From positions 32,656 through 96,655 of the forward strand of contig LGRX02035213.1 in NCBI GenBank assembly GCA_001247695.2: a DNA stretch of 64,000 nt, in the 5' to 3' direction. This document shows, one piece after another, positions 1 to 64,000 of the stretch (within the stretch, counting starts at the first letter, position 1; every line of letters begins with the position of its first letter). The notes beneath the pieces were generated by a model that did no database searches, was not told where the DNA came from, and worked only from the letters and a program-made list of their open reading frames with translations. Made by a program: the position numbers and the translations under genes. This DNA is from Cymbomonas tetramitiformis (taxonomy: Eukaryota; Chlorophyta; Pyramimonadophyceae; Pyramimonadales; Pyramimonadaceae).

Positions 1-2
1 CT

Positions 3-222
3 CAAGTAGTGTTGCGGGCGGATGGGTACCCCGGTGACCCAGGTTCGTGGATACGTTCAAGTAGTGTTGCGGGTGGATGGGTACCCCGGTGACCCAGGTT
101 CGTGGATACGCTCATGTAGTAAGGCGGGCGGATGGGTACCCCGTGACCCAGGTTCGTGGGATACGTTCAAGTAGTGTTGCGGGCGGATGGGTACCCCGGT
201 GACCCAGGTTCGTGGATACGTT
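3..222. repeat. 55-bp tandem repeat, four copies
   Basis: Four head-to-tail copies start at 3, 58, 113 and 168. Each holds the core GGATGGGTACCCCGGTGACC with few changes; the third copy has lost one base in the run of C. The last copy runs directly into the first coding exon at about 223. A 55-bp period is not a multiple of three, so the array is unlikely to be translated in full. It may be intronic or upstream of an exon acceptor that lies before the window. Confidence 0.9.
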
Positions 223-3200
223 CAAGGTGCTGCTCGATAACATGAAGACGGAGGGGTGGTACAAGCGCTCGCATCTGTGGAACATGATCTTCCTGCAGCG
301 CATCGATGGCAGCTTCGAGCTGTCCCGCAAGCTCGCCTCCATGCTCCACGCGGGAGAGCCCGAGCAGGATCTGATGGAGAACCCTCTCGCTCCACACTCC
401 CCTGAGACTCTGCAGCAGAGCATCCCCGACGAGCTGTGGGAGGCAATGGTCGGGGGCGAGGAACTGACCTCGGAGGCGCAGGCGGAGGTATAGACCCGCC
501 TCCCAGCATGCTACCCGCAGCCGCGAGCCACTTTGAGAAAGCAGCGCCCAGGACGGTGGGATATTAGTGGAGCTACGTGCTGACGTCTCCAACGAGGATA
601 GTTTTCCGCACGGCATGCGTGCGGTGATATCAACTTCGGCGTGATCACAGTGGTGGGAAGTGAGGGCGGGCGGCGCGGCGGTGGTGCGTTTGGTTCAGGT
701 GGGGGACCTGTGGGCGACGATACTGGTGGTGACCTGGCTGGAGGGCCTGCCTTACGCGTGGACGGAGAATCCGGAGGACCACCCGAAGGAGCAGATCACT
801 CTCCGCAGCCGTGCCCACATGTACATCATGAAGCACTGCGAGCATAACTCCAAGCTCACGACCAGCATCGATTCCATTAACCGCACTGCCGACCTGCTCC
901 TCACGCAGTGGGAGGTGTGTCCCCATGACGCCCCTTCCTTGATGCCTGAGCTCATTATAGATCGCGGCCACCGTCGATCTTTGCCGCTGAAATGATGCAG
1001 GGAGAGAGGCCCAACGGCACTCCCAGCTGGCAGAGTCCTGTCTTCTCACCGCCCCCCTGTCGTAAGCGTGCCCCCTTGCAACTGCTTTCCCCCCCTTGAG
1101 GCGCGCACGCGGCTTGGGGTGATCTGCTCACGTGGCGGGAGGCCGGAGCGCTGTCTCCCATGACCTCCTGCGGCGGGGTTGAGGCGTCCTCGACTATGAC
1201 TTCCTGGGGATGCGTCCAAGCCCGTGCGAAAGTTGGGGCGGGCAGGCTGAGCACGAGGCGCACACTCACAAAGTGTACATCCTCCTCAAGAAGCACCCCG
1301 AGTCCGTCGCGGAGCACTTCCAGCAATTCTCGGACTCCGCCAATCGGTTCATTCGCTCCACACGCCGCGAGCGCCTCAAATTCCTGCACAAGAAGCGGGA
1401 CGGCCTATTCAAGCGCATGCTCCGCTCCGTGCGCTGGATCCTCCGGGCGCACCCGTTGATTGGCATTGCTATGGTGGGCCCCACGGAGCCCTTCTCGCGG
1501 TCCGAGCGCATCCTTATCCAGGCAAGCGCCCCCCCTCCCTACATCCCCCTCTATCCCTTTTTCTGCGCACACCAGATGCGTGCCCTACCCTCAGAGATCC
1601 CAGACGCAAGAAGGGAGTGATGCGGGCCTCGGCGGGCATTCGGATCGTAGCGCGTGTCCTGCGCGGAGCTCTTGTGCGGCGCGGCGCGCTTCTACCCCGC
1701 GGCCCGCATTGGCGCACCCGCATGGATCTGGAGCCCCGGTCTTCTCAAAGCTGGAGGTTTATGTTTTTGCCGGCATCTATGCCGCATCGGTCTGTAGCGA
1801 TGGACACCATCTGATCTCACCCGAAGAGAGCTGCGGGCGAGTTGGTAGTTGCAATGCCCAAGACAGCCCCGACCGTGTCAGTGAAGGAAGCGTTTGCACC
1901 GGCACCGGCACCGGCACCGGCAGTGAAGGAAGCATTTTGCCCCGGCACAAGTGCGGAGAGCAGTCGAGTGCACTGTGCGTGCTCGGTGACAGATACCTCG
2001 CGAACGATGGCGCGAAGCGGGGAGGCGGTCTCCCGAGGTTCCATCAGAGGATGGTGCGAGGGCGCAGCTGCGCGGAGCCGTGTCCATCCCGATGCCCCAA
2101 TGGCCCATGAGTTTGGCGGAGGGGCTGAGCAGGCCAACACCTTCATCATGATGCTCACCTTCTCGATGTGGTTCTTCTATACAAAGAGCCTCAATTGCTG
2201 CCGCGACTTCCGCGAGTACGTCTCCTGCCCGTCGCACCTCGCTGTGCGTGAGCCTTGCCTCGGCTACACCTACTGCCTCGCGCTGATGGACGGCTCCGAT
2301 GACGACTATCTGCCGGAGGAGCTGCACGGAGATCTCTACGAGTGCAACCACTTCCCGGAGGACACCTATTTGGGTGCGCAGCCCTGGGCCCTCGACTTTG
2401 TGCATGCGGCCTAGTCCGGACTGACGCTGCCAGATGCCACAGGGGTGAACTCCCCATCAGTTCATCGATCCCCATCAGTGGAATTGTTGCGAGAGACGGG
2501 TCGGGTGAGGACTGGCTTGGTTTGCAGGTCGGGCTTATGCCATTCTCGTGATGGTCACAATTCTGACCCCCGTGAACCTCGTCTTGTCGCAGTGCTTCAT
2601 CATCGCGGCTAGCGCCAGCATTCCCAGCAACTGGGGGACTTACGTCAGAGCCCACCCATATCTCTTCTTTGCCTTCTGGAACCTGAAGTGGTCGCCGAGC
2701 CTTGCAGTCCCACAGGGGGGGGGGAGGCGAGGCAGGTGCCGCAGCATGCAATAATAGATACACTTGCGCCGCTTTGAAAATGGGCACACGTGCAACTGAG
2801 TTCATCGCCGTGTACGATCACGTCGTGGATTGAGGCATGGGGATTGGCCGGCACAGGGCCGAGGGCATTCCTCGAATATTGTGCTGTGGGGTTCGAAGGC
2901 CGGCTAATCGATTTTTCCCATTTGCGTGTGCGAAACATTGGATAGAAAGGGGAGCCGTCTATCGTTCAGACAGAAAAGCCATCCTTGGAAGAGTTGTCCC
3001 CTGTGGAGCGTTCACTGTCCCAACTCGATCTACAATGATCGAGAGCTAAATCCAAATCTTGCACGCAATAGTCTGATCTTGATCTGATGGTGAGGAAGCT
3101 AGGCTCAGTGTGAGACCTCCATGTGTCCGCCACAAGACTGAGCTGCGGACGCCCTTGAGTGCCTGATAGACACATGGCTCCCTGATACTGATGCACGCTT

Positions 3201-4450
3201 CCTGCTTGGCTGCAGGTGCCAAAGAGGGCAGCGAGGCTGTTCGGCCCGTTCACAATGGCGGTCGTACAGACGATCGTACTCATGGCATATGTGCTGTTCT
3301 TCAACTTTAGGAAATTGAACCGGGGAATGGCCTCCGCTGTCGTGGCAGCACTGAGTATCGCCCTGCGATCCAGACAAGTGCGGCGCTTCTTTCGGTCTTG
3401 CTATGAAGCTGTATGCTGGGTGGCGTTAAAGGCGAGTTCCCACCTGAATACTTTCTTCTCCTGTGGAAGCCCGTTGTGACGGAGCGTCATTTGGGAGCTC
3501 TGATCAGGAAGTGCCCTCTGATTACATTACCCCGCTCACACGTGAGTGTGTCGATGTGAAGAACTCCTGAGACCCAGCCACGCAGCCTTCGTGCCAGTCA
3601 AGTTGGATCGCCTGACAGTTGGGCATCTCAATGCGGAAATACACACAATTGCAACATCTCACTGCATTGAGTATTGATACAGTCGAAGTCATTGTAGGCC
3701 AATCATAATGGATATAGCGTGTGAATTTCAAAATCCCGTCATTTTCCCGGGCGCACCTCAAGTGGGAAGTCTGGGGAGTGTCTAATGGCAGATGTGGGAA
3801 GCGTACGAAGCAGCTTATGCCTGGGCAGTTGGAGGCATCGTTGAGGCAAGCCAGCGATTCCCACCCAGAGAGCACTTCCTTTGTGGTGTCTGGCTGGTGT
3901 GCGGAATGTGAGCTGAGAAGCAAGCCCGGCAAACACTTGCTTTCCAGCAGACTGGAGGCGCTCGTTGTAATGCTCTCACACGCGATGATGGTGTAAACTG
4001 TGGTAAGGTCAAATTCGTTCATTGGCCTCCATTGATATCCAAAGGAATGAGAGAAGATGGCGGATTGTGATTGGTCGGTGGAAGGGGCGCGGTGGCTATC
4101 AGAACGAGGAGACAAGAATGGCGATGCACTTGGTGAGCCAAGTGGAGTCCTCACTGCAAATGGTGGCGTACACGATCATCGTAGTCTCGTGGTCAATCAT
4201 TGCCATGGTGCTCCTCACATATTCTTTGGTCATCCGGGAGTTAATGGGTGCGGAGAGCGAGCAACAAGTGATTATGATGTGGCTCATCACCCTTTTTTTC
4301 GACCAATTCGGAATTGAATGCTTCAAGATCATCCTCATCCGCGGAACCGTGTCTCACTTCATGAAAAAACTTGAAGGCGCGTCTCCCACTTTCGCCATCC
4401 CATCAGTCAAATTTGGAAGCATGCACGGGCAGAGACAATCTCAACCTTAA
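223..4450 (+). CDS. Large multi-helix membrane protein, C-terminal part, multi-exon
   Basis: I read at least seven exons in one direction: about 223-487 (ends GGCGGAG before gtatag), 699-914, 1246-1521 (GC donor gcaagc), 2133-2373, 2528 to about 2690, 3216 to about 3400 and about 4143-4450 (TAA stop). Phases agree at the first four junctions. The early exons are soluble and helical, with the pattern LQRIDGSFELSRKLASML and later LWATILVVTWLE. Exon 3 ends HPLIGIAMVG..FSRSERILI, and four hydrophobic stretches follow (TFIMMLTFSMWFF; AILVMVTILTPVN; MAVVQTIVLMAYVLFF; YTIIVVSWSIIAMVLLTYS). This resembles the C-terminal half of very large algal membrane proteins that I take to be distant relatives of polycystin-1/REJ proteins. 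That assignment is recall, not a search. The N-terminus lies outside the window. The cellular role is unknown; a plasma-membrane or flagellar receptor/channel is possible. Confidence 0.5.
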
Positions 4451-5800
4451 GGGAGCGTGGTCCACTAAATATTATCACCCATTTCCCACAAAACGCTTGC
4501 TCCTTGGCACTCGATTGGCGGTCGCAGATGCTTGAACCGTGTGATCCCGAGCATGCCTACAGCTATTATGAGAGTATTGGGAACAGGCAGCTCTGTCGTG
4601 GAAGCGCTTCATTCCCTATACTTTATCGCTCATACCAACCTGCCAAGCTGCCATATGGTAGCCTCCCCACATGTGGCATGTTTATCCCTTTGATTTGAGC
4701 AACATTGCTTGAGTGAAGATGTTTTCAGCAGGTGTCATCCTTGGACATAGCCCAATGCACAAGTGGTATGAGTCGCATGTTCTGCAGATCACCCATAGCC
4801 TTCATGAGGAGCAGGTGGCTTCTCCCCCAAATTTTCCATGTGTGAGTTTCTATGAACCACATATTACTTGATCCATTGCTGCATGTTGGTAGCGGAACTG
4901 CACATCTACTGAGCTTGGAACAAACTTTCCCGAGAAAGTAGAGAGCCGCGTGGGGGCAAAGAGATTCATTCAAGTCAATACTGTTGAGCCTGTACACCTA
5001 CGCAGGCACGTGAAGAAGAAGCTGCCGATGATGATTTTAATGCAGCTAACAGCATGGATATGAGCTTCGGCGGCAATTTCTAACCAGAAAGTTCAATGCT
5101 CTCTTATCCGTGTATTCCCATTTGTGGAATTATATTCCACTGTGCGGAAGAAGTCCATTCTGTTGAAACCTTATAAATTTTAATGCACATGAAGTGACGG
5201 ATGAACAATGACAGATTATGATGTGATACTATTACGTAATAGATAGGTATTGATACCTAGATATATAGATAGATATAGGTATAGGTATAGATACATATGT
5301 ATATAATAATAATAATAATAACTCGTTGCATGGAGTACAATCAAACAGTGCATTTCCGAAATATGATGTCGAATATAGTTGCCTCAAGGGTGGGTAAGGT
5401 CAACACTGACAATGCACGGATTTGACTGGGTGCTGTGGGGAATATTTCCCAGGTTTAGGGTTTTAGGGTCGGTGCTGACTCTGGGCTATATGAGAGTAGT
5501 TGCGCCTTGCTATCGGATGCTTTAAACACTGATGACACCGCTGCTCTTGCCTAAAGGCTCCTCGCAGAACGCAAGTTTCGTGCGGTAAGAAAGCACGACA
5601 GCCCCTCGGTTGATGACTACATATGGTACATGCACAAGCAGGTAGGCTCGGGAGCATGTTCGCAGTGGCAGTTTATGCACAAATTCGGGAATCGGGCCCA
5701 CTAGGTTGGTCGCTATCGATTAGAAAATGACGATTTCTTACAAAGTAAATTATTAGGCGCTTGAAAGCGAATATTGTAAGACTGGATGGCTTCAATTCTT
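4451..5800. other. Intergenic, AT-rich, no gene seen
   Basis: No open frame here looks like protein. Contents are short low-complexity tracts: a GATA/TATAGG-rich run with (AAT)n at about 5237-5325, and two TTTAGGG-like heptamers at about 5455-5468 that are too few to be a telomere. Confidence 0.6.
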
Positions 5801-6312
5801 TAAGGGTAGGGTGCACGGTTCTCAAGAATTTAAAAATATTGATAACAATTTCCATATTTAAAACAATTAAAATTCAATTGTGAAGATGCCATCCTTATAA
5901 ATTTATAGCGCCGAAAATCGCAACATGACCCCTTATTTTCATTGGCTAGGATCCAAGAATGGTGTGTTCGCCTTGATGTAAAAAAAACCTTGGGCAAAGT
6001 TAACGTGTAGATTTATTTATAGAAATTGTTTATCAGTTGCATATATTAAATCTGCAATACTTGATTTAATAAAAATTCTAGACAAAAATCTACACGTTAA
6101 CTTTGTCCAAGGTTTTTTTTTATATAAAGATGACTCACCATTCATGGATCCTGGCCAATAAAAATAGGGGGTCATGTTGCAAATTTTGGCGCTATAAATT
6201 TCCAAATTCAAATCAAAATTAATTGTAAATAGTGGTTGTTAGATATGGAAATTGTGATGTATCTATTTATCTTTTGGTCGAAAACGAAACCCAAGTGCAC
6301 CCTACCCTTAAG
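5801..6312. mobile_element. Fold-back/MITE-like long inverted repeat
   Basis: Two imperfect inverted arms, about 5801-6014 and 6086-6312, face each other across some 70 bp. Outer ends share AAGGGTAGGGTGCAC. Inner parts share ATTTATAGCGCC, CAACATGACCCC and CAAAGTTAACGTGTAGATTT. The arms diverge more outside 5880 and 6210. No coding frame lies in it and I could not fix a target duplication. An RNA copy would form a hairpin of about 210 bp, so it could also be a small-RNA source. Confidence 0.8.
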
Positions 6313-7880
6313 TATATCAGGACTAGCAAGCGCAATACCGAGTCAAGATATTTCATCTTAGCTACTCTACTATTATTATCAAAGCGTTTCTCATCTGTCA
6401 CAATCCGGTCATCTGTCAAGTGATTATATGACAATTATACGGAGACGGCCTTAGAATCACATCAGTCCAGGTCGTCGATACATTCGCCCAACATTAGCGT
6501 CAACGTCATCGCCCGCGCCATGGCATGTCGAACAACCTAAAGCAAGCGAGGTTCGCGCATGCGCTCGCTGTTCGTTATATAACAACGAATGGTGAGATGA
6601 TCGAACAATCGGATTTCATACTTCAGATGGCCTAGTGGAGATCTCAACTTGAGATTGACAAGCCTAGTGATGAACCATTTGCCCTGGCTCTAAAATAACA
6701 TGCAGGTCAGGCGTTCAATGGTTCGATCGGATTGACAACTAATTCAAATCCTGCGATTGTGGATATGTCCATCGGGATGTCGATCAGGAAGGCGCCAACT
6801 CCATTTAACGCATTAACGGTGTTTTTTCGGGTCGATGCAGTGCTTCCATTCGCTTCCATTCGCGGATATGAATTTTAAAATCCGTGATATCCAATTAGCA
6901 AATATCGGCCAGGTACGATAGAGCTGCACAATTCAAACTGGTCCGTTCATATTTAATATTGGTAGTTTTTCCGAATCCGACAGTCCATACACGATTCCAG
7001 AGACCAAAGTACGATACAGTCCTTTTTCGCTCCCCAGGAATCGTTTAGGACATTCCGATGTTCCCGATCTAAAAACCTTGGACGGCTCAACTTTAGTTGG
7101 GCACCCCTAAGGTACGAAACCCTGCTCCTCACATTTGCATAACAGGTGCATTATCCGGCAGTTACAAGTAGTTACAAGCGAGCCTGCATGCAATCGTGCA
7201 CATCTTTGAAATGAAAAAAAAATCGCTCGACGGGGCAATATAAATTTGACTATCTGTTTCATGACCCGCGTGAGCATGCGACGCGACACGACGTGACGGA
7301 TCGCGTGCATGACAGTCGAGTGGCACAGTCTGAGTCTCAACGTTTCACTCGACCGATCAATGTTCTACAGTACAGTACAGAAGAGAACAGTCGAGTGACA
7401 CCACATTCGAATGAGGATGAACAGAGAGCACTCGCAACGCATCTATTCATCTCGCAAGCGAAGGGCTCCGAAAGCAGGAGCTATGTATATTTTCGACAAG
7501 TACATTGGTATATTTGTTGGATTGTAAAGTTTAATTATCATTCATACAAGCTAATCGCATGTGCGTGCAGGAAGTTCGACAGAAGATAAAGCTTTTGACG
7601 ACAGCCAAAGCAACCTGAGCTTGCGAACGCGATGTCTATAGATACCGTTGCTCAGACTGCGGAGCTTAAGTCCCGGTCGTTCTTTGAACGCCACGCGTCA
7701 ATATTGCTTGCAAAGCTGCTGCTTGCGGACTTTCTCTGCTGCACGCGTCGGGCTATTGCCCTCTGACCTCTGACCTCTGACCGTGATATCAGGCGCACCA
7801 ACCATACACCCACCCACACCCGCATATCGAACGACAGATATATATATAGATATTTGTATCTATATCCCGCGTCTCTGGAC
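6313..7880. other. Intergenic, no gene seen
   Basis: AT-rich single-copy-looking DNA. Short ORFs exist on both strands but none has coding character. It ends in the core promoter of the next gene. Confidence 0.55.
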
Positions 7881-7881
7881 G

Positions 7882-7892
7882 CGTTATATAGC
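7882..7892 (+). promoter_or_regulatory. TATA-like box upstream of 7974
   Basis: GTTATATAGCC lies about 85 bp before the ATG at 7974, a plausible distance for a TATA box plus a short 5' leader. A second AT-rich run with repeated ATAT lies at 7838-7865. Confidence 0.4.
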
Positions 7893-7973
7893 CATATCAA
7901 TTTTCAACTCACAACACTTTGAGAGTTTTATTGGAAAGCGTTCAAGAGGCAAAAAGGGCTGAAAGCCAACGCT

Positions 7974-8378
7974 ATGTTTGGCGCTAGCTATGGAGCCAAC
8001 TCTGCAATGACATACCCAAACTATGGCACACCGGCGTTCTCTCCGCAGTTTGCGCCATACACTCCTAACGCTGCAACTCCTTTGGGGCAACATCATTTCC
8101 CACAAGCGCATACACCTCTGGTCCCGGCGACTTGGCGTAACGACTCGACATTTCCTGTGCGAAATCTTTACCATGACACCTTCCATTCGCCCACTCCGCC
8201 GAATTCGCTTTCACTACAAGACCTCGAAGACCTTCTTATGGAAGATTTATTTGAGAGCGAGAACGATGAGGGACAACAAAACGGTGGCGAGAACGAGGGC
8301 GCGTTGGGTGCTGGGTGCACCCTTGTGAACCGTCGGGGCTGGGTGCACCCTTGTGAACTTTCATCGCGAATTTACTGA
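7974..8378 (+). CDS. Small acidic hypothetical protein (134 aa)
   Basis: The ATG at 7974 opens a 134-codon single exon. The N-terminal 60 residues are rich in Pro, Tyr, Phe, Thr and Asn with little charge. Residues 70-110 are strongly acidic (LEDLLMEDLFESENDEG). The last 30 codons contain a direct duplication of GGGTGCACCCTTGTGAAC, which may be a recent indel. I do not recognise a domain. The low-complexity N-terminus plus acidic tail resembles an activation region or a disordered regulator, but that is inference. A TATA-like box precedes it. Confidence 0.4.
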   Translation: MFGASYGANSAMTYPNYGTPAFSPQFAPYTPNAATPLGQHHFPQAHTPLVPATWRNDSTFPVRNLYHDTFHSPTPPNSLSLQDLEDLLMEDLFESENDEGQQNGGENEGALGAGCTLVNRRGWVHPCELSSRIY

Positions 8379-8871
8379 TATTTATTTATTGAATTGTTTG
8401 TTTCACTGTCGAGCAGTAAATATCCGTTTCACGAATTTGGAGGGTTTCAAAGACGTTTCAGCAAAGGTCCGGTGAGCGTCTCGGTTAACGAGGTCAACTC
8501 GTATAGTTGAACTGTTAATCTTGCTCGTGGAGCGTCGTGCATGACCTGGCGAGGCGGCAACATCCCGAATGCAGTTCGATTGACTCTCGATTCCTTTGGA
8601 CTGATATGCATGATCATCGATGAGTTTTTATACGTGAACGTGAATTTTTTCGCAACTTCTATAAAAATATACGACTTCGAAGATGTCATTTTGGTCGTTT
8701 TGGTCTGCCAAGTCAGCATTCGGCAGATGCAGGAAATACTCCAGGAAAAGCTGAATCGCCATTCCCATCGATAGGAAAGCAGAATGACATCCAATTGAAA
8801 GTGAGCGGGTCCATGACGTGTTCCACAGATCCGTCAAGACTCTTAGGCAGGAGTATAAATGCCGTGAAATC
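8379..8871. other. Intergenic, no gene seen
   Basis: Short AT-rich stretch between the hypothetical gene and the minus-strand gag remnant. It may hold the 3' non-coding end or LTR of that retroelement, but I found no matching direct repeat. Confidence 0.4.
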
Positions 8872-10487
8872 TTATGTACCAGCGGCGGTAGCACCACCGA
8901 CCTGTGCAGCCGTAGCCGCAGACCGCAGGGACGCAAGGACGCCCCGTGCATCCGAGAGCACACCCTCCATGCCGTCGCCCGAAGCACCATGACCCAAGCC
9001 CGCATAGTGGGCACGCAATCCCACGTCGTGCCGAACCGGAAAGGTGAAGGGCTCAGGATCGGCACGCACCAGTGGTTGGTCGTGCTCGTGGCACAGGTCG
9101 GCGAATTCCTCGTCGTTCTCGTTGTCAAAGGCGGTCTGGAAGGCCGAAACCACCTCGTCCAAGTCCATGGCGGCATCACGCAAGTCAACGTCGCACGAAC
9201 CACACACCTCAGGGCAACGTGCAGTGTCGTGAAAGTGCCCAGGGCAGAGTGGGCACTCCTGTACGAAGGCCGAGGATGCGGAGTGAAATGAGATGCTTCT
9301 AGCACCCTGCGTCCTAATACCCTGAGGCCAATTCCCACCCTTCGGGAGTGGGGATGCTCCGAAGCGGTGCTTCCATCCCACGTGACGATTACGCCCGTGA
9401 AACTTACCGTCCGTACGACGGTTTCGTTCATCGCGCCACTTGGACGGTGGAAATCTCACACCACCGCCCCCATGCGGACGGTGAGAGTCTCTCCGCGGCG
9501 GCGGTGCGTCTCGTGAAACATCACGCTCGTCATGTCGTAGGGAGGCAAGAAGGCTAGTGGCCTCACCAATCACACGAGCGAACTCCTCAAGGAAGTCCGT
9601 AATGTCATGCTGCTCGCTACCTGTGTAGGCCATCCCGAGAGGTGTGTGCGTCGGGACAGGTGCGGCCGCCTTGGGGCGGGTGGGAGGGCCATTAGGGTTC
9701 GCACACCACCAAACCTCCAGAACGTGGGTGTAAATCTCTTCGATGCCCACCTTCGCCAGCTCAGTGTCCAGGCGAAGTGGGGTAACCACCTCCTTGTAGA
9801 ACTCGACGTCCAGTGCCGCCAGCAGCTGCCTCTTGGCGGCCTCGTCGTCCAGGGGACCCGCTCCGCTAGCCGCGATAGCTTTTAGGCACTCGTCAAATTG
9901 CGCGACCAAGGGCTCAGGGTCATCAGAGGACCCAAAAGAAATGCCTAAGAGTTCCTCGTGATGGCGGAGCGGCCGATGCCCAGGCGGCAGCAGCCGCTTG
10001 GTTACCTCAAGGAGGGCACGCTTACCGTCGCGCGGAGAGATCCGAGCCGAAGCGTCAACCCACCTTCGAGCTGGAGAGTGGGGCGTTGTCAAAGAGACCA
10101 ACGCACGAAGTAAAATGTCGTTGAAGATCGGGTGAACCTCCTTGGTGACGTCCACGAGGTCAAAATGTCCTCGCTGGCGCTGTCCTTGTTGACAAATGAC
10201 GCCTCCAAGGCAGTAACCAATGAATCCCAAAGAAGTTGGCGATGAGGTTCACTTCCGGAAAATGAGGACGCCTTAGTACCTAAGGTGTCCTTTGCAACAC
10301 GCTTCACAACGTCAATGTCCCAAGATGACTGCAACACGGCATTGCCGCGTGTCTTGTCAGCAGCAGCGAGCGTGACACTCGCTGACTGAGGGGTGCTCTT
10401 GTAGCGAGCACCCACGTTCCTAGCAAAAATAGAGTCAAGGCGCATTCTAGCGCCCATGGCCGGTGTACCAACAGAGGATGAAGTCAT
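8872..10487 (-). pseudogene. Retrotransposon gag-like protein with CCHC zinc knuckle, frameshifted
   Basis: The ATG at 10485-10487 starts a frame that shifts once near 10165-10180 into the frame running to 8872. The product resembles a gag: a helical capsid-like region (DGKRALLEVTKRLLPPG; LLAALDVEFYKEVV), then a basic Arg/Gly/His-rich stretch, then a zinc knuckle C-P-L-C-x4-H-x4-C near 9240. The capsid region is homologous to the split gag at 12420-13434 (compare DGKRVLLEFARRMIPAG) and both share the tract ASPLPKGGNW. No protease, reverse transcriptase or integrase follows, so this too looks like a gag-only element. The frameshift makes it a probable pseudogene. Confidence 0.7.
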
Positions 10488-11300
10488 CAGAATAAATTCC
10501 TATAGGAGGGGGGTTGGGGAAAAGGCGAGTGTCAAATTGTAAGGTGGCGGGCGACCGTAATGCAGTTGCGGAGTTAGGAGGAGAAGGGGTCGAACGAAAT
10601 CAACGAAGTCGAACACGCGACGGCCAAGGAGACGTTGACAGGGGTGATCAAGCCCAGTCTAAAACAAAATCCAACGCGGACACTCGAAGAAGTTGCCGAA
10701 AGTTCCAACTCGAAATCTCACCGCAACATGGTGCAAACCGCACGCCCTAAAGTGGCCAATTCAACACCTCGCGAGGCCCCAACGCCCCGCCAAGCGGAAA
10801 AGCTTAGCCAATCATGGCAAAGTCAGCAGTGATAAAAGCGGGGTAATACCCCATAACCTGTGAGATATAATATAACGTATTATATCGGGTGGTCACTCAA
10901 AAAGATTATCATACAAGTGTAAACTGATTATAAAGGTAAACGAATATATAATGCATCTGTGACCTAGGTATCTGTCACCAAGTACTGTACGAGTACTGGT
11001 ACAGTCGAACGGAGTCATGCACGGTATGACCTACGGTGCACTGAATCCAGCAGTCCCCATGGCCGCCACTCCCAGTTGCTTACCGCAAACAATTCATACC
11101 ATAAATCCTAGTCGCACCCAAACGCGCCCGCGCGCACCACCTCTCCAAGCGGCCGTTTTTAGCCAATCATGGCCAAATCAGCAAGTAGAATAAAAGCGTG
11201 GATGGGGCCACGACCTACTGGAATATCCTAGTTCACTAGATATCAGAAACTCCCGAACTGTGTGGATAAACTCATCAGATAAATAAACCCTAAGCTAGAT
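10488..11300. promoter_or_regulatory. Two related CCAAT/TATAAAA promoter-like blocks
   Basis: Two diverged copies, about 10790-10842 and 11140-11197, share AGCCAATCATGGC followed 20-30 bp later by ATAAAAGCG. The CCAAT box and TATAAAA-like spacing suggest polymerase II promoters of retroelement LTR or leader origin. They point rightward, opposite to the gag remnant at 8872-10487. Confidence 0.4.
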
Positions 11301-11329
11301 ATACCCGGAACGGTCTCGGACGGTTTCGG

Positions 11330-11557
11330 AGTCTAGCCTACCTGTGACACAGCGTGTGTCACAGCACGAACCTATAGATCAGTCAGCAGTCCAGTGTTGG
11401 CCTAGGAGTCTGTCATAGGGGCCTGACCGGGACTCCCAGTCAGGGCTGCCTATACACATTTCAGCACGTACTGCGCGCGTCATATGTTCGTCACAGGGAC
11501 TACTGTCCCAGGTGTCACAACCCGGCTGTGGTACACGACAAGCCGTGGTTTGTGACA
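11330..11557. repeat. Diverged LTR remnant related to the 15.5-kb element
   Basis: The segment ends CCGTGGTTTGTGACA. Its last 110 bp align with the end of repeat B of the 15.5-kb element (13931-14042): shared CACAACCCGGCTG and GGTACACGA, with scattered differences. Only this end is recognisable, so it is an old solo LTR or a relative. Confidence 0.6.
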
Positions 11558-11621
11558 CCATCGAGGTGTTTTAGGATATCGGGGGGTCTCTATGAGGAGT
11601 CCACTTTAAACCCTCACCTTA
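11558..11621. repeat. Level-0 host repeat, left half
   Basis: Contains CCACTTTAAACCCTCACCTTA and continues, after the nested insertions, at 30845. The joined sequence matches, in reverse orientation, 53540-53640. A weaker second copy of the CCACTTTAAA part lies at about 53150-53200. Confidence 0.65.
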
Positions 11622-11823
11622 CAGTAATACCTCACTTTTAAGAGAATCGACGATAAGAGACCAGCCAGCGTTTGGGGGTCGCGTTTTTTCCGATGACCCT
11701 GAGCCTTTTCAAATCGTTAAGAGAATGGGTCCAAATAAGAGAACGGGAGCTGGCTAGATGAGGAAATATGGTTGGGAAATCATGTTAAACCATGTATTAA
11801 ATATGGTATGGTCGCAAATAAGG

Positions 11824-12036
11824 TGCTGGATGTGACACACCGACAGTAAAGACTGTCACCTGTCACTTCCTATAGTAGGCTGGGTGACCGTCACCAGTAG
11901 ACGGGAAACACCCGTTAGTATTTATGTGTATACCTCTTTTATCAAGACACACTTTATCGTTCTGATTCCGTAACCCTTAACTCAGGGGTTATCTCTCCAG
12001 TTAGATATATATTACCTCAGCACTATATATCTGCCA
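11824..12036 (+). repeat. Left LTR (213 bp)
   Basis: Begins TGCTGGATGTGACAC, ends ATATCTGCCA. Near-identical to 30503-30715; the differences I see include TGTGAC versus TATGAC near the start and CTATATAT versus CTCTATAT near the end. Confidence 0.9.
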
Positions 12037-12419
12037 GGTTTGGCCCCACTTGCGCTTTATTTAGCCACTGCGAGATTGCCACCATGAGTGGCTAAGCTCG
12101 GACGCCTGGGATGGAGTGAGGCGCTCCGCGCGTGAGGGTGCCGGCAGTCACGGGTATGGCCTAAGTTTTATGGGTTGATTTACGGCACGCCGCGCCGGTT
12201 GGAAGACAATTTTCTTACGGGGCTTAACGTTGGACTGGTTTACGCTTTCTGGTTGGATCCCACACCGTTGCGTATCGGCCGCCGCTACCACACGACTTCC
12301 CGGAATTATTTGATCTCTCACGGCTGCCGTATCGGCGACCCACGCGTTTCTTGGCCGCCCGACACTGCCGCGCATCTCACGTTTCATTGCCTCACTCCGC
12401 CCCTTCAGTCCTTCTCAGT
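12037..12419 (+). other. 5' leader of the gag-only element
   Basis: Non-coding stretch between the left LTR and the gag ATG. The sequence just after the LTR, GGTTTGGCCCC, sits where a primer-binding site is expected, but I cannot match it to a tRNA with confidence. Confidence 0.5.
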
Positions 12420-13434
12420 ATGGTAGCTTCTACTCGAGCCACCGCTAGCATGGCGAATCGCCGACGCGCACTAGCCACGATTTTTGATTCGGCAGCTGCG
12501 AGACACGCCAACACTCCAGCCACACCGCCGGCAGCTCAGCCGGCTGCCAATTCAGCAGGTGCTACATTCCTTGCCTCGGTGCGTACACTTCAACGGGAGC
12601 ACTTCGACATGAAAGTCTCCAAGTCCGTTCGTCAAAAGTTGTTCGAGGACAAGAACGGGCGGTTTTCGGCGGCTGAGGGCCACGCGTCTGCGATCTTCGC
12701 CAGGATGGTCTCTGCGCTGCAGACGGCGTTTGTCACGGAGGACATTGGTTTCGCACCCCTTTTCCTACTGGACGATGCTACCCTTCCCATCCGCGTGGAG
12801 GCCAACGCCTTATTGTTCTCCACGCTCGAGCTCATGGTTGACCCCGCGTCGCCGGCAGCGGACTGGATGGACTCCTCGCACTCCACGTTCCCGAACGACG
12901 GTAAGCGGGTGCTTCTCGAGTTTGCCCGCCGCATGATCCCAGCGGGTGACCCCTTTCAGGGCCAGGCGGACATGTTGGGCATCCGCGTCTCTGCGGGCGT
13001 GGACCCGCATGACAAGATCAGCGACTTCAACGCCGCTCTGAAGGCTGCGAGGACGCGGGCGACACTCCACGATGAGGACGTGAAGGCGCTGTTCATCAAG
13101 TCCCTCGACACCGTCTTCTACCAGCCGGTGGTGTCACGGTTGCTTCTCCACGATCAACGAGCCGCTCACGACCTCCTCACGATTCAACAATGGGTGCGTG
13201 AATGCTACTCCGAGCACGTGCGGGCGGGCACCGCCACGGCGTCCGCACACCGCTACTCTCACGGCACGCATTTCATGGAGGGAGCCGCCGATGACTCCGG
13301 TGGACCCGGTGAGCTCGCGGACTTGAGGACGATGGTCCTCGACTTGAAGCGTCAATTAGCCGCATTCCTCGACACCGCCGAGTCCGGACCGGCTCCGCGG
13401 GGGTTTACTCCTCGCGCGGACAAGCCGGACCGCC
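12420..13434 (+). pseudogene. Gag-like protein, N-terminal part, split by insertion
   Basis: The ATG at 12420 opens 338 codons that end in the target site CGCC (13431-13434). Residues about 45-280 are helical and capsid-like (DGKRVLLEFARRMIP; LFIKSLDTVFYQPVV) and match the gag at 8872-10487. The frame then enters the terminal repeat of the 15.5-kb insertion and reads a few dozen junk codons to a stop. The true continuation is at 28964. Confidence 0.85.
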
Positions 13435-13659
13435 TGTCGCGAACTTATGCACGAAGCGTCCACACAAAGCACAACTCTCTAGCCCTACTACTAGACAGTC
13501 TTACTTATTGTCAGTGCCTATACAACACAAGCTCGACTTTGCATATGTTTCCTTATATGACTGCACAGTTATCTTGCTACTGTGACTATACAAAATCTCA
13601 AAATTTTTGATATCTCTTTATCTCTTCTCACCACTTGTGCAAGCTCTTTTTCTCAACAT
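13435..13659. repeat. Terminal repeat A, outer copy (225 bp)
   Basis: Begins TGTCGCGAAC and ends TTCTCAACAT. I see no difference from 14045-14269. It is joined directly to repeat B, so 13435-14042 reads as a 608-bp TG...CA unit. Confidence 0.9.
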
Positions 13660-14042
13660 GAAAAAGACTGTTAATTACAGTTCTGACGCAGTCGCACAAG
13701 GGCAAGTCCACAAATGTATATCTTTACAAGCATAAGAATACTGTATCTCATTAATTATCTCATAACACTGCTGTTTTCGCGGTCTCAAGCGAGTCCTGGT
13801 TATTCTCGGAATCACTGTTACGAAGGCAAAACAAAAATGAGCGTCTGCTCACTCTCACTACGCCGCCCTACTTATTCTCGTTATCTCCAAACAAGTGTAA
13901 CACCCATCCGTATTTCCGTATCTCGTCACTGTCATAACTCCTCGCGCGTATCGTACTGCGCGTGTCATACGTTCGTCACAGAGACTGCTACAGCAAGTGT
14001 CACAACCCGGCTGAGGTACACGATAAGCCGTGGTTTGTGACA
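13660..14042. repeat. Terminal repeat B, left copy (383 bp)
   Basis: Begins GAAAAAGACTG and ends TTTGTGACA. It matches 28577-28959 with one visible difference. Read with the following gc and A, it makes the palindromic junction GACAGCTGTC at 14038-14049. Confidence 0.9.
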
Positions 14043-14044
14043 GC

Positions 14045-14269
14045 TGTCGCGAACTTATGCACGAAGCGTCCACACAAAGCACAACTCTCTAGCCCTACTA
14101 CTAGACAGTCTTACTTATTGTCAGTGCCTATACAACACAAGCTCGACTTTGCATATGTTTCCTTATATGACTGCACAGTTATCTTGCTACTGTGACTATA
14201 CAAAATCTCAAAATTTTTGATATCTCTTTATCTCTTCTCACCACTTGTGCAAGCTCTTTTTCTCAACAT
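14045..14269. repeat. Terminal repeat A, inner copy (225 bp)
   Basis: Direct copy of 13435-13659, separated from B by only two bases (gc, 14043-14044). On the coding (minus) strand it is preceded by CAGATGGGGG, which sits where a polypurine tract is expected just before the TG of an LTR. Confidence 0.9.
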
Positions 14270-14303
14270 CCCCCATCTGTAGCTGCCACTGGTAGCACAG
14301 ACA

Positions 14304-17300
14304 TTAGACAAGAGCTTGCTCAGCATCTTCTGTTGTAACGCCATCCATTGCGAACTTGCCCATGCTGAAGGTAAACATACCCACTCCAGAAGCTTCTCCT
14401 CCTCGCAACATCCTGGCTCTTGTCAAAGGGTTGCGAAACACCATGACCCACATGCATCTTCTGCCAATAGGTCCATGCTCCAAATGCCCAATCACATGTA
14501 AACGTCCAGCGTGACACAGCTTACGAAAGTATTGTGCCCTGCTCTCTGTCATATCTGTCATGTAGTGCGATGGCACATGAATACAAGCCACCACTCGGCT
14601 GGCCAGTACTGCCAACGGCAACGCAATATCCAGCACTGCGAACCAGGGTGAAGTTACCACTGCGTCACACACCCCATACTTCTCCTTCCAGGCTCGATAA
14701 TTGCCCGGTTGTAAAGCATTAAGGGCTTCGTGCCACTTCAACTGCGGATTCCAATCATTATTCATGACCCTCAGATGAGGCCACTCCAGTGACATAACCT
14801 TGCCAATGACACCTGTGCCAGCCCAAGGATCCCATACCTGTGTGATCTTCTCCCAAGTCACCTCGTGCGCCAAACGCCTGACCTCCTGAGGAACTGTCAT
14901 CACCAACTCTAAGCCCCAATCCAGTTGACTGGCAATCTTCACCTGAGCTCTGCTCAGTTGTGTGACATCTCCTCTCTTCTGAACTTCCTCGGGGCTCATG
15001 GCCTGCACCGTGGACGTCTTGCGGAGACTTCTCGCGCGAGCGTGCTGTTCTGCACACTTCCTGCTCAAGATGGTGCGATGGCCCTCATGCCAGAATCCTG
15101 GCATCACTTCTGTGATCACTCTGCTGAGCTCCTCCTGGCTTCCCCAGGCCACTCTGTCAGGAAGATCCCCCATGCTCCCTTCTCTGCTGAGCATCTGCCG
15201 CGAGCTCAGCGCCTGCCATGGGTCTTCACGTCCCGGCCTCACTGCACGATGCGGACCCACGTCTGCAGGCAACAATACCACATCTGATCCCAGCTTCTCT
15301 CTCAACTGCAACTCCATGGCCGCCATCTTGTCAACGATTGACGCGCTCACCTCGGCGGCAGCTGCCACCACAGTCCCACCTAAGCACTTGGGACACTGCC
15401 AATCCCCTTCAGGTACTCCATCCAGTGCTGGATTCAGACACCACGTGTGATAACCATGGTTACAGGTGTCACACAGCAACATGGCTGCCTCCCCATCTGT
15501 TCGCATGCACGCCTCACACGCGAGATGCTTGCTGGGAATGGCTGCACTGCAGTCGTACTGGTCTTTCACTTGTAAGTGACATGGCGCAATACTTTGCACT
15601 GTGCTCTTCTCCCGCAGCTTCGTGCTGTCCTCCAGCACTACCACTCCATCTCTTTGCACCTTGACTATCTTCAGGATGGCTGACTTGGTGGCCACCTCCA
15701 TGCCAGAGCGCGGTTGCTGTCGTATATACACGAAATCGCCTGCCTTGAACTGGTGCGGCTTCGGTTCGTAGCTGCCACTCCTCCTGTGCTCGTACCTCAA
15801 AGTGTCGCGGTGCTGAGCGATCTCCAGGTTGCACCCTGCATGTACCATGAGCCTCTTCACGATGGCGGCTCGCTGCAACAGATCATCAGCCAGTGTCTTC
15901 TCCTCCTGCTTCCCAAAGTCCAACTCGGGTCGAGCACGAAGATCCGGTGGCACCGTGGCTTCCTGAGCGAACAGCAAGGTGAATGGCGCCACTCCAGTGG
16001 ACTGCTGCCTAGCTGCGTTGTAGCTGAGTACGAGTGACCAGAGCATCTCATCCCACTCGAAGTCCAGGCCCTTGTCGAGGGCCATCTTCTTGAAGCAAAA
16101 CTTGAGGGTGCGTACCACCCGTTCAGTCAAGCCATTGCTCTCTGGGGAACTCGGTGAAGTCACTCTTCGGTCAATGAGACACTGCTCGCATAGAGCAGAG
16201 AACTCACCTTCAAACTCTGTGCCCCCATCCACCAAACATTCTGCAGGCGCCCCAAACACGGATAGGACATGATAGCGAAATGCGTTGGCGATGGTGGCGG
16301 CCTCCTTGTCGGGGATTGGAACGCACACAACGAATCGCGTGTAGTGCTCAATCATGACCAAGACGCGTTGGTTCCCAGCCTTCGTGACGCGTTTCGTGGG
16401 CCACGCTAAATCCAGGGACCAGCGATACATGAAGGACTTGATCTCCAGCGGCGTGAGATTCGCCTCCTCCCGTGCATAGTGCGTCTTCACCCTCTGGCAA
16501 GTCTGGCACTGAGTGACCACTGCTTGCACATCCTGTTTGATGCCTGCCCAGTAATGGCGCTGCCACAACAGGTTCAATGTCCGCCTGATGCCCCAATGGC
16601 CAGTCCTCTCATGGTACTCACGCACCAACTGAATCCTGTCACAGGGCTTGGGCACCAGCAGCTCCTTACCACTGACAGTGACCATGTATAACTCGCCCAT
16701 GAGCTCGTCCCAACGGTGACGCGCTGCCCTCTTCCTTACCCTGTGATATTCCTCCTTGGGCACTTCCACTCTTCCTCCTGTCTTGATCCACGCGAGGCAT
16801 AGCTCGTCCTCGTGTATGTCGGGGTGTCTTTCTCGGAATGACTCCTGGTTGGTTACGCTGGCTAGCATGGCAACCATCCTCGTCGTGTCGGGCAGCTTAG
16901 GCAGCCTCATCTCTTTCTCCTTTGTCACTGGTGCCCATTCTGGGGCTGAACTTGTCTCTGCTGGCTTGTCTCCAGGTCCTGAAAAGGCCTGCCGGTGACG
17001 TGCCTCGTAGCCCGCGAGCTTCATGGAGGCCATCTTCCACTGCCTGCGGCGTGGAACAGCGTCGGCGGTGCCTAGCCCCTGTGTACCTTTCTGTCCTTGG
17101 CTGCACATGCGTTGCAGTCGTTCTTCCCAGTCCTGATGGCTGAGGCGTCGCGCGACTTGCTGGGTGTAGCCGTTGGAACTGGTGATCCACTCTGCTAGTT
17201 GGGCTCGCACCGGCTCAGCCGTGCCCTCGGAGGTGGCAGCCACCTTGGTGGCTTTCACGATGGGGATGGCAACTAACGTGCCATGTTCCTTCTCCTCACT

Positions 17301-20300
17301 CTCCTCACTCATCGGCAGTTTGGTCGTGCTGACCTCGGCAATCGCATACAATAGCTCCATTGCTCTTCGGTCCATAGCAAGGCCAAGCACTCCTGCCAAT
17401 TCTTCGTCTTTCATGCCATGTGCCGCGCGCAGCTCACCTGCGCTGTACCCCATGGCCACTGCCTTCTCGTCCAGGTTAACCTCTCTGGTCTCCCCCACTT
17501 CATCATCATCTCCCTCCCTCACCACTGTGCCTGCGCGAGGCGCGCGAAAAGCACGAGAGTTTTGCGTCGCCAAGATGGTTGGCAATACTCTCATGGGCTC
17601 CCCTACAACGTTGGCGGTGTAGTGAGGCTTCCTGTCTCCTGTGACGACCCTGCGTGGCTTCCAGCCTCGCTGCAGAATATCGCGCACGTATCTGTCTGGT
17701 GGTCTGTCCACCCGCTCCATCACCAGATTGAACTGCTGATTCTGGAACAGATTGCTCCAATATGCTCGTAGACGATGCGCGTATGATCCCGCGCGCGCCG
17801 CGTCAAAGGACACCGGCTGGCCCACCACGCTGTTGATGATGGGGAACACCTCCTTCCTGATCTTCGAGTTCTCCTTGTGTGACAGCGGAGAAACGTTTTC
17901 CAGCACATATGCTGGCGGTCTCTGAGGCTGCAGCTGTTGCAGCGTGGAGAGGACTCGCACTGCCTGGTAGAACAGTCTGCTGTGCCTGCCCTCCAGACCA
18001 GCCAGCTTGCCAGCTGGTGACAGGTCCTGGCATGGATATCCACACACCATGACCCACTGCTCTCCACTCAATGCCCCTGCATGTACAAGGTCAATGAGGC
18101 TGGTGTCTTCGATGTTGCTGGGCAGTTGCTCCAAGTGGGCTGCCTCGGCACGGAACAAGTCAGGATGACGGCGACTGAGCGCCATGCACCTGGCCCTGGC
18201 TACCGTCTGGCTGGACTTCGAGATGTCCTGGTAGAGGTACTTGTTAACCTTAACTCCGCAGCGCAAGAGCATCTCTAGTCCAGCACACAGGCCCCCACAC
18301 GGCTCATAGCAGACCACGCCCTCTTCTCTGGCTTCCTGGAAGAAGCTCTTGTCAATCACTCTCGTGTCGATCTTCTTCGGCACTTTGAGCTTACCACCCT
18401 CCATGGTCTCGTCGCCGTATATCGCTGGTGAGCCTCCGGAATGCATACCCCTGATCGGCCGTACCTGGCTGAGGGCATCCCAGGCGACCCGAGTCAACCT
18501 GCCCGAGCACCTGGCCACTTCCGGGTGGTCAGTGTCAAACATGACCCCCTTGTTACACTCCAGCTCTTCTTGGTAGTGTACATCAAACAGTCGATGGACT
18601 GCACTGGTCCCCAGCTGCTCCCTGACCATGTTCTCGCAGTAGTTGGCCACCTGAGCTTCTGGGCTTACTTCGGGGCCAAGTGGTGGCTCCCTGGTCACTT
18701 CCCAGCAAATGGCGTCTGTGAAGCAGCGCGTTGGCCTCTCGGCACGCCCCGCTTCCCTGGCTCGGTCCCCTTCACGGTCCAAACGGGCACCAGTCTCGTC
18801 TGCGGTGCTGGGCAGTGGATACCTGGATGGCACATCCGCGTTCTCATTCTTCGGACCTGGTCGGTACTGGACCGTGAACTCAAACTCCTGGAGGCTGATG
18901 GCCCAGCGTAGGTGTTGACCTTGTAGGTCACCCTTCTCCATGAGTGTTGTGAGCGGCGAATGGTCGGTGATCAGCGTGAAGTGGACCCCGTGCAGGTACT
19001 GTCGTAATGTGCGGATGGCCCACACCACTGCCAGCATCTCACCCTGGAAGCTCGCGTACTGTCTCTCGGTTTTCGACAGCGAGCGGCTGATGACCACACA
19101 GATGTGTTCTACGCCATTCTCGTCCTTCTGCCCCAGCACTGCGCCAATGCCATGGTTGCTCCAGTCTGTGTAGAGGAAGATAGGCTTGCTGTAATCAATG
19201 GGCTTCAGACATCTCCCCGAACACAGGGCATCCTTCAATGCTTGTAATGCCTGGTCCTGATCCTTCCCCCAAGCTCCCTTGACATCCAACACTTCCTTTC
19301 TGAGCAGGTCGTTCAATGGTCGTGCCATCTCTGAGTAGTTGGGTCCCATGGGTTCCCCCACCAGACCTTTGTAGTAGTTCATGAGTCCAAGGATGGAGCG
19401 TACTCCAGTTTTGTCCTCGGGCTTGGGCAGCTCTTGGATGGCCTTGCACTTGATGTCCTGCGCGCCAATGGTGTTATAGCCGATGCGGTAGCCCAAGAAG
19501 TCCACCGTGGCTGACCCGAAGGTTGACTTGCCCGAATGCAGACGTATCCCTGCATCCCCCAAAGTGCGAAGCACGGCTTCCACATCCTTGATGTGCTGCT
19601 CAGCGGTGTCTGAGTATATGCACACGTCATCGACGTACGCCACCGTGCAGTGTTGCAGATGACGTAGCTCGTAGTCCATGATCCTGATGAAGGCTGCGGT
19701 TGCTCCAGCTGCTCCAAACGGCATGGATGTGTAGCGATAAAGCTGGTTGCCCCACCAGAACGCTGTCTTGTCCCTGTCCTCCTCAGTGGTCATGGGAATC
19801 TGGTGGAACGCCTTGGTCGCGTCCAGGGTAGTCTTGAACTTGGCCTTGGCCACGCGCTGGTAGAGCTCTTCTGGACGGTGTGGTAACGTATTATCCTTCA
19901 GCGACAACCGATTCGTAGATCGGAGGTCGACGCAGAATCTCGTCGAGGTCCACTGTCCAGTGTCGTGATCCTTCTTCCCTGCAACCACCACGTTGCTGGC
20001 GTGTCTGCAGTGCTGCGAAGCCGGCTCGATGAAGCCATATTCCAGCAGTTCCTTGCAGTGCAGGTCGATGATCTCCTGCTCTCCCGGGCTGTACTTCCTC
20101 GGTCGTTGGTAAGCTACCTTAGTCTCGTCCTTGAAAGGGATGGCGAAGGTCGCATGTGTCGCGCCCCCATGGTAGCCTTTGATGTCCTGCGGCTTGTTGG
20201 CGAAGCAGTAGCTGCACCTCCTTACCACGTTGCGCATCTCCTCCCAATTCTCCTCGGTGAACTCGGGATGTCCTCCAAAGGTGGCATTGAGCTCGGTGTC

Positions 20301-21347
20301 CAGCCACGCGGCCTCGTCCTTGGTGACCCTGGTTGTGCCCCCTGGCTGTAACGTGTCCAGCACCGTGTGCGGAAGCACCTCGTCCTGCTCTGCCACCATG
20401 GCCTCCCATCCGGTGTCCCATTGGCGCGAAGACCTCTGGTCTTCCCAGGCGGTCCTGGTAGATCTGATCGGCGAGCTCGAGCACGTGTCCATCGTCAGCA
20501 CGCCCTGAGGCTCCCCAGGGGCCACGACGGCCACCCAAGCAGCCACCGCTAGCAGCAGCAAAAGTTTTAAAATTCTGCCGGTACCCACTGGTTTAACTGG
20601 AGGGTGAAGGGTCAGTATGCAAGTCAACATCTTCCACCCCCCTTGCATACGGCCCAGGCCTCCTCCTGCAGACACGTAGACCACCAGCGCCAAGACTGAT
20701 ATCACATAGACACAGTGCGCCACTCGGTAGCAAGCGGCAGTGAACTGCAGGCGCTGCAGTCGAGCGGCAAAGCGCGGCTTCTGCATGCGCCGTGGAACAG
20801 CGGCCAGCGTAGCCGGCCCGGCGGCCAAGATCCGCTGGGCGACCGCCAGCGCGCGGCCCACCTGAGTCTCCAGCGCGGCGAATGTGCCACCATTTTGAAC
20901 TGAGCCGGAGCATGGCAACCCATGGTGGACAATGTGGGCGCCAACCGTCAAGACGCACCCCAGAGTGCCGACCATGTGTGTGAAGCGCATGGCGAGCATG
21001 ACGAGGCAGAACCGTATCAACGGCACGTACCACAGCCCACGCCGAGCGTGATGGAGCCCAGCTACCTCAAGAGCGCCCTTGGTCAACAGCAGTAGGTGCC
21101 TGGCCAGTGCCAACAGCACTCGGAGAGGCGCCTGTTGATGTGCCCATGGCTCGAGTGGCGTTGCGCGCACGGCCCACAACGCGCGTGCCATGGCTCTGCG
21201 GGGCGCCTCAGCGTGGAATGCCCAGCAGGCGACGACCTCACCAAGAAACCTGAATACCTCCATAGCCATCCACACTGCCATCACTGCAAAATGAGGCAGC
21301 TGCGGCCAACGCAAGCGCACGAACACCCCCACGAGCAGGAAGCACAC
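14304..21347 (-). CDS. Pol polyprotein: RT, RNase H, cytosine methyltransferase, integrase, PHD finger, second methyltransferase
   Basis: A 2347-codon open frame; the displayed first codon is GTG and the frame stays open upstream across the gag stop, so it is probably made by -1 frameshifting. In order: several hydrophobic helices (residues about 1-40, 105-140, 205-227, 258-277); RT (about 400-640, first Asp D509, box YVDD 571-574); RNase H (about 720-845; D728, E770, D795, D838); DNMT (about 1005-1310); integrase with H1579, H1584, C1614, C1617 zinc site and D1646, D1707, E1742; an SH3-like tail (about 1868-1925); PHD finger (1944-1988); and a class I methyltransferase-like domain (about 2165-2310). 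RT, RNase H and integrase are classical Ty3/gypsy order, with the DNMT placed between RNase H and integrase. All catalytic residues I looked for are present. Confidence 0.93.
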   Translation of the reverse strand: MCFLLVGVFVRLRWPQLPHFAVMAVWMAMEVFRFLGEVVACWAFHAEAPRRAMARALWAVRATPLEPWAHQQAPLRVLLALARHLLLLTKGALEVAGLHHARRGLWYVPLIRFCLVMLAMRFTHMVGTLGCVLTVGAHIVHHGLPCSGSVQNGGTFAALETQVGRALAVAQRILAAGPATLAAVPRRMQKPRFAARLQRLQFTAACYRVAHCVYVISVLALVVYVSAGGGLGRMQGGWKMLTCILTLHPPVKPVGTGRILKLLLLLAVAAWVAVVAPGEPQGVLTMDTCSSSPIRSTRTAWEDQRSSRQWDTGWEAMVAEQDEVLPHTVLDTLQPGGTTRVTKDEAAWLDTELNATFGGHPEFTEENWEEMRNVVRRCSYCFANKPQDIKGYHGGATHATFAIPFKDETKVAYQRPRKYSPGEQEIIDLHCKELLEYGFIEPASQHCRHASNVVVAGKKDHDTGQWTSTRFCVDLRSTNRLSLKDNTLPHRPEELYQRVAKAKFKTTLDATKAFHQIPMTTEEDRDKTAFWWGNQLYRYTSMPFGAAGATAAFIRIMDYELRHLQHCTVAYVDDVCIYSDTAEQHIKDVEAVLRTLGDAGIRLHSGKSTFGSATVDFLGYRIGYNTIGAQDIKCKAIQELPKPEDKTGVRSILGLMNYYKGLVGEPMGPNYSEMARPLNDLLRKEVLDVKGAWGKDQDQALQALKDALCSGRCLKPIDYSKPIFLYTDWSNHGIGAVLGQKDENGVEHICVVISRSLSKTERQYASFQGEMLAVVWAIRTLRQYLHGVHFTLITDHSPLTTLMEKGDLQGQHLRWAISLQEFEFTVQYRPGPKNENADVPSRYPLPSTADETGARLDREGDRAREAGRAERPTRCFTDAICWEVTREPPLGPEVSPEAQVANYCENMVREQLGTSAVHRLFDVHYQEELECNKGVMFDTDHPEVARCSGRLTRVAWDALSQVRPIRGMHSGGSPAIYGDETMEGGKLKVPKKIDTRVIDKSFFQEAREEGVVCYEPCGGLCAGLEMLLRCGVKVNKYLYQDISKSSQTVARARCMALSRRHPDLFRAEAAHLEQLPSNIEDTSLIDLVHAGALSGEQWVMVCGYPCQDLSPAGKLAGLEGRHSRLFYQAVRVLSTLQQLQPQRPPAYVLENVSPLSHKENSKIRKEVFPIINSVVGQPVSFDAARAGSYAHRLRAYWSNLFQNQQFNLVMERVDRPPDRYVRDILQRGWKPRRVVTGDRKPHYTANVVGEPMRVLPTILATQNSRAFRAPRAGTVVREGDDDEVGETREVNLDEKAVAMGYSAGELRAAHGMKDEELAGVLGLAMDRRAMELLYAIAEVSTTKLPMSEESEEKEHGTLVAIPIVKATKVAATSEGTAEPVRAQLAEWITSSNGYTQQVARRLSHQDWEERLQRMCSQGQKGTQGLGTADAVPRRRQWKMASMKLAGYEARHRQAFSGPGDKPAETSSAPEWAPVTKEKEMRLPKLPDTTRMVAMLASVTNQESFRERHPDIHEDELCLAWIKTGGRVEVPKEEYHRVRKRAARHRWDELMGELYMVTVSGKELLVPKPCDRIQLVREYHERTGHWGIRRTLNLLWQRHYWAGIKQDVQAVVTQCQTCQRVKTHYAREEANLTPLEIKSFMYRWSLDLAWPTKRVTKAGNQRVLVMIEHYTRFVVCVPIPDKEAATIANAFRYHVLSVFGAPAECLVDGGTEFEGEFSALCEQCLIDRRVTSPSSPESNGLTERVVRTLKFCFKKMALDKGLDFEWDEMLWSLVLSYNAARQQSTGVAPFTLLFAQEATVPPDLRARPELDFGKQEEKTLADDLLQRAAIVKRLMVHAGCNLEIAQHRDTLRYEHRRSGSYEPKPHQFKAGDFVYIRQQPRSGMEVATKSAILKIVKVQRDGVVVLEDSTKLREKSTVQSIAPCHLQVKDQYDCSAAIPSKHLACEACMRTDGEAAMLLCDTCNHGYHTWCLNPALDGVPEGDWQCPKCLGGTVVAAAAEVSASIVDKMAAMELQLREKLGSDVVLLPADVGPHRAVRPGREDPWQALSSRQMLSREGSMGDLPDRVAWGSQEELSRVITEVMPGFWHEGHRTILSRKCAEQHARARSLRKTSTVQAMSPEEVQKRGDVTQLSRAQVKIASQLDWGLELVMTVPQEVRRLAHEVTWEKITQVWDPWAGTGVIGKVMSLEWPHLRVMNNDWNPQLKWHEALNALQPGNYRAWKEKYGVCDAVVTSPWFAVLDIALPLAVLASRVVACIHVPSHYMTDMTESRAQYFRKLCHAGRLHVIGHLEHGPIGRRCMWVMVFRNPLTRARMLRGGEASGVGMFTFSMGKFAMDGVTTEDAEQALV
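14418..14855 (-). other. Second SAM-dependent methyltransferase-like domain of Pol
   Basis: Residues about 2165-2310. A motif I of the form D-P-W-A-G-T-G (2173-2179) and, about 50 residues on, D-A-V-V-T-S-P-W-F (2228-2236), which fits the (D/N/S)-P-P-(Y/F/W) box of amino-methyltransferases with Trp in place of the second Pro. The order (SAM motif before P-W-F) fits DNA adenine-N6 enzymes. The substrate is inference; the substitution could mean an inactive relative. Confidence 0.55.
15378..15527 (-). other. PHD finger of Pol
   Basis: Residues 1941-1990 carry a complete C4-H-C3 zinc pattern: C1944, C1947, C1959, C1962, H1967, C1970, C1985, C1988, with the usual Trp (DWQCPKC) two residues before the last pair. 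PHD fingers read histone tails. It follows the integrase C-terminal domain, the place where chromoviruses carry a chromodomain, so a role in choosing integration sites is a reasonable inference. Confidence 0.88.
15573..16670 (-). other. DDE integrase domain of Pol
   Basis: Residues about 1560-1925: HHCC zinc site (H-x4-H, then C-Q-T-C), catalytic core with S-L-D-L-A-W, V-D-G-G-T-E-F and E-S-N-G-L-T-E-R-V-V-R-T-L-K, then a basic SH3-like tail with AGDFVYIRQQPR. This is a retroviral-type integrase, not a tyrosine recombinase. Confidence 0.9.
17418..18335 (-). other. DNMT3-like cytosine-5 methyltransferase domain of Pol
   Basis: Residues about 1005-1310. Motif I is E-P-C-G-G-L-C-A-G-L-E; motif IV is G-Y-P-C-Q-D-L-S with catalytic Cys1106 (codon checked at 18030-18032); motif VI is L-E-N-V with Glu1150; motif VIII-like tract AHRLRAYWSNL. 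GVKVNKYLYQDI, GRHSRLFYQAV and the AHR..YW block resemble DNMT3 more than DNMT1 or bacterial enzymes. It would methylate cytosine in DNA using SAM. Reported algal and dinoflagellate retrotransposons carry similar captured enzymes. Confidence 0.9.
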
Positions 21348-21480
21348 CTGAATGCGCTTCGCCCGCCTATCATTGGCGGGCTGCGTGCCCGGCTTTTCGC
21401 CGGGGCTGCTTCTCAGTAACGGGCGCGCCGGGCTGCAGCTGGCCCGGTGCCCCCTTGAAAAGGCCCCAGTGCGCTCTCCC
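21348..21480 (-). other. gag-pol overlap in the -1 frame
   Basis: The gag frame ends with TGA just after ...RARY (21413). The pol frame is open through this stop and upstream of it, offset by -1. No perfect X-XXY-YYZ heptamer is obvious; runs of C/T and G lie 25-45 bp before the stop. A frameshift is the simplest way to make Pol from this mRNA. Confidence 0.6.
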
Positions 21481-24400
21481 TTCTCCTCTCCTCCCAGATC
21501 TCATCATAACTTTGGTGTCTCTGGGGAGCCCGCGACGCGCCCATGCCGGCATGCCGACCGCGAGACGCGTCCTGACGATGAGCGCCTTCCTCGGGGCTAG
21601 GAGATCTCCTCCTGCGCTGACCAGCCCGTGGTGAACTCTGCTGTGCGGCACCCCCAGTTGGACTCTGCGGGCGCGCTGCAGGTTGGCCTGAAGGTCGAGT
21701 GTCGACATGCGCAACGAAGCCACTGGAGCGCTCCGGGCTGCTGGGTGCTGTAGAGCTCGGGGTTGATGGCACGTATGAAACGGAGTCCGGCTCTTGTCCT
21801 GGGACAGCCGGAGGCACGGCTTCAGTCTGCTGCGTGCAGACGGAATGTGCAGGGGATCTCAGGATGTCGTGGATTGAATGGTGCTCAGGCCTCTGTGCCA
21901 TGTTGCACTCCAAGCCCATGGTCGATATCCCGCCGAGGACTCGGCCAGAGTAGGGTGTCGGCGTGGACGTGGCCTGCGTGCCCATGGTTGATATCCCGCC
22001 GAGAACTCGGCCAGTGTAGGGCGCCGGCGTGGACGTTCTCGCCCCAATCCTCGCAGTTGCGTGGGCAGTGCGAGGTCGTTCTTCATGTCCTCTGATGATC
22101 GCCTGACGCGCCTGTATCGATTCCGAGAGAGCCGCCATGGCGAGGTGGTTTGCTGCGACCTCGGCCTCCCTCCGCGCCAAACTGGCAGACAGCCCAACCA
22201 GTCTTTCACCGATGACCTCCACTTCATCTTCTGTCAGCGGCGACGGTGTCCTGGTGCGACCCGTGTGAGTGCTCACACCCTCAACAGCTGCGGGGTCGGA
22301 AGAGTATCCTGAGATGCTGTCGTCTCCCTCCTCACTTCCTGCATCCTCTCCCTCGATTGGGTCCAGGTTCCTCATGAAGTCGTTTCGAAGACGCTCCTGC
22401 ACCTCTGCCCGACGTGCCTCAGCCAGCAACGCCGGGCCCACCGAGGACGTGAACGCAGACAATGGTTCTCGGTGCATCACCGCCACCTTGTTCCAGGTCT
22501 CCCAGCTGCAGCAGTCAAACTTGCGCGTGACTGAGGAGAGGTACTCCAAGGTGAACGCCATGCTGCTGGGCCCCTGCTCACTGTAGTAGCGATTGTCCTC
22601 AAAGAGGTAATACACTGCCTTGGACCGGGCGTTGGCACGGGTCTTGAAAACCCGTAGGGTGCCCTGCCGTGGGCCATCGCTCAAATGGCTTCTGGCGATC
22701 TCCAAGAGCTGAGTGCGATCAACCAGATGTGTCATATGTTTCTGCAAGGTGCCGAGGAGTCCTCCCGTGCAGCCTTTCGACTGCCCACCCAGAGGCAGAA
22801 ACTCTTCCCTTTGTCCCACTCCTGCGGAGGAAGCGTACCGGTGCAGGGTCTGGTTGCTGAGTTGCTGCGTGTGCACCCCCCTTCCTCGCTGCGCGAAGGG
22901 CTTCCCGAGCTGGAACTCGATCTTGCCCATGAAGCAACGGTACTGGATGAGGAAGACCGTCTGTCCCTGCAGCGCCATGAACTCCGAGATCTCTCCCAGG
23001 TCCAGCCAGTTGGCTTCTCCAGCTGTGTTCTCGCTGCGAGTGGGCGACTCCGGCTCGTAGGTGCCCTGGAACACTGCAGCGTGGTAATCCAACATGGCAG
23101 GGTCGAAGACGCCGTTGGGCCAGGTTTGATGCCGTAAACGAAGCGGTGCTGAAGATGGTGGCGGTGCGGAGCCAGATGGCCCTGCCTCATCCCCCCTGAC
23201 CGTCCTCGACGTCCTGAGAGTCTTGGATGTGCGCACTGGAGGGTTTCTTCTGGCCCCATAAGTGTCCAGCGCGTCCTGTGCTTGCTCCTCTGTCTTGCAT
23301 GCTCCGAGCATCACTCTCGGGTTGTCCCCAAGATGCAGGTACTCCACGGCGGCAGCGTTCGTGCTAAACACCTCGCCATTGCCTCCTTCCCCATCTGTCA
23401 CCGGGTAGAACTTCCCCACCTTGTCCGCTGCGTCTGACAGCGTGAGCTGCGGGATCACATTCACCTCGCTCGCCACCTCCATATCGTACCTCACCTTCAG
23501 ACGAGCTCGAAGGTCAGCGATGTCCACTCGCTGTACGTACTTTAGATGCTGGTACTGCCAGCGCTGGTCCTTCTCATAGTAAAAAGGCAGCTGGAACTCG
23601 CCAGTCATCTTGCCCATGGGGTTCATGATGGTGACGCCTTCCATGGTGTGACGTACCATGCGCTCCATGAGATCCCATTGGGCGCGAGTGTGCTCGCTGA
23701 GTACGCAGAACTGGCGCGCCACCTTGTCCCACATGAGCTTGCCCGTCACGACTCCTGGGTACGTCTGATGGGTGTTGAGGACCTCCTGAACACTCGCCAT
23801 CGTGTACCTTCCTGCCTCCCGATGGGCACCACAGTCAGGGAGTGGGACCTGGTCGTTGTCCTTCTTGCCGCTCGGCCTCGTGGTCCAGGTTTCTGAGGGT
23901 ATCTTCGTCTCCTTGTCAACCTTCTGGTCCACCAACGTAAAGTCGGGCCACAGTAGCTCCGTCTCCAGGATGGTCTTGTATTCTCCACATCGCGGGAACT
24001 TGACCTGCACAAATCCTGCGTCTACACCACCTCCATCGACCTCTTCGCAGAGTGTGCACAGACGAGCATAGCCCGTGCGGTCGATGTACAAGCGCTGCTG
24101 AGACCAGCTACTCTCCTTGTCTTGGTAGTCCCACGGGTTCACTGCCATGCCCCCCCATGGCTGTACGCTGGCCAGCTTGAAGGCAGCTTCGCTCTCGGCC
24201 TCCTGCCTCAGCGTGAGGTCTGGATAGCGAGGGTCTGACTGAGTTGTGGTCAGGCTGGCTTGAGTGCGGGACTCCCTCGCATCTGGCTCTTCAGCACTGG
24301 ACCACTCACCCCTGGTCGCCACATTGGCTTCCCGCTGGCTGCGTGATGATGCTTGTAGCATGCCCAGCATCTGGTCTGTCAAGGACGTACCAGGCGGAGG

Positions 24401-27400
24401 AGGTTCGTACGTTGCGTTCTCGGCGTGTAAGCTGACCCGCCCAGTGAGCTCGACTTGCATCATTGAGCTGGGTTTCAAGAAGCCTGCCTCCACCATGGAC
24501 TGGCAGCGCGCCTCGAGCCTCTCCCTCTCATCCGAGTTGAACCTTCTCAGCCTCATCTCCTCTAGCCATGACGCCAGGCTCTCCATCAGCTCGGGGTGGT
24601 TTCGCGAGAATGCACAAGGTGCAGGCGAACACCTTTCCCCTGCGAGGGCCAGACGGTCCTCTCCCCTCGTGTCCAGGGACACTGCTTCACGTGGTGGTAG
24701 CTCGCAATCATCAAAAGCGGGGGCAAGAGTGCGCGCTGTCGCGGCCTCAACGTCGAAGATCTCGGTCGCCAGGCACACTCTCGGGTCTTCATTCCGCTTG
24801 CTCCTTGCATCGACGGGCGGCGTCAACTCGATCAATGGCAACGTGACCTTCTCCTTCATACCCAGTGACACCGCGGCCTCAGAAGTAGCAATGCCTCTGT
24901 AGAGGTCGATGGTCAACTTGAGGGCGTTCTTCAGGGGTCCAGTGCCCACCAAGAAGTCCCACGTCGTGTCATTGGTGTAGGTGACGAAGGCGTGGAGCCG
25001 ATGCAGAGTCATGTACGGCGTGCCCGCAGCGAGAACCACATCCACGTAGCAGTACTTCGTGAATTCCGCAGGGCTGCCATCACATCTCGCCACCCTGGCC
25101 CCTGTCTCTGCATCAAAGATGGTCAAGCCCAGCCTGTTGGCTGTCCTGATTGGGATAATGTTGCAGTTGGCCCCCGTGTCCAGGAGAAGCGCTTTGTACA
25201 ACATAAGCAAGCCTCCAGAGGCCATCAGCGCCATCCCTTGTGCCAGAGAATCGTTCAGGAGCTTGCATACAGGCTGGACCTGCGCCATGGCAGTGAGCTG
25301 TTCCTCTGTAAGGCCACTGAGCATCTTCTTCTTCAATAGCTCGTACGCCTTAGCGTCCATGGTCCCTGCGTGCAGCTCACCCCTCTCGCTGAAGTCTCTC
25401 ACCCCGTAGCTCTCCTGGACGGTGGCCGCTGCAGCTGTTACACGCACCGTCGTCCTCTCCTTCCTGGGCTGCTCCACCATGTCCTCCGGCATCTCATCCA
25501 GAGGAATCTCTTCTTCGTCACTGTCGTCGCCCGACTCCATGCCCGGGCAGTCATCATCCTCGTCGCTGGTGTCCTGGCAGTCTGCTGCTGAGGCTGTCGG
25601 CACGGGGAGCTGGTCGTTCTCAGCCAGTTCCACCAAGGTCTCCACACCCCTTGGAGCTGATATGCGACCTTCTGCTACGAGTCCAGCAGCTAGCTTGCGG
25701 AAAGCTGCTCCCAGGCTCTTGATCACGGAGGCCATGAGCTGCACCTTCCTCTGCATCTCGTCCGCCGCAGGCGCCATGGGCACCTGTGCGTCTGCCTCGT
25801 ACTCCTCGGGTGTCTTCACTGGGAAGCCCCTCATGCGCTGGGTACTTCCCAGGGCTACTGCTGGAGCCGCCGTGAGTTCAGACTCCACACTCTTGCACAG
25901 CGTCTCGGGGAGTGCCCCCAGACCCAAGGTGTTGAGGGCGCTCGAGAGCTCCTCTTCGCCCATCTCCTCGGCCATGGCTGTGAGTAACTCGGTTGGAGGG
26001 CCAGACGACACTCCTACCCCTGCGCTGCCATGGTGGTGCGCGCATGTGTCGACGGTGTGCGTCTCCCTCTCCGCGACGTGCGCTGCGACTGGTTCCCCGT
26101 CGGAGCCCTCATCCTCGGACAGCACCTGCGACTTCACGCTGCCCGCACGACTGGCCGTCTTCCTAGCAGCCACCATGCCCTGGTACTCTGCTTTCAACGC
26201 CTCGGGATTGCCAGTGGCGCTCTTCTGCTTGTCCTCTGGTGGCTGTTTGGCTCTGTACTTGTCCTTCTCTTCGTTGGACAGCTGCTGCCAGTCCGTCACC
26301 AGGATGCCCCAGTCAGAGTTCTTGAAGCGGTTCTTCAGGTTATACATGCGCAGAGCGGCGTTCTCCGCGTCCCACCACTTGCTGGAACCAAGCCTGCTTT
26401 CGTGGAATCCAGCAGGCATCTTGACGTGTTTATAACCACTCCTGCACTGCTCGGGATCGGACTCATGCCAGCCCCCTCCAAAGCAGCGCAAGCACTTGGG
26501 CTTGTCGTTCGTACGCACGCCCTCTGCTGGCGGTGGTGTCTTGTTGTAGGAGGCCTTCTTAGCCCTTTCGGCCACATTCACCTCCTTCTTCATCTTCTTA
26601 GAAGGTGATGCATCTACCTTCTTGCTGTTCTCCGGTTCGCCTGACTGCGCCACCTCAGAGGATTCAATCTTCTTGATCGAGTTCTTTATGGCCTTGAGGT
26701 CAAGGCCATGCTGTCGCGCCTCCCAGGTGGAGTACTGGCAGCCACATCGTCTGGTGATCTCCTGGAGGAAGGTGAGGATCCAAGACTCTGCATCGCCCTT
26801 GAGCTTGTCTTGAACCTCGATGATGGCCTCCAGGTCCTTCCAGGTCACCCGATTGGGTGGCGGGAACTGTGCCCTCAACTGCTCCTTCACCCGCGTCTGG
26901 AAGATCTTGATGCGCAGGTTGTCTACGCAGTCCTCGATGAAGGTACGCAGCTCTTCATCGCTCAACACCTTCCCAGTGTTGAGCTGCATTTCCCTGCGTT
27001 GGCACATCTTCATGTAGGTCAGCCCATCCTGCCCCACCTCCTGTGGCTTCTGTGTCAACAGATCCACTTTCTCTTGAGTCCCTTTCATCATGAACTTCTT
27101 GTCAAGGGCAGCGATGAAGCCCCTGAGCGCGTAGAAGTACTGGGTATCACGGGTGCCATCACGTCCCGTCAAGCCTTTCAGGGAGGTTCCATCAGTCAGG
27201 TATTCGTCGGAAACCTCCCCTTGGGTGTCTTGGTTCGTCACCGGCCTCGCTATCACCCACGTGGCGCCAGTGTTCATCTCATTGAAAGGGGGCCTAGCGC
27301 ATGGAATAGTACCCTCGAGTGGGCCATGCTCGCTAGTGTCCTTCAGGACTCGGTCCATGTTGGAGGTCACTACCCCCCCTCTTTCATAGTTCTCGCGCCA

Positions 27401-27829
27401 CCAGCTGAGAGCTTGTGAGTTCTCTCCAGCCAGACACGCAGGGATCATGTCCCACAGATATTCAAAATCAGGGGGAGTCTCTCTCAGGGTCTTCAGCTGA
27501 GCTTCAGTGAGAGTGCCAGCCCCGGACCTGAGCCTCTTCCTGACGTTGGCGTTGTGCTGCCGTACGAAATTCTCGCACATGTCGGCGAACTCCCTCAGGA
27601 ACTTGGGCCGATCTTCTTCCTTGGTGCCCGTGTAGTTGGGCAGCGTCCCAAGGTTGACACGAGCGTAGTCAGTATACTCCATGTCTTCTTCAAAGATTAC
27701 TAATGGCTCCTGGGCTTGGGCTTGCAGTTGGACTGGTGCTTGTGCCTCAGGCTGTACTAGTGCTTGTGCCTCAGGCTGGCCACCGGCAGCCCCTTCCTCT
27801 CCCTCCAGCTCTGAGAAATGCTGGCTCAC
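21413..27829 (-). CDS. Gag-protease polyprotein (about 2138 codons)
   Basis: A single long frame. The first displayed codon is GTG; the frame is open to a TGA at about 27940 without an ATG, and the first in-frame ATG is codon 50 (27680-27682). Residues about 50-390 look like a helical gag; 446-462 form a zinc-knuckle variant C-x2-C-x5-H-x6-C; about 470-530 has a W..LS.EEKDKY pattern that recalls an HMG box; 750-790 is very acidic; D884-T-G-A-N is the aspartic protease active site. The remaining 1200 residues have no domain I know; the end is Pro/Arg/Ser-rich with a repeated GRVLGGISTMG. Gag plus protease of this family is usually well under 1000 residues, so the length is odd. Confidence 0.88.
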   Translation of the reverse strand: MSQHFSELEGEEGAAGGQPEAQALVQPEAQAPVQLQAQAQEPLVIFEEDMEYTDYARVNLGTLPNYTGTKEEDRPKFLREFADMCENFVRQHNANVRKRLRSGAGTLTEAQLKTLRETPPDFEYLWDMIPACLAGENSQALSWWRENYERGGVVTSNMDRVLKDTSEHGPLEGTIPCARPPFNEMNTGATWVIARPVTNQDTQGEVSDEYLTDGTSLKGLTGRDGTRDTQYFYALRGFIAALDKKFMMKGTQEKVDLLTQKPQEVGQDGLTYMKMCQRREMQLNTGKVLSDEELRTFIEDCVDNLRIKIFQTRVKEQLRAQFPPPNRVTWKDLEAIIEVQDKLKGDAESWILTFLQEITRRCGCQYSTWEARQHGLDLKAIKNSIKKIESSEVAQSGEPENSKKVDASPSKKMKKEVNVAERAKKASYNKTPPPAEGVRTNDKPKCLRCFGGGWHESDPEQCRSGYKHVKMPAGFHESRLGSSKWWDAENAALRMYNLKNRFKNSDWGILVTDWQQLSNEEKDKYRAKQPPEDKQKSATGNPEALKAEYQGMVAARKTASRAGSVKSQVLSEDEGSDGEPVAAHVAERETHTVDTCAHHHGSAGVGVSSGPPTELLTAMAEEMGEEELSSALNTLGLGALPETLCKSVESELTAAPAVALGSTQRMRGFPVKTPEEYEADAQVPMAPAADEMQRKVQLMASVIKSLGAAFRKLAAGLVAEGRISAPRGVETLVELAENDQLPVPTASAADCQDTSDEDDDCPGMESGDDSDEEEIPLDEMPEDMVEQPRKERTTVRVTAAAATVQESYGVRDFSERGELHAGTMDAKAYELLKKKMLSGLTEEQLTAMAQVQPVCKLLNDSLAQGMALMASGGLLMLYKALLLDTGANCNIIPIRTANRLGLTIFDAETGARVARCDGSPAEFTKYCYVDVVLAAGTPYMTLHRLHAFVTYTNDTTWDFLVGTGPLKNALKLTIDLYRGIATSEAAVSLGMKEKVTLPLIELTPPVDARSKRNEDPRVCLATEIFDVEAATARTLAPAFDDCELPPREAVSLDTRGEDRLALAGERCSPAPCAFSRNHPELMESLASWLEEMRLRRFNSDERERLEARCQSMVEAGFLKPSSMMQVELTGRVSLHAENATYEPPPPGTSLTDQMLGMLQASSRSQREANVATRGEWSSAEEPDARESRTQASLTTTQSDPRYPDLTLRQEAESEAAFKLASVQPWGGMAVNPWDYQDKESSWSQQRLYIDRTGYARLCTLCEEVDGGGVDAGFVQVKFPRCGEYKTILETELLWPDFTLVDQKVDKETKIPSETWTTRPSGKKDNDQVPLPDCGAHREAGRYTMASVQEVLNTHQTYPGVVTGKLMWDKVARQFCVLSEHTRAQWDLMERMVRHTMEGVTIMNPMGKMTGEFQLPFYYEKDQRWQYQHLKYVQRVDIADLRARLKVRYDMEVASEVNVIPQLTLSDAADKVGKFYPVTDGEGGNGEVFSTNAAAVEYLHLGDNPRVMLGACKTEEQAQDALDTYGARRNPPVRTSKTLRTSRTVRGDEAGPSGSAPPPSSAPLRLRHQTWPNGVFDPAMLDYHAAVFQGTYEPESPTRSENTAGEANWLDLGEISEFMALQGQTVFLIQYRCFMGKIEFQLGKPFAQRGRGVHTQQLSNQTLHRYASSAGVGQREEFLPLGGQSKGCTGGLLGTLQKHMTHLVDRTQLLEIARSHLSDGPRQGTLRVFKTRANARSKAVYYLFEDNRYYSEQGPSSMAFTLEYLSSVTRKFDCCSWETWNKVAVMHREPLSAFTSSVGPALLAEARRAEVQERLRNDFMRNLDPIEGEDAGSEEGDDSISGYSSDPAAVEGVSTHTGRTRTPSPLTEDEVEVIGERLVGLSASLARREAEVAANHLAMAALSESIQARQAIIRGHEERPRTAHATARIGARTSTPAPYTGRVLGGISTMGTQATSTPTPYSGRVLGGISTMGLECNMAQRPEHHSIHDILRSPAHSVCTQQTEAVPPAVPGQEPDSVSYVPSTPSSTAPSSPERSSGFVAHVDTRPSGQPAARPQSPTGGAAQQSSPRAGQRRRRSPSPEEGAHRQDASRGRHAGMGASRAPQRHQSYDEIWEERRRESALGPFQGGTGPAAARRARY

Positions 27830-27941
27830 TCGTATCGCCCTCTGGGCACGCCTCTCTGCCCGTTGCTGTTCCTCGCGGTCAGCCTTGGATTCCGTTGCTA
27901 CCTTTCTGGTGAAGAAGAAATACTGGTGTGAAGGCTCTTTT

Positions 27942-28576
27942 CACTCCACACTTCCCAGCTTACCAGTACGGATGAATCCGTCCCTGGCCTCACCTTTCAG
28001 TGCTTTGCTCTAAGTAGCAATCACTGCCAGCATAATTTCGTCCACGACTGGTGAGCAAGGTTCCATCTGTGACCCGGTCTTATATTGGCTCTCCCAGATG
28101 TCCAGCAGGGTTGCCTCTGCACTTAGTGTCTCTGGTCCACGCAGTAAGTCAGTAGAACGCCAGCATGAGTCAGGTGACCACAAAGAATGCTGTCGTGAAG
28201 ATGCCCACTGACAGTCCTGTTTCGCTCCACGCCTTCAGGCGTACCAGTACGGATGAATCCGTCCCTGGCTTTACCGTCTGGTGCTTTGCTCCAGCAGGAT
28301 GTCACTTCCCGAAATAGCCCAGTACATAATTCTCAACGCTGCAATCATGTTCGTAAAATTAGCAACTGGTTCTGCTGTGACCGCTGTCGCTGTACTTCGC
28401 AAGACTGGTGAACTTCGAGTGTCGCAACAGCCTGCTTCACTCAACCTCTTCCAAGGCTTACCAGTACGGATATATCCGTCCCTGGCATCACCATTCAGAG
28501 GTCTCGTTCTTCAGGACTGCTGTTGAACTCTCAGCATTACAGACGACATGTCTGTAATAAGACTCATTTTTGTTTT
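27942..28576 (-). other. 5' leader of the 15.5-kb element with three hairpin motifs
   Basis: Non-coding DNA between repeat B and the gag frame. It holds three copies of a 27-bp unit built on the palindrome ACGGAT-GA-ATCCGT: 27961-27987, 28242-28268 and 28459-28485 (the third has TA in the loop). Spacing is 281 and 217 bp. Such structures could serve packaging, dimerisation, translation control or promoter function. No clear tRNA primer site follows the repeat end at 28577. Confidence 0.75.
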
Positions 28577-28959
28577 GAAAAAGACTGTTAATTACAGTTC
28601 TGACGCAGTCGCACAAGGGCAAGTCCACAAATGTATATCTTTACAAGCATAAGAATACTGTATCTCATTAATTATCTCATAACACTGCTGTTTTCGCGGT
28701 CTCAAGCGAGTCCTGGTTATTCTCGGAATCACTGTTACGAAGGCAAAACAAAAATGAGCGTCCGCTCACTCTCACTACGCCGCCCTACTTATTCTCGTTA
28801 TCTCCAAACAAGTGTAACACCCATCCGTATTTCCGTATCTCGTCACTGTCATAACTCCTCGCGCGTATCGTACTGCGCGTGTCATACGTTCGTCACAGAG
28901 ACTGCTACAGCAAGTGTCACAACCCGGCTGAGGTACACGATAAGCCGTGGTTTGTGACA
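28577..28959. repeat. Terminal repeat B, right copy (383 bp)
   Basis: Matches 13660-14042 except at 28763 (C for T). It ends TTTGTGACA and is followed by the target duplication CGCC. No repeat A adjoins it on the interior side, which makes the two ends of the element unlike ordinary LTRs. Confidence 0.92.
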
Positions 28960-28963
28960 CGCC

Positions 28964-30249
28964 GCATCAAGACTCGTTTCGCGGCCTCGCCCCTCCCCAA
29001 AGGGGGCAATTGGTCTCAGTCCATCTCCAAGAAGGTGGCCTTCCATCGCGACACCGGCGCGACCGTGCCGTACTGCCAAAATCAGGTGTGCGCGAAGGGC
29101 AAGGCGCGCCATTGGCATCGGGACTGCCCGAACGGAGGCCGGACCGGGCTCTCGGCCTACGCTTTCGCTGAGGAGGCCGAGAACTCGGTGTTGGCCGCAA
29201 AATTTCAACATGCCATCGACCACGACGACGCCGAAGAGTTCGACGCCCTTTGCATGCTCGCGGGCGGGAAGCCGGACATCTTCGCCGACCTCTCCGCGTG
29301 CTCATTCTGCGAGGAGGACGGTGAGGCCCTCGTGTCCGCCGTCACCGAGTTCTCCGAGTTGGCGCGCGCGGCTGGGGATTCGACATTCAACGTCAACACC
29401 TTCACTGCCGACTTGCCGGTGGTGTCGGAGCCGCCCGCACACTCACCGCCCGCGTCGATTGAGTCCGAAGAGGAATGGACCGGTCCGCCGAACCCCTTCT
29501 GCCCTCCTGTCACCCGCACGTTTGCCGACTTCATTGAGAGCACAGGGATTGCGTTGGCGCCCGATGAGCCGGCCCCGAGCATGAATTTGCTCTCCGCGGT
29601 TGAGGGGCCGGAACGCGTGATCGACTACAAGCCCGCGACTTACGCCACGAGCGACGATGACGACGAGGATTCCTCGGTGACGCCGCCGCGGCCACGGTAC
29701 GGCTGCGGGAACGGCATTCCGAGGTTCGCGAGGTCTCTCCTCACTTCCTCCTTGGTGTGCGCACTCTTTATAATTTGTGCCACCGCCGCACCGCACGCCG
29801 TTGCCGGTGTCGGTGGTGCCGGTGCGCGCACATGCACGGGTCCACCGGTCGGTGGTGCTACGTGGACTGACTCGGCAGTCCCGACTGCGGAGGCTTCGCC
29901 AGCTGACGTGATTCACGACATGCCGTGTGCTATTCCGCCTCGTCGCCAACGGCGGGAGCAGAGACGACATGGCCTCTATATGGCTCCGATGCCGTGGCAT
30001 CCCGGGCCGCCACCGCCTGCCGAGTTGTTTGTGGACGGTCCTCCGCTGTCGCCGACGTCGTCTTCGGATGACGAGGCCCCACCGACGGGCAGCACTTGGC
30101 AGCACCCCGGTGTGGTGCAACCTCCCGTGATCGAGAATTCGTCAATTTCTTCTACGAATGATTCACCGCCGGCCCCGGAGGCCGACGACTGCTTCACAAT
30201 CACGCTGCTCCGGGCCGGACCAACAGCTCCGAGGACCTCAAGTGGCTGA
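28964..30249 (+). pseudogene. Gag-like protein, C-terminal part, split by insertion
   Basis: Continues the frame broken at 13434: one copy of CGCC plus GC-ATC-AAG keeps phase exactly, and the joined gene has 766 codons. This half starts with a basic tract including ASPLPKGGNW, then a Cys/His cluster C-x4-C-x8-H-x2-C that may be a degenerate knuckle, an acidic Pro-rich region, one hydrophobic helix (LLTSSLVCALFIICATAA) and a Pro/Ser-rich tail. A membrane helix in a gag-like protein is unusual. Confidence 0.85.
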
Positions 30250-30502
30250 GATTGGTCACACCGTGCCTGCCTAGAGAGTAGCTATAGAGTGGCTTCCTAG
30301 ATGTGCAGAGGAGCTCACTAAATTTGAGCTGTGTTTAGGGTTTTAGCAAAGTAACAGCAGTAACTGACAATCTTGCTGTGACCTGGGACCGCCCTGACCA
30401 AGAGTACAGGCCCCCAGTTGTGCTACAGTTTCCTCCTGAAGTTGAGTAGGGAGTTTGTTTGCTTCGTTTCACTACTAGCTCCGGTCACCACCCTAGGTGG
30501 TG
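30250..30502 (+). other. 3' non-coding part of the gag-only element
   Basis: Runs from the gag stop to the right LTR. There is no convincing polypurine tract directly before the LTR; the sequence there is CCACCCTAGGTGG, a short palindrome. Confidence 0.6.
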
Positions 30503-30715
30503 TGCTGGATATGACACACCGACAGTAAAGACTGTCACCTGTCACTTCCTATAGTAGGCTGGGTGACCGTCACCAGTAGACGGGAAACACCCGTTAGTAT
30601 TTATGTGTATACCTCTTTTATCAAGACACACTTTATCGTTCTGATTCCGTAACCCTTAACTCAGGGGTTATCTCTCCAGTTAGATATATATTACCTCAGC
30701 ACTCTATATCTGCCA
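30503..30715 (+). repeat. Right LTR (213 bp)
   Basis: Direct repeat of 11824-12036, followed by the target duplication TAAGG at 30716-30720. Confidence 0.9.
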
Positions 30716-30844
30716 TAAGGAACAAACCTGGCTATCGCCGACCTTATTGGATCGCGCTTCGTTGCGCCGCGCGTGTTGGGGGTCTTTTTCCGATGAGGCT
30801 GGCTGACCGCATATCCCTGTTCTCTTAAATATGCCGTATTACTG

Positions 30845-31010
30845 TACAATTCTTAGGATCGTGTAGCCCCCCTGTCGCATTGCGTTTCGTATTTCAGAGT
30901 GACGTTGCGTATTGCGTTTCGTATTTTTTCAGAGTGACGCTGCGTTTCGTATTTCAAAGTGACGCTCAGGGTATCTCTGTCCGAGGTTTACGTTACGGAG
31001 AGATATGCGC
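30845..31010. repeat. Level-0 host repeat, right half
   Basis: Continues 11558-11621 across the nested insertions. TTCTTAGGAT and then three copies of TTTCAGAGTGACG-like units (about 30890-30965, one with AAAG) match, in reverse, the CGTCACTCTGAAA units at 53340-53540. Confidence 0.65.
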
Positions 31011-32980
31011 ATGCCGATCGACGATTCGACCCTTTGGGTTCTTGCGGTGATCGACGCTGCCAAAATTCAAGACCATCAAGTCATCTACATGATACAGTAT
31101 CAGTAGTCAGTCACGAACTCACGGCTGTTCTGACTACTGTATGCACTACTGTATCGTGCGATCGGTCTCGAGCTCGCGTTGTGCTCTCTCAGAGCTCGAA
31201 TGATGTGTATAAATCCAAAATCGCTGACATGGCGCTCATATGTGCACTCTCAGAGCTCCCATCTTCATTGCCCCATCTTCATCGCCCATCTTCATCGCCC
31301 ATCTTCATCGCCCATACGACGATATAAAGGGCGCGTGGGCCCTCCGTCGGAGACGGGAGGGTATAAACAGCTGCCAGAACGCTAGCGCTAGCGCTACCTG
31401 AACGCACCATGACCATCGTCACGGAGAATTCGATGAGGGCGTGGGCGTCGGGCATCTCGATCTGGGCAAGATGCGACAATCTTTTATCGATTCCAAAACC
31501 GTCGATTCCACAACCCGAAGGGTCAATATTTATCTAAATAGCATCGATGTTTTTGTATAATTATAGAGATGCGCCCTCGCTGGATAGGGATTCAGCAAAT
31601 CACGAAATATAATTATACAGCGTGACATAAATGGTACATGTATGATGGGCATCCCAGCACGGTATAATAAGAACAGTCGTCTAAATAGCATCGAAATTCG
31701 TTAAAACTTTTGCCATGTGGCACTTAGACTTTGAATTATTACAGTCTGCCCCAGGCCAGGCCAAGGGCCAGCAAACTCTTTTGTGACACAGCACCTCAAC
31801 CGCAACCGTTGTTTACGAAATTATAGGACCGGATTCCTTCTGCGTTCTGGCGTGGGATCGAAACAACCAAACAAGAGAAGACAGCATCCAGCATCACCAT
31901 CAGCAGCAGCATCAGCATCACCTCAAGTCCTCCAGTCCTCAACCGTGATCCTGTTGTGTGACACTGACATGACACTCCATCTCCAGTCGCAGTGACAAGT
32001 GAGCTATCGGAAGTCTAATAGGTCACAGACTTGAGACTACGAGCGATCGTACTTTGTTAAACTTAAAGACGATTGGGAGCATGAACTTTTTGAAGGTGAA
32101 CGAACTCTCAGGCGCATTGGCGCAGGCGGTGCGGTCGGGTGGGTCAGTTCGTTGTTGCAACCAAATGTACTACAATATTGTTGTTGTGCCGAGCAATTTG
32201 ACCAAAAGCATAGCGTGAAACAAAACATGGACGAATCCTGAAATTCATCTGCTTTCCACTTATCTTATTGTAATCAGTGCGATATCCTCGAGGGACGTTG
32301 AAGAGGAACCGTGTTCGAGCATGCCCAGCGATGCAAAGAAGATGCTTTCAGGGGACACAACGCAATTATAGATACTAGCCAGATTTCGTAAAGGAAATAC
32401 GCTCCTCCTTGATATTGCTTTGATCACTTTTTCTACCGACGAGGATTTCTATCTCTCGCAGAATACAGCTTGTTGCTCCTGCTGTTCTGCCCAGTTGAGG
32501 CAACTCGGATCATTCGAGAAAAAAAAAACAAAGAATATTGTACATACGGCTGCGATTTATTTAATGATTTGCTTGAAAATCCCTTGTCTGGGTCTTTTTC
32601 AGAACGGATTTCAGTATGCGCGGTCTCTGCTTCCTTTGAGCGGCGATAATTAATAGCCAGAACCGTACTCTGCACGCGCGGAGAACCTTTTACGCAGTCT
32701 CCTCTCTGGTTTATGCGACGCTTCATGCGGAACGGAGATTATTCTTTAAACACACCCAGCCAATTTGGAAACTCTGACTGGCCTGTGATGGAGGAAAGCC
32801 TGTCGAATTGCAGTCTGGTAACAGAGGCGGTACGATTCTTCCTCCCCGCGATCGGTGCCTTTTTCGCGAGACGACAGGCTTCTGACGGGACTATTCAAAC
32901 CGTAGCTGTGTTTTAGTATCTGTATTAAAGGAAGCCGACACCAACACCGCGGTCAACTTGTCTGAGGAATCCGAGGCTGT
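31011..32980. other. Intergenic with short tandem repeats
   Basis: No gene is convincing. It contains four imperfect copies of CCCATCTTCATCG at about 31257-31316 and a GCTAGC-rich palindrome at about 31381-31396. The first exon and promoter of the transporter gene should lie toward its right end, but I cannot place the ATG. Confidence 0.45.
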
Positions 32981-32989
32981 TTGCCGCAG

Positions 32990-35900
32990 GGGAGCGACTA
33001 CGAAGAGCTTCTGCCTCAGCCAGAACGCGATGGCAGCTATGCTTCAGAACGCGAAGGCAGCTCTCTTTATCGAGTTGCGTTCAATTTTGTAAATGTTGTT
33101 GTGGGAGCTGGGATCGTGGGTCTCCCATATGTATTTAAAGAAGCTGGCTTTTGTATGGCCATCGGGTTAATGACGCTTCTCTGCTGGTTGACTGACTACA
33201 GCGTGCGGATGTTAGTCAGTACTGGTGAGGGCCCCGCACAGCTTTTCAAGCATAGTTCAAGCTTCTTTTTGTATCCTGACTTGTATTTCTAACGCTCGAC
33301 TTCCGGCACGAAGTAAACCGGCTCGCACTAGCTCTAGGACATGCAGAATGTGCTTAACTTGGCCCCACCCTGCAGGCTATTCTGTTGGGGTGCATAATTA
33401 TGAGGACCTGATGCATAAAGGTGTGTGTCCCTTCCATCGAAACCTCCCTCGGTCTAAATACCTTGCTCTATTACGGATATCCTCACGGAAGTTTTCAGGG
33501 TCCCCCGCTCCGCTACCAAATTCTCGCGTTGAGATTTAAGTCTTCCCCGAGGGATAAGGAGAAACTACTTCCTCAAGACAGCTTTCTGGCAGCCGCACTG
33601 AGGGTCTCATGATTCTTGTTGAAGACGTGCTCTTCTGCACGTCTGTTGAATCCTTGAGAAGTTTGTGCAAATGGGAGAAGTGAATCTAGCAGACTCGTTT
33701 AGACACACCAAATGTGATAGGATAAAATCGTTAGATCCACACACACGCTACACGAACTCAAGGCATGCATGGATTGTTAGATCTCCGGTAAGTTATCAGT
33801 TCTCCTCTCGGATGCGGGCCTTGCACTTCACACCGCCGGAATGTGTGCCATGGAACTGCTCTAAGTCCCTGTTTCTGGATTTCGGCTTGGGCAGCTTTTG
33901 GAAAACCTGGCTACCTCACTGTGTGCTCTCTGATTCTAGTCTTCGACTTCGGTGCCATCCTCTCATACCTAATCATCCTCGGGGACTCCTCCTCCCTTGT
34001 TGTGAAGGACGCGCTCGGTTACACCGAGGAGTGCGCTAGTGTGACTTGTGAACAAATCGAAAGGTGCCACAACACTCACACCCGTAGTTGCTGTCTTCAC
34101 ATTCGGCGCCTTCCTTGGCGAGGCAATATCAGGTCGGATCGTAGGTTGTATTCAAGACGAATGTTCCACAATAGCTCTCTGACATTTGTTGCAGTGACGG
34201 CTGAGAGAAAGGCTCATACAGCACCCTCCACATCAAGATATATATTGTTGGGGTTATGCAGTCGCCTGTTTGGCCCACACGCTGAGTGTCGCCGGGTGCC
34301 CTTTGCTCTTGAATGCACGCGTAAACCTGCGCAGTTGTCCAACACGCAGCACAATTTCGATATCTCGCTTTTGCGTCTCGTCTTTGTTGCTGGAAAGAGG
34401 GTGGAGGTGTGTCTTTCGGTTTGGGCTTTCCCTTTCTCGAAGTTTAAGATGTACTTACGCCCAACCTCAATGGAGGATGTATGCAGGATTTGTATAAGTG
34501 TGGCATCTGTGGTGTTGATTCTTCCTCTCTGTCTTTCACGCGATATATCAAACTTGGAGTCTGCTTCGTTCGTGTCCATCTTCACAGTGGTAGGACTGCT
34601 TTCCTTCACGTCCCTGATTTGATTTTTACCTTTCATCCACTTCCGCCCTCTCCTTTTGATTTCAGCCCCTGACGGCGGATGTTCTAAATAAGATGCGAGA
34701 GATCCCCTTGCATAAACTTCTGCGCAGTTCTTCGCCCGCAAGGCGCTCCAATATTTGCTGGGTTAATGGGCGCTGCACGATCTGTTCTTGAGCAACGTTC
34801 TTCCTCCGGGCCACGCGCCTTGTGCATCGTTCTTTCACCTTACTGCGATAGGTTTTCGGCGGCTCTTCCGCGTTCACTTGCGCTGATATTTATCGTTGTC
34901 ACAGGTGGTCATTATTCTGATGGTAATGGCAAACCTCTTCACCAAATTGTCCGGCGACGGAGAGCAGCTGCCCGAGATCACGGTCACTGGACCCGGAGTG
35001 TTCCAAGCTTGCGGCATTATCTCTTTTTCCTTCGTCTGCCACGACAGCGCTTTCCTGCTGTATCAGACCCTTGGGAGCAAAGCCAGGTATGACAGCGCTT
35101 TCCTGCTGTATCAGACCCTTGGGAGCAAAGCCAGGTATGACAGCGCTTCCCTGCTGTACCAGACCCTTGGGAGCAAAGCCAGGTATGCCAGCTTTCCTGC
35201 TGTACCGGACCCTTGGGAGCAAAGCCAGGTATGACAGCGCTTTCCTGCTGTACCAGACCCTTGGGAGCAAAGCCAGGTATGTCTTGCGGCGTCATCAAAC
35301 CTTCACCTACTGATAGCGTTGTTACAGCATCCGACTTCTCACTCTAGCATTTTCGGGTATAAGGGCAGCTTGCGTCCGTCTCAAACCCGGGCACAAGGGC
35401 TAGAATTTTCAGCGCAGTCCATCTCAAACCCGGCCACAAGAGCTAGAATTTGCAGCGCAGTCCGTCCAAAGTTGAGATATAAGTCTATCCATCGTCGACA
35501 ACTTCCAATGTTGAAGAATATGCGCAAGGTAGTCGAGAGGACACCTGTTAAGGAGGTTATTGTTGTCAAGCACTTCGCATCTTTCCGTCCCACTGCCTTT
35601 CTTGACCTAAGTTGGGCTGGGATCATTTGACAGTCGGCGGTGGACGACTGTTACTCACATTTCTCTGTCAGCGGCACTCGGGATCTGCCTTTGCTTCTCC
35701 ATCTCCGGATATCTTACCTTCGGGTGTGTCTTCAGACCTGGTTTGTTTGCTAGTGTGGCTGTCACCCTGCCATCCGCTCGTGCATATATCTCTGGAATAT
35801 GTATGGATAGTTAGTTGCATAAACGGCCCGGAATAAAGGGTGGCCCGCCTGTTCTCTGCGGTTACTTCACTTGGTTCCCTTTCTGTGAAGTTCATTGGGC

Positions 35901-36978
35901 ACAAAGTCCTCGGGCTCTCATGCGACCACAAATTCGTTTGCCTTTGCAGCCGTGCGACTCAGCCGAACGTCCTCAACAACTATGATTCCAACCCCATCAT
36001 TGTTGCCATGCGCGTGCTGTACTGCATCACGATGGCCTTGACCTATCCCACAGGGTTCTTTGTATGCAGGTGCGCCCTGCGCAAATTGGTGTGTACTTGT
36101 TGAAAATACACCTGCGGCCCACTTGGGTGCCTGTTGGCTGCGGTCTCACTGAAAGTCGCCCACAGTGGAATAGCCTCCGTTCTTCTTGATTTCAGTTCTG
36201 GGAGCTCAGTGAACGATTTTACTTATGTTGGGAACTGCAAGGCACTCTGCAGTCTGACACAACTTGCCAATCATTCTAACAACGTGGGACATGTCTCTGA
36301 ACCCAGGCACATCATCAACGCCTTGCTATACAACGGTCAGCCCTCAATACAAGACATGAGCCAGAGGCGATACTTGATGTTGACTGCGCCTCTTTTCCTG
36401 ACATCGGTACTGGCCCTCTTTTCTACCTTGCCCTGAAATGATAATATGCATCTTGTGCTCTAACTCCGTAGCTTGGTTTAACTCTGTCCCCTCCAAGTCT
36501 GAATAATGCAGCTAGCATTCAGCTCGCGCCTCAACTAAGTTCTTCAACTTCTGATTGCTTAGAGCTGGAATGGCCTCTTCTACAAATGTTCCTTGCGATC
36601 AGTTTTATTGCCCTTGCTTGTGGTATAGTGCCTCTCTCCATCTACAGGCGTTCAACTTTCTGGTATTGTGGTTTGACCTTCTGCTCGTGCCCCTCTTTTT
36701 TTTTGAATCCAACGTGACAGTTACTATTGTGTGCACAGGTGGGGATTGCGCTCATTGGTTTGGAGCTAGATTTTGTAATGGCGCTGTCCGGCGCAGGCGC
36801 CGGAGCTCTGGCTTTTATTCTTCCGCCATTGTGCCGACTCAGACTGTGCCAAGTGACCAAGCAAGAACAAATCGCTGCGATAATGATGGCAAGTTTTGGA
36901 ACTGTGATGATGCTGGCGTGCATCTTGCAGGCATTCGAGAAGCAATATGGGTTCTCCTTTGGTTTCGCAGGATTTTAA
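32990..36978 (+). CDS. Amino-acid transporter, AAAP/SLC38 family, multi-exon
   Basis: Exons I can support: 32990-33224 (FNFVNVVVGAGIVGLPYVFKE, the family's first helix), 33376-33420 (NYEDLM), 33895 to about 34030 (FDFGAILSYLIILGDS), about 34482-34586 (LPLCLSRDISNLE), 34905-35086 (FVCHDSAFLLYQTL), 35950-36069 (LNNYDSNP..RVLYCITMALTYP), 36307-36406 and 36739-36978 with a TAA stop. Each is bounded by AG and GT, and the helix order matches sodium- or proton-coupled neutral amino-acid transporters. The first exon with the ATG and some middle exons (34.0-34.4 and 35.3-35.9 kb) are not placed. It would carry amino acids across the plasma or vacuolar membrane. The donor of the 34905 exon is multiplied by a minisatellite. 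Confidence 0.85.
35043..35280 (+). repeat. 48-bp minisatellite covering an exon end and its splice donor
   Basis: Five copies start at 35043, 35091, 35139, 35187 and 35233 (period 48, the fourth is 46). Each contains the exon end GGGAGCAAAGCCAG followed by gtat, so five potential 5' splice sites stand in a row. The 46-bp unit shifts the frame for the later copies. Confidence 0.92.
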
Positions 36979-38640
36979 CCCTTGACCTCTGTGTATTCAA
37001 GATCTTCATGAATTTGAGCTCTTCCTTTGACAAGCAGGAATTCCACGCCGTGTTGGCGTAATGTCCCTCCAATAGGCTGGGAAGCGCTGCAACTTTAGCA
37101 AATGCAGCAGCTACCCGCCGTCGTGCATCTTTTGGCATTAACCCAGCTTATCTGAATTTTGGGATCGATGTCTCATGGGGACAACAAGGCTTCACTATAT
37201 GCGCCTTACTAGCGGGGAGGATTTTGTATGTTGACGGTTTTTTCCATCATGGGGATAGCAAGGCTTCACTATTCATAGGTTACTTCATAGTTTGCACACT
37301 GTTCCCCTAATTGCCACTTACCATCCGTTACTTTCTAGGTATTGCCGCTGATGTAGCCTTGCTCATGTTGCAAGGTGTCCAGTCGCTCCTGCCTCCAATT
37401 GTTGAGATGGCAGCGAAGCAGCATTTCCTTAATCGAGGTCGGGAAGACTACTTATATTCATATAAAGCCGATACTTTCGGGCCAACTTCATACATTCCTT
37501 CGTGAGAAAATTCCGAAGACCATTGTATACCATGATTACTTGAATAACTACAATTGGCAGCAGGTGTGACTGGAGTATGCCACCATTTTAGATTATGATG
37601 CACGCTTAATTCATGTAGACCTTACTATGCACAGGAGTGCAATATGCACTTCAGAGTTTGATTTACTTGTTAAAATCCGGTCCATAAAGTATTTCATTGG
37701 GTTTGTATGTCGCAATTAGATGATGTTTTTTAATAGATTTTGCTTGATTTAGGTCAAGGGTTTGTGAATTGCTTGATTTATGAACTGTTTTGGTTTGTTG
37801 GCGGTATGCCTGACCCAGCGGATGCGCATGAGCTATACCACTCACGATTGAAGCTGCAGAAGCGCAAGCCAGGCGTCTTACAGGAATACGACCATCACTT
37901 GTACAAAATTCAAGCGCACTGGACACCGTGCTCCAAAATATGAATTGTTGCTTCGTGCAGATCTATGTGTTATTCATACAACAATTTTCATGAAGCCTTT
38001 TGGCATTATCTGTAGGTTTATATAAATATGATTTGTTCCGGAGAAGCGGAGATACGGTATGTGTCTGCATGATTTATTTCTGCCTCCTATGGATGTATCA
38101 TTTGTAATGCAAAATGCTGCTTTTAAATCATTTGTCCACGCTCATACTTTGATTAAATCAGTTGCTTATAGGCTCATACTGCTACTAAATCATTTGCCTA
38201 CGCTCATACGGCGATATTCGGCATTTGCCTACGCTCGTGCCAAACTGAACCCTTTATAATAAGACACAGCAGGATCAACCCCAACTTAAACATAAACCCC
38301 GTGTCACGAACGCTTGCTTCTCGTGGGACGGAAGCCGCGTCGTGCAGCCTGTGACAGTAGCCGTGGTGACCGAGCACGTGACAGTGGCTGTGGTGATCGA
38401 GCTGGTGACAGAGGACCGCGCTCGCTGAGCACGCGACAAGAGCTGCGCTCTGGATTTGTGACAGTAGCAGTAGTGATAGAGGCGGTGACGTGCAACCGAT
38501 AGGAGTACCATTTCTGGAAAGCATATAGGCGCCGCAGGGGAGTAACTTAGGCAGTCGACTCCTTTTCGGTTTGCCTTCGTAACGTGATTGTAGTGGACTT
38601 CCACTCAGACCGCGAAACCAGCCGTAAGCTCAAACTGGAC
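36979..38640. other. Intergenic, no clear gene
   Basis: AT-rich. Around 38300-38490 several GTGACAG..GTGGTGA units occur. A start of similar type (GGGACGGAAG) recurs at about 44418, so this is probably an old repeat. An open stretch at 37740-37943 has no recognisable features. Confidence 0.45.
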
Positions 38641-38716
38641 ATTGGACACTCTATTATTTTTGCTGGGCTACTCTGCCTCCGGGGCTGGTTCAAAAGGAGG
38701 TACACCAGCCTTGCTC

Positions 38717-38992
38717 ATGGGCCCATCACACAGCGAGGTGACCCTCGAGAAGAAGTCGAAGAAACTGTGGAGGACGGGAAACGAGGTCCGCCAGTTTTTG
38801 GGGGCCTGCAACGCCGAGGCCAAGAAAATCCAAGTCGGCCTCAAGAGCAGGGACTCCGATGAGGTGGCAGCAGCGGAGATCGAGCTCAGCGTTCACAGGG
38901 GGATCGCCGACGGCGACATCGAACCCGAAGAAGGCGAGGATGGAAAGTCCGAGAAGATTCTGGAGCTGCTCACCAGCTGGAGTGCAATTTGA
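38717..38992 (+). CDS. Short hypothetical ORF (91 aa)
   Basis: The ATG at 38717 opens 91 codons; the frame is open further upstream to 38642. The product is charged and helical (EKKSKKLWRTGNEVRQFLG) with an acidic tail (IEPEEGEDGKSEKILELL). It has coding-like composition but no family I recognise. It may be an exon of a larger gene or part of a transposon. Confidence 0.25.
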   Translation: MGPSHSEVTLEKKSKKLWRTGNEVRQFLGACNAEAKKIQVGLKSRDSDEVAAAEIELSVHRGIADGDIEPEEGEDGKSEKILELLTSWSAI

Positions 38993-39141
38993 GTGAAGTT
39001 TTGTTTGTAGCCTTGTTTTAGTTTCATATTAGCGTTCATATTTACCCTGCTTTTGAAACGGTAACACGTCTTGGGTCTATAGTGTCCATCCATTGCAATA
39101 ATTATTCCACATGCATGCCTATCCACCTGTTTGCATATGCC

Positions 39142-40251
39142 TATGCTCATGTTTAGTATCATTTCATAAGCATATAACAAACTGTTTTTCAAAACACTCC
39201 GAAGTTTTTATCTGTTTCGTACTATCACGGGCAAGTCGGGTACATACGTAGGGAAACCCTATACAATTCAAGCGACATACGGCCGTACGGGGCACCCGGC
39301 GATGAACCAACGACATTCTGGTCACGCATGCTCATGTTTAGTATTCTTTCATAAGCATATAACACACTATTGCTCAAAACGCTCCGAAGTTTTTATCTGT
39401 TTCGTACTATCACGGGCAAGTCGGGTACATACGTAGGGAAACCCTATACAATTCAAGCGACATACGGCCGTACGGGGCACCCGGCGATGAACCAACGACA
39501 TTCTGGTCACTCATGCTCATGTTTAGTATCCTTTCATAAGCATATAACACACTATTGCTCAAAACGCTCCGAAGTTTTTATCTGTTTCGTACTATCACGG
39601 GCAAGTCGGGTACATACGTAGGGAAACCCTATACAATTCAAGCGACATACGGCCGTACGGGGCACCCGGCGATGAACCAACGACATTCTGGTCACTCATG
39701 CTCATGTTTAGTATCCTTTCATAAGCATATAACACACTATTGCTCAAAACGCTCCGAAGTTTTTATCTGTTTCGTACTATCACGGGCAAGTCGGGTACAT
39801 ACGTAGGGAAACCCTATACAATTCAAGCGACATACGGCCGTAAGGGGCACCCGGCGATGAACCAACGACATTCTGGTCACTCATGCTCATGTTTAGTATA
39901 ATTCCATAAATATATAACAAACTATTGCTCAAAACGCTCCGAAGTTTTTATCTGTTTCGTACTATCACGGGCAAGTCGGGTACATACGTAGGGAAACCCT
40001 ATACAATTCAAGCGACATACGGCCGTACGGGGCACCCGGCGATGAACCAACGACATTCTGTTCACTCATGCTCATGTTTAGTATCATTTAATAAGCATAT
40101 AACAAACTGTTTTTCAAAACACTCCGAAGTTTTTATCTGTTTCGTACTATCACGGGTAAGTCGGGTACATACGTAGGGAAACCCTATACAATTCAAGCGA
40201 CACACGGCCGTGCGGGGCACCCGGCGATGAACCAACGACATTCTGGTCACC
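39142..40251. repeat. 185-bp satellite, six copies
   Basis: The phrase CTCCGAAGTTTTTATCTG recurs at 39198, 39383, 39568, 39753, 39938 and 40123, an exact 185-bp step. Copies 2-4 are nearly identical; the first and last share variants (AACACTCCG, GTTTTTCAAAA), a sign of unequal exchange in the middle. Each copy holds the palindrome TACGGCCGTA and ACATACGTAGGG. The open frame seen in each copy is a by-product of the repeat. Confidence 0.95.
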
Positions 40252-40814
40252 CATCATCATTTTGGAAGCATCTTAAACCAAAAAAATGAAAATGTTGGAA
40301 TAAGTGAGATATTCCAATTTAAAGCGCTGGTCGTTATATCTTACCCCTGTGCGCCTCAAGCATGAATTGTGTTCGCACTAATAATAACTGACTAGAGGGG
40401 TAGTTTGCCTGAAAAGCAGGTGTCTCCCAACTACATCACAGTAAAAAATAAATGAATAAACTACCAAGTCAGTGTCTTGTATGGTCTGATTAATTGGTTT
40501 TCGGCTTCAAGCACTCGAAAAAGTCGGCCGTTGGGTCGAGAATAACCGTGGTCTCCATGCACGGATGTCGTACATCCAAAACCTGCTGTTATACTCTACA
40601 GTCGAATCACCCACCTTTAAGAAAACAGGAGATATGGGGCCAGCCAGTGATATTCTCCAACTTGGGTACCCCCCCCCCTGCCAGCGCCAGCGTCCTATGA
40701 AAACGCTATGAATAGTGGACCGCGATCTCTTCACTCAGCCAGCGCATTTCTTAGCCATCTACATGGACACCCACCTAGCCCAGACATTTTCTTAAAATTT
40801 TCACTTTTCGAACG

Positions 40815-40940
40815 ATGGACCCTGTAAGTCGTGCACAACTTAAGGATCTTAAGCAGGATTTTGATGACGAAATTATTTCGGAGACAGATTATCTAGAACT
40901 GAAGGGCATCGTTCTACATGAAATGTACATGAAATATTGA
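40815..40940 (+). CDS. 41-aa ORF in pogo-like element, SHOCT-like pattern
   Basis: ATG at 40815, TGA at 40938. The peptide has heptad-like leucines and acidic residues (LKDLKQDFDDEIISETDY, then LELKGIVL). The spacing of L..L...F...II.E..Y..LK recalls the short SHOCT motif found in many oligomerising proteins. It is too short to be sure that it is translated. Confidence 0.35.
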   Translation: MDPVSRAQLKDLKQDFDDEIISETDYLELKGIVLHEMYMKY

Positions 40941-41339
40941 GAGAAGTGATATATTGATGTCACATATCTATAATATCATATGTAATATTTGCAAATGCCA
41001 GCAATTTTTTCTTAGCTATAAGAAATTGGAGAATCGTATCTTAGGCCGGCCAGCCAGCACCAATATTTCTCATTTTGGTCCATGCCATAATCAGCCCAGT
41101 CAGTCCAAAAACCAGCCAGCGATATTCACCAACTTGGGTACCCCCGGCAAAAGGTTTTTTCTAGATTAATTTTGGGCCCAAAACTAGATTAAGAATGTCA
41201 GTGCTTTATTCTAGATTATGTTAGGGTTTGTCATGTCGCGATCGGATGTCTTCACGCTCGATTGTCATCACCACCAAAATGCCGACCATTCAAACGAAAC
41301 GAAACATTCCGCCGGACATTCTCTCGCTCTCTCGCTCTC

Positions 41340-42552
41340 TACATGAAGTACACTTTTTTTCAACGTTCGTAACCAACATACATGTATTCACAAGACGAAT
41401 ACCTTTTATTTGAGCTCTTGAACGACCCCATCCGCAACCGCATCGCTTCGTTTGCAGTCGCGACTGCAAGCTAAGTTGATGCGGTTTAAGATGGGGTCGA
41501 CCCCACATGGGATGAAAAGCTTGGCAGTCGAGGGGTTTTTGTGCATTTCAGCGCAAGAAACTTGGCACTGATATTATTGATAGTAATATCAGTTGACCCT
41601 CTTAAGCGCAAGCACATTCGTTAAGTGTACTCAAACGAGCGCATCTTAGCATTGAGCTTTTTGGGTTTGGGGTTTGAAGTACCCAAACTCAAAAAATGCC
41701 AAACAGTCAAGGCCTTCCCGGGCGTTCTAGCACGCGAAACTTGCCACAAATATTTCTAACATAGATATCTTAAAGTCAGCCAAAGCACAGCATCTGCAAC
41801 AACTTGTGCTCAAAACGGCAGATTTATTTCTTTGGCGGATACATTGGGTTTGGGTTTTCATGTACCCAAAGATGCCAAACAGCCGAGGGCATCCCATGCG
41901 TTCTAGAGCACGAGACTTGGAAAAAAAAACTGCCAAGATATATATCTTTGAGTTGCCTGAAGCTCAAGGCTTTAAGCTACTTGTGCGCGAAACGCGCAAT
42001 TTATTTCTAAGGCAGATATATTGGGTTTGGGAAACGAACCCAAACCCAATACGATCTGCCAAAGAAATAGATCTGCCGTTTTGAGCATAAGTTGTTTCAG
42101 ATGCTGTGCGTTGGCTGACTTTAAGATACCTATGTTAGAAATATTTGTGCCAAGTTTCGCGTGCTAGAACGCCCGGGAAGGCCTTGACTGTTTGGCATTT
42201 TTGGGTTTGGGTACTTCAAAACCCAAACCCAAAAAGCTCGATGCTAAGATGCGCTCGTTTGGAGTGTACTTAACGAATGTGCTTGCGCTTAAGAGGGTCA
42301 ACTGATATTACTATCAATAATATCAGTGCCAAGTTACGTGCGCTGAAACGCACGAAAACCCCTCGACTGCCAAGCTTTTCATCCCATGGGGGTCGACCCC
42401 ATCTTAAACCGCATCAACTTAGCTTGCAGTCGCGACTGCAAACGAAGCGATGCGGTTGCGGATGGGGTCGTTCAAGAGCTCAAATGAAAGGTATTTGTCT
42501 TGCGAATACATATATGTTGGTTACGAACGTTGAAAAAATGTACTTCATGTGA
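41340..42552. mobile_element. Fold-back element with about 515-bp inverted arms
   Basis: Arms about 41340-41857 and 42038-42552 are inverted copies with few changes (shared TTGCAGTCGCGACTGCAA, CCGGGCGTTCTAGCACGC read on opposite strands). A further inverted pair, about 41875-41925 in one arm copy, is only partial. The spacer is about 180 bp and includes TTGGGTTTGGG against its complement. No protein is encoded. It lies inside the pogo-like element. Confidence 0.85.
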
Positions 42553-43404
42553 TGTGATTAAAATTACAAGGGGGTGTGCCTGCAGTCACAGCGCAACAAA
42601 GTTGGGGCGGGCAAGCGATAACCTATATTTCCATACTTAATAACTAGCAAACGGCATTTGTTGTCACTGTAAGAACGTGAAAACGGACAGAAAATGCAAA
42701 AACCGACAGGATCCTGTAAAAGACGACACTGGAAAACTCCATCGTACCTCGTGACACTGTGCTACCTCTACCGAGGCGAGGTACTGTCATGTCATTACAG
42801 ACAGTATTTAGACACGGCATCAAAATACGGGCATGTGAATTGAAACACCAGATCGTTTTTAGAGTATAAATTTGATGGAACTTTTGCATCGTCAGTCGAT
42901 GATTGGGTAAACAGAAAACACTATCTCTACGTGATATGAACTATGAGAAAGATCTTAGGATGCATGGGTCGTCATTGGTTCTTTCGCCCATCGTGGGCCC
43001 ATCGTGGGCCCATCTTGGGCCCATCTTGGGCCCAGCGACCACCGAGTTTGCGCCCCTACCGCTACGGTCACCTTCCTTGCCGTTGGGAGAGTCGAAGGCA
43101 CACGTCGGGAGCATCGTGGATGTATCACCGAGGCACCATTGGTGCACCTTGGGGTCATAGGCGCGCCGCACCCTAGAAATAATAATGTGTATGACCGATA
43201 CGCGGACGCGTGGTACCCTAGGGGTCATTATTTTAATTCGAAAGTAGGAACTATTATTTTTAATCTAGTTTTGGGCCCAAAATTAATCCGGAATAAACCC
43301 CGAGCCGGTACCCTGAAACGCTGGCTACTTTCTTATCGTCGGGTTTTCTTAACGGTGAGTGATTACTGTATTGGCCGAAATGAATGGCGCTTTGTGCTCA
43401 ATGG

Positions 43405-44330
43405 TTCCGGGCGTGGTGGCGAAGGCCCGGCAAGTCTGCACACATATGATGCCGTTATGACAGCGTTAACATGACTCCGCGGCATGGTAACGACATCCTA
43501 ACGATCACGAATATGCCCAGAGGGTAGGGTACGGTGGGGTAGGGCAGGGGGAGGGAGGGGGGAGGGGGGCTCACCGTGCCATATTGATTTGCCATGCCGG
43601 CATATCCCGCCCGTCAACCGGGAAATGGGCGGCGACCTGGGGCTCGTCATGAACCTTCATCGGGTCAGCGGAGTCAACGCCGCCCGAGGTCGGCGGGCTC
43701 CAGTCGCCGGCGGTGGGGTCCTCGGCCTCGACGTGCGGCTCCGGGCGTGGTGGCGAAGCCCCGGCAAGTCTGTACACATATGATGTCATTAGGATGGCGT
43801 TACCATGGCTCCGGCATGGTAACGACACCCTGACGATCACGAATAAATTATACCCAGTGGATAGGGTACGGTGGGGTAGGGGCGGAGGGGGGGGCTCGCC
43901 GTCTCATATTTGCCATGCCGGCATATCCCGCCCGTCAACTGGGAAATGGGCGGCGACCTGCGGCTCGTCATGAAACTCCATCGGGTCATCGGAGTCAACG
44001 CCGCCCGCGGAGGTCGGCGGGCTCGAGTCGCTTGTGGTGGGGCCGGCCTCGTCGCACGGCTCCGGGCATGTTGGCGAAGGCGATGCCGGCGGCGAGTCGC
44101 GGCCGGTTCCACCGCCCGTGGAGGTCGGCGGGCTCGAGTCGCTTGTGGTGGGGTTGGCTTCGTCGCACGGCTCCGGGCTTGGTGGCGAAGGCCCGACAAG
44201 TCGGCACACATAGGATGCCGTTAGGACAGCGTTGCCACGGCGTGGGCATGGTAACGACACCCTACTAACGATCACGAATATACCCAGTGGGTAGGGTACG
44301 GTGGGGGGCTCACCTCGCCATGCCAGCATC
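43405..44330 (-). repeat. G-rich tandem segmental duplication with exon-like units
   Basis: Units of roughly 320-430 bp repeat: GCATATCCCGCCCGTCAAC occurs at 43601 and 43922, and GGTGGCGAAG at about 43414, 43750, 44071 and 44180. On the minus strand each unit has an open stretch (HDEPQVAAHFPVDGRDMPAW, conserved between units) followed by GTGAGC or GCGAGC and a long pyrimidine tract ending near TCGTTAG, i.e. exon-donor-intron-acceptor in series. A shorter duplication lies inside the third unit (about 44000-44170). The parent gene is not recognised. Confidence 0.6.
43517..43571 (+). other. G-quadruplex-prone tract
   Basis: Nine runs of three or more G occur in about 55 bases, beginning GGGTAGGGTACGGTGGGG. 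A weaker copy is at 43862-43893. Confidence 0.65.
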
Positions 44331-45700
44331 TCCAAGTGGTCGGCTTGAGGCGACCATCTTCATAATTTTAGTGGCAATATAAAGGAGCAGGGTAGATTTA
44401 ACAAACCCTGGCTTTTCATGGGACGGAAGGCGGGTTGTCCAGCTGGTGACACATTGTGACACAGGTGTGACGTACGCATGACAGAGTATCGTATGTGGCA
44501 TTGGCTTGCTTGTGACGTAGTCGCGATGCAGACTGCTGATGACAGTGTATGGCTGGTTTCAGATGTGACACAGAATGCAGAGTACAGCCGATGGTGCATG
44601 TGGCAGATGTTTGGGAGACGACTGACGACGTGGGCACGATCGTAGGAGGCGGTGAGATAATGTGACACAGGTGATGGTCGCGCAGAGGTGAGAGCGCGAC
44701 GCGCGGACAGGAGACTGGTAGTTTGGAGGTTACGAGACAGATCTGTGGATATGATATCAGAGAGTCCGAACGGACAGCTTTTCAGTAGCACTTTTCCAAT
44801 TTCCCACTCACTGGGATCGTGGGCAAGCGCGCAGCGTATATATATATGCTCTTGTAGGTGTGGTGTGTCATGTATGACTTACGCCCACCACCCTTGTGTG
44901 TGCGCCAACTGTCTGCGTCGTGCGCTCACTGTCACAGTGTGCACCAGTGGTGTCAACTGCGTGCCACCCAGTGTTGCGTGTGTCTCGACTCGCCAGCCGC
45001 CAAGTGTGTGCATGCACATCTCCAAGTGTCTGGCTGTCTGCTCCAATGCCCGCGTGTCCCCCGGTAGCTGTGTACTGCAGCTCAACCCGCCAACCGTCGT
45101 GCGTTCGCCAATGTGGTGGCAGCCTGCTGCAGCTCCAAGTTTGTGGTGATGTATCGCGCTCTTCATGCTTTGCGCCTCCAATATGTGTGTGCTCCGGCGT
45201 CTCACCGAGTGCACCCTCTGTCAAGCGTGTCCATCAGCCCTGCTGCGACCGCTCCTCCTCTGAGTGTGGTGTGACGCTGTGCACTCCATGTCAATATATC
45301 CACCAAACCTGTATGACGCATCCGCGTCAAGCGTGTGGGTGTCTGATGCGACCGGCTCACCAATACATAGTGTGCGCCTGCCAGCAACTCACTGTGTGCA
45401 AGCGTGATGTAAAAGTCCACTACTCTGTGTATCCACCACCCCCAGTGCCTCATCAACGGCGTGTCGTCCCTCCAGCTCTACACTGACCGAGGTGTGCTGT
45501 AGCTGTGTATGCCACCAATGCGTTGCGCCACCTCCAAGGTGTGCGCCAACAGTGTGCTGTGCCGCCTCTCCATGTCAATGTGGTTGTGGGCTATGCCGCT
45601 CTCAAGTGTGCGCCAGCAACGCTGTGTCGCCTCCCAGTGTATGGTGATGGCGTACCCCACCTCCAAGTTCTCCTCGATGAACGTCGTGATGAAGGTGAGC
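44331..45700. other. Low-complexity GTG/CCA-rich region, no clear gene
   Basis: Open frames exist in both directions but their residues are dominated by Cys, Val, Ser, His and Pro from GTGTG and CCA words. Start GGGACGGAAGGC at 44418 matches 38328. I take it to be degenerate repeats. Confidence 0.4.
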
Positions 45701-45960
45701 CGCTCCCAGCTCTGCGATGGAGGCGTAGTGCCTCTGAGTCAATGATGAAGATGAGCTGTCCCAGCTTTATGGTGGAGGCGTCGTGCCTGAGCTCTCCGTG
45801 ATAATGATGAAAACGAGAGTCCCTCCAGCTCTGTGGTGGAGGCGTCGTGCCTCTGTGTCAATGATGAAGGTGAGCTGCTCCCAACTCCGTGGTGGAGGCG
45901 TCGTGCCTGAGATCTCCGTGATAATGATGAAAACGAGAGTCCCTCCAGCTCTGCGACAAT
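45700..45960. repeat. 120-bp tandem repeat built of two related 60-bp halves
   Basis: TCCAGCTCTG-type starts at about 45704, 45824 and 45944; each 60-bp half carries GTGGAGGCGTCGTGCCT. The period keeps frame, so the minus strand reads as repeated LEGLSFSSLSRR-like peptide. No known repeat protein fits. Confidence 0.8.
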
Positions 45961-46708
45961 GGTCTCCAAGTCAACAGTGATGACGGCAACGCACTGCCCC
46001 TCCAGCTCTGGTGCAAATACGAAACACTGCGTCTGAACCATGGCGTCTCTACGTGTGCGCCTGCGTGAGCTAGTGCTCCACCTGCTCCTCGCACTGTGCG
46101 TGCCCACCAGTGGTGTGTACTGTAACGACCATATCGCAAAAATGAGACACGCGGGCGCAAATGAGAAAAAAATGAGAAAGCATTAAATTGTCTGCCAAAT
46201 TGGTTTTTGGGGTTCTGAATGACAAATATGAGGGTTAATTTGAATAGTCCTTGAAGGAATTTCGAAAAATCTGGTTTTTGACTCTTCAAAGTAGCCACGC
46301 GAGTCACGCGTGCGGCAAGAAAACGGGAAAGACGGAAGTATTGTGTTAGGTGTGGAAAGTTATGATTTTGCCTTATGTTTGTGAACGAAATGTTAGATTT
46401 TTCATTTTTGCACTATTAGAATATGCAATATTTTGACATTTCCAAAAATGCAACTATTTGCTTACATGGGAGAGATCCAGCAGATTTATGGCCCATTTTA
46501 GGGTGTTTGGAGGGTCACGTAGTAAAATACTTCTCATCGGGCGAAAGTGAGCAGCAAAGGAGATATTTTCAAAAGCTATTATGCTGGAAAAGTTGTACGG
46601 GACTGAAAACAACCAGGGGTGATGCTCCCTCAGGCTTCATGTAACCCAACATGGGCATTCAGCGGGTCAATTTGCCCTGAACAGGCTATTCCATCACGAT
46701 TCTCGGCA
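45961..46708. other. Intergenic, no gene seen
   Basis: AT-rich, without convincing coding or repeat structure. Confidence 0.45.
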
Positions 46709-46949
46709 GCTAAGAAGGGTAGCCCCTCATTTGTGTCGCACGGGGTATTTTATTTGTCGTGTCGCAAAAGATTCGTTTATATTAACGACGCTTCGCAGCT
46801 TTTTCAGAAATATGCTGTTTTTCATTTCGTTTCCCTTAAAGGAGCGAAACAGGTTTCCTGGAAAAAAGTGACATCAACAGGCCACACCGCAGGAGCTGTC
46901 CCTCAAAAATTATGCCGTTGGAAATTTTTCGAAAATTTTCTGCCCATGT

Positions 46950-47280
46950 CAGCAGTCCTACCCCGGATTGTGTCGAGCGTTTGCGCTTTACCGGCCAATC
47001 ATGATACGATAGCATATCAGCAGTCCTACCCCGGATTCTTTCGACCGACAACGAGAGAAACGTTTAACAATTCAAAATTATACCACGAAGATATATATGC
47101 TGTTTTTCATCCATGTCAGCAGTCCTACCCCGGATTGTGTCGAGCGCTCGCGCTTTACCGGCCAATCATGATACGATAGCATCTCAGCAGTCCTACCCCG
47201 GATTCTTTCGACCGATCGTTCGTAACCGACAACGAGAGACACGGGTAACAATTCCATATTTTACCCCGAAGATATGCGGA
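46950..47280. repeat. 167-bp tandem duplication
   Basis: CAGCAGTCCTACCCCGGATT occurs at 46950, 47018, 47117 and 47185: two units 167 bp apart, each with two copies 68 bp apart. It includes GCTTTACCGGCCAATCATG twice, a CCAAT-box-like word. Confidence 0.9.
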
Positions 47281-47639
47281 ATTTACAATTATTTACGCAT
47301 CTCGTCATTCAAGATCATCTCACCACTCCTATCGGCGGCGCGGCCCGGACAAAAGTGGATATGGTATGATCCTGGTCGGCAACGTTTTCATTTTTCTCCA
47401 AGCTCTTATCTTGCGCCTACCTGCTCGCTGTCTCAGCGCGCGGCTTGTGTTTTTGTTTGATTAATGATTTTTGCGCGCTACTTTTCTTTAGCGATATTTC
47501 ATATCGAGCATGTTTTCGTGTGCATGCGTGGAACCCGGCGGGGGGGCGTTCCTGCGATGTTCTTCCATGAGCCGCATCCCACCAGCAGCCCATCCTGCGA
47601 TACATGGATGATTGGAGGCCGTCGGGCGTCTTTGCATCC

Positions 47640-48180
47640 CGCCTGACGGTTTGGGTTCAATTTTCAACAGGAATTCTTCCTTCCTGAGCAGCGCTCTGTT
47701 TTTTTGCAGGTTTATGCTGTGCCTTTTCTGAAGGCGCCAGCAACGGCCATAGTGTATAATTCATGCTGTGCCTTTTCTGAAGCCGCCAGCAACGTTCCTG
47801 GCGGCATCTTTCCCTCTGGCCCTACTAAGCTGAAGGGGTGCTTGGAGACCGGCGGGATTCTCCGACGGGTTGGGTTCGATTCCCAACGTCTTTACTAACC
47901 AGCGTTTCGTTTTTTGCAGGTTTTGTTTTTTACGCCGAGCATCCTTTTATGCCGCCAGCAGAGTGCTCGCGGCATCCTGTGACTTCCAGCTCTGTTTAGG
48001 TTTCGCCGATTATTGATGTTCAGAATTTTAGAATTTCCACCCACTGTTCCGCTGCTGTTTCCAAAACGTCTATTTTCTACGTAGACGCCCACCCGAGGGT
48101 GAAATGCGGACAGCAGTTGGCTGTCGGTATTGGGTTCGATCCCCAACGTCCTGACTGATTCGCTGTTCGTGTGCTGCAGG
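47640..48180. repeat. Three diverged units with a tRNA T-arm-like word and a splice-acceptor-like end
   Basis: GGGTTC(G/A)AT..CCAAC-like words at about 47654, 47871 and 48128 are each followed 30-45 bp later by a T-rich tract ending in GCAG. The T-arm-like word matches a polymerase III B box, but no full tRNA or A box can be folded. This could be intron 3' ends captured by the MULE-like element. Confidence 0.45.
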
Positions 48181-48925
48181 AAACGTTTTGGTTCTGAAGA
48201 TTTTGGAACGTGCACTGTGCTCTAGTTTCCTAGTTTAGATTTTCATATCGCCCTCGGGTAGTTGAATCCTTGTATTAGAAACTAGCAGCCTAGTAGTAAT
48301 AAGTATTTATGCTAATATTTTTTAAGAGAGTAATCGGTTTTTCTCTTAGTATCTTTATCCATCTGAAATGCTTGCTTGCTTGCTACTCATGTATGCCTCG
48401 TGCTATATGAATGTCCCCAAGTGATCGTATAATACACCTGTGTTTTATGTAATATTCGCGGTACTACTCGTTCAGTAATTTTGTTTTTCAAGTCATAATC
48501 GCGGTACTATTCGTTTGTGTTCCCCCTAGCTTAATTTCATTTTCGGAAATTTTCTGTGAATTTTCACGACAGAAATGAGCGTGGTCCTCATGATTGTCGC
48601 ACCAGCGACAGACATGAGCCCCCAGCTCATTTCTGTCGCACGGTATAATTCCAATCTGTCTTGCGACACGACAAATAAAATACCCGGTGCGACAAATTTG
48701 AAGTGCTACCGCTAAGAAGACCGGTTAACTGTATAATTTCGCGGGAAACATTAAAATACGTCAGAGGAAAAATATCCCGCGGCAGGTGTTCCTACAGGTG
48801 TGCTGCATGGATATATCGGGGCGTCCAAGGTTCAGGGTTTTAGGGTATATGTTGGAGGAGTCGTAACCGGAGGTCGTTTGCACACACCTGCGTTCGTGAC
48901 ATAGAACCACAACCCGCACCTTAGA

Positions 48926-49671
48926 CTACCTACACCAGTATGGCCAATATTGGAATATTGCAGTATTGGATATGGCCTTTCGATACTTTTCCGGGGGATG
49001 CGCGTTCTCCACCTGCTCCGCAATCTGGTTTGCATCCTCGAAAAAGCAATCGTCCTCAGGAGCGAAGCTGTCCGTTATAAGGGCGCCTGTCGGACCGATC
49101 ACAGAGGCCGCTCGGAATAGCACTCGTCCCTTTTCACGACCCCGCGCTTGTCGAGACTTCCCGGGTGGAGACTTGCTCCCTGGGGACGCCTTTGCCAATG
49201 GCGAACTGCGTGCACGCTTGTCACTTGGAGCTCGTGCTTGATCTCCCTGTGGCGCTGCAGGAGCAGGGCATCCTCGGCCACCTGCGCCTGGCCCTCGTGC
49301 TGCCGGTGCCTGTGGTCGAGTAGGCATAGCTTCGTTGGTTTGCGGGCCTCGCGCCGCCGCTCCTTCTCGTCTTGCCTGTGTAGTGGCTGTTACAGCCCCG
49401 AGTGATGGCGCCGCCCGCGCAGCTCCGCCGGCTTCGGAAGTTCTTGCAGGCAAGGCCTGCTCCGTACCCGGCGATGCTTCCTCCCCGGTTTCCTCACCTG
49501 TCGTCGCTGGGCTTTTTTTTCGAAGGACTATGAGATGTTCGTGGTGGGCCTTTCGGGCGACATCCGTCGCTTCAAATAAGGCCTTCGCCAACGGCCCCTT
49601 GAGTGGGCGTTCAGGAAGTTCAACTCCCAGGTGGTGCAACGCTGCTTTACACTCGGCCACCGTGTACCTGC
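48926..49671 (-). pseudogene. Transposon-type ORF fragment with SAP-like N-terminus
   Basis: Coding starts after an acceptor-like TTGCAG at about 49672 (no ATG). First residues YTVAECKAALHHLGVELPE fit the helix-turn-helix of SAP DNA-binding motifs. A long Ala/Pro/Arg/Ser-rich, probably disordered stretch follows, then SFAPEDDCFFEDANQIAEQ. Such SAP plus basic-linker proteins occur as first ORFs of algal retroelements, but I cannot name the family. Confidence 0.35.
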
Positions 49672-49765
49672 AATGGTAGCCGACGCGTAAGACACACAGG
49701 AAAGACTCAGGTAGGCATAATACGTGCAAGACCTAACAACGAAATCGAGGTGCTCGCAACAGACC

Positions 49766-50441
49766 TGTGCCCGGAGGCACAACGTGAGCCGATATGCCTA
49801 TGCGTCTATATGTGTGTCATCGGGGGTAATCTGGGGTTGGCACGATGACAGTGAAATTGGGCTTGAAATCACGATGAGAATGAATACCAGATGTCCGGGG
49901 TATGACAGTATGACACTATGACACTATGACAGTATGACACTATGACACTATAGTAGTATGACAGTACTGTGGGGGGTGTCATCGTGGAACTCAGTCAGAC
50001 CCTCGAAGAATGGTCAGATTCGCATCGGGGTTGAAAAGACAATGAAATCGAATATCAGATGTCAGGGCTGTGACAGTATGACAGTATGACACTATGACAG
50101 TACAGTAGTATGACAGTACTGTGGGGCAGTCATCGTGTCAGTCTGTCGACATAGCATCTGAATCGAGAATGACGAATCGGAATTAGAAATGAGATCGGAT
50201 CGGGAATTGAACGTTGAGCCGAAGTGTCACATCGGCTCTCGAGTGGTTGACCCTGCAACCTGAGTGACGAGTGAATAAGTGGAGCACTTGAGAAGTGTTT
50301 AGCCTTCAGAACTCGGAACCGAATTATCGTTTGTACCTCAATCTGGCCCTGATCCAGTATATTATAAAATCCGAATTGTGTACCTTTGCACGTTCAATCA
50401 AAAACATATTTCCGAGCATCTGTCGTAGTGCCCCAGGCACA
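49766..50441 (+). repeat. LTR with GACAGTATGACACTAT microsatellite, copy 1 (676 bp)
   Basis: Begins TGTGCCCGGAGGCAC and ends CCAGGCACA, an inverted match at the ends. It contains (ATGACACT)n/(ATGACAGT)n blocks. A second copy is at 62089-62754. It is followed by a primer-site-like sequence, so this is a 5' LTR of a plus-strand element. Confidence 0.85.
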
Positions 50442-50442
50442 A

Positions 50443-50456
50443 TTGGTATCAATAAG
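50443..50456 (+). other. Primer-binding-site-like sequence (tRNA-iMet type)
   Basis: TTGGTATCAATAAG starts one base after the LTR. TGGTATCA is the complement of the 3' end of initiator methionine tRNA, a common LTR-retrotransposon primer. The match weakens after eight bases. Confidence 0.6.
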
Positions 50457-51375
50457 CGTTACCTGAACACCTCCGCGCGTTCAGCCACGGCCACACTGTA
50501 ACTTCCGTTATACTGAAGGGGGAGAGCCGTACTTTTGGGAAACTTTGCGCAACTTTTACGTCAGAAATACCATTTTTTTTCAAAGAAGGAACCCGTATAC
50601 TGCTCCCAAAAGTCACCAAACATCAGCATAACGTCCCCTTAACACTGGGGGCCCAACCAGGCTCTCGTTGGTCAAGATTGGTTTTCCGATCTTAAGTTTC
50701 AAGTCTGCCCCATGCTACAAACAACCGTCAGAGAGCACCCTAAAGGGTTTCCCCGGTTTATAGTAGCCAGAAAAACCTCATAGCCCACCTCCCAGAGCCT
50801 TAAAAAGGCGAAAAACAGCCAAAAACAGCCTAAAATAGCCGTTTTAGCCAGTTTCCAGCCTACCCCAAAACCTCTCCCAGTAGCCCCCACCACCAAAAAC
50901 CCCTTCCTTAGACCCCATAGAACAGCCTAGAAACCCCTGATACCGCCCTCACGGCCATCGGCAGTGGGGAAAGCTCCTCCAAATAGAGCTTTCAGCAGCC
51001 TCTGGACGTTTCTGGCAGTTTCTCTAGCACCTTCTGGTATCCTCCAGCAGTACCTTGACTGGAGCATTTTGGGACCTACGGAGCACAAATATCGTCTGGA
51101 GCCTTACTGGACCCCTGTACTGGACCGGGCACACCTCCTTTCGCAGTTGCTTGACTCTTGCTCGCGCTCCTAGGCACTCAAAAATCGTGTCGCGGAGCCC
51201 TGGCGAAATTTTGAGTTCGCTGGTGTATGGCGGTTCCTCCACAAGAATACAGAAGAGCGTGGTGGAAGCAGGGACCTCTGAAGTGGGTATTTCCTCCAGA
51301 TCCTACCTACCCACCAGCAGGCGCTTTCTGGCAGAGCGGGCCTCCTTCCCCTTCTTCCTCTGACGACGAAGCGGA
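50457..51375. other. Degenerate leader/gag region, no clear frame
   Basis: Between the LTR and the pol remnant. Short frames with AAAACAGCC-like repeats at about 50810-50840. I see no zinc knuckle. Confidence 0.4.
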
Positions 51376-52995
51376 GGACAGCGACTGAACGCCTGGACAG
51401 AGTCACACTGGCTATCCCACCAGCACACTACGACCGCGAGTGGCATCACCAGGGGAACTACTTCTTCATTTACCCGGCTGACCAAGATTTAACAATCTAT
51501 CCCGCGCTTCCTAGGCTGTTCTCCTGGGAAAGCATCTGGAGACAAGTCTCCGAAGGGCACGGCCTGTGCGGGGTTGGTGGATGAGGTGTTCCTGACCCCC
51601 GCCCAGTTAAAGAAGTACCTGGTGTACGCGGAGACGCAGAAGCTGCGCGGCAACGATGACCCGGGGATACAACCCGCCTGGCTCATGATGGCCGAGAAGT
51701 CTCATGGGGATACGACTTCTGCCTTTGCAGCCACGGCTATCGACCCTGAAGAAGCCGAACCCCCTGCAGATACTGAAGACGCAGAAGTGGGCCCCGAGTG
51801 GACCCTCAAATTTCAGGACTTCTGGGGTGAAGAGTACAAGAAGGAGATGACGACTGCCCTACCGAACATTGATGGTCTCAGACATGATCCCCAAGATGAG
51901 GCCAACATCAACCTGGACCCTGAGCTGAGCAAGAAGGGGCCGCCCTGCCAGCGCATCTACAAGAAGTCAGCAGAGGAACTCCGCCAACTTCGAGAGCGCG
52001 TCGAGACCTTGATGTCCAAGGGCTACATCCGACCCTCATCCAGCCCTTATGCAGCTCCCTGCCTGATGGTCCCCAAACCAGGGAACCCCAAGGAGCTGCG
52101 ACTGGTGATCGATTACCGGCTTCTTAACCGCCAGACAGTGAAGGACAAGTACCCCCTCCCAGACATCCAGATGATGTTCGACGAGATGCAGGGTGCGAAG
52201 TTCTTCTCCTCATTCGACGCGGTGGATGGCTTCTGGCAAGTTCCGATGGCTCCAGGAGACGTCGAGAAGACCGCCTTCACCACTCAGATGGGGTCATATG
52301 AGTGGTTGGTCATGCCACAGGGACTGCAGAACTCGCCATCTCAGTACCAGCGACGGATGCAGCGGGCTCTGGGTCATCTCCCCTTTGTCCGGATCTTCAT
52401 TGATGACGTGGTCGTTTTCAGCAACACCGCCGCAGAGCATTATGAACACGTCAAGCAGTTGCTCCTGACGTGCAGGGAGAAGGGCGTCTTCCTCAAAAGG
52501 TCCAAGTGCCAACTGTTGAAGAAATCCTTGCGGTTCCGCTTGGTCACTGCATTTCCGCGGACGGCTGTAGACCCCAACATGACAAGGTGGCTGCAGTGAG
52601 AGACTGGCCAGAGCTGGAGACGGTTACCCACGTCAGGCAATTCTTGGGCCTGGCAGGGTATTACCGCAGATTCATGCACTGCTTCTCCGAGATCGCTCAG
52701 CCCCTCACCCGGCTGACCAAATCGGACGTACCCTGGGAGTGGGGTCCCATGCAGCAGTGGGCCTTCGAGGAACTGAAGAAAGCCCTCACTTCAGCACCAG
52801 TCCTCGCATTACCCAACATTAAGGGTGCCGCGGACGGCACAGCACCTTTTGTGGTGCAGACGGACGCCAGCGGCATCGCTCTTGGGGGAGTGCTGATGCA
52901 AGACAACGGAGACGGTCTCGGCCTACGCGTGATAGCATACGGGAGCCGCCAGTTCTCAGCTGCTGAGCAGAACTACCACACTAACCGGATACTGA
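51376..52995 (+). pseudogene. Ty3/gypsy reverse transcriptase and RNase H, frameshifted and truncated
   Basis: Coding begins with YDREWHHQGNYFFIYP-like sequence, shifts frame near 51565, then runs through RT motifs: LRLVIDYRLLNRQTV, SSFDAVDGFWQVPM, WLVMPQGLQNSPSQYQRRM and IFIDDVVVFS (the YVDD box as F-I-D-D, near 52395). A second frameshift near 52550 leads to VRQFLGLAGYYRRFM and the RNase H tract VQTDASGIALGGVL. The match stops at YHT (about 52985) where other DNA begins. Integrase is missing. This is a dead copy, probably of the element whose 5' LTR is at 49766. Confidence 0.85.
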
Positions 52996-52999
52996 GGTG

Positions 53000-53640
53000 G
53001 ACGGAGTTGTGATTCTGAGTTATGATTGACACACATAACTAAAACGAATTTCACATTAGTACGTTGTCGAATCCACTCTATGAAATGTTCGTCAAAGCGC
53101 GCGTACCGGACCGAAAAATAAAAGGAGCACCGGGGCAGATCGGGTGAAGGATTTAAAGTGGACTCATAGAGACCCTCCAATATCTCGTTAAGCAGGGCCC
53201 ACTCCGTTTGCATTAAACCAAGCCCCAAAATCGGGCTCTCCATAGTATTTCTGTGAACTTCGGGGGAGTAAGCTCTCTGAAGGGAGGAAGAGGTGGATGC
53301 ATTATATAAAGCCGTAAAAACATATTCGTTTTTAATTCGTCACTCTGAAATACGATACGAACGGCAGCGCAATATCTATCCGTAACGTAAACCTCGGAAG
53401 ATACCTTGAAACGTCACTCTGAAATACGACACGCAATTCATGGGGGCTACATCCTAAGAACTGTAAACCTTGAAACGTCACTCTGAAATACGATACGCAA
53501 TTCATGGATACCTTGAAACGTCACTCTGAAATACGATACGCAATTCATGGGGGCTACATCCTAAGAACTGTAAGGCTAAATGCCTAAGGTGAGGGTTTAA
53601 AGTGGACTCAATTCCCCCCAATATCCTAAAAACACCTTGA
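53000..53640. repeat. Cluster of repeats homologous to the level-0 repeat
   Basis: Four CGTCACTCTGAAATACGA units at about 53340-53535, two copies of GGGGGCTACATCCTAAGAACTGTAA-type sequence (about 53448 and 53549), and two TTTAAAGTGGACTCA copies (about 53155 and 53598). Reversed, this is the sequence that surrounds the nested insertions at 11.6 and 30.8 kb. Confidence 0.75.
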
Positions 53641-53769
53641 GGGACGCCTCATCGGTGTAAGAAGACTGGTACCAGCTCAACAACAAAGACATCAAAGACA
53701 TATACAAAGGTATGCACCCTATATTGTGAGGTCACAACTCTTCTAAGAGGGGAGATCTGTCAGGGATAT

Positions 53770-53860
53770 GACCGATGACATATGTGTCATACATGTCATA
53801 CGTGTCATGTCATACATGTCATATGTCCATGTCATGTCATGTCATATGTTATAATGACAT
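53770..53860. repeat. CATGTCAT/CATATGTCAT microsatellite
   Basis: Runs of TGTCATACATGTCATACGTG-like decamers with palindromic CATATG and CATG cores. Confidence 0.85.
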
Positions 53861-55254
53861 ACAGTCGTCGAGTATTGTCAGTACGGTCGACTATGACATG
53901 TACAATCATAATATCTGTCATCCACTCACCATGAGTGACATCTGTCATCGAGAGGCCGAGTACGGCATCTCGATGATGAAGCAAGACAAGTTCTTGAAGA
54001 ACAAACTGTTCTGAGAGGACGCGTCTTCGCTTCAAGCATGAATTGAACAACATGCGGGTATCAACAGGCTAATTCGATCAGCCGATACTGTTAGTTCACC
54101 CAATGTTCTCGGGTTCACATCTTCACAACCCGATGGTGGTAACGCCTATGAGGTGTGAGGACATTGAGGTATATGAGGAGAATTGAGCTCAAGCAGATGA
54201 TTCTGGACACCAGAGACTGCACTCATACCCACCAAATACTTCTGTTGCGAGTTGCTATAGTTCAATAGCAGCCGCATAGTCTGAAAGGTTGAATATCAAC
54301 CTTGACAACCGATTACGATCCAAGAGCTCACAGTTAAAACTGCGGGTCGGAGAAGCACAAACTTTGGGCTCAACTGGGCATGTCGTCTTCTGTCCAAGTT
54401 CGACCCCCGCCACGAAATGAAAAGCGCAAAATGAAAACCCGGAGGTAAATAATTGTGAATGAATCGCCGGGAGGTGAGCCAACCACAGAGCAGCGATAAA
54501 AAAAAGCGCCCAGGTCCAAAAGCCCAAATCTGGGTATAGCATGAACGTAATATATACTCACGGACCGAGGAGACATTTTAGGTTCTCTGTCAGATGACCA
54601 GACTGATTTCAGAACTAGTTGACAACCTTGGTTAGCGATCAACACCTTCTCTAGAGCCCTTTCGGCTTGTGCTTGTCAATATCGTTCTAAGATAACACCC
54701 TGCCTTTGGGCAGGTGGGTTATGTAAGCATGAAAACACCGCGTTGGTGAGATTATCACTTTATAAGCAAAAGCTAGAGGGTAGCTAGGGGTGCTCAGCGG
54801 AGCGAGCTAAGTTGGACAACCTTTTAAGAACATAAAAAGCAATAAAATCATAAATTTATTTCAAGACTTATTATGTATGTGCTTTTCAACCAGTCTCACT
54901 CCCCACACTCACACAAACTCAAGAAAACTACTGCTCCACTAACTGCCTAAGTTATTCTAGTTGAAGACAAGCTGTTGCTGCTATGAGATCTGCCCGTGAA
55001 ATATTCAAAGAGTATCTTTCAAAGAAAAAAACGGCGGCACAAGAGTGCGCATTACACATAGACTGGCAGTCGACATGCACTGACCGCGGCTATTTTGGCT
55101 CCTAAGTTTGCGGAAATTCGGCGTTAACAGCTATTTCCTAGAAGAGTGATTTAGCGGGTAGCAATAAGTGCCATTTGGAACCGCCCAAACGTCATGGAAT
55201 AGCTCAGCTAAGGTATCAGATGGGTGGCAGCTTGAAGTTCAAAGGCGCATTTCC
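53861..55254. other. Intergenic and 3' flank of the cyclophilin gene
   Basis: No protein-like frame. The last few hundred bases before 55254 should include the cyclophilin 3' UTR. Confidence 0.5.
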
Positions 55255-56324
55255 TTAGATGTCCAGTACTCCGCTTGCAACAATTGTGACATCCTTCCGT
55301 GGTTTATCTCCGGCCCCCGTGGGATTTGCTTCGACAGCACGCACAACCTCCAAACCTTCAAGCACTTTCCCGAAAACGACATGCTTGCCGTTCAAAAAAG
55401 GAGTCGGCGCAAGAGTGATAAAAAACTGGCTCCCGTTGGTCCCCGGGCCTGCGTTGGCCATTGATAGAGCACCAGCCTCTGCGTGCCCATACATGAAACC
55501 TTCATCCGGAAAGCTGCTACCGTATATCGAATAACCGCCGCGTCCGTCACCGCGAGTGAAGTCACCGCCCTGCACTCCACGGAAGTAAGCTGTCAGCTCG
55601 AAGGAAGAAAACAACTTTGACGTGTATGGAAGAGAGGCGCCTCGAACGAAAGTTTGCAACAGTCGCTAGAGCATTGGATTCTTCCAGTCGTGTTCTTTTG
55701 GAGGCATTACGAACGACTGTGTCGAGTTCTCAACGAGTCGAACCGAGCCGAAATCACCGGAGCATTCAAGATTTTAGATTCAGTGGAATCGTGTATGTTT
55801 CTGACCTGAATAACGAAGTTCTTGATGACGCGGTGGAACTTACTGTTTGCATATCCGAATCCGCGTTCTCCTGTGGTCAGCTCTTTGAAGTTGCGCACCG
55901 TATTTGGTAAATCAGCGCCGTAAAGTCCCATCACTATCCTACCAGAACTTTCGCCTCCAATTTCGATATCGAAGTAGACTTTCTCAGTGATCTCGTTCGT
56001 CGGAGAGTTTGCTGGTGGCGCACTCCGTGCATACTGAACGAACCGCGAGGTACTTTCGTCCTTACTCGCTTCGAGGGACTTGTTTGGATCGAAGGCATCA
56101 AAAAGGCCGGCTTGTGCAGGGGGCTGGGCAGCGATTCCTCCGGAGAGAACGCCTGCGCTCAAAATTGCGCGCCGTGAGGTCTGTTCATGCGATGATGAGT
56201 TCTTGGCGTTGCAGGAAATAACTCGGTGTGCCGTCTTGTGACCGGCAACCTGTGAAGCTGCCTTTCGTCGCTGACATTTGGCGACCAAGTTGAAAGCAGG
56301 AGCTTGTGTGGCGATATAGACCAT
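55255..56324 (-). CDS. Cyclophilin-type peptidyl-prolyl isomerase, thylakoid lumen
   Basis: Two exons: 56324-55806 (173 codons, ATG at 56322-56324) and 55569-55255 with a TAA stop; the intron has gt...ag ends and phase 0, giving 277 residues. Residues 1-50 are a basic, Ser/Ala-rich transit region; [20 protein letters not shown] is a twin-arginine signal with Ala-x-Ala before GLFDAFDPN, so the enzyme should go to the thylakoid lumen by the Tat route. The catalytic fold has FHRVI (active Arg), [27 protein letters not shown] and GKHVVFG; the ligand Trp of human cyclophilin A is Phe here (TPFLNG), common in plant lumenal forms. It catalyses cis-trans isomerisation at proline. A TATATA word near 56492-56499 may be its promoter. 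Confidence 0.93.
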
Positions 56325-56835
56325 TTTGAAATTATTTCTGCCTTGTGCGCTGGCTCTTGAAGATCGCTGCAGAAATGAGCGAAGAAAACTCACCGCACCG
56401 CCCTGACGTGAGACAGGGAAACGGAACGGACTCGCTGTATCGTGGACAGTCACAGTGACACTCACACTCGACTGTTGTAGAGGCTCTACAGTATATAGTT
56501 GATGTCGCTGTCGCTGTCGTCGTGTTATCTTTATCACGAAGATTCGAGATAATCCCGATGACGATGACGTGCACGTCAGCTCTTGTCGGTTGTCGCCACA
56601 TTTTTCACATCGACATGATTAAACATCCCTTCTCTCACAAGCCAGAGCCTCCGGACGCGGCGATTTTCTCCCGGTTTATCGATTTTTTGAAATTTTCTGT
56701 GGCAGTCTGGAGGTTACGAGCTGCTTTCCATTACTTTCTGTCGAGAATCGCGCGATCGGCCGCTGCTGATCGCTGCGCGGCCGAAGGCTCGTAACCTCTG
56801 GCTTGCGAGAGTAAAACATCCCTAACATGTCAGAT
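56325..56835. other. Promoter side of the cyclophilin gene with a small inverted repeat
   Basis: 56620-56815 contains inverted pairs (AAACATCCC..CTCTCACAAGCCAGAG against CTCTGGCTTGCGAGAG..AAACATCCC; GGAGGTTACGAGC against GCTCGTAACCTC). It ends where the LINE fragment begins. Confidence 0.55.
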
Positions 56836-56852
56836 GAACAGATGAATGGTCC

Positions 56853-57969
56853 CTCGAATGTGGAGTTCCTCAGGGAGAAGTTTTGAGCCCACTAAGGTTT
56901 GTAGCCATTATGGATATTCTGGCAATTTGGTTAGCAAAAAGAGCAAACGGTGCAAACCCGAAAGGAACCACATATGGATACGAACTGAACTCGGAACGCC
57001 ACAGACCAGACAAACCAGGAAATAATGTTATTCCTCCCTCCCAAAACCTATTAGAAAAGGACACCCCTTTAAATATCTTTGCACGGTTCTTCTGTGATGA
57101 CATCATGCTCGTGGGGAAAACTAAAGACGAAGTCCAAGACATGCTTGGTATAGTTAATGAATTTATGAGTTTCATCGGTATTCCTATCAATGTTAAGAAA
57201 TCCAAATACTCTTACAGAAAGCGCATCAAACCCCATGGCAAAATGGTGACACGATATGACCTGTCCGATGATTTACTCATCTCTGGGGGTCACCTGGAGC
57301 CCAATACCAATGACTCAAGTCCTTCCATTGATGCGAAATGGATACCCCCTGAGTCACCAGATTTTCTCGATTTCTCTAACCGCAAAGAGGTAAACAGATA
57401 CCTCGGAGTTTGGTTTGCACTAAATGGGGAATGGGAAAAACAGGCGGAAATCCTTATCGACAGACTTAAATCTACTCTCACATCCATCCAACTGCAACAC
57501 ATGACTCTACACCAGCTAAGATATGTTATGAATGCGGTTGTAGCGTGTAGTTCCGAGGATGGCGTACCCCCTTAAAGTTACCTCAGCAATTGCCAACTCC
57601 TCAAAGAATGTTGCAATTGAATTAGACAAAATGATAGCTTCGTTTATAATCAAATACCTGGGCTGCCCAGTTGACACTAATCACCAAATAATCTGGACAG
57701 CAGTCTGCCAGGGCGGGTACGGTATTGATAGTGTCTTCGATATTGCAACTGCGTCGTGTATTACTGAAACCATGAACACCTTGTGTTCTGCAGATGAACA
57801 CGAATACTGGCAACGCAACCACACGGACCGTATCATTGACCCACACCTTATCTCACTATACCGTAGAAACAGCAATCTATGGCTTAAAATAATAATTCAA
57901 AACATGAACAACGAAATGAGTAATAATGCCATCTCGGGCTTCCCCTTATCACACCATGCAACCTACTAG
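56853..57969 (+). pseudogene. LINE-type (non-LTR) reverse transcriptase, 5'-truncated, frameshifted
   Basis: Starts inside the RT at GVPQGEVLSPLRF, a hallmark of non-LTR retrotransposons, then the catalytic box FFCDDIMLV (near 57088-57114), SFIGIPINVKKSKY and RYLGVWFALNGEWEKQ. The frame ends near 57575 and continues in another frame from 57559 (KVTSAIANSSKNVAIELDKMI) to 57969. No endonuclease or 5' part is present, as expected for a truncated insertion. I cannot assign the clade. Confidence 0.8.
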
Positions 57970-58762
57970 AATGTCCTAGTGACACAGTGAAAACGTTGAA
58001 CGCCGTAGGGTTTGAGCGAGGCAATCGGGTATATCAAAAGATAGAAATGAATACACGACTCTCAGGCTATCTAAGCTCTGAGGCCGTCACTAGGCAATCA
58101 TATCGTGTGTCACAGTCTAAGCTACCGAAGTCGAACTACTGAGTACAGGTAGGAAGTCACTGTATTGTCACTGTCACTATCATACGTCATACGTGGTACT
58201 GAACTACTGAATCTCAGCACACCACCTCGGCTGAGGTGGCACAAGAATGTGAAATAGGTAGCTAATGCAAACTAAGAGGTCCCCGTCCACGGATCAGAAC
58301 AACATCGACCAAAGGGCCGACCTGCCGCCATCCCCGCTTCCGGCTAACCCTCTAAACCGAATGCTATAGTACTAGTATATGCATGCCAACTAGGTGGACT
58401 GCCACAAGGATATGCAAATAGTAACTGGTCTCCGCAAGATCTCGCTCCCCGATAGATACTCTCATCCGATGCTGCTCGGCTCGACGGTCAACCAGTACTC
58501 GAGGTCATAGAAGATGTCAAAGAAGTATAGGATGTAGTCAAAGGCCCAAATCCAGTCAAATGTGCTTAAGGTCAGAGTAGAGCTGTCGGTGTCTAAGGTC
58601 TCATAGGGCAGGTCATAGGTACCAGTCTGTCCACGAACACAAAGTCCAGTCCAGAAGGGCACCACGTCAAAGGGCATCAATCCAGTCAGACCAGAAAGAC
58701 CCCTTGCCCGACCGCTGCCGGCTCATAGGCCTGCAGCTCAGCCGGACAGAGGACCAGAGAAC
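57970..58762. other. Possible 3' LTR and flank of the copia element
   Basis: On the minus strand this lies downstream of the copia stop, where a 3' LTR is expected. No second copy exists in the window, so its limits cannot be set. No coding region is seen. Confidence 0.35.
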
Positions 58763-59990
58763 CTAGGAGTCACCCGCACCACTGGGGTGCGGGCGGATCA
58801 CGTCCATGAAGGACTCGATCATGCTGATGATAACCCGCACCTTGTCCTTGAGCCCAGGAAGAGGCTTGGTGAAGATATCAGCCAGGTTGAGTAAAGTGTT
58901 GATGTAAACAGGCACTAGGTACCCAGCACACACCCACCCCCGAAAGCAGTGAAAACGGATCAACACATGCTTAATCTTGGTGGATAGCATGACATTCCTC
59001 AGAATGGAGGAGGCCGCCTGGTTGTCAATCATGACAGCCACCGGGAGCTCCAGCCTGGGAATGAAGGGTCCAGAGGTACCATACATGCCAGACCGCTGAG
59101 AGTGGTACTCCCGCGGACCGTCCTCGTAGCCCGTGCCGCCATCAAATGGTATTGGCACCGCGTGAGGCAGGGCATACAGGCTGCTGTCAGGAACAGGCTC
59201 AGCCTCCCGGTAGTGTAGGGGGGAGGCGGGGCCCATCTGACCATGACCCATAGCATGATTCTCGAAGAACGTGGCCGCCCTCTGCATCCAAGAAGTGTCA
59301 GCCGCAGGGAAGGCCGTAGACAGAGCCAGAGCAGACACACCCGGCTCCTGCTGCGTGATTCTGATAAATCCGAACATCTCCACAATCATATGGATAGCAG
59401 ACATGGCCCGCTGCCCAACCACAGAGGCGGCCACATACTCAGATCCAGTGGAGGACATCTCAGCATCAGTCTGGCGGGCACACACCCAATGAAGCACCAT
59501 GCCGTTGAGGAACACAATGCCCCCTGAGTAGGAGAGGCACCCGTTGAGTTTGTCACGAGCATGGTCAGCATCCGAATACACCTGTATTGTGAGCACAGAA
59601 AGCGGTGCACTGGGGTAAGCATAACGGATACGGTAGTGCCGTGTGAAGTAAAGATACTGAGCCACTCTCTGAAGTGCCTCCCAGGCCTGAGCCGAGGGGC
59701 ATGAGGAGAACTGTGCCAGATATATGACCGAGTAATACACATCCGGCCTGGTGCACCGTGCAATCCACAGCAGGGACCCGAGCAGTGAGAGATACGGGGT
59801 GACAAGGGTGAGATCAGGGTGCTCCGGCTTCTGGATAATGAGGTTCACATCCATCGGATTGTGGAAGGTTTTGGCCGGAAGCTTGAACTTGGACATGAGC
59901 TCCTTGATCTGCCTGGTTTGGGACAGTGCAATGCCCCACCGATCACTACATTCTGAAAGGGGGTCGAAAAGTCCGCTAAATAATTTTTCA
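58763..59990 (-). pseudogene. Ty1/copia Pol C-terminus (end of RT and RNase H), 5'-truncated
   Basis: Minus-strand frame with the copia-specific tract SLLGSLLWIARCTRPDVYYSV, then RNase H signatures VYSDADHARDKLNGCLSYSGG, TDAEMSSTGSEYVAAS, MIDNQAASSILRN and LADIFTKPLPG. The RT catalytic box, integrase and gag are absent: the match starts near 59960-59990 in other DNA, although the frame stays open to 60175. An extra loop of about 90 residues between RNase H motifs (AALSTAFPAADTSW to FIPRL) is longer than usual. Confidence 0.88.
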
Positions 59991-60149
59991 ATTGACACGG
60001 TGCGCGACGTTCGATTACGAAACGATTCTATTTTTTTGAACGCTCCAGAATATTTATTCCTGCCACGGCATAAAGGATGCCTCGTGACGCAGAGGGATCG
60101 ATATCCCCTCGACGTATGACACCGCGTTGACGCGAATCTTTGCAGGCGA

Positions 60150-61231
60150 GGAGCAGGTTTGCAGGCGAGGAGCACGGCCGAAAATCGATAGCCAAAATAA
60201 ACGACGCTTGGAAAAGAGCGAAGACCTACTATGCAATAAAATTCGACAAGAAAAGTGGGGGCTATTTCGCACCGAGTTGCAATGGGACCACCGTGAAACG
60301 CTTGGCTGCAACTGCGAAGGACTGGCTGCCGTTTATCGACGACCGCCCGGAAATCCTGGAAATCTGGATGCTCTGGGCAAAAATAATAAGCATAGGACGA
60401 GCGCTGGAGCCCTCAGAAGACCAGCAGGTTGAGTTTGGGGAGTTGTGCCGAACCTTCTTTCGCCTCGTGCGGACGAATTTCACAGACAACGGGCTGGCCT
60501 ACTACGTTCATACGCTGGCTATGCACGGCGGTGAGTGCCCACTCGAGCACTGCTATGCTGATTATTTGACAGGGTTGAAGCGCACCTTAGAAACTGTTCG
60601 GAGTCAAACCGAAGCTGGAGGGGAACCTCACAGACTGCAGCCTCAAATTTCTTTTTTGATTACAGGAGAGTACATGCTTGCTCTCGGATCTCTGGGGAAG
60701 CACATGAACGAAGCCGTCGAGCATCACCACAAGGAAAGCTGGATTCGGGTGGGCCATACCTTCAAAGGCGGTGCTCCTGGCAATCCTTTCGCGGTGAAGC
60801 TCGAGGATGGGGGCTTCCTGAAAACAGAGGGTCAGCAATATGAGCACGGAAAGCAAAGCGTGACGCTAGCATTGATGCAAGCGCAAAACCGTCTCTTTTT
60901 TGACGAGTTTTCATCCACCTGGGATGACGAGGTCTGGGAAACTTGCGGGATGCAAAAGCCTACGGCAGACCAGCCCCTAAGGGGGACCGCTGGAGCCGCG
61001 TCCTACCCGATTGAGCTGAGGGAAGCCAGGCAGAACGTACGTCGCCAGTCAAAGAGGCTCGAGGGAGAGGAGGCAAACCTCGCAAAGCTAAAGAATCAGA
61101 ACAGCGAAAACAACGCCGGCTTGATATTGCTGTCCGAAAGTAGGGTTGCAAATTACACCCGCGCCGTGGAACGAGCGGAAGAGAAAGAAAAAATGCTTCA
61201 GGAACTGATAAGCGAGCCCGCGCCTCCATAA
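60150..61231 (+). CDS. Hypothetical protein with coiled-coil tail, possibly transposase-derived
   Basis: An open frame of about 360 codons without ATG at its start; it follows TTTGCAGGCGAGGAGCA, present twice 19 bp apart, so the exon can begin at 60150 or 60169. The region LAYYVHTLAMHGGECPLEHC and SLGKHMNEAVEHHHKE recalls the H..H...E..N...K end of KDZ-type transposases, but only loosely. Residues about 290-355 are a charged coiled coil. The ORF is intact and its base composition differs from the AT-rich flank. The first exon is not found; it may be the copia-interrupted DNA to the left. Confidence 0.45.
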
Positions 61232-61752
61232 GCCCTGTCACAAAATTTCTTGCTCAGCAATTCGTGCATGAAATGAGCGTTTCAGGCCTGTGCTGGGAAA
61301 AGTGGTACGGTAGTCCGACTGTTTTGACTTAGTAACACTGAGGGTAACTTTTTCTGAACACTGGAGGATGAATTCTAGCACTCAGAGCTGAGTGCTACAG
61401 CAGAGCAGAGACTGATTGCTCTCATCTCACATTGCGTTTGTAATTATAATTATAAAATTTAAGATCGGTATCTTCACTTTTCAGAGGGAATATTTGTGAT
61501 CACGTGTCGAGATCTGATATTTGTATATCAAATCCGCAATCGCGCTGCAACCTGATTCATTCTTCTCATGGATGATGTTCATGTCATCGCTACCAATCGG
61601 AGGCTATTAAAAATTTCGCCGCTCAGTTCCCCCCTATAATCGACCGTCGGAAACATTATATCCGACGTCCCATGCCTTCGCGATCGTTTTCGCCGCTTAG
61701 TTCCGCCCCGATTTAACAGACTTCTGGACCCCCCTTCAGAATGTAGTGATAG
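61232..61752. other. Intergenic, no gene seen
   Basis: Short AT-rich interval with no coding signal. Confidence 0.45.
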
Positions 61753-62088
61753 TCAACCGCAAGCTGCAAGACGGCTGTCATACGGCCAAGATTCTTGCTC
61801 TTGAATGCCGCCTACTTCCAAAACCTGCCGCAGGTGGTCCAGGTGCTCCTCGGGGTTGCGTGAGAAGATCATAATGTCATCCACAAAAACTTTGACGAAC
61901 GGTAGGTGACCCAAGTACTTCTGCATCATCCGCTGCCAACACGAAGGACTATTGGACAGCCCCATTGGCATGACCAACCACTCATATGCTCCAAACGGCG
62001 TGGTCATGGCGGTCTTCTCCACTGCTTCTTCCTCCATAGGGACTCGTGCCAAAACCCCCACAATGCATCAGCGGTAGAAAAGATGGTT
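61753..62088 (-). pseudogene. Ty3/gypsy reverse transcriptase fragment
   Basis: Reads FSTADALWGFW, then after a frameshift VEKTAMTTPFGAYEWLVMPM, SNSPSCWQRMMQKYLG and VFVDDIMIFSRNPEEHLDHLRQVL. Only about 110 residues around the catalytic box remain. It is cut at 62088 by the LTR that begins at 62089, which shows the order of insertion. It is not the same family as the RT at 51.4-53.0 kb. Confidence 0.85.
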
Positions 62089-62754
62089 TGTGCCCGGAGG
62101 CACAGCGTGAGCCGATATGTCTATGCGTCCGTATGTGTGTCATCGGGAGTAATCTGGGATTGGCACGATGACAGTGAAATTGGGCTTGAAATCACGATGA
62201 GAATGAGTACCAGATGTCCGGGGTATGACAGTATGACACTATGACACTATGACACTATAGTAGTATGACAGTACTGTGGGGTGGTCATCGTGGCACTCAG
62301 TCAGACCCTCGAAGAATGGTCAGATTCGCATCGGGATCGGAAAGACAATGAAATCGAATATCAGATGTCGGGCTATGCAGTATGACACTATGACAGTATG
62401 ACAGTATGACAGTACAGTAGTATGACAGTACTGTGTGGCAGTCATCGTGTCAGTCTGTCGACATAACATCTGAATCGAGAATGACGAATCGGAATTAGAA
62501 ATGAGATCGGATCGGGAATTGAACGTTGAGCCGAAGTGTGACATCGGCTGCCGGGTGGTTGACCCTGCAACCTGAGTGACGAGTGAATAAGTAGAGCACT
62601 TGAGAAGTGTTTAGCCTTCAGAACTCGGAACCGAATTATCGTTTGTACCTCAATCTGGCCCTGATCCAGTATATTATAAAATCCGAATTGTGTACCTTTG
62701 CACGTTCAATCAAAAACATATTTCCGAGCATCTGTCGTACTGCCCACAGGCACA
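62089..62754 (+). repeat. LTR with GACAGTATGACACTAT microsatellite, copy 2 (666 bp)
   Basis: Direct copy of 49766-50441 with indels in the microsatellite. It too is followed by ATTGGTATCAAT (primer-site-like) and then unrelated AT-rich DNA, so it is the 5' end of a second insertion that is truncated just inside. Confidence 0.85.
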
Positions 62755-62860
62755 ATTGGTATCAATGATATATCATATAACCATATAAATAGTCAGGCAC
62801 ATATGATATATCACATCTATGGCGTCCTTAGGATCATACGTCTAAAGTGAACAAGGCATT

Positions 62861-63289
62861 CTATGCATCAATGTCATCTTCTTCCTCAAGGAAGCCCGCC
62901 TCACGGAGCTCAACCTCGTGTTCAACCACTGCCGATTCCTCATTCTTGGCCAGGTGATCCCAATCAACCGCGGGGTCCAAGTCAGCCCCTTCCAGAGCAG
63001 GCAACTTGTAGGTTGGGTCATTGGGGTAGTTCTTGTAGATGTTGACGATCTCATTGAGAGCTTCAGGTGAGAGACGTGTACGTCGTAGGCCCACAATCAA
63101 ACCAGCAATGCTGAAGATCCTCTCGCACTCAATCTGGGAACCAGGGATACCGAGTATGGCGCGAGCGACAGGAGCGATGAAGGGGAAGTTCTTCTCATTC
63201 AGAGACCACCAAACTAGCACACCACCAACTTTCTCGATATCCTCCAAGGAAATGCGCAGACCTCGGAACTTCTTGAGTTCCGCCACCAT
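62861..63289 (-). pseudogene. hAT transposase C-terminal dimerisation domain fragment
   Basis: The ATG at 63287-63289 may be fortuitous. WWSLNEKNFPFIAPVAR, ILGIPGSQIECERIFSIAG and RRTRLSPEALNEIV are the conserved hAT C-terminal dimerisation signature. The acidic tail ends at 62861. The catalytic DDE part and BED finger are missing because the DIRS-like DNA joins at about 63290-63303. Confidence 0.88.
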
Positions 63290-63302
63290 ACACAGGGAGA
63301 TG

Positions 63303-64000
63303 GTGGGCTACTTGCAAGCCCTTCGGTCCTTCTCGGGCTTTGTGGAGGGGAGTACACTTAAACTGTACACAGACTCTCAGGCAGGCTGTCAGATTTTGGA
63401 CAAGCTAGGGCTGTAGCTCTAAGCATCGGCTGCATCGGCTGGTGGTGAGCATCTTCTGGGAGTGCACCCGGCTGGGAGTGTCACTCTATCCCGTGTGGGT
63501 GCCTCGGGAGCTGAATGCTCAGGCGGACTATCTGGCAGGCATCTATGACGGGGATGACTGGCAACTGAACCCGTATTGGTTCAGATGGCTCGACGGGCTC
63601 TGGGGTCAACACACAGTGGACCGCTTTGCCACGGACAAGAATGCTTTGCTGCCTCGGTTCAACAGCAGGTGGTGGTGCCCAGGCTCGGAGAACATTGACT
63701 GTTTCTCCCTTACGGACTGGTGGCTTGAGAACAACTGGTGCAACCCCCCCTTCGGCTTGGTGGGTACGCTCTTGGAGGTGCTCAGGAGGTTCTCAGCGGT
63801 GGCTACAATCATTGTGCCGTACTGGACTGGCAGGCACTGGTGGCCCATCCTCTGTCCGGACGGGCAACACTTCGCACCCTTCGTACGGGACTGGAGGGAG
63901 CTCCCGAGGGACACGGCAGAGGCTCTGTTCCTGCCTGGTGCGGGCCGAGCTAATGAGAGAGCCGTGGGCCCGCCTAACTTCAGGGTGATGGCTCTGCGGG
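63303..64000 (+). pseudogene. DIRS-like retroelement: RNase H end and Dam-type methyltransferase domain, partial
   Basis: Starts in RNase H (LKLYTDSQAGCQILDKLG), shifts frame near 63412, then HRLVVSIFWECTRLGVSL and VPRELNAQADYLAG finish RNase H. Next comes VDRFATDKNALLPRFNSRWW, NWCNPPFGLVGTLLEVL (N-P-P-F is the adenine-methyltransferase box) and VATIIVPYWTGRHWWP, the methyltransferase-like domain typical of DIRS elements. The frame is open to the window end at 64000; the tyrosine recombinase would lie beyond it or on another ORF. Confidence 0.85.

Follow-up and report, generated by a model that had tools for sequence, protein, structure and literature searches.

The 64,000-nt stretch of Cymbomonas tetramitiformis (Chlorophyta) DNA that we analysed (the window) carries a whole 15.5-kb retrotransposon insertion (13435..28959, minus strand, as are all features of the element given below), which probably belongs to a recently active, autonomous-looking family of Ty3/Gypsy type whose Pol protein acquired a DNMT3-like domain, a PHD finger and a second methyltransferase-like domain. 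The architecture, the many intact copies, the constraint on each module, the split repeats and an insertion that duplicates 4 bp of its target can be read from the sequence itself. The element has TGTC/GACA ends and is flanked by the target site duplication CGCC on the low side (13431..13434) and the high side (28960..28963, both unstranded). Once the insertion and one copy of the duplication are removed, the joined flanks give a stop-to-stop open frame of 830 codons. A preliminary description of this DNA had placed the element between the same ends, at 13435 and 28959, and had reported one uninterrupted 2347-codon frame with reverse transcriptase, RNase H, C5-methyltransferase, integrase and PHD finger; the coordinates fit, and the frame with these domains is present according to Pfam.

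Beyond the text of that description, we observed a gag-like ORF1, an overlap between the two open frames, split terminal repeats and the target duplication. ORF1 (2138 codons, 21413..27829) is gag/protease-like, with a CCHC-like knuckle at residue 446 and DTGA at residue 884, and gave a weak Pfam match to Asp_protease_2 (E=0.013) under the cut-off of that model. Its open frame overlaps that of ORF2 by 88 nt (21413..21500), with ORF2 in the -1 frame, and no X-XXY-YYZ frameshift heptamer was found in this overlap. ORF2 encodes Pol (2347 codons as listed, 14304..21347; the open frame starts at 21500). The reverse transcriptase (residues about 420-640, 19428..20090) matched Pfam RVT_1 at 2.1e-21 and the RNase H (residues about 690-860, 18768..19280) matched RT_RNaseH at 1.5e-32; together they are nearest to Ty3, with Ty3 Gag-Pol as the top match among solved structures (2.8e-81). 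The integrase (residues about 1560-1800, 15948..16670) comprises an H2C2 zinc domain (Integrase_H2C2, 3.3e-16) and a DDE core (rve, 7.8e-7; 29.7 bits, under the curated 32.6), an assignment also based on the 4-bp duplications. An Rfam scan of positions 11000-31000 returned nothing at gathering scores.

In the sense direction the repeats are arranged as b-body-a-GC-b-a, a split order like that of DIRS elements. Terminal repeat b1 (384 bp, 28576..28959) forms the sense 5' end and shows 1 difference from b2 (384 bp, 13659..14042), and internal repeat a1 (224 bp, 14045..14268) is identical to a2 (224 bp, 13435..13658), which forms the sense 3' end. At the boundary of a1 and b2 the window copy has a GC spacer (14043..14044), which is also found in 15/15 other copies having b2. 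The 5' end of the element consists of b alone and the 3' end of a-GC-b-a, or of a alone in 4/20 copies, with the a1-GC-b2-a2 order complete in 15/20. Spacer and repeat order were found again in a second family in the genome, of which one copy was read and whose repeats are hardly alignable to those of the first. Exact 4-bp target duplications flank all 12 copies with both ends readable (the window copy and 11/11 further ones).

Between RNase H and integrase, Pol contains a C5-methyltransferase domain (residues about 1010-1345, 17313..18320), recovered by Pfam as DNA_methylase (PF00145, 4.9e-10) in the kind of HMM search that the preliminary description had proposed as a check. It carries PCQ at residue 1105, ENV at 1150 and AHRLR at 1190, and in the alignment of this domain the catalytic Cys is present in 70/71 rows, the motif VI E-N in 71/71 and the motif VIII R-x-R in 69/70. 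Motif IV reads PCQ or ECQ, DNMT3A having PCN, and the proline preceding the catalytic Cys is kept in just 38/71 rows. When a profile of the domain was compared with solved structures, DNMT3A matched at 1.6e-12, the best entry not named DNMT3 at 9.2e-6 and M.HhaI at 1.3e-5; the single sequence gave 9.8e-4 for DNMT3A, 0.0065 for M.HaeIII and 0.033 for M.HhaI. The predicted DNMT3-like class, which had been claimed earlier, is thus supported as judged among solved C5-methyltransferase structures. This result disfavours a bacterial or phage origin, and does no more than disfavour it because the bacterial dcm model (NCBIfam, 1.6e-9; 37.8 bits, far under its cut-off of 100.65) and phage methyltransferase profiles (PHROG, best 1.8e-11) also match. 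Among the matches listed, the closest free-standing prokaryote-like proteins match weakly (5e-4 and worse). Chlorophyte-specific DNMT classes are described in the text of PMC12344493 and PMC10538959.

The PHD finger (residues 1944-1988, 15384..15518) lies C-terminal to the integrase and was likewise recovered by Pfam (PF00628, 8.7e-10). The C4HC3 character ascribed to it previously held, each of the eight zinc positions being conserved in at least 64/66 rows, and the Trp ahead of the last Cys pair is present in 62/66. Its top solved relatives include the PHD fingers of KDM5, CHD4 and BAZ2, whose known ligands include the H3 tail with lysine 4 unmodified, and we therefore propose that it may read H3 in this state.

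The C-terminal domain (residues about 2120-2320, 14388..14990) has DPWAGTG and TSPWF motifs and profile matches among its relatives. DNA amino-methyltransferases combine the SAM motif DPxxGxG with a motif that is usually N/D/S-P-P-aromatic; the domain has DPWAGTG for the former and TSPWF where the latter is usual. Family models did not recover the domain in the window copy, which matched no family in Pfam, NCBIfam or PHROG; searched alone, it gave a single, implausible Pfam match under the cut-off, and a profile search of solved structures returned no relative. The C-terminal domains of relatives matched PHROG 799, a DNA methyltransferase family, in 6/19 cases (best 3.8e-4) and MethyltransfD12 in 4/19 (best 0.014), together with weak, scattered NCBIfam matches, and at least 4 relatives have lost the first motif. 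It is quite possible that the domain does not methylate DNA and is another Rossmann enzyme, methylating RNA or protein instead, or that it serves as a binding domain. The missing family and structural matches, the scattered NCBIfam results and the TSPWF replacement favour such an identity, whereas the PHROG 799 and MethyltransfD12 matches of relatives argue for a DNA methyltransferase. The second methyltransferase of the preliminary description is partly supported: the domain has methyltransferase-like motifs and is under strong constraint, and any class or substrate assigned to it would be putative.

How the modules might act together can be outlined in conditional terms. The a1-GC-b2 junction within the transcript would serve as the template restoring both ends that are missing from the RNA. 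The DNMT domain may methylate new cDNA or the fresh insert, and the C-terminal domain may act on that DNA as well, either as an amino-methyltransferase or as a binding domain descended from such an enzyme. The PHD finger could anchor the complex that carries out integration on the tails of histone H3, perhaps those in which lysine 4 is unmodified. We infer from these domains that the PHD finger may steer integration and that the element may write its own marks. The complete version, in which two DNA marks (5mC and amino-methyl) are placed on the element's own cDNA, the PHD finger sets the integrase on a chosen H3 state, and a DIRS-like repeat bridge is followed by DDE insertion, is unlikely as a whole. 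Rather unlikely, too, is that the methyltransferases conceal the cDNA from the defences of the host or contribute to silencing of the element, with the PHD finger having no targeting role. Protection of cDNA by methylation is discussed by the authors of PMC5890265 (2018), and 4/12 transitions between repeat pairs fall on the 652/7131 CpG positions (p=0.019). Such a role for the methyltransferases would, however, leave retention of the PHD finger after the integrase in 65/76 homologues unexplained. CpG decay in ORF2 gave p=0.07, and we rejected CpG decay as proof of methylation since the signal is too weak on 12 transitions and in ORF2.

A one-off fusion, which the preliminary description had allowed for should copies elsewhere lack the domains, was rejected. 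All 20 genomic matches scored, window copy included, are full length and 19 are stop-free; the second family has 21 scored copies, with the main pieces stop-free in 20/21, and copies and homologues carry the same domains, so the combination is not confined to the window copy. Among 76 DNMT-bearing homologues, the integrase was found in 71, RNase H in 70 and RT in 68, and the C-terminal domain profile in 34, the remaining 42 including some truncated gene models. No homologue match listed was named Klebsormidium, and a search of IMG/VR for related loci confirmed none. In the 51/77 proteins with RT, DNMT and IN domains all long enough, the tree distances correlate (Mantel r 0.64-0.73; reached in 0/999 shuffles) and the three modules appear to travel together; the C-terminal domain is present in 26/51, with 5 changes between presence and absence along the RT tree and 7 along the DNMT tree. 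Over 19 copies, piN/piS was 0.032 for RT, 0.019 for RNase H, 0.113 for DNMT, 0.114 for IN, 0.088 for PHD and 0.005, the lowest, for the C-terminal domain, against 0.22-0.31 for two linkers and the N-terminal part, with piN depressed everywhere because the copies compared were best protein matches, and single ratios rough because piS ranges from 0.013 to 0.071 across domains and segregating sites are as few as 9 (PHD). Between the two families, dN/dS was 0.131 for the C-terminal domain, not below PHD (0.120), IN (0.060) or RNase H (0.083), and the DNMT gave no ratio because dS was saturated. A scenario in which host genes supplied the DNMT, the PHD finger and the C-terminal domain as passengers that now drift is very improbable: the homologues in which the C-terminal domain was not found, some of them truncated models, and its eroded motifs in several relatives would fit, but each domain lies below the linkers in piN/piS, ENV, DPWAGTG and TSPWF are intact in 19/19 copies, and the domains are conserved over distant homologues.

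That the element is a DIRS-type tyrosine-recombinase retrotransposon is scarcely credible and was rejected, since its repeat order fits the A-coding-B-A-B order of DIRS elements (PMC5890265) but the Pfam matches of ORF1 and ORF2 include H2C2 and rve integrase models and no recombinase, and 4-bp duplications are found in 12/12 copies. With Ty3/Gypsy elements it shares an H2C2 and DDE integrase 3' of RNase H and a short target duplication; it does not have two identical full LTRs and is a split-repeat variant. With DIRS elements it shares split direct repeats, but it has a target duplication and no tyrosine recombinase among the Pfam matches of its ORFs.

A single conserved protein unites functions usually split between host and transposon: it has a methyltransferase of de novo type, a finger of the histone-reader type and an integrase. 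Because many near-identical intact copies share one genome, it can be tested whether the PHD finger directs integration, whether the element methylates its own cDNA and how split-repeat elements restore their ends. As a young, many-copy element with epigenetic domains under selection, it offers a natural system in which to ask whether mobile DNA writes, and reads, chromatin marks of its own.

The precedents in Klebsormidium and Symbiodinium cited in the preliminary description were borne out. KnitGypsy-Dnmt3 of Klebsormidium nitens is, like the Cymbomonas element, a Gypsy element with a DNMT3 domain within Pol, DIRS-type repeats and a DNMT under purifying selection (de Mendoza 2018, PMC5890265), in a charophyte rather than a chlorophyte host. 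The main text of PMC5890265 contains neither 'PHD' nor 'target site', and its section on KnitGypsy-Dnmt3 names no second methyltransferase in the element. The 4-bp duplications connect DIRS-like repeats with DDE-type insertion, beyond that text on the Klebsormidium element. A DNMT3 in a Gypsy element with DIRS-like repeats is therefore already known, and for the predicted PHD finger, the second methyltransferase-like domain and the 4-bp duplications in such elements we found no published precedent in the literature. SymbioDIRS-Dnmt3 of Symbiodinium shares the DNMT3 in Pol and split (A-coding-B-A-B) repeats, but has a tyrosine recombinase where the Cymbomonas element has a DDE integrase (PMC5890265). 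Some DIRS elements carry a Dam-like adenine methyltransferase, as PMC5890265 and PMC6338049 mention; by description they are similar in joining a retrotransposon to an amino-kind methyltransferase and differ in element class. Chromoviruses are chromodomain Gypsy elements, with a chromodomain as reader where the Cymbomonas element has a PHD finger, and to our knowledge they carry no DNMT. Like the Cymbomonas element, they hold a chromatin-reader domain inside the Gypsy polyprotein (PMC6338049).

The element lies on the minus strand, at 13435-28959 of the window from the green alga C. tetramitiformis (Pyramimonadophyceae), with TGTC/GACA at its ends and CGCC flanking it on both sides. Its first frame, ORF1 (2138 codons), carries a motif resembling a zinc knuckle as well as DTGA, and its protease match in Pfam is weak. 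ORF2, the Pol frame, overlaps ORF1 by 88 nt in the -1 frame and runs for 2347 codons counted from the first listed start, the frame being open from 21500. Pfam recovered reverse transcriptase (RT), RNase H, an integrase zinc domain, an integrase core, a C5-methyltransferase (DNMT) and a PHD finger from ORF2, confirming the preliminary description, which had placed these activities in one frame, with the integrase core model rve at 29.7 bits, under its curated cut-off of 32.6. Upstream of the listed ORF1 start, a 72-nt unit with the inverted core ACGGAT..ATCCGT is present in three diverged copies (27939-28010, 28220-28291 and 28437-28508) and is a possible RNA packaging or dimer signal.

Over the DNMT part, the nearest protein, 98% alike, comes from a Cymbomonas record. 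Among solved structures, DNMT3A ranked first both for the single sequence (9.8e-4, with M.HaeIII at 0.0065 and M.HhaI at 0.033) and for a ten-sequence profile (1.6e-12, with the best entry not named DNMT3 at 9.2e-6 and M.HhaI at 1.3e-5), and the profile alignment places a block D-A...A-H-R-x-R...W-x-N-L in common with DNMT3A. The bacterial dcm model (1.6e-9, below cut-off) and phage methyltransferase models (best 1.8e-11) also match, in both cases with partial coverage of the domain. Because E-values from the separate libraries (structures, NCBIfam, PHROGs) are not comparable, the designation DNMT3-like, put forward from the first reading, rests on the structure ranking and the shared block. 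Motif IV is PCQ in the window's copy; across 71 aligned rows it reads PCQ in 38, ECQ in 21, ECK in 5, SCE in 4, and DCS, ECA and AET in one each. The nearest solved structure to the RT is Ty3, and those nearest to the PHD are the PHDs of KMT2D, KMT2C, CHD4, KDM5/lid, WSTF, BAZ2 and ATXR5. A few positions before the M-L-L-C-D block of the PHD, D/E occurs at 1951 in 49/66 sequences and at 1953 in 48/66, which, as a guess by analogy, would be compatible with a reader of unmodified H3K4.

We searched the 852 Mb genome (25,745 contigs) for further copies and scored 20 candidates; a first-look listing of 19,511 candidates does not give the number of copies. The 20, which include the window's copy, all cover residues 1-2347 at 99-100%, and 19 are stop-free. 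A second family (query P0007) gave 21 main pieces at 99-100%, of which 20 are stop-free, with a stop in one of the 21 upstream pieces. The possibility that this copy is a one-off fusion, which the preliminary description had itself raised, is thus contradicted by the 20 full-length scored copies and a second family. In the 19 stop-free copies, where piN is lowered because they were picked by protein score, piN/piS is 0.126 overall, 0.032 for RT, 0.019 for RNase H, 0.113 for DNMT, 0.114 for integrase, 0.088 for the PHD (9 segregating sites only) and 0.005 for the C-terminal domain, compared with 0.308 for the N-terminal part and 0.278 and 0.222 for linkers. As piS spans 0.013-0.071 between regions, the contrast between domains and linkers, rather than any single ratio, is the useful part. 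Between one copy from each family, dN/dS was 0.083 for RNase H, 0.060 for integrase, 0.120 for the PHD, 0.131 for the C-terminal domain and 0.219 for the post-PHD linker; dS was saturated for the DNMT, the DNMT-integrase linker and the integrase-PHD stretch, which gave no valid ratio.

In sense orientation the element reads b1 (384 bp), body, a1 (224 bp), GC, b2 (384 bp), a2 (224 bp); in the window's copy b1 and b2 differ by one base and a1 and a2 are identical. For the other 19 copies, we retrieved the end regions as far as the contigs permitted. The a1-GC-b2-a2 end is found in 15/20 copies, including the window's and C3640, in which a2 has no match over its first 13 bases; it is partly deleted in C20559, and four copies (C23344, C17123, C25216 and C76) are of a short form that ends after a1. 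The GC spacer between a1 and b2 is present in 16/16. A 4-bp target duplication flanks all 12 copies in which both flanks are readable (CGCC, TATT, TAAT, GAGT, AGGC, GCAA, ATTG, GTTA, GTTT, ATTG, TGTG and AGTA), and it reaches 5 bp in none of the 11 other than the window's; in the remaining eight (C24459, C17123, C20559, C838, C23523, C16239, C24135 and C18557) an end or flank lies off the contig or could not be located in the stretch retrieved. Since three short-form copies also carry the target duplication, this form could have arisen by recombination between a1 and a2, be a primary product, or reflect a collapse in the assembly. In the second family, the single copy that was read has the same a1-GC-b2-a2 end with its GC spacer, though just 24 repeat bases align to the first family. 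TGG, with which tRNA primer sites usually begin, was not seen by eye in the first 40 bases past b1 of the window's copy. Because of the split repeat ends and the 4-bp duplications, we conclude that this family joins DIRS-like repeats to DDE-type insertion.

Few positions differ within repeat pairs (24/7131 aligned, several pairs being identical), and the insertions are therefore recent. At position 192 of repeat a, four copies (L011, L015, L029 and L033) share one T/G difference between their a1 and a2, and a fifth (L040) has it reversed; equalisation of a1 with a2 may therefore not occur at each round of replication. CpG transitions were rejected as evidence of methylation: the excess in repeat pairs (4/652 at CpG vs 8/6479 elsewhere; Fisher p=0.019) is a small, post-hoc count, and among single changes in ORF2 the CpG transition rate (0.018 per site, vs 0.010 at other G/C sites; p=0.07) is not above that at A/T sites (0.024), the commonest single change being A to G (47/146).

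The insertion site lies inside another frame, with an ORF at 12351-13433 plus 28960-30249, that is open for 830 codons from stop to stop once the element and one duplication copy are removed. This frame belongs to a short unit with 214-bp flanking repeats (11823-12036 and 30502-30715, 99% alike); it contains a C-x4-C...H...C stretch, and a Pfam scan of both halves gave no match. The unit is possibly a non-autonomous, gag-only LTR element. Nearby, 92 nt at 11467-11558 match the outer end of repeat b at 87-88% and may be what is left of a related element. Elsewhere in the window are a tandem array of 185 bp period (39143-40263; shifted copies 93-96% alike), two more RT frames (51574-52599 and 56883-57575; PF00078 at 1.4e-30 and 3.6e-6, the latter below its cut-off) and a cyclophilin-like frame (55707-56537).

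The C-terminal domain of ORF2 (residues about 2120-2320) had been described as a second methyltransferase. The motifs are present, with TSPWF ~60 residues after DPWAGTG, and in amino-methyltransferases of one order motif I lies ahead of motif IV; the arrangement would fit such an enzyme, although TSPWF departs from the usual motif. HMM searches of the window's copy found no family in Pfam, NCBIfam or PHROGs; the excised domain gave one implausible Pfam match below cut-off, and its profile had no credible match among solved structures (best 0.41). When 19 relatives were scanned singly, weak DNA methyltransferase matches appeared: PHROG 799 (DNA methyltransferase) in 6/19 (best 3.8e-4) and MethyltransfD12 in 4/19 (best 0.014), with scattered weak NCBIfam matches. 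Three of 40 proteins retrieved by this domain alone are named methyltransferase by a source, and the first motif is absent from the homologues P0016, P0017, P0024 and P0026.

Retrieval with the DNMT part yielded 76 homologous proteins, some being truncated models or contigs; having been collected by DNMT, the set is uninformative on elements lacking one. Fifteen are named as Cymbomonas and two as Scenedesmus (Chlorophyceae by the lineage of one record), the other 59 comprising 8 from EukProt and 51 from other sources; a protein labelled Chrzof, presumably Chromochloris, came up in a further search. BLAST placed DNMT in 76, integrase in 71, RNase H in 70, RT in 68, the PHD in 65 and the C-terminal domain in 32 (34 by profile). 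Tree distances for RT, DNMT and integrase correlate (Mantel r 0.725, 0.644 and 0.729; 0/999 permutations as high) in the 51/77 proteins in which each of the three domains was of sufficient length, as expected if the modules travelled together. The C-terminal domain was not found by profile in 42/76, and its presence switches 5-7 times on the trees, which suggests repeated loss or gain.

Capture of DNMTs by retrotransposons in Klebsormidium and Symbiodinium, mentioned in the preliminary description, is published: a Klebsormidium Gypsy element with DIRS-like repeats captured DNMT3, Symbiodinium DIRS and LINE elements captured DNMT, and DNMT action on cDNA is suggested for DIRS elements (PMC5890265, 2018). 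A 2019 opinion paper, in one sentence, names green algae among the hosts of Ty3/Gypsy and DIRS elements that encode DAM and DCM (PMC6338049), and a 2025 survey mentions DNMT3 in LTR and DIRS elements (PMC12344493). Searches of open-access full text yielded no description of a PHD, the C-terminal domain or target duplications in such elements. The anatomy first described is real and stronger than stated, with many intact copies, two families, conserved modules and unusual ends; the function is weaker, its support stopping at insertion.

We propose that a transcript from b1 to a2 would give an RNA in which both end repeats lack their outer parts, and for which a1-GC-b2, holding both complete ends, could be the bridge template. 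A bridge template of this sort has been proposed for DIRS-type elements. The integrase would then join the TGTC/GACA ends with a 4-bp stagger, and the DNMT domain would be positioned to act on the cDNA. The PHD after the integrase is reminiscent of the chromodomain that chromoviruses carry; by analogy, this suggests that the PHD may tether to histone H3.
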